A stretch of 64,000 bases of DNA, from positions 12,892,034 through 12,956,033 of the forward strand of contig CM060853.1 in assembly GCA_030737835.1 (NCBI GenBank), in the 5' to 3' direction. A model generated the notes under the pieces. That model saw only the letters and a list, made by a program, of their open reading frames with translations. It was not told the DNA's origin and ran no database searches. The stretch is from Acorus gramineus. Its lineage: Eukaryota; Streptophyta; Magnoliopsida; Acorales; Acoraceae. A program made the position numbers and the translations under genes. The stretch's first letter is position 1. Every line of letters begins with the position of its first letter. This document shows, in pieces, positions 1 through 64,000 of the stretch.

Positions 1-3000
1 CAGTTGCTTCACAGAGTTGTTGGATTCCTTCCTTACAAGCAGCTATGGAGAGTTCAAAATTGGTATCTGGGCCCATAGAGATGTCCAATTGAGCTGATTC
101 TACATTCCTCAATGAAGTAACTAATCTTTTCTCCATGTTTTCCAACTCTGCCCTGATATGATGCATGGTATTCATTCGCACACATAACTGTGGCAATCCA
201 AATGAACCACCCTCATTATTTAATGTTCCAACCTGAGATCTCCTTTTCTGAGTGTTCGGCAACTTTTCTTTCTTCTTCCAATGAAATTTTGAATCAGTTG
301 TGCATCTAGTCAATTCCGGCAGTGCAGGAATGAAAGTATTTCGTGTGCCTACAAATTAATCATCAGAGAATATTTAGAAAACAATCAGAAATAAATTTCT
401 AAAAGCAAAAGTTTGCTTGTATCTGTCAAGCATACCGCAGCCAGACTTTGCCTTGTATATGTAACCTTGCAAGCTTCTGTCGATTCCAATCACCAGGTCT
501 GGAAGCAATGCTTGATGCACTAATATAGGGAGCTGAAAGAATGCATCCAAAGTTTCACTCACCACTTGCAGAATTTCAACACAAGACGGTGCAACGCTCT
601 CCTTGCTGGCCCTTGGATTCCACGCCTGAAATGGGGAGTGCCCGAATGAACAAATTAGGGGGGTCCTCGAAATATTATTGATTTAGCCCATGAAATATAA
701 CATATTTATAACATGGGGCTTGGGAGAGAATTATAAGAAGAATGTGCAGATGTGATTGCTTTTGACATATTATGCATCGATTTGCACCCATAATTTAGAA
801 TAAAAAAAAGTAGCACAACCTCATGTGTATGTGCCTGCATAACTAGCAGATGGAAAAAGTCTTTCATCAAAAGGGGGCAAGACAAATTACTCGAAAAGTA
901 GTAGCTACAAAGTTTACATTGAAGAAGTTGGGAACAGACCTCTTGCTGCAAATTCCTGTCAACCCATTCCTTTAGTCTGTCCACTCTTGTCTTTATCCAA
1001 GACTTCGCAAGATTTGCTACTGCAGCTTCAGATTCATATGGAGGCATCTCCCGGATTAATGACTTCCCCCCATCTTCACTATCAACAGAATCCTCAACAG
1101 CAAAATGGACAAGATCCTTCTCCAGCTTGTCTGCGGCTTTCAAAACTTCCACAAAGTCAGGTGTAAGTTCTGTGACACCGGAGATGAATTGCTTCAACTC
1201 ATTGCCATAACAAGCATGAAGGGTAGCAACGGCAACGCCAGCCGCCAAAGGATGCCATCTCTGCAATATTGGACTGAAGAGCTGCTTTTCTTTGTTTGCA
1301 AGATCACCAATGTCCTTCGCAAGTATGGAGAGAAAATGAGTGGGACTTGTCTGGTTTTTGGATAACCTCCTGCTTGAGTCTGCTTTCTCCATTCTCTGCT
1401 TTATAACAAAGACAACTGATTATATATTGATGGAAAAAAGGGATGAGTCTGAAATTCATGAAAAACAAGTTGAAGAAAAAGATTTAAATTTATGAACGGT
1501 CAACATAAAGACGTGATCCCTCATCATAATAAGATCAATAACAAATTATCAAGAACCTCTATTTTATGAAAATTACGTAGTTCTAGGTTCATCTGATTTT
1601 AGCCCCACCTTTCCTTTCAAAAGGATCAAATTTACACAATTCCCAATGCCAACCTTTTCAATTACTCTATTTCCTATAACAGAGAAATAAGAAAAGGTAT
1701 TCATGGCATTTAAATAGGATAAACAGAAGATATTTCAGGGCACAAAAAAGTTAGTGAAATTTATATTATTTGTATTTTATGCAAACTCCAGTAGGGACGA
1801 CGAGAGTATGAATTACAAATCTAAGATGGTATAGAACAAATGCTTGCCTGGGCAAAAGCTGTTCGGATGGATGATCTGATGTATGTGTCAATCCGGGTTT
1901 GAGCTACATCAACAACTTCTCTCCTCCTCCTACGGTACTCGTGAGATATATCTTCAACCAATAATTTTGCAGCTGAGACCCCCAAAGATACAATAATCTC
2001 CATTGAATCGATATTGCTGGAATCAAATGTGTCGTGGTATGCAAGAAGTCTTTTCTCTGTCCAACCCAATATCGAACTCAATATCGAGCTCAAAACCTTC
2101 GAATACAGTGGATCCTTTGTTGCCTTTGCATCTTTGGCAACCTCAGCCAATTGATCATCAGCTGCAGAAAGCAAATCATTGTCTGCTTGTCCAGTGGAAA
2201 CAGAGTGGTGAAATAAAACCCATGTGAAGCAAAGGTTGTGGAGGGTCTGGTTCATTCCAAGGATCACCCATGTCTTCTTTATTAATTCCATAACCTCATC
2301 GATTTCTTCGATGATCGATCCCTCTTCATTACTATCAAAACAAGCTTCTAACAACATCTGATAGAGTCGGAGATTTAAAGGATGCCCATCAGCCCAGTGA
2401 GCTGTCTCTGATGGAATCCCATCAAAGGATCTATAAGCGAGTGACATCACGGCAGTACGCAAAACCTGCATGGACTCTGAGTTCTTCCCCGTCTCAAGAG
2501 GTCTTTCAAAAGCTCCACGTATCAATTGCCGAAGCCTCTGAGCGGAGATATCGGATTTCTCTAATGGAAGATGAGGATGCAGGAGGAGTCCCTCCTCGAG
2601 AACTTTTAGATTTCTTGCTTGCCAGGATTCATATTCGTGTTGTTCAGTGAAATCAGATGCCTTGAACTGTTGAAGAAGCTCCAGTGGCATTACCATTGAT
2701 TCTATGCGCCTTCCAAGCTGTTTGAAACATAACAATATAAGTGAAATTTAGATAGCATTAAATAAATGCATAAATAATGTGTTGATATTATGGTTAACTG
2801 GAACATGAAACATTAACTCCTCGAGATCCCTAATTAAAAAAAAATGAAGATGATAATTGCATCACAATCCGAAAAAAAAGAGTTTGAGTCTGTTAAATTA
2901 ATGCTCGGCAAAGACTGAATCAAACAAGTCACAATTCAAAACTCTAAAATCCAATTATCAAGCTTCCCCAGTGGGAAAAATTAAACTTAAAAAAAATCAG

Positions 3001-4356
3001 ATATAAATCTTCTTGAGTTATGTCTGAAATGATTAAATCTCCACCCAGGAAGATACTTAACAAGCGAAGTATTAAAAAAGGCTTCATCAAAACTGATTTG
3101 AAGGAAACTGACAAATAAGGCAAGGTCATAACTCAAAAACAATCAAAACTAGAAGTTTATTAAAAAAATTATAACTTGGGAAATGTGAGCTAGACCAACA
3201 AAAATTATAACTTGGGAAATGTGAGCTAGACCCTCGCTCATAAATCAACATATGAATATATGATAGATTACTCCCAGTGTCAAATCCAAATTTCATATAA
3301 TATCCCACTTAAAAAAACAAAAGCATTCAAATTTAAGCACGCCGAGAAACAAATTCAAATCCTTTAAAAAACACACAATTAGTTAAATCCATGATTTCCA
3401 AATCAACAAAACCACTCAAAACCCAGATAAAATTCAAAATGAAGTTTTTGCTCCCCTTTGGGCATCCCCTTTCCTTGAAATACAATTTAGGGCATATGCC
3501 TACCCAAAAAAAAAAAAAAAAAATGAAATTTTCTTACAAAACCGACATAAACAACAAAGCATTCACATTTAATAGCATTAAAAATAAAAGATTCAAATCC
3601 AATTCAATTGTAATATGCAATAAATCAAACCAGAAATCAATTTGGTAAAACCATCACTTCCAAATCAACAAATCACCACAAAAATCCAGCTGAACAACAA
3701 AAATTTAAACACATTTTCGAAACACAAAAGAATTTCCAAAATCATCACTTCCAGATCAATAGCAAAACTCACAACGAAACCCAATTTGAAGATCTACTCA
3801 AACAACCCCACCAAAACAAATCAAAATCAAATTTTGAATCCGGTAACACCTGCCCCGCCGCGATCCTCAAAAGCCCGCGACGGATCCTCCCGTCGGTCTG
3901 CTCCGAGACCCCCATCTGCACCCTCACCAGCTCCCCGACCGTCGCCGGCCTCCTCACCTTCCCACCCGACGAAGGGCTCCCCTTTCCGGCCGCCGACGCC
4001 GACGATGGGCTCTTCTTCAGCCCCAGAGCCCTCTTCATCTTCGAAGCCGCCGCCGAAGTCACCGACCTCTGCAACGGCGGCGTGGTGGGTGACGCCGACG
4101 AGGCCCGCTCTGACTGCGGGACGTACGTCAGAGGCTTTCCTCCGGATGTCCGGCACGCGCCGACGAATATCTCGTACGCCGTCTCGCGGAGCTCGGCGTC
4201 GGAGATCGGGCGGCCCAGGTCGTCGAATGGGGAGGAAAGGTCGACGGACTGGGTAGATCTAGGGTTCCCATTGTTGTTGTTGTTGATGATGATGCTGTGA
4301 CGGGTCTCTCTCTTCGAGTCTCCTGAGCTTGTTCGGTCCCTGAAGAGGGAAGCCAT
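1..4356 (-). CDS. DUF810 / unc-13 homolog (MUN-domain) protein, C-terminus beyond the left edge
   Basis: Plant unc-13-like protein of the DUF810 family, thought to act in membrane or vesicle trafficking; the paralogue PATROL1 tethers proton-pump delivery. Exons read on the minus strand: 4356-3850, 2717-1848, 1395-940, 625-436 and 348-1 (continuing). Phases agree, giving about 790 residues of an expected 980 or so; the missing C-terminus would hold the rest of the MUN/MHD region. The start at 4356 opens MASLFRDRTSSG, close to the Arabidopsis At2g25800 group (MAHLFRD...). Later family blocks include SDAELRETAYEIFVGACR, KMKRALGLKK, PATVGELVRVQM, LLEACFDSN, KKTWVILGMNQTLHNLCF, EDISHEYRRRR, RWHPLAAGVAVATLHACYG and LKEWVDRNLQQE. 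Exon 1 is GC-rich and the rest AT-rich. The second intron uses a GC donor. Family assignment is firm; the exact cargo or role is inferred from relatives. Confidence 0.93.
1396..1847 (-). other. GC-AG intron in the DUF810 gene
   Basis: The exon ends AFAQ at 1848 (CAG) and is followed on the minus strand by GCAAGC rather than GT. The acceptor CAG lies at 1398-1396 and the next exon reads RMEKADSSRR, as in the family, so the frame requires this junction. CAG|GCAAG is the usual form of the rare GC-AG introns spliced by the major spliceosome. Confidence 0.85.
3165..3232. repeat. Tandem duplication of a 36-bp unit in DUF810 intron 1
   Basis: A 32-nt string containing ATAACTTGGGAAATGTGAGC occurs at 3165-3196 and again at 3201-3232, with 4 nt between copies. 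It lies in the 1.1 kb first intron (2718-3849), which otherwise holds A-rich unique sequence and a poly-A run near 3506-3523. Confidence 0.85.
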
Positions 4357-4478
4357 CGCCTTTGTGGGTTTTCCTTGGTGGGTTTTCGATTCTGCGAAGT
4401 GGGTCGATGAGGGTTTCGAGTGGGGTTTCAGGAAATCATGGAAATGTATGGATTTTTGATGTTCTTCATCGCCATTTT

Positions 4479-4513
<35 letters not shown>

Positions 4514-4520
4514 GAGAGAG
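4479..4520. repeat. (AG)n/(ACAG)n microsatellite upstream of the DUF810 gene
   Basis: An AG run followed by ACAG repeats and another AG run, 123-164 bp upstream of the DUF810 start codon. On the gene's own strand this is a CT-rich tract, common in plant core promoters and 5' leaders. Confidence 0.9.
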
Positions 4521-6580
4521 CATATGAGCTGTGACAGCAACAGCACACAATCCTGTTTTTTTTTTTTAATATTTTATTTTATTCAGCCGAAAATCGAGAA
4601 CGACAGCACACACAAGTCTTAGGTTTACTTTTTTGAATTTTAAAGTCTTAAAAATTTAAATTTTAAATTTTGTAAAGTTTTGAGTTTCACGAAATAGATT
4701 GATGTAATTTTATCATTGTTTAGGATAATGAAGAAAAGGTTACTGGGTCGTCACTTTTGCAACGTTTTAATTTTTAAAATGTATATATATGCATTAATAA
4801 TTTCACTGAAAAAGTTGAATACATGCTCGAATGATATTTATATGTATATATTTTATATATTTTTTGTAATATGGTTATACTCTACTATATATTATATAAT
4901 ATATACTAGTTATTATACATGTGCCAATGCACAGGATATAACATTCTAAACATGTATAAAAAATAAAAATAATAATTACATAACAATTAAATAATTATTC
5001 AATAAATCAATAGAAACACATGTTTATATATTTTATTTTAATATATTTAAAAAAAAAACATGTATACATCTTAAAAGAAAAATTAGTTTCTACGTAAGGA
5101 AAATAAATATATATCTTATTTGATGAGTGTTAAAAATATCTTGTTATCATTTTTTTTTAAGAAGTATTAATCAAATCAAAAGATTATTTTAAAATATATA
5201 TTTTAACAATTAAAAAATATAAAGAATTTATAATTCCATCGGTTCATTAATATATTTGATGTAGGTATTGAAAATTTTAGTTTCAACTTTTCCGTTATAT
5301 TGTTTCGCTGGGGATGATGCAGAGTAGCTTATGGGGCCACTGTATCAACATCAATAGTAATACAATTTTTTTTTTCAATTTCATTTAGGTACCCAAAAAA
5401 AAAAAACTTGATTTAGGAAAATATTAAACTTAGTTATTTTTACCAATCAAAATTTAGACTACACATATTTTTATTTTGGGATTTTTAGTTTTAAGTCCCC
5501 ACAAACCATTATATTTAGTGATCGATCCCTCAGTTTCTTTGTATTTAGGTTTTAGTCCCCCGATTTAAAGAATAATTCATGAATAGATCTCACAAGGACT
5601 AAAAAGTAAATTAAATAATTTATGGATAGGTCCCTCTCAGGGACTAAAAAGGAACTATCATTTAAATCTGGGGGCTAAAACATAAATACGAAGAAGGGAG
5701 GGATCGATCACTAAATATGATGGTTTGTAGGGACTTAAAACTAAAAATCCCTTTTATTTTTATTTTTCTTATAAATAGTAAATATTATTTAATAAAATAA
5801 ATGATTTGATAAAAAAATGTATATCGCTCTATTTTGAGTTGAATGAATTCATTTTTGGTAAGTGTAAATTTTTTTTAAAGAGGTATATACATCATCTAAT
5901 GATGAATATATTTCACTAAATTTTCAATGAGATGTATGAGACTGCATTTTGGGTTGAAAAAAAAAAGGGTGTAACAGTGCCAATTTGATTAACATCCTTA
6001 AGTGGGCCTGATTCCCCAAAACCTGAACAAAGCATGGGTCGGGCTTGTCAATCATTTGAGATGTTATCATTATGGCCTGGTTTGGCATTGAGATAAAAAA
6101 TAATTGGGTTAAATCACATGTTATCTTATATGACATAAGAAAAAAAATGGATAAAGCATATACAATTGTCCGTGTTTTGAGAGAAAAAATAGGGATATTT
6201 TGTTCTAGGTAAAAGATGGAACAAATTCTATCCCTATTTTTTAATCTCATTTTGTAAAACATGGACAACATTTATGACTGTCATTCCAAAAAAAACAATG
6301 CAAAAAACTTCATTAAACCAAAACTAACAATATTAATGCTCCATTAATAGAAATGGTATGTTTGATCTTTTTAATTTTTTTCTTTAAGTTATCCTATATT
6401 TTAGATTATGTTATCCAAATATAAAATTAAAGATAAAAACACAAAAAATAGAATAACAAAATGCATTATCAAATATAAATATAGATAAAAATAATATTAT
6501 TTTTATTCGTATAAATTACGTTACTTTATTCTAAATATTTATCCATTCACTACACCAGGCCTATGGTCGCAGGCTTGCTT
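4521..6580. other. AT-rich intergenic DNA between divergent DUF810 and CPN60B genes
   Basis: No coding region recognised. It is very AT-rich with poly-A/T runs, contains the MITE at 5478-5752, and separates the two divergently transcribed genes. Confidence 0.7.
5478..5752. mobile_element. MITE family M, copy 1
   Basis: A 275-bp non-coding palindromic element. The left end GGGATTTTTAGTTTTAAGTC and the right end, whose complement is nearly the same, form the terminal inverted repeats. Internal arms with AGGGATCGATCACTAAATAT are also inverted copies. Relatives are at 18791-19022 and 56768-57041. Confidence 0.8.
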
Positions 6581-6990
6581 TTAAGCCCATTGTTTCAAAC
6601 AACCAGGCCCACTAACATTAAAACCGTCCGATCGATGTAATTCACAGATTCCATCCACACTAACCGTCCGATCAAGATCGGGGACGCTCACACGCAAAGA
6701 ATCCCACATCTCCAATTCCTCGCCGAGGTATTGCGGGGGGGCGAGAAAAGCCTCAAAAGCCTCGGCTTCTAGATGCTTCCACAGAAAAGCCAAAGCGAGG
6801 TCGACGAGATTATTGATCGAACGGTTCAGATTCGCCGGAACCTTCACGAAGGGTCAGATTCTACGAAGTGAACCCTCGCTCATATAAAGCTCCTTGTCAT
6901 CGTTTCCCTCACTCGCCGGACCTTACTTGTCTTCTACAAAAGCAGACCTTATCCGAGACCCTAACCCCTTCAAAACCCTAATTTTTCCAG
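6581..6990 (+). promoter_or_regulatory. Promoter and 5' leader exon of the chloroplast CPN60 beta gene
   Basis: A GC-richer stretch rises out of the AT-rich spacer. A TATA box (TATAAA) lies at 6883-6888, so transcription probably starts near 6910-6920. The transcript leader would run to 6990, where CCAG|GTATGG is a good splice donor. No coding region is needed here; the short reading frames are accidental. Confidence 0.65.
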
Positions 6991-8093
6991 GTATGGTTTC
7001 TTCCTTTGATGGTCTCGATTTGGGTTCCTTTTCTTTCTCTGGAACTGAAGCAACCCATTTGAAAAAGTTTGGATTTTGGTGTGACCCACTTGAAAAAGAT
7101 TGGGTTTTGGTTTCAGTTGTTCATGATTTTGAGCATTTTAGACAGTCAGAACCATAGCTTTGTTGATTGGAGGTATAAATGATGTTTTTTTTAGATGTGT
7201 ATTCTGATGAATATTGAAAGGTGATACCTTTGGGCGAATTATTGATATAAAATGGTTTCCATGAGTGGTGGTTTTCGGATGTGAATGCCTAGCTGACTGA
7301 GCTATTGCTAAAAATTTGGTTTTGATACATGTATGCATAACTTATATGCGGATAGCTTGTGTACTGGGTTACTTATGGGGCTGATTCCTAGAAGCTCCGC
7401 TATGTTTTGTGATGAATTGGTGCAATTGGGCATTGCTTAAGCTTCGGAAACATATTGGTTATTCAGTGAATTAATTGTGTTAAGAATCATGTGGTATGCA
7501 CATATGATGTATCACACAAAATGCTGGACAATAATACAATAATCATATGATTTTGAGATTTGTGAGTGTGTCATGATCGACTGAAGTTGTTTTGCAATCC
7601 AATTAGGGGTAATCAAAGACATAGTCACAGAGTACTCTGAACTTCTCTGATACAAGTGATTGGATGCCTTCTATACCTTTTGGCCGAACATACTTTTCTT
7701 TTGCTCATCAAACTGCTGGTTAAGTACACTCAGAACCTGGGTAACCATGTATTTTGGATGATTTATCATTCTCTTTAACTTAAGAAGGCTAATCATAATT
7801 ATCATTGTTCTGTTCATGCCTGTTATAGAAGCTTTTTGCATGTGTTTCTCTTACTAATAGCAGAATGCATATTGAAAATAGTTTAATTATCACTGTATGT
7901 TTACCGTACTTATCCATATGAGCTATGAATGTACGTGTACTGCACCGAATGGAACACTTATCGAAACATTTAGCAAACATGAATTTTGTGAAAATCCTCA
8001 GGGGAATGCCATAACTGGGTGTTCACCTGAATGGGTTAACGCAAGTCACATGTGTGTGCCTTATGGTTGATGTTATTATTTTGTTATGGGTAG
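6991..8093 (+). other. Leader (5' UTR) intron of CPN60B
   Basis: A T-rich stretch between the donor at 6991 (GTATGG) and the acceptor TAG ending at 8093, three bases before the ATG at 8097. Large leader introns just upstream of the start are common in highly expressed plant housekeeping genes and often raise expression. Inferred from splice signals and base composition. Confidence 0.65.
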
Positions 8094-8096
8094 GCA

Positions 8097-12482
<4,386 letters not shown>

Positions 12483-13206
12483 ACCTCCGGTGATGGTGCG
12501 ACCAAACGGTGAAAAATGAATCGATCCCCGGAGATCGGAGCAGTCTTTTTTTGTGTAAATTTTTATCAATTGATGATTGCAAATTCTGATTGAGGCTTAG
12601 GAGCTTGAGTATGGAATGTTTGTCTGAGCAAAAATTGCGGCTGTAGTGCTGTAGAACTTAAATTTTTCACCCTTCCGAAGCTGTGAAAACAGATAATTAT
12701 GTTGCAGGAAAGAAAATCTTTTTAAATGTTTTGGTTTCTATGAATTTGTGTTGAATTGGATTTCTCTGCTTCTGATGGAGATTCTGGATGTTTCATGTGA
12801 ACAAACAGTCGCAAGAAAATTGAAAGTCCCTAACCTGTGTACAGATTTACTTGTGATAACTCATCCAGAGATCAATAAGTCACGCTGAGACAGATGAGAA
12901 TTAATTGATTTTCTGTTGTTATTTTTTCTCCCTGTTTGGGTACTGGTAACTGGAACAGCAGAGGAATACAATGGAATAGCTAAGAATAGGGGTAAAAGGG
13001 TGTTTGGTTTGTTGGAATAACAAGGGGGTATATGGATTCCAGATTAAGCAAGTATAAGGAATCAAGCAAGTATAAGCCGATGTAACTATACCTCCAGAAT
13101 TGGGATTAAGTGGGAACCTACCAGCCTTGTTCCATCACTTTTTCACGTGCCCTTCTCACTGTTCCACCCTATACAGCCTTCCCCATCACGTCACTTATTT
13201 TCAAAC
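12483..13206 (+). other. CPN60B 3' UTR and following spacer
   Basis: T-rich sequence downstream of the stop. The transcript end is probably within the first 300 bp, but no single polyadenylation signal stands out. No gene seen. Confidence 0.5.
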
Positions 13207-13705
13207 TAGGGATGGCAAGGTGAACGAGCCGAGCTTTGACCTGCTCAGGCTCGGCTCGTTTAGTATCAGGCTCGGCTCGGCTCAGAAACGAGCTTCATTT
13301 TGTGTTCAAGCTCAGCTCGTTGGGCTCGTGAAAAGCTCGGTTTAAGCTCGGCTCGGCTCGTTTGTTAAACAAGCCAAGCTGAAGCTCGAATTAAGGCTCG
13401 GCTCGGGCTCGTTTAGCTAAAAAAAATCTTGTTTAGCATTTGAAAAGTCACATTTCATAAATCATAACACCTTATACATGTGAAAGTAACATAAGTTCGG
13501 GCTCGGGCTCGGCTCGGGCTCGGCTCGTTAACCCTTTTTCAGTTAAGTAAACGAGCTCGTCTAAGCTCGGGCTCGGCTCGTTTACAAACCGAGCTTTAAA
13601 AATTGTTCAAGCTCGGCTCGTTTGTTTAATCAAATGAGCCTGAGCGAGCTTTAACTGAGCCGAGCCCGAGCCGAGCCCGAGCTGCTCGGCTCGTTTTCCA
13701 GCCCT
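13207..13705. mobile_element. hAT-type non-autonomous element rich in GCTCGGCTCG, copy 1
   Basis: 499 bp with terminal inverted repeats: left TAGGGATGGCAAGGTGAACG; right end complement TAGGGCTGGAAAACGAGCC. The interior repeats GAGCTCGGCTCG-like words on both strands, so it is strongly self-complementary. A sister copy at 32914-33403 has a clean 8-bp target duplication; here the flanking octamers do not match, so this copy is older. Confidence 0.75.
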
Positions 13706-13737
13706 ATGGCAATGGGAGTGTCTCAATAGAGTACCCG

Positions 13738-14175
13738 ATCCAGTCGGGTTCAGGTTTGAAAAAAATAAAATAAAATCCGAAGGGTTTAAGACGGGAAATG
13801 AATTTATTTAGCAAAACCCACACCGGTTGCAATTAATGAAATGATTAAATATTTATTATAATAATTATATAATTTATATTTATCATTTAGTATTTCAAAA
13901 AAAAAAAAAAAAAAAAGAATGAATAAATTCAAACGCTAATTGAAATTTGAAAGCATATAAATATACACGGGTTGTCTTTTGGTATTAAAAAAAAAAAACA
14001 TTATATTTATCATTTGTTACGGAGATTGAACATTTATATTTCTTATTTGTAGGATTTATTCTAATAAATATTTATTTTTGTTTAAAATTTTAACTTAGAT
14101 TAAATATTACATAAATCCGACCTAAATGGAACAGGTCGGGTCGGGGCGGGTTCGGGTTTTTTACGTACTCATTAA
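13738..14175. mobile_element. Degraded CGGGTT-type element
   Basis: AT-rich middle bracketed by CAGTCGGGTTCAGGTTT at the left and GGTCGGGTCGGGGCGGGTTC at the right. It resembles the ends of other CGGGTT-rich elements here (48506-49041 and 54013-54549). Boundaries are approximate. Confidence 0.4.
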
Positions 14176-14934
14176 CTCATTATCGATTGTTGTTATTCCT
14201 TGTTGAACTCAGTATCGATTGCTCATCTTAACTCATAAACTCGTCCCAACCCTCCCCGTTGACATACCTATTTCAAACCTGCACTTATTTGTACAGGTTA
14301 ATGTTCAATTTTTTTACCATTTTATCATGTTGTATAGTGTTACTATATATATAGTTAGTTTTACCAAAATTTATCAAAATCAAGGCTGTTACGTGCGGAT
14401 TCAATCATTTATCCCCCACATTATTCACATTTATCTACACCTTATTTTGCATTGGCCAAAGAAAACTACTAAAATAATTATGTTATTTAATGAGAATAAC
14501 TAAAAACACAATCAAACTAAAATCATTTATTCCACGGGTATAGTAATATATTCCTAGGATAATTATAAACACTAACCCCCCGTTTGAGAAGTGACATTGG
14601 CTTATTCAGCCATGATAGTTATACTGGGATAAATAATAGTGTTTGGTAGAATAAGTCTATCTTTGTTTGGTTGCATTTTATGTTTCTCATTGGGAAACGT
14701 AAAATGCAGAATTTTATTATTTGGTTCACCATGGATAAACTGTAAATAAATAGTTGATAAGAGACGGATAAAAAGTTATTATTTTCAAAACGTCAACTTT
14801 GCCCCTGGGATAATTGTTTCTGTTTGGTGCTATTGATGAATATTAATCAATCCATGACGTGTCTGATTAAATCTGGACTGTCCATCTTATGTAATAATGT
14901 ATGGTGGGCTTTTATACATAAAATTTTTGAGCGC

Positions 14935-15200
14935 TGATACACGCAGTTCATTTTACAGCTCTATATGCTATAATAACGTAGTATATACTGCACTATCATA
15001 GTATATGGGGTCCTATCATAATATATGATTCAATTTTGTTTTTTCATTTTTTCATCATGAAAAAAATACACTAATATATTTCAGTATCTACTTCATTTCA
15101 TATAACAATATGCACTTCAAATGGTGAGTGTATGTTTTTTTTTTTTTAAAAAAAACGAGATGAACTGTAATTGGGGCTGCAATGGGGGCTTGTGTGTATC
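14935..15200 (+). mobile_element. MITE family R1 (TGATACAC ends), copy 1
   Basis: Non-coding, about 266 bp. It starts TGATACACGCAGTTCATTTT and ends GGGGGCTTGTGTGTATC, so the termini are inverted GATACACxCA. It contains the family word CTATCATAGTATATGGGG. Other copies: 26986-27258, 39811-40078, 54563-54798, 55582-55808 and the interrupted copy 55925-56565. Confidence 0.75.
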
Positions 15201-15473
15201 TTTTTTCAAAATTTTTATATATAAATAGAAATAGTCATTTTAAGCTAATCAAAATGTATGTGAATTAATTATTTTAATAACTATTCAATATAACTAAAAA
15301 AGATACTATTTTAATAACTATTAATTATCTCCCTATTATTCACATTTTATCTACACCATATTTTCTATTAACAAAACAAAACAACTAGAATAATCATGTT
15401 TCTCAACGAGAATAACTAAAACCACAACCAAGCTAAAAATAATTTATTCCACTTATATAATAATATGTTCTTA

Positions 15474-15818
15474 GGGTTTGGAAACACAGATTGAAAAGTA
15501 GATTTTAGAATAAAGCTGTTTTTTAAGATGATTTTAGACCTTGACTTTTATTGGGATGTTTTTTTTTTTTAATTTAGGAATCAATATTTGAAAGCAGTTT
15601 ATGTTTGACAGAAAAAACTGTTTTTCAATTAAAAAAATCGATTTGGATAAAAAAGCGTTGTTTTTGAGCTTTTTAAAACATAGATTTCGAGGGAAAAATT
15701 AAAAGGAATCCAGCTTCCGATTCTTTAAAAAACTGTTCCATTTAACTGCATGATTTTAACATTTTAGCTTTTCAAAAATCAAAAGCTATCCCAAACATAA
15801 AATTAAACATGGCCTTAG
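15474..15818. mobile_element. Probable MITE with GTTTGGAAACAC / CCATGTTTAATTTTATG ends
   Basis: A T/A-rich non-coding block starting TTAGGGTTTGGAAACACAG and ending AAACATGGCCTTAG. Its end matches the intronic repeat near 10776. Terminal repeats are imperfect. Confidence 0.4.
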
Positions 15819-16439
15819 AATAATCATAAACACTGATAAAATAGTTTATAACTCAATCCAAACACTTTAATGTTTTGACAAGTTATAATTTTGAATGATA
15901 ACTTCACCCTAATAAACCATGAAAAACTTGAGATCCACCCATTCGGGCATTGATGCGTGCTCCGTGTGGAGGATTGAGAAATCGCTTGTCATCGAGTAGA
16001 GATGTAGGTTAAATACCTTAACATATGTATATTATCCTAAATCATTCTAGTATGGATGTTAAAATTTGAATTCACATATTTTTTTATTCTGAACATATAT
16101 AAATAATTTTTTAAATACTTTGACGTGTCTAAATATAGATGATAGTTTGACTGATCAAGTGATCCATTAATATTTCTCATAAGAGAGCATACAAAAATAA
16201 TAAAATAGTTATTTAAATTTTTATAATTTATGATCATAATGGATTTTGTTTTTTCATGGTGCAAGTTTAGACGTCCGAATCAAAGAGAATGGGTAAGAAT
16301 TGATGGTAGAATATTGTATTGACATAACCTCTCCTTGTTTTATAGTTTGTGAAAGAAAGAGAGACTAAACCGCTCACTATGGTTAAACACTCACCAAAGT
16401 GGCTGACAGTTTCATTTTAAAAAAATGATGAAACGAATG

Positions 16440-17408
16440 CAATAAGATGTGAAAAACGGCCAATTCAGTACTATAGAAGATCAAATCTGCACGTAGTTGA
16501 ATTAGGAGTAGAGGCATACGAGTTAACTAGAATAGGATGAGAATACGGCACGGGATTGACCTGCTCACAAGATCATGCCGACTAATAAAGCAATCCGATT
16601 AGGAAGCCCATGAAGAGGAGGCTACCATCTGGATTACCTCGTTCTACAGCGGGCCCAGTGTCATTCGTCAAGACGAACCAGTGAAAATATGGTCGGACAT
16701 CCGACCAGACTAGAATGACTAGAAGACGTGGCGTCCACCCGACCTAACCAAAACGAACTTAGCTTCTGCCCGATTTGATTGGGACAACCAAGTAACAAGG
16801 CCCGACCTGACTAGGACAACCAGTCACCAGAGCCCGGTTTGGCTAGGTGAAGTCAGACCACAGTCTGGCCTGGCGCAGGGGAGATGTTTACACGTCCACA
16901 TCGAGAAGATAACAGAAAACTCAGAGAATATATCCTTTGACACGATGGTGGCGGCCAACTACAAGGAATCAGTTATAACAAACAGATCACAAGATTACAC
17001 GTGGCAACTGATCCCGATGCCACCTGGAAGATTCCATCGAGCTCGTGATAACCTCACTCCCCAAGAGTGAGATCAGCACGCCCTTCTTCCAGTATAAAAG
17101 GGGGATATCATATTCCTTTACAGGTAGACACTTCTTCTTCTAAAAATCCTCTAAGGCTTAAATCGAATTCCTCTCAAAACTGAAAAAACTGACTTCATCA
17201 TTGAAGAGGTGTTAGCCGGCACCATACTAGTGTGAGTTGTAGGTGATCGGAGTAGTAGATAGAATTAGGAGACTTGACGATGGAACTTTCACTACCGCAA
17301 AGAAAGACTTTAAGTACTTCTTCTCGAATCCACAATCGAAACACGAATTAAATCAAGATCCGACCCCGAGGAGGAAGATCATTCTTCACCTCCCGCAAGT
17401 CCATTGAA
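16440..17408 (+). mobile_element. Probable solo LTR of a Ty3/Gypsy-type retrotransposon
   Basis: A roughly 970-bp island with composition unlike its AT-rich flanks (many CCCGACC and GACCAG words) and no open frame. A promoter-like TATAAAA at 17093-17099 is followed by TTCTTCTTCT and CTGACTTCATCATTGAAGAG, and then GCCGGCACC. This is the layout of an LTR's U3-R-U5. No internal gag-pol lies on either side. Exact TG/CA ends and target duplication were not found, so boundaries are approximate. Confidence 0.45.
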
Positions 17409-17529
17409 AATATATAAAACAAATACACAATCAATTTGCATGAATATTTATATTATTAATATTGTAAAAAATGCATTATTTTAAAAAACAAAAAAAACCA
17501 AAAGGTGCGCAGGCTGCATAAAACGGACG

Positions 17530-17853
17530 GCCCACAATGAATCAAGGGTCCACCGTGTTCCCCAGACGTGGGAGAAACCATGATCAACGTGCATTGTGGA
17601 CGGTCCAGATCTCTTCTGAAAAAGTACGAAAGCCAATCCGACGGTCACTATTCAACGTCCCACCGAACTATCTAGTACACTCCAGCACCTTCTCTCCCTC
17701 TCCGGACGAATGTAGAACCGTCGCCTCTTCCCCCATAAATTGGTCCCTCTGAAACCCCTCCGAATCCATTGAAATTCGATTCGCAAAATCCGATTTTGAC
17801 AAAAACCCAAATCAAATCGATTCATTTCCATAGAAACCCAAACCCAATCCATC
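17530..17853 (+). promoter_or_regulatory. Promoter and 5' leader of HSP101
   Basis: GC-richer, ORF-poor region upstream of the HSP101 ATG at 17854. A weak TATA-like CATAAAT lies near 17734-17740, then a leader with A/C-rich sequence up to ATCATGAAT. I looked for perfect heat-shock elements (GAAnnTTC pairs) and found none that is convincing in this stretch. Confidence 0.45.
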
Positions 17854-20800
17854 ATGAATCCGGACAAGTTCACTCACAAGACGAACGAAGCACTCGCCGG
17901 AGCTCACGAGCTCGCCATGGAATCCGGCCACGCCCAGATCACCCCCATCCACCTCGCGCTGGCTCTGATCTCCGACCAGTCCGGGATCCTCCACCAAGCC
18001 ATCAACGGCGCCGCCGCTTCCGACTCCGCCGCGGAATCCTTCGAGCGGGTCTTGAAACAGTCCCTCAAGAAGATCCCGTCGCAGACACCCGCGCCGGACG
18101 AGGTCCCACCGAGCACGTCGTTGATCAAGGCCATCCGGCGCGCGCAGTCCTCGCAGAAGACGCGCAAGGATACCCACCTCGCCGTGGACCAGCTGATACT
18201 TGGGCTTCTTGAGGACGCGCAGATCGGGGACTGTCTTAAGGAGGCCGGCGTGAGCGCGGCGAGGGTGCGCGCGGAGGTCGAGAAGCTGCGCGGGAAGGAG
18301 AAGAAGGTGGAGTCGGCGTCGGGGGACACGAATTTTCAGGCGCTGAAGACGTACGGGAGAGATTTGGTGGAGGTGGCGGGGAAGCTCGACCCGGTGATCG
18401 GGCGCGATGAGGAGATACGGAGGGTGGTCAGGATCCTGTCGAGGAGGACGAAGAACAACCCGGTTTTGATTGGAGAGCCCGGCGTCGGGAAGACCGCCGT
18501 CGTTGAGGGGCTCGCGCAGAGGATCGTGAGGGGCGATATCCCGAGCAATTTAGAGGATGTGAGGCTTGTCGCGCTCGATATGGGGGCTCTTGTTGCGGGC
18601 GCGAAGTATCGCGGAGAGTTCGAGGAGAGGCTGAAGGCCGTGTTGAAGGAGGTCGAGGAGGCTGATGGGAAGGTCATTCTGTTCATCGATGAGATCCATT
18701 TGGTTCTTGGAGCTGGTCAGTCCTCTGTTTTATTTTGTTGTGATTGAATGCTTTATGTTACTTCAATGTCTAGATATCTATATTTTATTAGGATTTTTAG
18801 TTTTAAGTTATCTCCCTTTTTTTCGTATTTATGTTTTAGTCCCAGATTTAAATGATAGTTTCTTTTTAGTCCTCTCCTATCCATAAATTATGTAATTTAC
18901 TTTTTAGTCCGGACGTATCCATGAATTATCCTTTAAATCGGGGGACTAAAACCTAAATACGAAGAAGGGAGGGATCGATCACTAAATATGATGGTTTGTG
19001 GGGACTTAAAACTAAAAATCCCTATTTTATAATATATAAAATGTTAATCATAATTGTCTGGTCACTTTCTTCATCCAATGTCGAATTCTTAGAATGTATT
19101 TCTAATACTAACTATATAATTTAATAACCGTCTATGAATATCTGTTATACACTGAACTTTGTGATTATGATCAATGTTGAGTCTTTTTATTTTGTTGTGA
19201 TTAAATGCCTTATGTACCTTCAAAATCTAGATATCCATATTTTTTAATCTAAATGTTAATTATAATTGTCTTTCACCTTCTCATCTAATGTAGAAGTTTT
19301 GAATGTATTTCTGGTACTAACGATCATAATGCATCTTGAAAATAGTTTAATTACTGTCTGGAATGGAACACTCGATGAAATATCTGTTATACACGGAAGT
19401 TTGTGATTATGATCAATGTTGAATCTTTTAATGTTTGGGTTGTGTAGGCCGCACGGAAGGATCGATGGATGCAGCGAACTTGTTCAAGCCGATGCTGGCG
19501 AGGGGCCAGCTTCGGTGCATTGGTGCGACCACTCTTGAAGAGTATCGGAAGTATGTGGAGAAGGATGCGGCTTTCGAGCGAAGGTTTCAACAGGTTTATG
19601 TGGCTGAGCCGAGTGTTGCAGACACTATCAACATTTTGAGGGGGCTGAAGGAGAAGTACGAGGGGCACCATGGTGTGAGGATTCAGGACCGGGCGCTTGT
19701 CATGGCTGCTCAGCTTTCGAGCCGGTATATAACTGGTGAGTTTTGTGTTCTAGATGGATTGAATCTTGGTTTTCATTGATTTGATATCTGAACATGTTTG
19801 CTTATTATGTTCTTTGTTCTCTTTAGGGCGCCACCTTCCTGACAAGGCGATTGACTTGGTTGATGAGGCCTGTGCGAATGTGAGAGTTCAGCTAGATAGC
19901 CAGCCGGAGGAGATCGATAACCTTGAAAGAAAGAGAATCCAACTAGAAGTCGAGCTGCATGCGCTCGAGAAGGAGAAGGACAAGGCCAGCAAAGCCCGAC
20001 TCGTAGAGGTAAATGTTTGGTGATTGACCATCTCATGTATATATCTTCTGAACATTTTCTGTTCGTTGAACCCTACATTTAATATATTTAGAGTCTGGGT
20101 ATTCATTTAGTTTGGATGATCTATCACATTTTCATTATTCTTAAAAAATTAACTATTATTATGGTCATCGCACGTCAACTATCATAGAAGTTTGGTGTAT
20201 CTTTTTTATGCTAATTATTATTATTCAGAATACATGAATACATCTAGAAAATAATTTAGTTATCTTTGTACTTTAGTCATTCTTATCCCATCTGATTTTC
20301 GAATACACATTTATTGTACCAAATGAAACTCTTTACCAAATATTTTTGCCGGACATGAACTTTGAGACTTCAATTGTAATTGCATTTGATTGTAGTTTCT
20401 CTCGAGGTCTTTATTTGGGATTCTGAACTTTGAACTGCATTTCAGGTGAGGAAAGAATTGGATGATTTGAGGGACAAGCTGCAGCCACTGAAGATGAAGT
20501 ACCAAAAAGAGAAGGAGAGGGTGGACGAGATCCGAAGACTGAAACAACGTAGGGAGGAGCTGAATTTCAGTCTGCAGGAGGCAGAGAGGCGAATGGATCT
20601 CGCCCGAGTGGCCGATCTGAAATATGGTGCCATTCAAGAAATCGAAGCTGCGATCGCGAAGCTCGAAGGGACCAGCGACGAAAATCTAATGCTGACAGAG
20701 ATGGTTGGACCGGATCAGATAGCAGAGGTGGTGAGCAGATGGACTGGGATTCCGGTCACGAGGCTTGGCCAGAATGAGAAGGAAAGGTTGATCGGTCTCG

Positions 20801-22095
20801 CTGAGAGGCTTCACAAGAGGGTGGTGGGTCAAGACCAGGCAGTAGATGCAGTTGCTGAGGCCGTGTTGAGGTCTCGTGCAGGGCTCGGGCGGCCACAACA
20901 GCCGACTGGGTCGTTCCTCTTTCTTGGACCGACCGGTGTTGGCAAGACCGAGCTTGCCAAGGCTTTGGCCGAGCAGTTATTCGATGATGAGAATCTACTA
21001 GTTCGGATCGACATGTCTGAGTACATGGAGCAGCATTCGGTTGCGAGACTTATTGGTGCGCCTCCTGGGTAAGTGATAGTTCTCATGTTGATTGGATAAC
21101 ACGCTTAAATGGATGTGTTTCTGGCTCTAATTTTTCTGATTTTCAGGTATGTTGGGCACGAGGAAGGCGGACAGTTGACTGAGGCGGTTAGGAGGCGGCC
21201 TTACAGTGTGATATTGTTTGATGAGGTGGAGAAGGCGCATGTCGCGGTGTTCAACACACTTCTTCAAGTTCTTGATGATGGGAGGCTGACTGATGGCCAA
21301 GGAAGGACCGTCGACTTCACCAACTCTGTTATTATACTTACTTCAAATCTTGGTGCAGAGCACCTGCTACTGGGTTTGACAGGCAAAACGAACATGCCAG
21401 CCGCTCGAGAGAGGGTGATGCAGGAGGTAAGAAAAGAATGGATGAGTTTGGTGCATTTAAGGATCATTGAAGGTATGCGAAACACTGATACTCACTTGTT
21501 AACGTACGAATTTGCAGGTGCGGAAGCATTTCAGACCGGAGTTGCTGAATAGGCTGGACGAGATCGTGATGTTTGACCCCCTCTCACATGAGCAACTCAG
21601 GAAGGTTGCGAGGTTCCAGATGAGGGACGTTGCTGTTCGTCTTGCAGAGAGGGGGGTTGCTTTGGCCGTGTCTGACGCTGCTTTGAATGTTGTGTTGGCC
21701 GAATCATATGATCCCGTAAGTATAACTTAACCCCTCACAGTTCAAATTGATCTTCTCGGATTGCATTTGTGTCTGACACTTCAATTTCTGATCGTTAGGT
21801 CTATGGGGCGAGGCCAATAAGGCGATGGTTGGAGAAGAAGGTGGTGACGCAGTTGTCTAAGATGTTGATCAGTGAAGAGATTGACGAGAACTCGACCGTG
21901 TACATTGATGCGGGCATGGGAAAAGAACTGTCTTATAGGGTAGAGAAGAATGGTGGTCTGGTGAATTCTGCAACCGGGCAGAAGTCGGATATATTAATTC
22001 AGATACCGAGTGGGGTGAGGAACGACCCTGCTCAGGCTGTCAAGAAGATGAAGTTTGAGTCTCTTGACGAGGATGATCAGATGGAAGAAGAGTAG
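17854..22095 (+). CDS. HSP101: HSP101 / ClpB1 cytosolic protein disaggregase
   Basis: Hsp100 AAA+ ATPase that pulls apart heat-induced aggregates with Hsp70 and small Hsps; essential for acquired thermotolerance in plants. Exons: 17854-18715, 19448-19735, 19827-20008, 20446-21068, 21147-21426, 21518-21715 and 21799-22095; phases agree, 909 residues (Arabidopsis 911). Order: Clp N-domain (about 1-145), NBD1 with Walker A GEPGVGKT at 207-214 and Walker [10 protein letters not shown] at 274-282, coiled-coil M-domain (about 400-530, [17 protein letters not shown] then [15 protein letters not shown]), NBD2 with Walker A GPTGVGKT at 605-612 and Walker [12 protein letters not shown] at 673-683, then the C-terminal D2 small domain ([29 protein letters not shown]). 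The N-terminus lacks a transit peptide, which fits the cytosolic/nuclear form rather than plastid ClpB3 or mitochondrial ClpB4. It ends in acidic EDDQMEEE. Exon 1 is strongly GC-rich. Confidence 0.97.
18791..19022. mobile_element. MITE family M, copy 2, in HSP101 intron 1
   Basis: About 232 bp inside the first intron (18716-19447). It begins GGATTTTTAGTTTTAAGT and ends with GGGACTTAAAACTAAAAATC plus CCT. The right half, with GAAGAAGGGAGGGATCGATC, is nearly identical to the copy at 5478-5752; the left arm is more degraded. Confidence 0.8.
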
Positions 22096-23640
22096 GTTGA
22101 GGTTTTTGGATCAGAGGATTTTCTTCTACCATTCTTTTGAGTTGTTGAAATGTTGTATGGTTTTTGTGTATACAAGGATGTTGTTGTCCATGTTTTGAGT
22201 TTCTGTATTCACACCTGCATGGGGTGTTTGTTTACATGTTGATTGGTGCATCTGTGATAGGGTTGTGTGTTCCATATAATGTTCTTTAATGAATGAATTT
22301 CAGGTGGAAGTGCTGAGTTTGGCATTGTTACGAGTCAGGTTCGCGTTCTGTTCATGCTCGTTTTCATTTTCCATTTTACATGTTATGGATTCTTCACTTC
22401 GCATGTACGGATCGAGGGAATTGGAATCAAAGGCAAGAACAAACAGAGAAAGCATCATTGCTCTCACAATCAGGTATTTGTTTTTCCTGCCATACATGAT
22501 CTGTCTTTTTTAAATGAGAAAAAATGTCTTTTAGGTTGATTTTATTGAAAATAAATGAGTCCAGGCAATGATAACAGGGAATGGTGGATGTAAGAATTGA
22601 TGAATTTATGATGTCCAGCCAAGTTGAACAGTAGCATACAAAAATCATGAAAGCACATCTCTGGAAGAGAACAGACGTGCATGATTTGAAATACAATTGT
22701 AGTTTTCATATGTGGGTGTATTAGTAACCAATTACCCATGAATTGTGGCTAATTATGCATGATTATATTATGATTGGTTTTTTTTAAAATTCAGGTCCTA
22801 TATGCATGACAAGGTATGAATCTTGTTGGATTGCTTCTGTGTATATTTGTTATACTACTGTCTTGAATATATATAGCATAGTGAGATTTGTATATAATTG
22901 AATGATAATGCTTGAGTATTGTGTTTTATTACTCAATATCAAACCGTGGAGGGGGGAAAAACAATATAATTAAATATTCATAAGTTTTATTTATGAATAA
23001 TGCGAGAGTGGATTTTTTTCATTAATTTTATTTATTGCTTTTAAAAATAGTCTCTCGTTTATTTGGATATGTTCTAATTTATTATTTCCCATTATCAATG
23101 AACAGTGTATTAATCTAAAATCGGAATATATATAAGATATTAAAAAAATGTAATAAAATTATCAATTTCAAATTCAATAGTGTAAACAAATTTGAAACTG
23201 AATCTGACTTGTTAGATTATACATTCACTATGTTAGATAACACATGCATTTTATTACTGTGTAACACGTTTAACATTAATGAACTTGTATTATTATATAA
23301 AGATCTTGTCTTTCTCAAAAACCTTAATTTTTTTTCTTCTCCTCCGTCCTCTTCTCCTCTCCATCCCCTCCGTTCGGCCCATGATCCTGCTCACAAAATA
23401 CACGACCATAAACACAACAATTATTAGTTTGAATTAAAACTAATATCTTTTGAGTAACACAAATCATATTATCGGCCGAAGAGTTTCTTTGTACGGTGGG
23501 TTTTCTTCATATTCAAAGCGACCGACACGAGGAGGTAGGTAGAAGCCTTTGTGAACTCTGGATCCAAGGATATACTAAGAAACATATCATCCTCAAAAGA
23601 ATTTATTGTGTGACCGGGACAAACATGCAGAGATAACATT
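22096..23640. other. HSP101 3' UTR and AT-rich spacer
   Basis: The first 200 bp are T/G-rich 3' UTR with candidate polyadenylation near TTCTTTAATGAATGAA (about 22283-22298). The remainder is AT-rich with no gene recognised, ending where copia-like sequence begins. Confidence 0.5.
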
Positions 23641-25700
23641 CCTAGTTTGATTGTAAGATCAACTACGGAAAGTCCTTTCAGATATCCAAAAACGGTTGAT
23701 GACTCATCATCCATCATCAGTCCCGGCACCACAACGACCCGACACACAAGCTTTGCATGCCACACGCGCAAGAACGCGAACTTCTCCTCCAGGTCTGCGG
23801 GCAGCGACGTGTGCACGCCTCAACTTGTTCAGTGTATCGCGATCCTGTTCAGCTTCGGTGAGAACCCACCCCACAAATACGACAATCATGACTTTGATCG
23901 AACCATCGTCTTCGGATCCAGCAAATCCGGATACATTTCGTCTTCGGATCCAGCAAATCCGGATACATTGTCGAAGATCACTCCTGTTACTCATACTATT
24001 GAGCCTTTTGAGCTTCTTTGGGATGCCCTTCTGAATTCGATTGATTTTCTTCTCAGTTCTAAAGCAGACTGGCCATTTTGGCATGTCACTCTGAAAAGCA
24101 ATCTTAATGCACATGAGTTATTTGGTCATCTTGATGGGACATCTGTCTCCCCATTGCCTACTGATCCGACATACCCTTTATGGCGCATACGCGACTTGCG
24201 TGCTTTCTCTTATGTGATTAACTCTATTGATTGCACTCTTCGGGCCGATCTTAGTGGCTTTAATACATCGGCCGAGCTCTAGGCTAATCTTCTTGACCGC
24301 TTTGTGGAGAAAAAAGGTGCACGTGAGTACTTGTTATTTGTTCAGGCACATACTATTGTTCAAGGTGATTTGTCTATTCAACAGCTCTTCAATCGCATGC
24401 GGACTTGTTTCCGTGAGTTACGTGATTTTGAGCCTGGACTGCATGCAACTCCAGCTGAGCGCGCTGCCTTTCGTGATTGTCGTGAGCTCTATCAGTTTCT
24501 GATGGCTCTCCGCCCTGAATTCTCCTCTTTGGCGGGTCAGTTGATTCATCGTGATCCTCCACCATGCATGGAGGTTGCTCTATTTGAGCTTGTAGCTGAG
24601 GAGACTCGTCTTTGTACCATGGCTTCTCAACAGTCTACTCCTCCGACTGTATATGAGAGTGTTCTAGCTATTACCCCTTGCGCTGTACCTCTTGTAGATT
24701 CCTCTCGTTCTCGATCTCTTTGCGCCTACTGCAAGAAACCCGGTAATCCAATTGGCAAATGTTAGAAACTTCATCAGGAGAAACGTCAGGGTCATCATGG
24801 TCGTGGCCATCGTCGTCCTACTACGGTTGGTGCTACTTCCTCTGCACCGGGTCAGCTATCCTTGGATCAAATTGGACAGTTCAATCAGCACCTCGATCAA
24901 CTTCTACATCAACAACCTCCATCTGCTCCTTCTAATCTTTCTGCCTTCTTTTCCACTACGGGTAATACTGCTTCGATTTTTGATTCAGGTGCATTCCATC
25001 AAACGACACATGATTGTTTTGTGCTCACTGCGTGCTCACTTGCCCTTGCTCATTTTTCTCTGATACATTGTTGATGGTTCCTCCTTGGTCATCACGTTGT
25101 GTGGTTCTATCACCGCTACTTCTAATTCCACTGGTTATCTTTCCCTTCCCTATGTAATGCATGCATCAGATCTCTACATGAACCTTATTTCTATTAGTTG
25201 GCTCTGTGACTCTGGTTTGAAAGTTTCTTTTACTTCCTCTGGTTGTTTTGTGTAGAATCCATGTTCGGGTTAGAGGATTGGCATTGGTCGTAAAGTTGGC
25301 GGCTAATACTTCGTGGAGTATCTGCATCTCCCATTGATGGATCCATCTATCATCTGTGGTAGTGTTACCTCTCATGCCAACTTGTGGCATAGAAGGTTAT
25401 GTCATGTCTCTTAGTCTCTCCTTAAGGTCCTCTTTGACTCTGATGTTTTGGGTTCTTCTTCTTCTTCTCCTTTGTATGTTTGTGTGGGTTGTAATCTGGT
25501 CAAATATGTGGCCCTTCCTTATAGTTCTAGTAATAATCAATTTATCAGTTTTTTTGAGTTAGTTCATTATGACATTTGGGCTTGATTTGGTTCAAGTTAG
25601 GGCTGGAGTAATTCTATTTGGTTTAGATTTATAGTTGTATGATATTCTTTTCTTGGTTTCTTCTTCCATTGAGCTTGGTCAGATTCTAATATGTGCTGCA
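23640..25700 (+). pseudogene. Decayed Ty1/copia retrotransposon fragment (gag to start of integrase)
   Basis: The translated plus strand gives a gag-like region (WPFWHVTLKSNLNAHELFGH, then IQQLFNRMRTCFRELRDFEP) interrupted by an in-frame stop at about 24280. A CCHC-type knuckle (CAYCKKPGNPIGKC, followed by a stop where the final His region should continue) comes next, then a protease-like IFDSGAFHQTTHD near 24980, then the pre-integrase zinc region around 25380 (LWHRRLCH, CVGCNLVKYVALPYSS) with further stops. Reverse transcriptase, RNase H and both LTRs are missing. The part after 25120 is shared with the inverted block at 39077-41923. Clearly non-functional. Confidence 0.8.
23906..23969. repeat. 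Perfect 32-bp tandem duplication in the copia fragment
   Basis: The unit beginning TCGTCTTCGGATCCAGCAAA occurs at 23906-23937 and immediately again at 23938-23969. The 32-bp length would by itself shift the frame. Confidence 0.9.
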
Positions 25701-26175
25701 CATAAAAATCAATAGATGTCATGAGTTTGAAATGCTCCTATACGTGCAAATTCTTTTTACCCTTTTTATAGATAAGTAGTGGGATTTTAATCCAAGACTA
25801 GAAATACATGGAAATCTAGGTATAATGTGAACAAATTATGGGGACATTGGTATGAGTTTTGAGGACACCCCACATAGAACTTGTGTTTTAAGATCATGCC
25901 AATTTATCATGCATAGCGCCATAGCCCAAATGAATTTTTTGTGATTGTTTCATATTTAAAATTGTTAAAAACTAAATTAAGGAATCTCTATTCGTGTTAT
26001 AAATGAGATAGCAAATAAAACTAAATTAGGATATGCACTTTACTTGAAATATATGTATAATTGATATTCAATGTTGAATATGTTTATTGTATATATGTTG
26101 TGGTGCTTGTGGATATTGGAGGAGATCAAAAATACAAATGAATTTTATCAAGCGGTGTCATTCTTTTTCTATTAC
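25690..26175 (+). repeat. Internal direct repeat of block A, unit 1
   Basis: Shares ordered words with 27855-28285: CACATAAAAATCAATAGATG against CACGTAAAAATCAATGGAAG, TATGAGTTTTGAGGACACCC against TATGAGTTTTGAGACCACCT, and GGATATTGGAGGAGATC against GGATATTGGAGGATACT. The divergence is much greater than between A and A', so this internal duplication is older. Confidence 0.75.
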
Positions 26176-26985
26176 TAGCATCACTACAAAATTGTCAACT
26201 ATCATTAATTTTTTTATTTAATAGGAGGTAATTAAAAACATCCTTTAATTTTTCTCATTTACAGATTGATAATAAAATCAATTTCAATATAAATTTTAGC
26301 ATTCCAGCAAATTTATTCTCAGTGTGAATATATAATTTTCAACTGGGAATAGTTTTCAATCTATATTTCTCCACATAAAAATCATTTTTCCATCTTCATA
26401 AGCTAATGGTCTATTGTGATTGCAGGCTCATGATGACCATATGGAATGTATATTGCTTAAAGATGCTACCCTGATTAATTTCATGGAGGTTAAGCTGAAA
26501 GGTCGAATTTTTGAGAATGAGAAAAATGTATAAAACCCCAAGAAAATTAGCTAATATTTATATCCTCTGTTTTTCTAAAAATCTATATAACCCCTTAAAA
26601 GTTTTCCTGATTAAGCACATACCTATTTAAGTTAATTTCCCGCTAAATTGTGAGGAATATTAATGAAATATTCCGTTACCTAACATTACAATGAAAATTT
26701 ATTTATATGCATATGAACCCTTGAAATTTTAACAAAATATAAAAAAAAACCCTGCATATGACAAAATGCTCTTCCATTCACACTTGCACCGAATGTCTTC
26801 CTTTTTCCTCCCGTTATTATTCCATTGTTTAAGCCAAATTGAAGCATACTGTGCTCCATCACTTGTAATTAGAGACTTCCATATTCCGGAAGCTTAGAAG
26901 CAATTATACCATAAAATGTAAGTTTTATCTTTTGTATACCAAGTGATTGATGGAATGCATGTGTGAATGTATTTTATTAGGAAAA

Positions 26986-27258
26986 TGATATGTCCAGCCC
27001 TTTATACAGTCTCAATTGCAGTCCACACTGATTTTTTTTTAAATCATACTCTTCTATTGGAGTAGATGCTGTTATATGAAATGAAATATATATTGAGATA
27101 CATTCGTGCATTTTTTTTTTCAAATTGAAAAAATATTAAATTTTTTTGTGCCATACACTGATAAAATCCTGTACATGTGATAACACAATATATACTACAA
27201 TATCATAGCGTATGATGCTACAAAACGGGATGTAAAACATATTGAGTGTATGGTACAC
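26986..27258 (-). mobile_element. MITE family R1, copy in block A
   Basis: Reverse-strand copy running from GATATGTCCAGCCC to ATTGAGTGTATGGTACAC. It is mirrored by the copy at 39811-40078 because both lie in the inverted-repeat arms. Confidence 0.7.
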
Positions 27259-27854
27259 TTTATATGATTTTGATCAAGCAAACTTAACATAGATTTCATA
27301 TTATGCTGATGTGATTGCTCTGTTTCTTGGTTTTAAGAAAACCTTCATATTTCTTCTGCTATACAAAAGTGTTTGTGTCTTTGTAAAGAGTTCGAATGAT
27401 TTAGACAATACTTTATGAGTGGGCCAATATGTAAAGTGAAAAATTCTTTTCTCACTTCTAACATGGGATTATTCTCAAAACCCCAAACCCAAACTATATT
27501 ACACTCTATTCAACAGCAAACGCATGTCCCAAGTATTTTATTCTGATTACATATCATTGTGGAGGTTTTTGTTTCACTCTCTTTTATATTTCACATGTTT
27601 TCAGCATTTTTATATGTAATTACAAGTATCATATGCCTAGTCTTAATTTTTCAAATGATTTATTTAGATTTCTTTTTATTAATGTAAAATTTATAAAGGA
27701 CAAAACAGTCTGCACAAGTGAAACAATTCAATGGAATTTAAGACCACTCTGTCACAACCTAAATTATGACACACTCGGAATTGAATATAATCGAAAAAAA
27801 TAAGTTCATAGGTTCCAATTATGATAAATATTATAATTGGTTGTCAAAGGGATC

Positions 27855-28285
27855 GAAACTAATGTTATGCTGCACGTAAAAATCAATGGAAGTCATGAGT
27901 TTGAAATGTTTCAATACATGCAAATCTTGCTTGCGTGCTATTTTTATGCCTAGTATATATAGTGTGAATAAATAATGGAACATTTGTATGAGTTTTGAGA
28001 CCACCTCACATAGAACTTGCGTTTTCTAGATCATGTCAATGCATCATGCATGGCCCAAATGAATTTCTTGTGATTCTTCAATTTTCATCAGTGTTGAAAC
28101 AAACTGTGTGATTTCTATTCATGTTATAAATGGGAGGATACATTAAACGCAATCATGAATTGAATTCAATTTAAATGCTATACAAATAAACAAAGTGCAA
28201 TGTGAAATATGTTTATTGTATATGCTGCGGATATTGGAGGATACTGACAATACAAATGAATCATGGTAGGTGGTAGTGTCATTTT
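27855..28285 (+). repeat. Internal direct repeat of block A, unit 2
   Basis: Diverged second copy of 25690-26175. This unit is absent from the corresponding part of the inverted arm at 39077-41923. Confidence 0.7.
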
Positions 28286-29219
28286 TTAACTTCAAATTGA
28301 AATGGAAAAATTTAAACTAAATAATTGTTATTATATATATTATATTTCCTTCACTTTTACCCTTTCATTGCTTACATTTGTTTGGAGGGGTAGAAAGTTT
28401 TGGTTAATTTAGTGACTTTATTGTGAGTTAAGATTAACTAGAGTAAGAGTAGAAAGTTGGGAATAATTTACTGATTTCATTTTGAGTTACAAGGGTAAGT
28501 TGGGTCATGGATAATCTTTGTGTCAAACAAGAATATAAGTACATGGGTTTTTGTTAGTTTTTAAAGATTTCTACATCTATCACAGCTTTAACATGGATTT
28601 ATATGAGATTATTCATGCTTGTATAAATGTTTTTAATTATTTAGAATAACTAGACTACCACAGCATTTTGTTCATCAAACATAATAATTAATTAATGAAA
28701 TGAGAACCGTTTAATTTAATGAAGAAAATATAAACCCAAGATCTTTAACTACTTTTATCAAAATATTGAAATTTATTTTTATTTAATCATTTTTGTTTTG
28801 ATTTCAAAATTCAGTGTGATTAAGCTTGCCAAGTAAATATTAACATCAACTAACATGCGAGACAGTCCACTTTACAATTCAGCCTATCCACAAGGCTTCC
28901 ATTTGTTGATACATGGTTGTAATAGGAAAAATGTTACACTCGGTACATTTTAGTAATAGAGCTCCAATTCTTCCCCCATGAATTTAATTATTAATAATTA
29001 ATTATTTTTTAATTAAAAATAACAAAACAAAACAACAAAACTATGATCTAATTTACTCTGCACAAAAAACTAAATACAATGTTCTTCTGCACCATAAATT
29101 TTCATTATATTTAATTATTCAAGCATAATTACGCAACAACAACATATACAAACTATATAAGTGCATCATTAATACATCCATCTCCTACATATCTATATAT
29201 ACATCCATGCCATTGATTT

Positions 29220-32200
29220 CTATTTCTTTGGCACCCAACATCCATGGAGGCCATAAGGGAGGCCGTAAGGGAATTTCGCACGCGCGATCTCCTCGAACGT
29301 CGATCCATCGAGCATCAACGCGTAACCTTCACCGTTCTTGTCACTAACAATCGATATGACTACGCCTGTGGTCACACAGAAAATACATTTCAGTTTTAGG
29401 TGATAGTTATATACACATTAATATCACATCAGTGTTCAAAATAATTACTTTTCAAAACATGTTATACTCACCGTCATCTTCTTTAGTCGCACCAGGCCTA
29501 GCTACAAAAAATGGTTCTGAGGGCACAGCCCCCTCTTCGTGCCAGCTGTTCGCCTTCTTCTCAACCAAATCGATCTATGATCAAATAGAAAGTAACATTT
29601 ATGTAACACATATATCATATCAATGTCACATTAGTTAGGTGCACTGAAGCTAAAAAACTCACCTTTGTTATAGTGTTGGGAAAATTACAAGGCCGTCGGG
29701 CACCGCACGCATATGCGTATCTATACTTCTTTCCCAAATAATCTTGGTTGATGCTACACATGTCCATGCCTCTTCCATGCTCATTAGGGTCCAATGCCGC
29801 CTCCAATTCCCCTTTTGGACTCCCATCCAATGGTATCCTAAATCGTCCCACCCTGAAATTTTCACCCCACATTGTGTAAAACATATGTATATATGTGTGC
29901 ATGCATGTATGTATGTATGTATGTATGTACCTAGCATCCGGCAACACATCTACGCCAGCAAAAGACCGTAGATTCCGTAGTCGGAGTTGATCGAGGATCT
30001 CAGTGTTTGCGTAGTGCTCACAACAATCAGCGACGATCGCCGTCACCCTCCCCTCCTTGTCTCGCTCTTCGTACGCATTGATGAAATGGAATGTCACGAA
30101 CAATGGTACTTCTACGCTCGCAACCTACAAAACAACAAAATAATATTTGGTCATCATCCGTCTCATCTGATACTGATTAAACCTGGTGGGATTCACGAGC
30201 TAGTAATATTCACTTACTATTTTTCCAGTCCGCTTGCACATGACGTGCAAGTACGCCCCGTTCTTCGGGCACCAGTCGAACTTGTAAAGTGGTGTGGGCT
30301 CTGCCCGGAGCAAATTCCGCGCGGAGTACCTCAATGGCATCTCCGGCACGACGACGTAATTCTCCGTCACCGGAAATGAGTGAACCCACCCCGGTGTCGG
30401 CCCGGCCCGACAATCAGCCCGGCCCACCACCCTCCTCTCATTACTCCCCGCCTCCATCCTCACCACCGTGTACCCGGGCCGGACCAAGTCAGGCAAGAGC
30501 GTCAAAAACTCGGCCCGAGTGACGATGGGGTGGGCCGAGTGGACCAGCCCGCCGAGCCCGTCGGAGTACTCGAAGCGACCCAAGGTTTCCAACGTTTCAG
30601 GGTCGATGACGATGGAGCCCTTGGTGGTCTCGGTGAGGCAGACGACGCGGCCGTCGCCGAGGAGGACGACGCCGGTGTTGGCGTTGTCGGTGAGGGAGGC
30701 GCCGGAGAGGAGGGAGGCGAGGTCGGAGAGGAAGGAGAGGGGGTTGGTGGTGGTGGGGGTGGGGACCTCGCTGAACTCGCGGAAGCAGAGCTTGTTGTGT
30801 TTCATGGCGGAGACGTAGGCCTCCGACTCGACCTGGCGATGGGACATGATGAGGCGGCTGTTGGTGAAGTGGAGGCGGACGAGGGTGGCGAGGCCGTCGA
30901 AGAGGTGGCGGAAACCATGCTCGCCGACGTTCCAGAGGCCTGGGCCGTTGCGGAGGTAGGTGCCGTTCTGTTTCGTCGACCAAATGGAGTGCTCCCTCAC
31001 GTTATTGATACGAGGTATATAATTAAATATTTTATGTTTTATATAAATTTATTAATACAATTTATTAGATAATATGTTACATTTTTTTTATTTATAAAAA
31101 TCGTGTATCTTCTTAGATGCGATATGCTATTTTTTAAAAAATTCAAAAAGTGTGGGCTAAAATGGGAATTAAAAAAAATTGATTTCATGTAACATTATTC
31201 AATGAAATGAATGCCCACTCTTATTAGTGTACGAGAATAATTTTTTATAGTCTTATGTGCCTCGTTAGCTCCATCTATTTACTATATCAAAGGATTTACA
31301 TTGTTGAAATTTTTTTTATAAATGATATTATTAAATTTATTGAAGTATATAATTCATCTTTTATAAAAACATATAGATGGGATATATGAAAAGTTATTAA
31401 TGCAACCTAAATGAATCGAGCAAGACATACCAACAAATCCATCTAAACTTAGTTGTTCCCAACAAATTTTTATTTGGGATATTTGAATATATGACTGATT
31501 GGAAAATATTATTGGTGATGAGATATGTAATTTATTTTATTAAGTTAATACATGTTTTATAAAGAAAATCAAAACAAGTTGTGGGTCGCATATGAGACTA
31601 ATTAATTGTCTCTACCATTTAATGCATTATATTTTTATTGTAAAGATTTATAAAAAATATATTCAGTTCTGATGGGAAAAAACATATGCAGTTGAATATT
31701 GCACTTATTTTTATGTAAACGTATGTTTTTATTAGATAAATAAATTCATATCACCGAAGTACAAATATTTTCATTTTCCATTGTGTGTTGGTTGACAGAG
31801 ATGATGGGTTGTGGTGGGCCAATTCAAATTTGTGGGCCCATTTGTGATCATGGTGTCTAACAGTCTCTTCTCATAAAATAATGGAAAATGATACGACCAC
31901 AGACGGTTGAGAATGTCCAATCAGGTGGACCCCCAAGTGGGGTCCATATACTGAATGTACTGAAAACACCAACCCAAGTGTTAATAAAAAACTTGTCTTG
32001 TTTTTACCCAACAAAAAAAAAAAAAAAAAAAAAAATGTCTTTATATTTTATACTTATTATATGCAGCATATGTCGATGTTATTCATGCATGCATAAATAA
32101 ACATATCAAAAACAAAAAATACATCCAAAAAAAATCTACATAACATTAGAAACCATTTCAAATAATTGAAAATCCAACATTAAATTTTTCATAATCACCT

Positions 32201-32625
32201 CTAAAACATCAATATATAGTTTGTTATATGTTACAATTATAACCTATGTTTCATTTTTGTTATTTCATGTGCCCTAAGTGCACGTATGATCAAGTTTGAA
32301 CTGGCCCTACCAGCCACAGAGGAATCTTGCCGTCGACGGCGAGTTCACCCTCCCACCGCCTCTGCCGGACGCTCGACCACGCTGCGAGCTTCGAGGACCC
32401 GTGGTGATCGGTCTCCGTCGGAGGGGGGCTCGGAACAAAGGTGGGGGGTGGTGGCCGGGTGGCCACTCCGGCCATGAGAGGATCGATCGTCGCCCGTTTT
32501 GTGTTGGGGAGGCCCCGGTTGAGATTCGTGGCGGGCCGTGATGGGTCGGACCGGACAGGGTCAGACGGAAAGGCTTTGCCGGCGGTGGTGGAGGCGATGG
32601 TGGTGGTGAAGGTTAGGGAGGCCAT
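29220..32625 (-). CDS. CCD8: Carotenoid cleavage dioxygenase 8 (carlactone synthase, strigolactone biosynthesis)
   Basis: Plastid non-heme iron enzyme that converts 9-cis-beta-apo-10'-carotenal, made by D27 and CCD7, into carlactone, the strigolactone precursor that represses branching. Orthologue of MAX4, D10, RMS1 and DAD1. Exons on the minus strand: 32625-32311, 30967-30218, 30124-29931, 29852-29663, 29574-29472 and 29365-29220; phases agree, 565 residues. Residues 1 to about 80 form a Ser/Thr/Pro-rich transit peptide; the enzyme proper starts near AAWSSVRQRRWEGELAV. The four iron-ligand histidines are seen in their family contexts: H251 (SAHPIV), H301 (GWVHSFPVTEN), H368 (TFHFINAYEE) and H558 (GLHGCW). 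CCD8-type blocks include GHRQ-like SHRQVESEAY, SLTDNANTGVV and YAYACGARRPCNFPNT. The only uncertain point is expression, given the transposon in its promoter. Confidence 0.96.
29887..29930. repeat. (GTAT)n microsatellite at the start of CCD8 intron 3
   Basis: ATGT/GTAT repeats interrupted by GTGTGCATGC lie directly next to the intron donor at 29930-29929. Length variation here could alter donor spacing, though the GT itself is intact. Confidence 0.85.
30968..32310 (-). other. CCD8 intron 1 (1.34 kb)
   Basis: AT-rich intron between donor CTG|GTAGGG (32311/32310) and acceptor CAG at 30970-30968. It holds a poly-A run near 32010-32033 and a degraded R2-type repeat at about 31060-31200 (AAAATTCAAAAAGTGTGGGC, CATGTAACATTATTC). 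No second gene was seen within it. Confidence 0.75.
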
Positions 32626-32690
32626 GGAAGGTGAGAGCTTGTCAATGAGGATTTAAAATGTGGTGTGTGTTTGTTTGTAGAGTTTGTGAG

Positions 32691-32698
32691 TATTTATA
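32691..32698 (-). promoter_or_regulatory. TATA box of CCD8
   Basis: On the minus strand the sequence reads CCTATAAATACTCAC, with TATAAATA ending 66 bp upstream of the start codon at 32625. This predicts a short leader of about 30-40 nt. Confidence 0.7.
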
Positions 32699-32913
32699 GG
32701 TGGTGGTGGGGGTGGGGATGGAGATTCTTGATCGGTCTAGTCTAAATTCCCTTTTGCTAGAGGACAGATTAATAGAAGGGGGTGAAAAAGGTTTTATTTG
32801 AACAGAACCCTATGATATATGGAATATGCTATGCACAGTTTATTTTGTACTCCCAATTCTAGTATGCTCTTAAAGGTGACATAAGAGGTGACATGTATAT
32901 GGGGTATGACAAG

Positions 32914-33403
32914 TAGGGGTGGTAAACGAGCTTAACGAGTCGAGTTTTGACATGTTTAGGGTCGGCTCATTTAGTATCAGGCTCGGCTCGAGACCGAGTT
33001 TAATTTCGTGCTTAAGCTCGGTCGTTTGACTCGTGAAAAGCTCGGTTGAAACTCGGCTCGGCTCGTTTGTTAAATGAGCCTGTGGCCGAAACTCGAACCA
33101 AGGCTCGGCTCGAGCTCGCTTAGCTAAAAAGAAATTTGTTTAGCATTTGAGAAGTCATTTTTCATAAATCACAACATCTTATACATGTGAAAATGACATA
33201 AGCTCGGGCTCGGGCTCAGCTCGATTTTTTGTTTCCACCATTTTATGTTAAGTAACGAGCTTGTATAGACTCGAGCTTGGCTTAGCTTGTTTATAAACCG
33301 AGCTTTAAAAAATATTCAAGCTCAACTCATTTGTCTAATCGAACAAACCGAATGAGCTTTAACCGAGCTGATCCCAAACTGCTCGGCTCCTTTACCGCCC
33401 CTA
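32914..33403. mobile_element. hAT-type element (GCTCGGCTCG family), copy 2, in the CCD8 promoter
   Basis: 490 bp with ends TAGGGGTGGTAAACGAGC and complement TAGGGGCGGTAAAGGAGCC, flanked by a perfect 8-bp duplication ATGACAAG at 32906-32913 and 33404-33411, as hAT transposition leaves. The internal word GCTCGGCTCG recurs on both strands. No transposase is encoded. It starts 289 bp upstream of the CCD8 start codon. Confidence 0.88.
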
Positions 33404-35789
33404 ATGACAAGACAACAGGATGAGCTAGCAACCCTTTCACCAAATACAAATGCACCAAAATTTTCAACTTGATCAATAATTTCTCTCAGCTAAAAACAAA
33501 TTGCAACTTTTACAATATTGCTAGCTTACAATACAATTAAAAAGTTGATGGTTCCAACAAATCGAGGATTGATCATCTGATTAACAAATTGAAACTAGGA
33601 GTACAATTTGGGTGGGCTAGACCTGACTGATCAACTTGATCCAACTTGATTTTGAACTGATTTGTATTAGGGTTTTAGTGATGGTGTTTAAACTGAACTT
33701 TAATGTAATCTAAGCAAGTTTGAACCGGGTGGGGTGAGTAATAGATATAATTGTTAAGTGTTTTTTTAAAGAATAATGTTTTCTAGGCCCCAACTTCACA
33801 GGCCCCATCAAAGGCCCCATGAGGTGGCATGTGTCTAATACCTGTTATACCCTTAGTTAATTATTTTAATTTTTTTTTTATAACTGATCCCTACAAAATA
33901 AGGAGACAATTATGATTGATTAAATAAAAAATAAAAAAAGATCTTTAAATAAAAAAAAAAGTGAAGGTGAGTCTGGACGGACACAACTTTTTTTCGAGTA
34001 AACTCTTTTTAATCAAACCTTTCTATTGAGATGGTCTCTTCTCTTCCAACCTAAACTTTTCAAAGATCTCCAAAAAAAAAAAACCCAACTATGAAGAGTA
34101 TTATAACATGCAAAAGAAGTCAATTATAGGCGGTGATCAGATCAACATAGAAAGGAGGAGATGATAAAAATGATGGAGGATGCTACAAAGCGTTTCAAAA
34201 TCCTCTGTTTCTTTGTTCTATTGTTTCTAAAGTTAGTTACATTTAATTTATATATGATTTGTATGATGTTAATGTTACATTTCTGACATCGAATAAATGT
34301 AACAGTCTGAAATGTAACATTTATTCGTGTATTGCATTTGTTTTAATGCATGTAGTAATTTATATTTGTTACATTTATTAATGTAACAGTCAAATACATA
34401 TATTTGTTAAATGTATCACACAACAAAAAATGTGTTTGACATTTTCTATAAAATGTAACTGACTATTGAAAATAAAATCTGTTTATAAATTGTTTAAATG
34501 TAAATGTAACAGTTTTTATGTAAATGTAACAAATCGTTGTGAGAGATATAAATATTTAAGAAATGTACTTGATGTAACTGCTTCATATAGTAACTATATA
34601 TGTTTTTTTTTTAAATTTGAATACAATAAATACCTGAATTTTTTAATGTTCAGTTAATAACATTCTTAAAAAAAAAAATTAATGTGGATAATAAAAATAT
34701 AAGTTTGAAGAAGAATTTTGATTAAAACAATTTAGATAATTTTTTGTGTAATTTAGTTTTAATTGTAATTTAGGTAAGGATTTCAAAATTCAAAATTTGA
34801 AATGGATAAATGGATTTCAAGATTCCCTCATAACCGAATAAAGAAAAAGGGGGGATTTGGGTTAATGGGATATATTTTTAATGAAGGACATATTTTAACA
34901 TTTTACCTTTTTGAAAAGTCAACAAACCAATTAATAAGAACCAATAAAATGATGACGGGCCTATGAGTGGGGCTTATTTTTTAGGATCTGGGTATCACCA
35001 CTGATATTTAAATCATATAATAGGTGAGATAAATCTAAATCCTCAATTTATTTTTCGCTCTAAAATCCATCACACTTTCATAGTTTTATTTCTTCATTTT
35101 CTCACCATCTCTCATTTTATCTATGCTATCTCCTTCCCCGAGCTACCATATACACTCTTTATCGAAACAACTCTAGACTTTTTTTTTAAATTTTAAATAA
35201 CACATTTTTTAAAAAAAACAGGCTTTAATCCAATCAAAATTTGAACGAAATCTGACGTGCTAGGTTCAATTTAATCTCCTCATGTTAGGATTGGATTGAA
35301 ATTCAGTTGATCTCCTCCAACTTTAGATTGGTTCACACCCTACAACCTTAAATGAGATTATAAAAAATTATATGTAACAATGTCTGAAATACATAAAAGA
35401 ATCTTGCTCTAATGACTCAAAATTTAACTAATTTAATACTCAAGTTGATTTTATTGGCTAATCACAAAATAGCATGTCAACATCATTTTCTATACGAATG
35501 CTATATCACTTTTAAAATTGATCTATACCAATTTTAATTATTAATTAAAATTTTAATTATTAGATTATTAATTTTTTTTTTAAAAAAATGGGTGATAGAA
35601 TATTCTGAGTGGAAGAGAATCTTGGTCGGATCCAGAACCGCCCAAAGTGGTAGTGGTGGGAACAAAAAAAAAAAAAAAAAAAAAATGGATCCCCTTGTTG
35701 GACTGATTTTTTTTTTCTTTCCTCAATGAGCAATGATTATGTCACACCATCAATAGTAAGTGCATCTAGCATTTATTCTATTTATTTAA
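33404..35789. other. AT-rich intergenic DNA with dispersed TGTAAC motifs
   Basis: No gene recognised. 34230-34590 holds about ten copies of TGTAAC or its complement GTTACA, many as AAATGTAACAGT. A 22-nt poly-A run lies near 35665-35686. A possible weak inverted-end element spans about 33790-34985 (GGCCCCAACTTCACAGGCCC against GGGCCTATGAGTGGGGCTT). Confidence 0.55.
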
Positions 35790-36300
35790 TTATAAAAAAT
35801 ATGTAATGCTATGGAATCTCATATACATTTGCCACACATGAGAGACAGGCATCATTGTTAAATTTCAGTCACCAATCAATGTCCAATATAATATTTGTCA
35901 ACTCTTAGAGATGGGAGACATAGAGGTAACTCCACTACAACATATGGCTTTGTGAATGTTCTTTTGATTTTACTTTCATTATCAATGGAGCATTAATTTG
36001 GTGCTTTTTTTTAATTTTTGGTGGAAGAGCATTTCGTGGTATTATTATCATTTTTTTTTAGTTGACTTGTTTCTACGGTTAGAAATGGCTATGAATCTGA
36101 ATCTTGAAATGTACTTTTATTTTGATGTCTTTTTAATATTTAATGTGTATGATATTTGAGAAATGATGATAGTTGAATGGAATACTTGTCGGGAGATCAT
36201 CAAATATGAATATATTAACCTAGCAAAAAAAAAAAAAAAAGAATATATTACTTTTCACCAAAAATATAAATATATTACCAAATAAAAATATATAAATGTA

Positions 36301-37069
36301 TTGGGAAAAATCGATATAACTATATGAAAAGTTAGTTAAATAGGTTTTAGTCCCTATAAAATTAAAAAATCATCACAAATCCCTAAAAAGCATGTATGGT
36401 TAAAGAATTTAATCTATGAGTTAAATTTTCTCTAATAAATACATTCAAATAAGTCCATACAAAATATAAAAAATCCGATGATAAAAATGCCTATACCTTT
36501 TTATGAAAATTCTCATACTATCCTACACTCACCACCGATAAAAAAGAGAGAGAGAGAGAAAAAAAAAATCGATATAACTCCCTGAAAACTTATGAAAATC
36601 GAAAAAGGTCTATGTAAAATTAGTAAATCCCTTTAAAGTCAGCAACAAATCTGATTAGTGTATTACAGTAATTTATTAAGTAAATTTTAAAAGGGTATTA
36701 CAATAATTTATCATGTATGGTTAAAGTCAACCACAAATCTGATTAATTCCAATTACCGTAGGGACTAAAATAAATACTGTCTAATAAGATAAGAACTTGA
36801 GGGGATTTACAGATTTTTATAGGGACATTTTCTGATTTTCATATGTTTCTAGGGAGCTATACCAATTATTTAAAAATAAAGGGTGAGGGCATTCTAGTAA
36901 ATTTTAATGTGTAGTTTAGTGTTAACTATGTACCTGATTAGTTGGGATAACAGTAGAGACTGAAGCTGTATTTTTTCAATAACATAGTAACCTATAATGA
37001 TTTTCTAATTTTATAGGGACTAAAATCAATATAGCTAGCTTTCTCGGGAGCTCTATCCATTTTTCCCAA
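36301..37069. mobile_element. Foldback element family F, in B copy 1
   Basis: It begins TTGGGAAAAATCGATATAAC and ends CTATCCATTTTTCCCAA, an inverted pair. Internal tracts such as TTTTAGTCCCTATAAAATTA and TAATTTTATAGGGACTAAAA (near 37010) are inverted copies. A GA microsatellite sits at about 36545-36560. Copies: 47044-47812 and about 50850-51575. Confidence 0.75.
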
Positions 37070-37762
37070 ATGCATTATGTTTCTTCTTCAACATTAAAAA
37101 ACATGTGTTGTTCATTTTTTCAATCAAAATAAAATAAATACTCAAATATAAGGACTAAAAAATCTCATGCATTTTTATGGCCAGTTTTTTAAAGGGAAAA
37201 TTTTGGATTATAGAAAAATATTAAATTAATTTGAAACCAAAAGGTGATCGCAATCTAATAATGAGTCGGTAATGTTATTGAATTTTAATGTAAAAGCAAA
37301 TATTTGTAATTAGTTTTTAAAGTGTTTTTATTTTGCTTTTCTGTTTGCAGCCTTCAAATATATGCTATTTCTTTTTATACTACTACCGATAATCGAATAA
37401 TTTATATTCCATTCAATCTTTTTACTAGAAATGTGAGAAATCGTGTAAATATTTTATCACATTTTATAAATAAAATCCAATTTAATGAGAGTTAACTTAT
37501 GACCAGTGGGTTAAAAGGTCAAAAATAACTTAATTGATCATTCTGTTTTTTTTTTAATAATAACAATAATGCAGATAATGACAATCATTGTGTTTTTGAA
37601 TATCAATAAGCATCAATTTAATTATTAATATTTAATAATATATAATGATGATATTTTATATTATTTAATAGTATAATTTTTTTTTATTTTATAAAAATAT
37701 AATACATAAAAGAGATATAAAGATATTCTAGTCTTTTTATGTGATATTAACGGTGTTAATAC

Positions 37763-37991
37763 TAGGGCTACAACTTGAGTTGGATTGAACCTGAATCTGA
37801 TGGGTTGAACATGGGTTAGTCGAATTTGGGTTGGGTCGGGTAGGTTGGTTTATTTAATTACGGGTTGGGTTCGGGTTGTCCAATTCTGGTTGAAAATCGG
37901 GTTGGGTCGGGTTAGGGTTGAGTAGTTTGGAATTCGAGTTGAATTCGGGTTGGGGTCAACCCGAACCCAACCTGTCCGAGTTGCAGCCCTA
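37763..37991. mobile_element. CGGGTT-rich hAT-like element, internally deleted (B copy 1)
   Basis: Ends TAGGGCTACAACTTGAG and GAGTTGCAGCCCTA. It is 229 bp against 536 bp for the same element in B copy 2 at 48506-49041, so about 307 bp is missing here. The interior is GGGTTGGGTCGGGT repeats. Confidence 0.75.
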
Positions 37992-39052
37992 GTTAATTTG
38001 AATATTTATTTAAATTAAGTGGAACTCAACTAGAGTGATAAAGATACATCAATTTTAAACATTTTAATGGAGTAAAACTAAATAAGTCATATGTAACGGT
38101 GTAAAAATTAATAACATTTTTTCTTTGTTTTTCAATGATTATAAATGAGCCTTTATAAATTTATCTTTATATTTAGCTATTTTGTTTGAAAATACACCAA
38201 CAAAGAAATGCCAAAAACTCTAACCTGTCTGTGGAACATAAGACTTGTAATAAAGCTTCAAGGGCCATTGAATATCCAAAAGTTAGAATAAATTATTTGA
38301 GAGTGAATCATGTCGTACACATGCATGGTGATGTTAAATTAATATTATTGTGATTTATTAAAATTATGATAAAATTTTGTTTTCTTATAGACGTGCTACA
38401 TGGCCCATCCTATTCTATTCGGATTTTATTCTTATTTTTGAGGTTGTTATTGTTATACATTCCAAAATGGCATCTAAAACTCCACAATATCTAATGATAC
38501 TTAAAAAAAAACATTTGTCATTTTTAATTTAATTAAGGCCTCATGGAGATTATTAATTTTATGCCATGATAGAATAGATCAATGGATTGGAGACCATCGT
38601 GAACTGATCTCATGATAAAAAAAATAACAAAATCATCCTTTCCATAGTACAGCTTTCATTTTTAATATAAGAATTAACATCACCCATGTTATTTAAATGT
38701 CTCTGAGTTACTGAGTAATAACTGAAAAAAAAAGAAAGATTGGGCACTCTATATTCTTCAATAAAATGAGGGCAATTGCCTACATTCACTTCCAAAGAAA
38801 AAAAAAAAAGAGGGGGGGGGAATCTATATAACTATGTGAAAATATAGCTAAATCTGCTTAAATTCCTATAAAACTGAAAAATAGTCACAAGTCCCTAAAA
38901 AGTATGTATAGTTAAAGGATTTAGTTCATAAGTTAAATAAGTCCCTATAAAATATAAAAAATTCGATTTAGTCTTTTTTATGAAAAAAATGTCCTTGCAT
39001 TTTCTTGAAAATTCTTCTGCTATCATGTACTTACCGACGGTAAAAGAAAAAG

Positions 39053-39081
39053 TATGTATGGTTAAAGGATTTAGTTCATAA
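39053..39081 (+). repeat. Junction filler: 29-nt copy of upstream F-element sequence
   Basis: TATGTATGGTTAAAGGATTT and the following nine bases repeat sequence found about 150 bp earlier (from 38903, one mismatch). The filler is entered through the shared AAAAAG and left through the shared CATAA into block A'. It marks the B1/A' breakpoint. Confidence 0.85.
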
Positions 39082-41923
39082 TTTAGGTTGTGACAGAGTG
39101 GTCTTAAATTCCATTGAATTGTTTCACTTATGCAGACTGTTTTGTCCTTTATAAATTTTACATTAATAAAAAGAAATCTAAATAAATCATTTGAAAAATT
39201 AAGACTAGGCATATGATACTTGTAATTACATATAAAAATGCTGAAAACATGTGAAATATAAAAGAGAGTGAAACAAAAACCTCCACAATGATATGTAATC
39301 AGAATAAAATACTTGGGACATGCGTTGCTGTTGAATAGAGTGTAATATAGTTTGGGTTTGGGGTTTTGAGAATAAGAAGTGAGAAAATAATTTTTCACTT
39401 TACATATTGGTCCACTCATAAAGTATTCTTTAAAAACTAACAAAAACCCATGTACATATATTCTTGTTTGACACAAAGATTATCCATGACCCAACTTACC
39501 CTCGTAGGTACTCAAAATGAAATCAGTAAACTATTCCAAACTTTCTACTCTTACTCTAGTTAATCTTAACTCACAATAAAGTCACTAAATTAACCAAAAC
39601 TTTCTACCCCTCCAAACAAATGTAATTGGAACCTATGAACTTATTTTTTTCGATTATATTCAATTCCAAGTGTATCATAATTTCGATCCCTTTTGTATTG
39701 TACAGCAGAAGAAATATAAAGGTTTTCTTAAAACCAAGAAACAGAGCAATCACATCAGCATAATATGAAATCTATGTTAAGTTTGCTTGATCAAAATCAT
39801 ATAAAGTGTACCATACACTCAATATGTTTTACATCCCGTTTTGTAGCATCATACGCTATGATATTGTAGTATATATTGTGTTATCACATGTACAGGATTT
39901 TATCAGTGTATGGCACAAAAAAATTTAATATTTTTTCAATTTGAAAAAAAAATACACGAATGTATCTCAATATATATTTCATTTCATATAACAGCATCTA
40001 CTCCAATAGAAGAGTATGATTTTTAAAAAAAATCAGTGTGGACTGCAATTGAGACTGTATAAAGGGCTGGACATATCATTTTCCTAATAAAATACATTCA
40101 CACATGCATTCCATCAATCACTTGGTATACAAAAGATAAAACTTACATTTTATGGTATAATTGCTTCTAAGCTTCCGGAATATGGAAGTCTCTAATTACA
40201 AGTGATGGAGCACAGTATGCTTCAATTTGGCTTAAACAATGGAATAATAACGGGAGGAAAAAGGAAGACATTCGGTGCAAGTGTGAATGGAAGAGCATTT
40301 TGTCATATGCAGGGTTTTTTTTTATATTTTGTTAAAATTTCAAGGGATATGCATATAAATAAATTTTCATTGTAATGTTAGGTAACGGAATATTTCATTA
40401 ATATTCCTCACAATTTAGTGGGAAATTAACTTAAATAGGTATGTGCTTAATCAGGAAAACTTTCAAGGGGTTATATAGATTTTTAGAAAAAAAGAGGATA
40501 TAAATATTTGCTAATTTTCTTGGGGTTTTATACATTTTTCTCATTCTCAAAAATTAGATCTTTCAGCTTAACCTCCATGAAATTAATCAGGGTAGCATCT
40601 TTAAGCAATATACATTCCATATGGTCATCATGAGCCTGCAACCACAATAGACCATTAGCTTTATGAAGATGGAAAAATGATTTTTATGTGGAGAAATATA
40701 GATTGAAAACTATTCCCAGTTGAAAATTATATATTCACACTGAGAATAAATTTGCTGGAATGCTAAAATTTATATTGAAATTGATTTTATTATCAATCTG
40801 TAAATGAGAAAAATTAAAGGATGTTTTTAATTACCTCCTATTAAATAAAAAAATTAATGATAGTTGACAATTTTGTAGTGATGCTAGTAATAGAAAAAGA
40901 ATGACACCGCTTGATAAAATTCATTTGTATTTTTTATCTCCTCCAATATCCACAAGCACCACAACATATATACAATAAACATATTCAACATTGAATATCA
41001 ATTATACATATATTTCAAGTAAAGTGCATATCCTAATTTAGTTTTATTTGCTATCTCATTTATAACACGAATAGAGATTCCTTAATTTAGTTTTTAACAA
41101 TTTTAAATATGAAACAATCACAAAAAATTCATTTGGGCTATGGCGCTATGCATGATAAATTGGCATGATCTTAAAACACAAGTTCTATGTAGGGTGTCCT
41201 CAAAACTCATACCAATGTCCCCATAATTTTATACCTAGATTTCCATGTATTTCGAGTCTTGGATTAAAATCCCACTACTTATCTATAAAAAGGGTAAAAA
41301 GAATTTGCACGTATAGGAGCATTTCAAACTCATGACATCTATTCATTTTTATGTGCAGCACATATTAGAATCTGACCAAGCTCAATGGAAGAAGAAACCA
41401 AGAAAAGAATATCATACAACTATAAATAGAATTACTCCAGCCCCAACTTGAACCAAATCAAGCCCAAATGTCATAATGAACTAACTCAAAAAAACTGATA
41501 AATTGATTATTACTAGAACTAAAAAGAATGGCCACATATTTGACCAGATTACAACCCACACAAACATACAAAGGAGAAGAAGAAGAAGAACCCAAAACAT
41601 CAGAGTCAAAGAGGACCTTAAGGAGAGACTAAGAGACATGACATAACCTTCTATGCCACAAGTTGGCATGAGAGGTAACACTACCACAGATGATAGATGG
41701 ATCCATCAATGGGAGATGCAGATACTCCACGAAGTATTAGCCGCCAACTTTACGACCAATGCCAATCCTCTAACCCGAACATGGATTCTACACAAAACAA
41801 CCAGAGGAAGTAAAAGAAACTTTCAAACCAGAGTCACAGAGCCAACTAATAGAAATAAGGTTCATGTAGAGATCTGATGCATGCATTACATAGGGAAGGG
41901 AAAGATAACAAGTGGAATTAGAA
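39077..41923 (-). repeat. Block A': right arm of the inverted repeat
   Basis: Reverse complement of segments of 25120-28565. 39686-41923 matches 25120-27360. 39622-39685 matches 27770-27835, 39428-39622 matches 28380-28565 and 39077-39430 matches 27405-27770. Block order therefore differs from A. It ends at 41923 directly against coding sequence of the Mutator-like element. Confidence 0.88.
39811..40078 (+). mobile_element. MITE family R1, copy in block A'
   Basis: It runs from CCATACACTCAATATG to GGGCTGGACATATCATTTTC and is the mirror image of 26986-27258. Confidence 0.7.
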
Positions 41924-41937
41924 CACACGAATTTTCA

Positions 41938-43032
41938 TCAAACCTCTGAGTCACCTTTCACCTGAAATATCGAATTTAATAATATATGATCTTCTATGAA
42001 TTGACAAAAGAAGATGAAAATATTGACATTACCTTGCTCCCAAAGGTCGATCTCCAAGAATAAAATCCGGATCATGCAATGACGGTCGTCCCACATGTAA
42101 TCTCTCCCACGACCATAGCTGCATTGGAACAAAATCTTTAGTAACACAGGAAAAAAAACAAATTTAGTATGTATGGATGAAAATTGAGGTTTGCATATTA
42201 CCTGTAGCAAAGAATAAAAACCATGAGATCCTGCCGACATCCTCTCTCCAAGCACACTACCTCTGTACAATGCTCTATATAAGTGGGCCAACGCAGCTGC
42301 ACCCCATGAATATCGACCAGCATCCTCAAAATCTCTGAATAAATGAAGGTAGCACGCATGTATCTTATTTCCTGTGCCATCGGCGAAGATTGTTGATCCA
42401 AGCACAAATAAGATGTATGCACGTGCATACTGCTGGAGGATATCGTCGTCCAATTCAACATCTGGTACGATGCTGAAGGTTTCTTTAAGCCACGAGAGAA
42501 AAATTCTTCCACCCTTGATCTTATCTGCAGGGGGGCCAACACCTAACAGCTCCTCACAGACGCTGGCCCAATCATCGTGGTCTGTGATACCAGTCACGGG
42601 CTTGCCATCAATGGGTAGTCCAGTCAGAATAGCAACGTCCTGAAGTGTAATTGTCATCTCGCCATGTCGCAGATGAAATGTGTTGGTCTCTGGTCTCCAT
42701 CTCTCAGTCAGTGCTTGTAGAAGTCGATGATCTGATCTGGTATATCCCATCTCTGTCAAATAATACAACCCCGATGCCCTCACGTATGGCTCGATGCGTG
42801 GATCCATGACCCAGTGACGCAATGCCACCATGTGGATCGTAAACTTGGATACGTCGGTCTGTTTAAGGAAATTATATATTCAAGTAAGAAAAAAATCATA
42901 TATGAAGAATAACATTAGAGAAAAACACATCATTTGTCATACCTTGCCCTGGAATCCATGATGAGACCTATGAGATCCCTGAAAATACAGCAAATCATCC
43001 ACGACGGGTCCATGCCACTCACGGATGTCCAT
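41938..43032 (-). pseudogene. Plant mobile domain (PMD, PF10536-like) protein, truncated
   Basis: Exons 43032-42943, 42858-42202, 42118-42033 and 41961 onward. Recognisable PMD blocks: MDIREWHGP, PYVRASGLYYLTEMGY, RWRPETNTFHLRHGEMTITL, QDVAILTGLPIDGKPVTG, SWGAAALAHLYRALYRG and LWSWERLHVGRP. The third exon ends GDRPLGAR. The fourth would start with a Trp in the family, but here TGG appears as TGA, and 38 bp further on the element is cut off by block A'. PMD proteins (relatives of MAIN/MAIL1) occur as host genes and as cargo of MULEs and Gypsy elements. It lies 86 bp downstream of the transposase exon, either as a separate gene or as the 3' part of a fused transcript. Confidence 0.82.
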
Positions 43033-43117
43033 CACCTGTAATTTGAACACAAGTTAATATCTACTCAAACAATTGAACATTCATCATCATATCACAATCA
43101 TATTTAACATCAATTAC

Positions 43118-45796
43118 CAGCATTTGTATTTCTACGTGGACATTTATTTTTTCTATGGCCTTTCTCATGACATATTGAACATGTATATCTCAGACTTGGA
43201 TCCCTGGAGTCCATATGCATACGTCGGCGAGTTGATACAGGGCGCCCCGCTTGTCTCCTAACATTTGGTGGGATGAAGATGGGATCGTTTTCCGTAGGAA
43301 TCGGCCAACGACTTTTATCATCAACGGAGTGGAATCGGGGTTCATAAGTGTGTCTATATGACTCTGAGGAAAGCCAATGTGACACATATCTCCCAGGACT
43401 AATACGAGCATACCCACAGGCCGCTATGACATGTGCACATGGATAGTGAAACAACTTCGGAACATGACATTGACATTCTGCATTGTCAGAATATAGGAAA
43501 ACAATGTACATAACCGCATTCTTGTCTTGGACATTGAATTCTGATCTATCAAGCCTTCTTACTAACATCGCCCTTGCATCATGTGCAGTTCTCTCCAAAT
43601 GTTGCTGCATAGATGGCACATGTTCACCTGACATGCTCTCGGCCGATTCACGCCTTGTATAAAAATACTCTGACACTCGTATGAATGTCTGTTGTAATAT
43701 GGCAGTGATTGGCAACCCTCTTACACCTTTCAAGACACTGTTCATGCTTTCTGCTCTATTGGTGGTCATCGTGCCATGACGACGGCCATCGTCATAACAA
43801 AGGGCCCATGTTTGTGGAGGGACTTGATCAAGCCATGTGCGAGCTTGTGAGGAGGCACTAAGAATCTTTCGCATTTCATCAGCAAATTGATTTGGACATT
43901 TCAAGGTGGCAGCCCTCCACACCTGGTCACTCAACTCCTTTGATTTTACATGTTTTTTGAAGTTGTCTATCATGTGTCTCATACAGAAACGATGGTGCCA
44001 TGTTACATTGCTTGATTCCTCAATATCCTTCATGCCTGCTATGATGCCCAAGTGCCGATCAGATATGACACACAAATTGTTTATACCACCAACAGAAAAG
44101 AACAAGTTCCAAAGGAAGAAGGTCCAACTGCTTCTGTTCTCAGATTCAACTATAGCAAAGGCTATCGGAAGCAAACCATTTTCTGCATCGCAAGCAGTGG
44201 CTATCAGGAGATTTCCTTTATACTTTCCATACAGATGTGTTCCATCGATGCAAACCAATGGACGACAATGTTTGAAAGCCTCTAAGGCTGGTCCGAATGC
44301 CCAAAAAACACGTTCAAACTGTCGGATCGGTCTGCCCATGTTATTCTCTTGTATGACAGGGCCTTCGAAGAACACAGTTGTTCCTGGATTAGACCTCCTC
44401 AAGGCATCAACATATAGAGGCAACTCAGCATATGATTCCTCCCAATTTCCAAATATCCTCTCCATAGCCTTCCATTTGGCACGGTTTGCCTTTGAATATG
44501 AAATTGTGTAGTGATGATCAGCACGTATCCTGTCCATTATCTCAGTGCGACTGATTCTCAAATTATGACGAATCATTGGCATAATCAGCTGTGAGATATA
44601 ATCAGAACTAAATTGTCTGTGATTTGAACTGAGAAGAGGATCAAGCATGTATGAGGAACTCTCAGAGTGGAAATCTTGAACATTTCTGAACCACCGACCC
44701 TCCTCGCATATAATCTCCAATTACATTCATCATTTATGCACTTAACGGCGTATTTTTCTGCATTTGATTTCACCACATGACATTGTGCGCATTTCTTTAT
44801 GCTCCAGGTTCGGACAGCATTAATGAGTGACTTCTTATTCGCGAAAAGCTGACCAACCTCAAGTTCATTACACGAAGAAGATCCGATTTCATAAATGCAT
44901 GGATGGACATTTTCAGCCACCGCCTGCTCCATAAGCTCACGTGTAGGAAACATTTGAGGAACACCATATTCACTGATGGCAGTTCTCCTCACATCATGGT
45001 CCTCCTCACTATCAGGTTCCTCAACCCAGCCATATTCACGATCCTCTGCTTCTTCTTCTTCTTCGGTATCTTCATCATCATCCTCTTCTTCTTCTCCCCA
45101 ATCTTGATCTTCTTCTTCTCCCCCTTCTTGATCTTCTTCTTCTCCCCCTTCTTGATCTTCTTCTTCTTCATTGTTCACTTCAATTCCTTCACGAATATCG
45201 TCCCAACCCATGTCATGAAATGGGGACCTATAAATGCAAACACAATATACTTACATATATGAATACACCCACCAAAAACATCCTATAAATTCACAATACT
45301 TACAAATGTGGTATATTCACACTCCCATAGGCATTGGTCGGTGTTGCATCAATCATATTCTCTTGGGTGCACGGAACAAACGACGACGATGAAGGTTGAT
45401 ATGGTTCACGAACAATGGAAGGATATGAATCTTCTGCATCATAATTCATCGCGCCACGACCTCTTTGTATGATCTCTTCCTTCTCTAACCATATTTGAAT
45501 GATATGCGCGTGCTTTGGGTACAACATATCATAACTTTCACCCCCATATCATCTTCGAGAGGGGCACCCAAACACTTTCCGTCGTGAGTTGGATGCACAG
45601 CAGTCATGGACAATTTGTAAAGACTTGGATCGGTCCCCGTCAAATGGTACATCATTTGGAGTAAATCGACATAAGAGATCTTCTTATTTATGATGGTGGT
45701 TTTCATGGTACCACCTTCATAAAATGAACTATCTTCGCGTTGAACAATCCTCCCGTTAAAAGAGTACATTAACGGGACATCGGATTTCTTTACCAT
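43118..45796 (-). pseudogene. MURA-type Mutator transposase with two frameshifts
   Basis: Two exons, 45796-45304 and 45227-43118, joined in phase. The N-terminal part starts MVKKSDVPLMYSFNGRIVQR; a very acidic Glu/Asp/Gln repeat region follows (about 45190-45010), then the MuDR DNA-binding-like region (LEVGQLFANKKSLINAVRTW, KCINDECNWRLYARRV). The MULE catalytic domain has VCIDGTHLYGKYKGNLLIAT (first Asp), VISDRHLGII (second Asp), a downstream acidic helix, the SWIM zinc finger (CQCHVPKLFHYPCAHVIAAC) and a C-terminal CCHC knuckle (CSICHEKGHRKNKC). Breaks: an apparent 2-nt gain near 45525-45530 and a 1-nt loss near 44641-44650. The 536-residue catalytic frame is otherwise open, so inactivation is recent. 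Confidence 0.88.
45001..45180 (-). repeat. Short tandem repeats coding the acidic tract of the transposase
   Basis: Units of CTTGATCTTCTTCTTCTCCC (plus strand), repeated and partly degenerate, encode EEEDQEGGEE-type repeats. Such tracts change length by slippage. Confidence 0.8.
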
Positions 45797-46401
45797 CTAA
45801 ACCATAAATTATTCAACTTAGTAAATATATTTCTAAATTCATAATAATAAAATCCATCCAACACATACACATTAAACACAAAAAACATTCATGCAACACA
45901 TACAAAGCATATTTCCTAAAAATAGCCTGGTTAATTTTTTAAAATGTTTACTAAGAGGCCATTGAATTATTTCCTAAGGCCATACAATTTTTAAAAAAAA
46001 TTTCAAATTTTTTTAAGATTTAAAAGTTTATTTTGACAAATAAGACATTTTAAAATAACCAAAACCCTAAAAAAATTCACATTTCACTTAACAAAACATC
46101 ATACAATCAACATTCCAATAATAAATAAATTCAACATTCAACATTTAGGATTTTTTATAAAAACCCTAATTTAATCAATAAAATCAAAACAATTGACAAA
46201 TAAATAATAAAATTCAAGAACATTTAGGGTTTTGATGTTTACCTTCGGATTCAAACTTGTTTTTGATGATTTTTCGGGGTTGGCAACGGGTGGGTGGGTG
46301 AAAGAGGGACAAAATGGGTGAAAAATGGGTCTTTTAGGGCTTGGCAGCGAGGACGGCATATCTCCAGTATATATCCTTACTTGTTTTTTTTACGGATTGC
46401 A

Positions 46402-46437
46402 ACACTGGAGACGGATTATATAATCCGTCTCCAGTGT
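46402..46437. repeat. Perfect 36-bp palindrome in the MULE subterminal region
   Basis: ACACTGGAGACGGATTAT is followed directly by its exact reverse complement with no spacer. It lies 94 bp from the element's end, upstream of the transposase gene. Confidence 0.95.
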
Positions 46438-47043
46438 AAAATGTCATCGGGGCTAGTTTTTACAAATATTCGGGTGGGGGGGCTATTTTTGTAAATATTT
46501 AATTTTCAGGGACTAAAAATGCTAATTTCCCTTATAAAAAATATGTAATGCTATGGAATCTCATATACATTTGCCACACATGAGAGACAGGCATCATTGT
46601 TAAATTTCAGTCACCAATCAATGTCCAATATAATATTTGTCAACTCTTAGAGATGGGAGACATAGAGGTAACTCCACTACAACATATGGCTTTGTGAATG
46701 TTCTTTTGATTTTACTTTCATTATCAATGGAGCATTAATTTGGTGCTTTTTTTTAATTTTTGGTGGAAGAGCATTTCGTGGTATTATTATCATTTTTTTT
46801 TAGTTGACTTGTTTCTACGGTTAGAAATGGCTATGAATCTGAATCTTGAAATGTACTTTTATTTTGATGTCTTTTTAATATTTAATGTGTATGATATTTG
46901 AGAAATGATGATAGTTGAATGGAATACTTGTCGGGAGATCATCAAATATGAATATATTAACCTAGTAAAAATAAAATAAAATTGAATATATTACTTTTCA
47001 CCAAAAATATAAATATATTACAAAATAAAAATATATAAATGTA

Positions 47044-47812
47044 TTGGGAAAAATCGATATAACTATATGAAAAGTTAGTTAAATAGGTTTTAGTCCCTAT
47101 AAAATTAAAAAATCATCACAAATCCCTAAAAAGCATGTATGGTTAAAGAATTTAATCTATGAGTTAAATTTTCTCTAATAAATACATTCAAATAAGTCCA
47201 TACAAAATATAAAAAATCCGATGATAAAAATGCCTATACCTTTTTATGAAAATTCTCATACTATCCTACACTCACCACCGATAAAAGAGAGAGAGAGAGA
47301 AAAAAAAAAAATCGATATAACTCCCTGAAAACTTATGAAAATCGAAAAAGGTCTATGTAAAATTAGTAAATCCCTTTAAAGTCAGCAACAAATCTGATTA
47401 GTGTATTACAGTAATTTATTAAGTAAATTTTAAAAGGGTATTACAATAATTTATCATGTATGGTTAAAGTCAACCACAAATCTGATTAATTCCAATTACC
47501 GTAGGGACTAAAATAAATACTGTCTAATAAGATAAGAACTTGAGGGGATTTACAGATTTTTATAGGGACATTTTCTGATTTTCATATGTTTCTAGGGAGC
47601 TATACCAATTATTTAAAAATAAAGGGTGAGGGCATTCTAGTAAATTTTAATGTGTAGTTTAGTGTTAACTATGTACCTGATTAGTTGGGATAACAGTAGA
47701 GACTGAAGCTGTATTTTTTCAATAACATAGTAACCTATAATGATTTTCTAATTTTATAGGGACTAAAATCAATATAGCTAGCTTTTGTGGGAGTTCTATC
47801 CATTTTTCCCAA
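47044..47812. mobile_element. Foldback element family F, in B copy 2
   Basis: Same element as 36301-37069 with only scattered substitutions (for example GCTTTTGTGGGAG against GCTTTCTCGGGAG). Confidence 0.75.
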
Positions 47813-48505
47813 ATGCATTATGTTTCTTCTTCAACATTAAAAAACATGTGTTGTTCATTTTTTCAATCAAAATAAAATAAATACTCAAATATAAGGACTA
47901 AAAAATCTCATGCATTTTTATGGCCAGTTTTTTAAAGGGAAAATTTTGGATTATAGAAAAATATTAAATTAATTTGAAACCAAAAGGTGATCGCAATCTA
48001 ATAATGAGTCGGTAATGTTATTGAATTTTAATGTAAAAGCAAATATTTGTAATTAGTTTTTAAAGTGTTTTTATTTTGCTTTTCTGTTTGCAGCCTTCAA
48101 ATATATGCTATTTCTTTTTATACTACTACCGATAATCGAATAATTTATATTCCATTCAATCTTTTTACTAGAAATGTGAGAAATCGTGTAAATATTTTAT
48201 CACATTTTATAAATAAAATCCAATTTAATGAGAGTTAACTTATGACCAGTGGGTTAAAAGGTCAAAAATAACTTAATTGATCATTCTGTTTTTTTTTTAA
48301 TAATAACAATAATGCAGATAATGACAATCATTGTGTTTTTGAATATCAATAAGCATCAATTTAATTATTAATATTTAATAATATATAATGATGATATTTT
48401 ATATTATTTAATAGTATAATTTTTTTTTATTTTATAAAAATATAATATATAAAAGAGATATAAAGATATTCTGGTCTTTCTACGTGATATTAACGGTGTT
48501 AATAC

Positions 48506-49041
48506 TAGGGCTGCAACTTGGGTCGGATTGAACCCGAATCCGACGGGTTGAATCCGATTTTTACATGGGTTGGGTTGATTAAATCGAGTTCGGGTTGGCC
48601 AATTTGGATTGACTCACAAATCGGGTTGGGTTCTGGTTGGCCTTACTCACAACCCGACCCAACCCGAACCCGTAAACTAATAGTAAAAAAAAAAAATCAT
48701 GGCCGTTCATTCTATAGTTTCTAATCTGGATAGTTTAAATTTTAGGTAAACCTAGCTAATCTTACGAGTTGGGCCGGGTTGATTTATTTAATTTGCACAT
48801 CATGTTAGAAAATCGGGTTGGGTTGGGTTGGTCCAATTTGGGTTGAAAATCAGGTTGGGTTGGGTTGGTCTAATTTGGGTTGGGTCGGGTTGGTTGGTTT
48901 ATTTAATTACGGGTTGGGTTCGGGTTGATCCAATTCGGGTTGAAAATGGGGTTGGGTCGGGTTAGGGTTGAGTAGTTTGGAATTCGAGTTGAATTCGGGT
49001 TGGGGTCAACCCGAACCCAACCTGTCCGAGTTGCAGCCCTA
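48506..49041. mobile_element. CGGGTT-rich hAT-like element, full length (B copy 2)
   Basis: 536 bp with inverted ends TAGGGCTGCAACT and AGTTGCAGCCCTA. The flanking octamers GTTAATAC and GTTAATTT match at 6 of 8 positions, in line with an old 8-bp hAT target duplication. The interior is GGGTTGGGTCGGGTTGG-type repeats plus a short AT-rich spacer; non-coding. Confidence 0.75.
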
Positions 49042-49563
49042 GTTAATTTGAATATTTATTTAAATTAAGTGGAACTCAACTAGAGTGATAAAGATACATC
49101 AATTTTAAACATTTTAATGGAGTAAAACTAAATAAGTCATATGTAACGGTGTAAAAATTAATAACATTTTTTCTTTGTTTTTCAATGATTATAAATGAGC
49201 CTTTATAAATTTATCTTTATATTTAGCTATTTTGTTTGAAAATACACCAACAAAGAAATGCCAAAAACTCTAACCTGTCTGTGGAACATAAGACTTGTAA
49301 TAAAGCTTCAAGGGCCATTGAATATCCAAAAGTTAGAATAAATTATTTGAGAGTGAATCATGTCGTACACATGCATGGTGATGTTAAATTAATATTATTG
49401 TGATTTATTAAAATTATGATAAAATTTTGTTTTCTTATAGACGTGCTACATGGCCCATCCTATTCTATTCGGATTTTATTCTTATTTTTGAGGTTGTTAT
49501 TGTTATACATTCCAAAATGGCATCTAAAACTCCACATATCTAATGATACTTTAACAAAACGTG

Positions 49564-50514
49564 TTAAAGACATCTAAGTCCCTACAAACATGAAAAAATC
49601 CATATAAGTCCCTATTAAAATTAGGACAGACGTACGAGTCCCTGAAAATGAAGAAAAATCCAATTATTATCTTTGAGTTAAATTTTCATCCAAACTTAAC
49701 GGAATATTCCCAGAATATTCTGTCACATATAATTGTGTTGACATTGAAGTCCTTATAAACAGTCATAAAGACAAATTAGTCCCTGCAAAAGATAAAATTA
49801 CCCCTGAAAGACTTTTACATTAAATTGTGTACACATTGCAGTCCCTATAAATAATCATAAAGACAAATTAGTCTTTACAAAAGGCTAAATTGCCCGTGAA
49901 ATATTTTTACATTTAATTGGATAGACATTACAGTCCTTATAAATAATCGTAAAGACAAATTGGTACATGTAAAAGACAAAAATGCCCCTGAAGAATTTTT
50001 ACATTTAATTGTGTAGAAATTGTAGTATTTTAGAGGGTATTTAATTTTTAAATTGCAATGTCTGCACAATTAAATGTAAAAATCTTTCAAGGGTATTTTT
50101 GTCTTTTAGAGGGACCAATTTGTCTTTACGATTGTTTATAAGGACTGTAATGTCTATTCAATTATATGTAAAAGTCTTTCAAGGGTAATTTTGTCTTTTG
50201 CGGGGACTAATTTATCTTTATGATTATTTATAGGGACTACAATATATACACAATTTAATGTAAAAGTCTTTTAGGGGCAATTTTATCTTTTGCAGGGACT
50301 AATTTGTCTTTATGACTGTTTATAAGGACTTCAATGTCTACACAATTATATGTGATGGAATATTCTAGGAATATTCCGTTACATTTGGATGGAAATTTAA
50401 CTCAGGGATGATAATTGGGTTTTTCTGAGTTTTCAAGGACTCGTACGTCTGTCCTAATTTTAGTAGGGACTTATATGGGTTTTCCCATGTTTGTAGGGAC
50501 TTAGATGTCTTTAA
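49564..50514. mobile_element. Foldback element P1, inserted only in B copy 2
   Basis: 951 bp, almost a complete palindrome. The left end TTAAAGACATCTAAGTCCCT and the right end are reverse complements, and many inner blocks pair (GACAAATTAGTCCCTGCAAA with TTTGCAGGGACTAATTTGTC). Copy 1 of block B has an uninterrupted site here (GATACTTAAAAAAAAACATT). Flanks ACTTTAACAAAA and ACCCTAAAAAAA suggest an imperfect target duplication of about 9-11 bp. A diverged shorter relative is at 52925-53405. Confidence 0.85.
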
Positions 50515-50825
50515 CCCTAAAAAAAACATTTGTCATTTTTAATTTAATTAAGGCCTCATGGAGATTATTAATTTTATGCCATGATAGAATAGATCAATGG
50601 ATTGGAGACCATCGTGAACTGATCTCATGATAAAAAAAATAACAAAATCATCCTTTCCATAGTACAGCTTTCATTTTTAATATAAGAATTAACATCACCC
50701 ATGTTATTTAAATGTCTCTGAGTTACTGAGTAATAACTGAAAAAAAAAGAAAGATTGGGCACTCTATATTCTTCAATAAAATGAGGGCAATTGCCTACAT
50801 TCACTTCCAAAGAAAAAAAAAAAGA

Positions 50826-50849
50826 GGGGGGGGGGGGGGGGGGGGGGGG
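50826..50849 (+). repeat. G24 homopolymer
   Basis: Twenty-four consecutive G residues at the border of the third F element. The matching site in B copy 1 (38812-38820) has nine. Confidence 0.9.
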
Positions 50850-51575
50850 ATCTATATAACTATGTGAAAATATAGCTAAATCTGCTTAAATTCCTATAAA
50901 ACTGAAAAATAGTCACAAGTCCCTAAAAAGTATGTATGGTTAAAGGATTTAGTTCATAAGTTAAATAAGTCCCTATAAAATATAAAAAATTCGATTTAGT
51001 CTTTTTTATGAAAAAAATGTCCTTGCATTTTCTTGAAAATTCTTCTGCTATCATGTACTTACCGACGGTAAAAGAAAAAGAAAAAATCAATATAACTCTC
51101 TGAAAATTTATGAAAATCGAAAAATGTATCTCTAAAATCAATAAATTCTCTTAAAGTCAGCCACAAATTTGGTTAGCGTGTTACACTAATTTATCAAGTA
51201 ATTTTTAAAAGGGTATTATAGTAATTTATTATGTATGGTTAGAATCAATCACAGATCTGATTAGTTTCGGTTATGGTAGGGACTAAAATAAATATTGTCT
51301 AATAAAATAGGGACTTATGGGTATTTACCAATTTTATATGGGCCTTTCTGATTTTCATAAGTTTCTAGGGAGCTGTAACGATTTAAAAAAATAAGGGGTA
51401 AGAGATTCTGGTAATTTTTAATGTGTAATTAGAGTTTACCATGTATTGAGGTGATGGTAGATATTGAAACAACATTTTTCTAATAATACAAGGATCTGTG
51501 ACGATTTTTTAATTTTACAAGGACTAAAATCGATTTAGTTTATTTTCAAGGGAGTTATATCACTTTTTTCCAAAA
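50850..51575. mobile_element. Foldback element family F, copy 3 (complete)
   Basis: It begins ATCTATATAACTATGTG and ends AAGGGAGTTATATCAC with complementary inner arms (AAATTCCTATAAAACTGAAA against TTAATTTTACAAGGACTAAA, approximate). Its first 230 bp also close B copy 1 at 38821-39052, where the element is broken. Confidence 0.65.
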
Positions 51576-52029
51576 TAAAAAAAACAAAGAAAAGACTGAA
51601 AATTCTAATATTGTTTCATACAACAGTAATTTTGATTGTTCTTCAATTTATATTATCCAATAATTTCAAAAAAAAAATTCAACCATCCTAGATAAATAAA
51701 GGCAAGTTTCAAAGTGGGACATCTTGCATTTCATTTGCCTTCCTCCAAGAGAACAAATTTGTCTAGTCTCAAAAAAGGGGAACCATTGCCATTACTTTGT
51801 GTCTCATTGATGCATTCAGAGTGATTTTTGTGGCAGACAGAGAACCAACCACCCCCACAAATTTTTATTTTATTTTAATACTAATCTCCTCCATAATTAT
51901 TGATTAATCTAATTATATTCCAAGAAGTCACTTTCAGAGCCTCGACCGCATTGATTACATCATGAACATAAAGTTGATCAGTTTGCATTTTGAGTTTATT
52001 ATGCAATTTTTAGTTGTGTTGCTGCTCGT

Positions 52030-52078
52030 TGCACCCACCGATTTCGATATAAATCTCACATCGAAATCAGTGGGTGCA
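52030..52078. repeat. Short near-perfect hairpin
   Basis: The arms TGCACCCACCGATTTCGAT (52030-52048) and ATCGAAATCAGTGGGTGCA (52060-52078) pair over 19 bp with a single G-T-type mismatch and an 11-nt loop. Confidence 0.9.
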
Positions 52079-52924
52079 GTTTATTAGGAACAGTTTCACG
52101 GACAATCTAATAAATCTCATTTAATGAAGTATATGCTGTGATGAAAAGTGTATATCGTTATGCATAATGAATTGAGTGGACCCATTATTAGCATATGTAA
52201 AAAAAAAAATTAACAAGATATATATACCTCAGCTACAGAGATATATATTTCACTGGATGACTAATTGACTATAAAGTTATATGAATTGTTAATGTGAACT
52301 GCGTTTAATAAGATTCTTTCCATATATAGTGAGTTTCAGAAGATCCTTTTCCCAAATAAGCATATTTGATGATGGTATCTTAAGATCTGACAACGAATCA
52401 CATATTTTATAATGAAGTATTAAAATAGATTGGGAGATTGAGATTTTGTAATTAATTTATTTCTCCAATTGAATTTTGATCTTATTTGCTTGTCTTTTGC
52501 ACGTGAAATGGATCATTAATACATTAAGTTTTCGTTATTCTACGATAAAGTCACTAAAACTTATTATGTCATTTGTCTTTTTATATTATAAAGTTGCTTT
52601 TTATACTATAAGATAAGAGATCATTAACAGTGTTTAGGAAACAAAGAACACTTAGTCTCATGCTTAATTTGGCTTAATGATTAATTAATGTGAGATTACC
52701 AATGAGAAAGATTCTGAAGTATGAAAAAGTTGCATTGTTCAGAAGATGCTCAAAGATATGACAAAAACTTAGTTGGATCTTGTTTGTTTACTTCCTTTGC
52801 ATGCATGTTGTTTTTGTTTATTATTTTTGTAATTGATTAACATTTGACTAGGTTTGTTTCGTTTAACTTCAATTCAATGGAAGAAAATATCTCTCTCAAT
52901 TAGCCAAAAAAATTATATTTTAGG

Positions 52925-53405
52925 TTAAAGACATTCAAGTCCTCGCAAACATGAGTAATCTTATATAAATTCTTATCAAAGTTGGGGTAGATGTACAAGT
53001 CCTTAAAAATGCACAAAAACCTATATCTATCCCTGGTTTCAACAAAAATTAATCCTAACCGAACCTACCCTACTTAACTTTAACCTATAACCATAAAATG
53101 ATTAAATTATCTTTAAATTTTAACGGTTTTAAAACAATACCTCAATGGAAATGAAGAAACATAAAAAATTTTACAAGGATAATTTGATCTTTGCATGGGC
53201 TAATTTGTTTTTATGATTGCTTATGGTGACTATAATGTTTACACAATTACATAGTGATAAAGTATTCTGTCAAATTTGAATAACAATTTAATCCAAGGAT
53301 GATAATTAGGTTTTTCAGAGTTTTTAGGGACTGATGTATCTGCCTCAACTTTCACAGGGACTTATATGAAATTATCCATGTTTGCATGGATGTAGATGCC
53401 TTTAA
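52925..53405. mobile_element. Foldback element P2 (relative of P1)
   Basis: About 481 bp from TTAAAGACATTCAAGTCCTC to GGATGTAGATGCCTTTAA, which are inverted. The inner order is the same as P1 but diverged. A partial extra end copy follows at 53406-53510 (CATGTTTGTATGGATATAGA). Confidence 0.7.
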
Positions 53406-54012
53406 CCCTTATATCTTTAACCTTGTCTGTCTCAACTTTCACATGGACTTATGTGAAATTACTCATGTTTGTATGGATATAGATGTCTTTAACGCTTATA
53501 TTTTTAACCATGTTTTGTTTGCTTACGTTTCATATTGAAAAATTAGTTGTGTTTTTGTTTATGCATATTTAAAGGTGTATAAGAGAGGTGTACCCTTCCT
53601 AGCTAGGACACAGAAACGGTGCCGTACTCTTATACTAGTATATGATATATATACAAGTAGGTCAGATAAAATATAAAAAAATACACTAAAATTAATTCAA
53701 ATATACATTTCATTTTTCCACTACATTCAAAACATATTGATACAAACATTAATGCAACTACCATTATAAAGTATAAAACTCATTAGAAAATTTTCACTTT
53801 TTTATCAATAGATTAATGCAATTCTTTAGAGTATAAAAACATATAATTTAGTGGATGAACCATGTTTTAAAAAAAAAAAAAAGTTAAAACATGCGATGAA
53901 TAGGTATAAAAAAAGATTGAAGTACAAAAGGCCCATCAGATCCCAGTCCAGCCCATAAATCTGGGCCCATCTGATGGGACCTCACTTCAGCTTTTCTTAG
54001 CATATGTTTGTA

Positions 54013-54549
54013 GATGAGAATGGTAACGTGGTGGGTTGGGACGGATTTGATCAATCTCAATTCCAAACCTGTTAATAAAATTTTGTTCTAAATCTGTGAC
54101 GGGTTTTATTATGTCATCTCAAATCCGTTCCAATGGATTTTTAAAGAACTCAAACTCATTCCATCCAATCCTATTTAGAAGAGTATGAATTTAAAAATTT
54201 CAATTTTTTAAAATATTTTTTATTCTTTCTTATATTAAAAATTAAATAATTATTGTTATTTATTATGTTATATAATATTATCTTATGCATGCTTAAATAT
54301 TTTATAAATAATAATAATATATGATATGCTAGTTTAATTTATTTATCATATCATTTTGAATTATATAAATGATTTAAACGGGGTATAACAGGGCGGGGTG
54401 GATTTTGCACTTGAATCCCAAACCCGTTCTATATCTTCATCGGGTTGGGATAGGTCGGGTTCAGGTTTGACATTTAGAGGATCAAACCCGTTCCAATAAA
54501 GTCGGGTCGGTGCGGGTTTCCCGTTTATTCTGTCCGACTGCCATCCCTA
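54013..54549. mobile_element. CGGGTT-type element (diverged)
   Basis: An AT-rich core is bracketed by GGTGGGTTGGGACGGATTTG on the left and AAGTCGGGTCGGTGCGGGTT then GACTGCCATCCCTA on the right. Similar ends are seen at 13738-14175 and 48506-49041. The left terminus is approximate. Confidence 0.5.
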
Positions 54550-54562
54550 TTTGTAAAGCGTT

Positions 54563-54798
54563 GTTACACTCAAGTCCGTTTTATAACATCATGTTGTAAT
54601 ATATACTGCGCTATCATTGTGTATGGGGATTCTATCATAGTATGTGACAGAACTTGAAAAAATATATTAATGTATCTCAGCATATACTTCATTTTATATA
54701 ACAGTATGCACTTCATTTAGAGAATATATGATTTGAAAAAACAAAACGGTGTGAACCATAATTAAAACTGCAATGGGGGGCTGGGCGTATCATTTTTC
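54563..54798 (+). mobile_element. MITE family R1, copy
   Basis: From TTACACTCAAGTCCGTTTT to GGGCTGGGCGTATCATTTTTC, with the family core TATACTGCGCTATCATTGTG. Internally complete. Confidence 0.7.
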
Positions 54799-54838
54799 AT
54801 GTTTGTATCATGTCTGCCCACTTATTAATAAACTATAA

Positions 54839-54956
54839 GCGATGGCATGTGACCTTAATGTTTTCTTGTTTTTATAAGATAAAAACATACACTTAATGCG
54901 ATGGCATGTGACCTTAATGTTTTCTTGTTTTTATAAGATAAAAACATACACTTAAT
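54839..54956. repeat. Perfect tandem duplication of a 59-bp unit
   Basis: The unit starting GCGATGGCATGTGACCTTAA occurs at 54839-54897 and is repeated head to tail at 54898-54956 without visible differences. Confidence 0.92.
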
Positions 54957-55581
54957 GCATATTCAAATGAATTATGTGGATCCATTTATAAAAAAAATAA
55001 AAAATTACATGTTTTACTGAATGAAACAATAATCTCAAAAAGATACGAGATTTCATGTGAAACTTTGTTAACAACATTTAACTTTGGAATATCTACCCGT
55101 TTCTGCTTTCATTTAAAAAGTTTGAAAATCTAAAGTCCACAATGAATTATCTACCCAAACAATTTAGTTACAGAAACAAGATGGTTTTGTGACATGTTTA
55201 CGCTAGAACTCTGGATGGGTTTGATTGTTGGGAATTATGGGAATAATTTTAAAATCTTCATCTTTCAAATGCCTTTTCTAATATTTCTTTATAACTTTTT
55301 ATTCTAAATTAGATAAATGCATGATAAATATTAAATTATTTTATCAGTTGAAAAAAAAAGAATAAACATAGAAAATATAATAGACTAGCTTTATTTACAT
55401 AAGGGTAAACATAGTCCAAATCCTGTGTCCAAATATAAGAAACTTGATTGCATTCTAAGTTGCATGAAGGAATTTGTGAGAATTGCCTAGTAACATAATT
55501 CTAATGCTTTGTGATCATCCATTTCTGGGATTTCAATCATCCACTTCATTATTCACATGTGCAAAGAGTGTTTAGGAGCAT

Positions 55582-55808
55582 TGGTACACTCAATTCATTT
55601 TGTAGATCTATATACAACCTCGTATATTATACTATCACATTGTATGGGACTAGAATATCTTTTTTTATTTTTTCCAAATAAAAAATATATTATTATATTT
55701 TAGTGCATTTTTTAATTTGTATTACAATATATATTTTAATAAATGAGTGTATATCTTTTTTTAAAAATGTTGACATGGTTACATAAAGAGTTGGATATAT
55801 CATTTTCA
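55582..55808 (+). mobile_element. MITE family R1, diverged copy
   Basis: From GGTACACTCAATTCATTTTG to GAGTTGGATATATCATTTTC. It has the same order of family words as the copy at 54563-54798. Confidence 0.6.
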
Positions 55809-55924
55809 CGTTTGGGTGATATGGGTTGCAGCCATGCAGGAGCCATTGGAGTTGCCAGAAATTCAAAGAAAATGGGCTGAATGGGGCCCATAAGAACTTT
55901 GAATTCAGGGCCCATATCATATTT

Positions 55925-56565
55925 TTTTTGTTGCGTGATGATACACTCAATCTATTTTATAACCTCATTTGCAGTCATCACATCATTAACACTGTATAAA
56001 ATTATCTTAACACAATGTATATCATTACACTCTCTCAACGTATACTATGTTACAAAAAATATTAAAAAAATACATGCATTCAATTGTATGTTCGGCAAAA
56101 CAAGAATTTTTATTCTCAAACGATATTAGAGGGTTTTTCAGTCATTATGGAAATTCCATTCTCGATAATATTTTTATCTTCCGTTGAAGAAAAAAAAGCA
56201 AAAATACCAAAAATTAAGAATTTACGATCTATTCATGCAGCATTTCCCTTTTTAGAAGACAAATTAGTACATTTAAATCATGTATCAGATATATTAATAC
56301 CCTATCCCATCCATCTCGAAATCCTGGTTCAAGTTCTTCAAGGCTGGATACAAGATGTTCCGTCTTTACATTTATTACGGTTCTTTCTCCATGAGTTTCA
56401 TAATTGGAATAGTCTCATTACTCCAAAGAAATCCATTTCTTTTCTTTTTTTCGTGCGATGATTTTATTAGTTGAGTATATACTTTAAGAAAAATAACAAA
56501 AAAATGTGTGAGTGGCAAAGGGGGTTGCAAGTGGAGTTGGGACATACCATTTTCCTTGTTACATA
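55925..56565 (+). mobile_element. MITE family R1 copy interrupted by plastid DNA
   Basis: The head (about 55937-56084, TGATACACTCAATCTATTTT onward) and tail (about 56465-56565, GAGTATATACTTTAAG to GGGACATACCATTTTCC) are the two halves of one R1 element. The usual middle of about 40-50 bp is replaced by the matK fragment. Confidence 0.65.
56085..56448 (+). pseudogene. matK: Nuclear copy of a plastid matK fragment (NUPT)
   Basis: An internal fragment of about 120 codons of the plastid group II intron maturase, in an open frame: [72 protein letters not shown] and [14 protein letters not shown] are matK hallmarks. matK is about 500 codons, so both ends are missing; trnK, the rest of matK and any nuclear targeting sequence are absent. 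The frame has stayed open, which points to a fairly recent transfer rather than function. Confidence 0.9.
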
Positions 56566-56767
56566 TCGAATTAGGGTGGTAGCTCAATTTGAGGTTCGAT
56601 GCCTATTTTTTGTTGGTGATCTATTTTTGTGTAGTCATTGTGTTCTTTTTTTTTTTAAAAAAAAAACACATGTGATTTGTGTTTTGAATTGTAAAATAAA
56701 CTAAATGTAACATTTTTCAAAAACAAAAATTTGTGAAATAATAGAATATCTTTTTGTGTGAGATTTA

Positions 56768-57041
56768 TTGTGTTTTTTTAAGTCCCCGCAAACTATATGA
56801 TTTAGTGATCGGTCCCTTACTTCTTCATATTTCAGTTTAAGTCTTTAGATTTAAGGGGTATGTTCCTTTTTAGTCCCTCACAGGGACTAAAAAGAAAACC
56901 AAATAATTTAGTGATAGGTTCCTCCCAGGGACTAATAAGAAACATACTTCTTAAATCTAGAGACTTAAACTGAAATATGAAGAAGTGAGGGATCGATCAC
57001 TAAATCATATAGTTTGCAGAGACTAAAAAATGAAAAACCCC
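56768..57041. mobile_element. MITE family M, copy 3
   Basis: Palindromic, from TTTAAGTCCCCGCAAACTAT to GACTAAAAAATGAAAAACCC. The inner arms ATCGGTCCCTTACTTCTTCA and TGAAGAAGTGAGGGATCGAT are inverted copies. Same family as 5478-5752 and 18791-19022. Confidence 0.75.
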
Positions 57042-57169
57042 ATAATTTTATGTTTCATTTAGTTATACTTTTGAAAGACAATGGAAGAAAACTCTTGACA
57101 TGCAAAAAAAAGAAAAAGAAAAAAAAAAGAGTTCTGTTACACCTAGTTTTTTTTTCCATCCCAAATTCC

Positions 57170-58290
57170 AGTCATATATGCGTCGATAGAAAATTAACAA
57201 AACATATACTCACATTAATGAAGTATATGCGCCGATAGAAATTTTTGACATTTTCTATAAATGCATCCATGCAATTTATTGGAGTATATGATTCATTTTT
57301 TTATAAAAGCATCTATCTCATTACATGAGATATACCATTTTTAAAAAATTCAAAACCTGTGTAAACTAGAATTGAGGTTGAAAACAGGGCTGCATGTAAC
57401 CAGTGGTGGAGTCAGGATTTTTATAAAGGGGGGCCCTAATGTGACTTATATAAATATTTTCTAAAGTTATATTATTATGTTTTTTTCAGTAGCATAGATT
57501 AAAAATATGTATAAAATGGAATAAAGACATTCACACAAAACATATAATTGAATAATTATAAAAGATAATTATCATATTTTAAAACGATATGTCATATTTC
57601 ATATTGATGATTCACAAAATAAAATATCAAAACATAAATCCAATAAGCAATGCATAATTTAACCTCAACAAGATTTCATATTCTGAAAATGTTGAATTAT
57701 TTGATTATTTTAGATATTACACAATTATTTTAAACTTTAAATAAATTAGTAACAATGCCAATAAAGTAAAAGGGAAAAATTATATACATTCGAAGTGTTG
57801 ATGGAGGAAAAAATTACGGATTTTTTTAGCGATAATGATTGATATTAGGAACAATTGATATAAAAAATAAAGAGAAAAATATATTCAAAAATATATTAAA
57901 AAATATATTTTTTTCAAAATGAGCGCCTGGGTGGGGATGAGAAAATGAAAAGAGAGAGTAAAAAAGGGTTTTGTTTTATGTGGAGGAGAATTAATTAAAA
58001 AAAAGGGGTGATGACACACCATACACGTGGATGGTCCAGAATCCATATGAATAATAGGTGGTTGTTTTATTTTTATTTAATTTTTTTTTTTTTGAGTTGT
58101 GAACTGTTGCTGTTTGAGGAATTTTATATGTAGGTGGGGTTCATGATCTATGGACTCTAATTAAAATCAGTTTACCACAAAAAAAAATTAAAAGGATATA
58201 GAAATAAATAAATAAAATTCAGGGGGGTCCCATGCCCCTCGGTTCCTATGGTGGCTCCGCCACTGCATGTAACATTATCAAAACAATAAA
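57170..58290. mobile_element. Repeat family R2 copy, split by a hAT element
   Basis: The left part to 57400 and the right part from 58266 join into one unit ending GGGCTGCATGTAACATTATC. This matches the R2 copy at about 58425-58620 (GGACTGAATGTAATATTATC) and a degraded one in CCD8 intron 1. Shared words are GGAGTATATGATTCATTTTT and ATGAGATATACCATTTTTAA. Confidence 0.55.
57401..58265. mobile_element. Non-autonomous hAT element with perfect target duplication
   Basis: 865 bp with ends CAGTGGTGGAGTCAGG and complement CAGTGGCGGAGCCACC (a common plant hAT-type terminus), flanked by an exact 8-bp duplication CATGTAAC at 57393-57400 and 58266-58273. The inner subterminal G/C runs GGGGGGCCC and GGGGGGTCCC face each other. 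No transposase reading frame. Confidence 0.88.
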
Positions 58291-58424
58291 AAAAAAAATT
58301 GAGTCGTGGCCAAATAAAACAGACTATCAATACCTGAATCAAATAACACCATGCGCATATGGACCTTGTACATCTTGGCCCAAAAACAATATGATGCGAC
58401 AAATATATAATGTAGAATATATAT

Positions 58425-58620
58425 TGTTTAGATAATTATTTTTTTCATATTATCTATAAATGTAATGCAATCGTGTAATTCATTGGAGTATATGTTTCAT
58501 TTTTTTTTTATAAAAACATGTACCTTATTAAATGAGGTATGCTACTTTGAAAAAATCAAAACATTTGTTCAACTGAATTTAAGGTCGGTAAATGGACTGA
58601 ATGTAATATTATCTAAATGG
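58425..58620. mobile_element. Repeat family R2, second copy
   Basis: AT-rich non-coding block with GGAGTATATGTTTCATTTTT, AATGAGGTATGCTACTTTGA and a closing GGACTGAATGTAATATTATC, in the same order as in the split copy at 57170-58290. Confidence 0.5.
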
Positions 58621-59149
58621 GAAATATAATGTGGGACCATGTAGTATTTGGAAAAGAGTTTAATTATGATTTTTTTATTTAAAGTTTTTTTAAAATTAAA
58701 CACAGTAAGTATACTTTTATTAAATTTCTCGAAAGTTTATTTCATTGTCTATAATTTATTTTCTTATTTTTTCAAAAATTAAGATCACTTGGAGCACTTT
58801 TGAAAATGTATTTGGATTTGGTACTTGCAAAAGCGGATTCATCCAAACGTCATTTCAAACTCTAATTTTAAGCTACTTTTGGTTGTACGATTACAAAACT
58901 GATTTTAGGCAAAAGTTAGGCTTAAAATTGATTTTGCAGGAAGCTGTCTTTCCACAGCTTATGAAAAACCCACGTTTTGAAATTTTTTTCAAATAAGTCT
59001 ATTTGCAGCCTTTGACCTCAATTTTTCTAATTAAAAAATAATTTGAGAAAAAGAGTTTTTTACAAATCTAAAAGTTGTTAAAACCTGTTTTCAGACTTTA
59101 GAAAAAACATATTTTGATCAATTGTGTTTTACAAGATCTTCCGGGGGCT

Positions 59150-59272
59150 AAAGCCCACTAGACCACCTCCTCCATATAGCAGGACTAGAACCTGCACCTC
59201 CCCGAAAGGGGAGGATGTCCTTATCCAACAGCCAAAGGCCTTGGGCACAATTGGACACTTGTAAGTTGGCCT
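59150..59272 (-). repeat. tRNA-like / SINE candidate
   Basis: On the minus strand an A-box-like TGGCTGTTGGATAAGGACA is followed by a perfect hairpin CCTCCCC-TTTC-GGGGAGG and then a T-arm-like GCAGGTTCTAGTCCTGC (5-bp stem, 7-nt loop, B-box-like GGTTCTAGTCC). No cloverleaf with a normal anticodon arm can be drawn, so it is a Pol III-derived repeat at best, not a working tRNA gene. Confidence 0.4.
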
Positions 59273-59289
59273 ACCTAAGAAAATACATG

Positions 59290-62200
59290 ATTAAAAGCCA
59301 ACTCACAAGAATTTTTTTTATTTACCTAAGCATTCCCCTTTCAAGTATATTTTCTTCTCCTTTTTTTTGGTGGGTAGTATATTTTCTTCTTATGTTACTG
59401 TTTTGATTCAATTATCAAATGGATTTTATTTATGTTTCATCTCACATATTTTGATTTTTATGTTTTAAAAATAAATAAAACAAATTTTGATAAAATTTAT
59501 TGAAAATAATTTTTTTAGAATCAATTATTTTAAATAATTTATAATATATGATGATTTAAAATTTTGAATATTTTTTTTTAATCTAGTAAGGTGGAAATGA
59601 TAATGAACAGTGAAATGCATACATATCACTGTAGTTCTTACTTTTTTGAACATTTTGGAGAATCTTGTAATAGTATTGCAATGTCACACACAGTTTGAGA
59701 ATCAAATCCACATTTGAGATTTTGATTTGAATGATTGTAAAAAAAAAAATTTGGACAGTGGGTCCCACTCCTCGTCCTACAAAAAGGAACACTCTGATAA
59801 GGGTGATAGTACAATCCGGACCCTCTATTGAATGGGGTCCCTTACCCTTCCTTTTTGTCCATTATTTAAAAAAAATAAAGTAAAAAAAGAAAAAGAAAAC
59901 TCAAATTGTTTGTTGGGAGGTCAAGTTCATCTCCACCACCAATGATAACTAGACCTTTGATTGGACGGCCAGATTGCCTCCTCAGTGACAGCTGTCCAGT
60001 CAAAGATTGATTTCAAATGGTGGACCCATTATGGGCCGGAGTGCTGTGGACCTCTGGATTTGGCTTGGTTGTTTTTTTTGGTCCCACTTAATAGCTGTCT
60101 GATTTGTGATTGATTTCATGCTCCCCCTCCATATTTTTCAGCTGTTGTTTTGTTTGTTATCAGGCATTTAAAAGCAGGGGTACTTCTATTCAAACCCCTA
60201 CCAAAATCTTGAAATAAAATTATACCCTCTCTTGTATGCTAATATACCCTCCACATAATTCTGATACAGTGAAAAAATTTAGTGCAAATGTAGGTTAATC
60301 ATACATGATTATTGAGAAATTATTGTTCTTTGATTGCTTATTCTGAAATAAAATAGTTATCATGAATTAGACAATATCAATACAAGTAGTTAATTATAAC
60401 CGTGTTATTTTCAATTGGAACTTTTTCCAGTATGTTTTTTTACTATTAATTAATTTTTGAAAAATAATAAATATTGATAGGCAATTTCAAGTCACTTAAG
60501 CACAGTTTTTAACCTTTTTTTTATAAACTAAAGCTAAAAGCTGTTATCAAATATGTTAACTAAAATACATCATTATTACTAGATTTTATCTCCGTACAGT
60601 GTTTCGAAATATGTGTTTCATAAAACAGCCATCATTATTACAACCTTGAAACTCACTCTTAGATTATTAAGGGTTGTGCATAAGCTGGATAAGACTGTAA
60701 GTGAACTTCTAAAATGAGGTCACACATACATATTCATTCACGTAATATTTTTAATTTTGATAAATATCCACACAAATATTTTTTGAATAATACTTGCACT
60801 AGAAAATTTTGGTTTTGAGGGCACCCTTCTTGGTGGGTATTAAGGTCAGGATCTATCCCGATCAAGACTTATACAAGCGAATTAATTAAATATCTGACTC
60901 TAATTCATTTTTCTTGCATTGTCTATCTTTAGATCATTAAAATTGAATAACTATTAAAAGTAGTAGAGCCTATTGAATAGAAAACCTTAATCAGGACCAT
61001 TTAACAGATAATCCAGGATCTAATAGTCACTGGATTGTGGTATTCACAAATCTCCTCCATGCCATTTTGGGGGCAAATTAAAGAATTTTGGCAATCACAT
61101 AATTAGTAGAAATCAATGATGGACCTCTCTGGAACAGAATTATATACCTATGCACATCCAATAATTCTTGAAAGCAAGACAAACAGAAACATGGATCTAA
61201 ACTTCTCCTTCTCAAAGGATCTTCTCAAAGAAACAAAGAATCAGATACTAGGAAGTTAGACTTAGGTCACATTGACACTTTCCATGAGTGACTTCCAACT
61301 TTCAATTATATTATAAAAAATTTCATACAAGGACTCCTATATGATTATTGTATTATAACAAGACTTTGGCTTAGAAAGTGAGCCACTATTAGGGTTTGGA
61401 CTATGGTCACATTTTGTTTTGGTTGTCTGCCTAGTCTCGTCTTAGGGTTCCCCTTTTTTCTTGTAGCCTTCACTAATAACCAACCCACAAAAGTCAATTG
61501 GTCCAACATTTTTTGTACTTCATGGTGGGCACCTTCACTTATAGGACCCATTTGACATTAATTATCAAGAATATGAACTGGCCTCGGGTACGTACATTAA
61601 AGGGACCACGATGGAAATATTATCCACAGTTACATAGTCAATTAATTCTTTGTTCTTAATTACTGATGGGATATGACTTAACCATGCATGAAAAAATAAC
61701 AGTTACATGAATTTAGATATTTAATTGTGAATATATGCACTGGGTTTATGCATCTAAATATTGACTCATTATTATGACATATTTAGTAAAACCCTAAAAA
61801 CGAGCAATAATATACCAATATATACCATAGAGCGATGTTATATAGACTTTTTCAATCTAAATTCTAATTCCATATATATCTCATTAGCACGTACCTACAT
61901 TAACAATGCATATATCTTGTTGAAATTTTTTACTATTATTAAAATGATACTATACGTAACAATTTCCTAAACCATGATAATGTGGTGTTTATATGGTGGA
62001 TAATAACAGTTGAACTTCCAATTTTATGTCATAATTAAAAACTTACACACACACACACACCCATTTGGAATAAATATGAACTGAGTGACCTCCAAACATT
62101 GTATGATTACATGCATGAATGAGAAGTTAAAACAACATGAAAAGGTCTCTTGGGTTGTAATTCATGGCACATAATACATAACAAAGTCCATGTTTATCAC

Positions 62201-63440
62201 ATTTGACTACAAGGGACTTTCTTTTTTCCGAGATGACATATAAGAATGACTTTTCACATTTTAAATATTTTCCATGAGACATTATGTCTCCTCTCCTCAA
62301 CAAGACTGACCCAACTTCCATTCATCATTTCATGTCGGCATCCTGGAATATGAATGGATTTTAATGTTGGAATAATTTGATGTCCTCCATTTGATCCATT
62401 AGGAATTTTCTTTTTCAAACTTTTGAATGATTACTTGTAAAAAGGAATATATAAAGTGCTAGGTGCAATTACCTTGTAGTTCGTTTACAGTCGTCTTTGC
62501 AGGTTTTGATTTAATTTGTCTAGAAGTTTACATTCCAATGAAGTGATTGCACTCAATTTCGTAAACTACAAAATAACGTATGGTATAAATATTGATTAAT
62601 TAGTCTGCATACAAAAATTGAGTGTAACAATACAAAAAAATTAAAGCATTGACTATGATGCTACTAGCTAGTTGCATTAAAATTCATCTGATTTGATTGA
62701 TGACAATGCAATCAATGTCCAAATCCAACAAATAATAAGCGGATCTATGAATCTCATAAACATAAAGACTGCAATAAAAATTATTATAAATAGAGAATAT
62801 TGAGATCTTATTATTCTTGTTCTTTATTTATGAAAAATTCTTGCTCACTTAAAAATTCTTCATTGTCTCCATCAACTTTAGATCTTGTTTAATCAACTTG
62901 GGCCCCTTTTGAGCCTACGGTAGAATAGATTTAATGTTAAAAATATTTCATTTCTAAACATATTTGAACGTTTGACATTAAAGATGTGTCATGGTTTTAT
63001 TCATAAAATAAAAAGTATTTCAAAACCTTCCAAAATAACTATTCTCTAATACGATATTTCAATCTTAGAATTTTTAAAACACAGACACATGCGTTGCATT
63101 TTTAAACTGGACCTCAGTGAAAATAATCGATTCACCATAAGGTCCATAACATAAATCAATATGTACCGATCATGGTTCATAACATGCAAAACATGAGACC
63201 AATGCATGCATTGGACTTTTAATGTGTTAAAAAGGTGTAATTTTCCATATATATGACACGTCATTTTCCATGAAGAAGGCAAAAGGAAGGAAAAAGAAAA
63301 GCATCCATTTGTTCTCCAATCTTTTTCTCTTTTATTTTATTTTTCCAAGTCGGCTCAAATAACATTTTTTTTTTTTTTTTTGAGTTAGTCAAGTTTCATT
63401 TAATTTGACCCACATTGAAAAGGCAGAAGAAGAAAGAAAG
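59290..63440. other. Intergenic DNA without recognised genes
   Basis: Mostly unique-looking AT-rich sequence. Short open frames (for example minus-strand ones at 61345-61551 and 62127-62321) show no recognisable domain. An (AC)n microsatellite lies at 62043-62060 and a poly-T run near 63367-63380. 59790-60160 is less AT-rich and lacks the repeats seen elsewhere, but I cannot assign it. Confidence 0.5.
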
Positions 63441-63450
63441 TGAGTCCCCG

Positions 63451-63474
63451 CACGTGTCGATCACGAGACACGTG
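63451..63474 (+). promoter_or_regulatory. Paired G-box/ABRE motifs
   Basis: CACGTG occurs at 63451-63456 and again at 63469-63474, the second as ACACGTGT and the first as CACGTGTC, the ABRE/G-box core bound by bZIP and bHLH factors. The surrounding 63430-63690 is GC-richer than its flanks, and the window closes in a CT-rich, A-rich leader-like tract (63955-64000). Together these suggest the promoter of a plus-strand gene beginning just outside the window. Confidence 0.5.
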
Positions 63475-64000
63475 TGTGCATGTCGGCCTTTCGTACGGCT
63501 ACGTAGGAAATTTCGTCGACGCCGCAAATCACACAGTGCAAACACGTCTTTAGATTTTCTTGGTTTGGGTGGGCCCCGATCTTTGTCGGGTCGGCGATAG
63601 ACGACAGAATTCGTCAAATGACGTTTTTACCCTTGCATGACTGATGGTCCCCAGCTGCCTTTTTCGGTGTGGGTCGGAAAGGGTGATTCTGGTAAAATAC
63701 AATTATAATTATTGTAACAACAATGATTCACATGTTGCATTTCATAGGCTCCATATAAATCTCATGACGTGATACATATTTTATCCTTTATGACTTGTTC
63801 GATAATCACTTCTTATAATTAAGGAGTAGATTGATGTGACATGAATATTTGAATTTTTTTAAAAGATCAAATCTCATGATTTATGGCATCTTCTCTCTTT
63901 TGTTTTATAAAATGAAAAAAAAAATAGAATTTGTATTAAATTTACAGCTTTTTTTTCTTCTCCACTTGCATCTTCTTTTTCCTTCTCCACCAAAAACAAA

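Follow-up and report, generated by a model that had tools for sequence, protein, structure and literature searches.

Inverted repeats flanking a CCD8-type gene of Acorus gramineus: a proposed origin by break repair at a Mutator-like transposon

In a stretch of 64,000 nucleotides from Acorus gramineus, below called the window, a CCD8-type gene is framed by two inverted repeats, A and A'. We consider it about an even chance that this arrangement is the by-product of a single event in which a break at a Mutator-like transposon (MULE) was repaired in a mutagenic way. Two further elements of the locus, a pair of direct repeats (B and B') and a truncated MULE, would explain how the inverted repeats originated. 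The event proposed is of an ordinary kind; what is unusual is its legibility, as a merely suggestive repeat pair becomes a repair history with a donor, a copying order, microhomologies and a transposon end.

The CCD8-type gene and its inverted flanks

The gene occupies 29220–32625 on the minus strand and consists of six exons encoding 565 aa. Its splice model is the longest of 192 candidate splice-site combinations; all introns are of the GT-AG type, the only stop is terminal, and two in-frame TAGs (30200–30202 and 30125–30127) fall in intron 2; the gene is apparently intact. The protein carries an RPE65 domain (PF03055, 4e-102, residues 94–563), and its sequence and gene structure point to a putative CCD8 (carlactone synthase) rather than CCD1, CCD4, CCD7 or an NCED. 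Among 34 RPE65 matches, this exon pattern was seen nowhere else. None of the papers that literature searches for CCD8 listed was recognised as a description of the present locus.

The original prediction had placed near-identical inverted repeats on either side of this gene, and the alignment of the arms bears this out. In a self-BLAST of the window, the main segment of A (a1, 25120–27366, plus strand) matches the reverse complement of 39698–41923 at 98.0% identity over 2,249 columns (E-value 0.0). The segments a2 (27400–27769) and a3 (28372–28567), both on the plus strand, give two further inverted matches: 39076–39434 with 27769–27400 (95.7%), and 39427–39625 with 28567–28372 (96.5%). This similarity is far above chance. 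Counting substitutions only, the arms differ at 20 of 2224 positions in a1 (0.90%), 5 of 359 in a2 and 4 of 196 in a3, which pooled gives 29/2779 or 1.04%; the longest identical tracts of the main arm measure 380, 322, 272, 255 and 234 bp. The interval between the arms (28568–39046, about 10.48 kb) contains the whole gene, as had been predicted for a region of some 10.5 kb. Near-identity over at least 2.2 kb is likewise found, but the arms given as 25120–28565 and 39077–41923 are not colinear along their full length: 27822–28371 of A is missing from A' except for a scrap of 13 bp, and the order of a2 and a3 is swapped.

An old copia-like retroelement fragment (24110–25580, plus strand) indicates which arm is the donor. 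It extends across position 25120, the outer boundary of A, and its 12 genomic relatives (69–73% identity) align from query positions 3–11 to 1479–1481, that is over about 24110–25580, so that the outer 0.5 kb of A is part of this family. The name copia is our assumption from a gag-like translation; three of the open frames of the fragment gave zero Pfam matches at E 0.01. Because the relatives continue across the edge of A, A is the original arm, from which A' was derived; the reverse assignment was rejected on the same ground. A second candidate, that A and A' are two copies of a dispersed transposon, was also rejected: outside the locus, the part of the repeat at 39077–40500 had no match except an interspersed repeat some 280 bp long (40 of 2,977 candidates scored). 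Together with the copia-like outer 0.5 kb, this suggests that the repeat as a whole is not one dispersed element.

Judged by self-BLAST and junction anchoring, A' is a shuffled mosaic assembled from parts of A, with short microhomologies at most of the joints. It is preceded by a 35-bp scrap in plus orientation (39047–39081), which stems from within B or B' (50925–50959 or 38897–38931) and overlaps its neighbours by 6 bp on each side. The inverted segments follow, all on the minus strand: a2 (39076–39427), a3 out of order (39427–39625), a 61-bp scrap of A 27821–27761 (39623–39683, overlapping a3 by 3 bp), a 13-bp scrap of A 27858–27846 (39681–39693), which is short and may be due to chance, and finally a1 (39690–41923), which stops within the copia-like fragment. 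The overlaps at the seven junctions are 6, 6, 1, 3, 3, 4 and 4 bp; one joint of A' thus overlaps by a single base. Four junction edges were taken from BLAST or from direct reading of the sequence, the others from automatic anchoring. Random joins in this region share 3 bp or more in 7.1% of cases, as do six of the seven joints here. The seven overlaps sum to 27, a total reached or exceeded in 37 of 200,000 random draws of seven joins. The observed overlaps are biased upward because donors were picked by similarity, which lengthens apparent microhomologies. After dropping the two junctions of the 13-bp scrap, four of the five remaining overlaps still reach 3 bp (binomial 1.2e-4). Both marks of template switching are therefore found in A', namely out-of-order segments from nearby templates and, with the same bias through donor choice, joint microhomology above chance.

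Direct repeats and a truncated transposon

The direct repeats B (35790–39052) and B' (46532–51080), both on the plus strand, enclose A' and a 4.6-kb piece of the MULE; neither they nor the MULE were noticed in the earlier description of the locus. Self-BLAST and substitution counts give 32 differences in 3267 positions (0.98%), so that A/A' and B/B' are about equally diverged (1.04% versus 0.98%). B' contains a palindrome of 953 bp, which is missing from B; the right edge of B is broken within an interspersed repeat. Off the locus, the matches to B were confined to interspersed repeats, mainly one some 770 bp long (40 of 2,366 candidates scored), and B as a whole is therefore probably not a dispersed transposon. 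The candidate reading of B and B' as the long terminal repeats of a retrotransposon was rejected, as what lies between them is A' and, on the minus strand, a transposase of the Mutator type; the absence of other long matches to B among the candidates scored also counters it.

The element between A' and B' is a PMD-MULE (41924–46531, minus strand), which has 31 other long copies in the genome. The reading frames of the window contain the MULE domain (PF10551, 2.1e-14), the DNA-binding domain DBD_Tnp_Mut (PF03108, 3.5e-11) and the PMD domain (PF10536, 2.1e-49). Its right terminus at 46531 is the same as in other copies. The left 1.5–1.6 kb, including the left terminal repeat, is missing; the left end was not found within the window, and sequence beyond 41924 is present in 26 of the 27 other copies inspected (6 of 7 and 20 of 20 in two sets). 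One other copy, L010, breaks off only a few bases from this position. Terminal inverted repeats of about 100–130 bp with 80–93% identity are seen in five full-length copies; of the two ends, the window copy keeps one. The target duplications of these five copies are perfect 9-bp repeats in two, near matches in two, and absent in one.

A' thus borders on the broken side of a MULE whose opposite side, towards B', is intact. The first base of B' directly follows that intact terminus; B has the same sequence without a MULE, and its left edge, TTATAAAAA, is an apparent empty site. Insertion of a whole MULE after the duplication was rejected as a candidate, the left end being absent.

Dating of the MULE is loose, as two estimates conflict. 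A strict count gives 8 private substitutions in 4448 positions (0.18%), well under the roughly 0.5% expected if the element had been resident since the duplication; the terminal branch in a tree is 0.64%, in the range of half the divergence between the repeats. A search for a direct flank repeat across the element found no long one at 6 other MULE loci with both flanks (about 0.5–3.4 kb per side). These are 6 of 8 larger loci, L018 and L019 being excluded because one element end lies beyond the locus; a check of this size would let larger or more distant duplications escape.

Candidate origins of the repeats

The preferred account starts from a MULE at the boundary L/B (35789/35790) with the 9-bp target duplication TTATAAAAA. 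The window has lost the left MULE end together with the target duplication next to it, so that the insertion is an inference. Once the locus had been replicated, the MULE would have excised; repair of the break on its right would have used the sister copy and restored 4.6 kb of the element before stalling. The broken end on the left, which finished in the same 9 bp, would have annealed to the target duplication on the right and copied 3.26 kb of B from there. The template would then have switched to the B scrap and further to the minus strand of A, 7–11 kb away beyond CCD8, with several switches, until the copied A' strand was linked, at AGAA, to the partly restored MULE. Upstream of CCD8, this would produce the order B – A' – MULE – B', and with it inverted arms around the gene. 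Interrupted repair has been invoked for deletion derivatives of MuDR (PMC10288884, citing Hsia and Schnable 1996), and in animals gaps are described as being filled with sequence captured from nearby at microhomologies (PMC8277862). Against the account weigh the low count of private substitutions in the MULE, the three full-length copies without a perfect target duplication, the break at almost the same position in copy L010, and the lack of a comparable flank duplication at the six other MULE loci.

The same exact empty site and the duplication of B are explained equally well if an empty L-B and a filled MULE-B' came from different chromatids or homologues, their ends being joined via the patch copied from A. 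Such inter-allelic joining, or transposition-coupled re-replication, requires no excision but just coexisting copies with and without the MULE, and we rate it as a possible, if clearly less probable, origin. A maize study (PMC4270019) lends it support: alternative transposition of Ac/fAc yields composite insertions together with tandem duplications, and of three alleles reported two have microhomology at the internal junction (4 bp and 3 bp), whereas the other has none. The maize case, however, involves two nearby reversed element ends and carries donor flanks, whereas here the flanked repeat is the target flank, and a second MULE end was not found in the window. Nor was a second haplotype of the locus found; among the candidates scored, the long B matches and the RPE65 exon pattern are unique to this locus.

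Somewhat less probable still, and rather unlikely in our estimate, is a series of independent events: a tandem duplication of B, a later MULE insertion beside the second copy, and a later deletion or insertion that brought A' and removed the left MULE end. The 8 private substitutions suggest that the MULE may postdate the repeats, as such a series would have it; the longer tree branch demands no younger MULE, and the nearly equal divergence of the two repeat pairs also speaks against separate events. Moreover, the series needs either an insertion exactly at the edge of B homology or one deletion that took both the duplicated left flank and the MULE end. That one arm or the duplication of B is an assembly artefact is very unlikely: repeats of 2–3 kb at 98–99% identity can mislead assemblers, but the window lies within a 24.7-Mb contig, both repeat pairs differ by about 1%, and B' has its private 953-bp palindrome. 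In addition, most junctions are short microhomologies, and a misjoin would be expected in long identical tracts.

Returning to the single repair at a MULE, one may ask how general such an event is. We tentatively suggest, as a rather improbable extension, that MULE excision and re-priming on the other 9-bp target copy constitute a general plant route by which flanks are duplicated on the kilobase scale, inverted nearby copies are pasted in and genes become framed by flippable arms. If this were true, the activity of a transposon family would give rise to cassettes prone to inversion.

Recombination between the repeats and comparison with known systems

The original prediction saw in the arms a substrate for flipping the interval, which would place CCD8 in a new regulatory setting and generate natural variants. 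With 2.2 kb, 98% identity and identical tracts of up to 380 bp, the arms are indeed adequate for recombination, and an inversion between them is possible in principle. Human genomes offer a precedent: in one survey (PMC3961182), 17 of 22 predicted inversions via repeats of 1.6–24 kb were validated, with signs of recurrence, and the arm length found here lies within this range. No inverted allele is seen at the present locus; the one assembly has a single orientation, which leaves the occurrence of inversion unsupported, and B and B' are still direct. As a tandem duplication produces repeats in just this orientation, the interval between the arms has most likely kept the direction it had at the outset. 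The argument for a new regulatory setting is weak, because a flip moves the whole gene together with about 6.4 kb upstream of its ATG (32625), comprising 3.16 kb of non-repeat sequence and the 3.26 kb of B, and with some 0.65 kb downstream. Although a present-day inversion switch that yields regulatory variants of CCD8 would be compatible with any reading of the origin, we hold it to be very doubtful. A simpler product would result from recombination between B and B', which would delete about 10.7 kb including A' and the MULE. Deletion alleles are thus predicted beside the inversion alleles of the original prediction, and the locus gains relevance for strigolactones via CCD8 only if accessions differ in structure. 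The case illustrates how a MULE family of recent origin may reshape sequence far upstream of a hormone gene; any effect on CCD8 would be hypothetical.

Among known systems, the interrupted gap repair of MuDR/Mu and the Pack-TIR or Pack-MULE elements resemble the locus in that a truncated MULE lies beside captured nearby sequence with microhomology at the junctions. A Pack-MULE, however, has flanking MULE sequence on both sides of the captured piece; here one MULE end is missing altogether (the left end is absent from the window) and 3.26 kb of target flank is duplicated. The maize Ac/fAc re-replication alleles share a tandem direct duplication split by a transposon-bearing insertion and microhomology at some internal junctions. 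Ac/fAc are hAT elements with two reversed ends, and their composite insertions have two element ends with donor flanks, whereas the window holds a single MULE end and the filler stems from an upstream inverted template.

FoSTeS/MMBIR and the templated insertions made by polymerase theta are similar with respect to short scraps that were taken from nearby templates in either orientation and joined mostly at microhomology; the sequence by itself does not distinguish between polymerases or pathways. Patch-mediated double-strand break repair in rice, reportedly described by Vaughn and Bennetzen in 2014, is said to leave insertions flanked by tandem duplications that are much shorter than those found here. 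The insertion within a tandem duplication is the common feature; at the Acorus locus, one edge of it is the terminus of a transposon.

Inverted and direct repeats around the CCD8-type gene

Self-comparison of the window bore out the original prediction that near-identical inverted repeats lie on either side of the CCD8-type gene. In the left repeat A, segment a1 (25120-27366) has its counterpart at 41923-39698 (98.0% across 2,249 columns; 20 substitutions in 2,224 when these alone are counted), a2 (27400-27769) at 39434-39076, and a3 (28372-28567) at 39625-39427. A and its inverted partner A' are not colinear: A consists of a1, a2, a 600-bp stretch and a3, and A', on the minus strand, of a1, scraps, a3 and a2. 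A copia-like fragment (~24110-25580), with which 12 genomic relatives align from query positions 3-11 to 1479-1481 at 69-73%, spans the outer edge of A (25120). Because A' ends within this fragment, A is the original and A' the derived copy.

The same self-comparison revealed the direct repeats B and B', which are absent from the original prediction. B (35790-39052) matches B' in three stretches (46532-48552, 48861-49559 and 50519-51080); the alignment of 3,267 bases contains 32 substitutions. B' contains a 308-bp stretch (48553-48860) without counterpart in B, and a 953-bp palindrome (49563-50515; 88% self-complementary) not found in B. The palindrome is a foldback element, which came after the duplication unless B lost its copy. 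The space between the two direct repeats is taken up by A' and a Mutator-like transposon (MULE) piece of 4,608 bp. An interspersed repeat continues rightward from B', and B is broken off within the same repeat. This repeat of ~770 bp (36303-37070 and 50850-51574), whose whole copy lies beside B', has 37 long genomic matches elsewhere at 75-79% among the candidates scored. Since the sequence left of B is free of any MULE trace and the homology of B' starts at the first base after the MULE terminus, B resembles the empty site, and B' the sequence that flanks the filled site on its right.

Transposon piece and joints

The MULE piece (41924-46531) encodes, on the minus strand, a MULE transposase with DNA-binding and plant mobile domains. 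In the assembly searched (398.6 Mb of a plant genome in 137 contigs, the window lying within a 24.7-Mb contig), there are at least 31 further long copies (2.8 kb or more); five copies examined at full length measure 6.1-6.3 kb and have inverted ends of ~100-130 bp. The window copy extends to its outer end, which falls exactly at 46531; on the opposite side 1.5-1.6 kb is missing. The element carries on past this break point in 26 of 27 other copies inspected (6/7 and 20/20 in two sets); the exception, locus L010, has its break no more than a few bases from that point, by coincidence or at a fragile point. At L010/L024 (C14, ~80949-85554), unrelated sequence lies beyond the MULE break. At six further MULE loci for which both flanks were available, no flank duplication like B/B' was found.

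The path leads from B through a 35-bp scrap of B, a2, a3, a 61-bp and a 13-bp scrap of A, and a1 to the MULE. Its seven joints, set by extending donor matches to the first mismatch (four edges came from BLAST or the printed sequence), show overlaps of 6, 6, 1, 3, 3, 4 and 4 bp. A' also has, past the final scrap, five bases (TTGTA) missing from A. Random joins within 24-52 kb overlapped by at least 3 bp in 7.1% of 200,000 draws, and seven joins together reached a summed overlap of 27 or more in 37 of 200,000, an excess of microhomology inflated by choosing donors on similarity. When both joints of the 13-bp scrap were omitted, four of five overlaps were at least 3 bp (binomial 1.2e-4).

The CCD8-type gene and its surroundings

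The CCD8-type gene (29220-32625) lies on the minus strand and starts at 32625. Its splice model, the longest among 192 candidate-site combinations, has six exons, GT-AG introns and 565 amino acids (Pfam RPE65, 4e-102); two in-frame TAGs counted at the gene fall in intron 2. The name CCD8 is a putative assignment. A second locus with this exon pattern was not found among 34 RPE65-family matches. Several RPE65-family genes or fragments cluster at G000:C7 ~13.127-13.162 Mb, ~200 kb from the CCD8-type gene on the same contig. Upstream of the gene follow 3.16 kb outside both repeat pairs (including 32934-33375, an 80% repeat of 13223-13667 in the self-comparison), 3.26 kb of B, and A'.

Upstream of A, a chaperone gene (17800-22095, plus strand) contains Clp_N and AAA domains in 17803-18747; beyond this part we take it to be of ClpB/HSP101 type by reading. 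A fragment of the plastid gene matK (56066-56461, plus strand; Pfam MatK_N 8.2e-52) is probably a plastid DNA insertion in nuclear DNA. Two palindromic repeats at opposite window ends (5478-5751 and 56774-57030), 77% alike in the self-comparison, probably belong to one miniature element family.

It had been proposed that recombination between A and A' could flip the CCD8 interval. Arms of such size and identity make recombination plausible, and PMC3961182 reports 17 of 22 predicted human inversions with repeats of 1.6-24 kb as validated; nothing in this analysis, however, shows an inversion at the locus, and the fact that B and B' are direct repeats speaks for an interval oriented as it was originally. 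If the interval flipped, 6.4 kb on the upstream side of CCD8 and 0.65 kb on its downstream side would move with the gene. An equally simple prediction is a deletion of ~10.7 kb through recombination of B with B'.

Age and origin of the arrangement

A and A' differ at 29 of 2,779 sites, similar to B and B' (32 of 3,267); the two pairs may therefore share one age. In a tree of 29 copies, the terminal branch of the window MULE measures 0.64%, versus ~0.5% per lineage for the repeats; its strictly private substitutions number only 8 in 4,448. These two MULE age measures disagree, and MULE dating should carry no weight.

A single repair gone wrong at a break left by MULE excision would yield an empty site, a one-sided MULE, the duplication of B, the scraps and the equal divergences. 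It is the simplest account covering all five features, and we give it an even chance of being correct. A joining of MULE-plus and MULE-minus chromatids or homologues would explain the data almost as well as excision repair, and we consider it rather unlikely. Related events have been published: interrupted repair at MuDR is described in PMC10288884, template switching to nearby filler sequence in animals in PMC8277862, and composite insertions accompanied by duplications following Ac transposition in PMC4270019.
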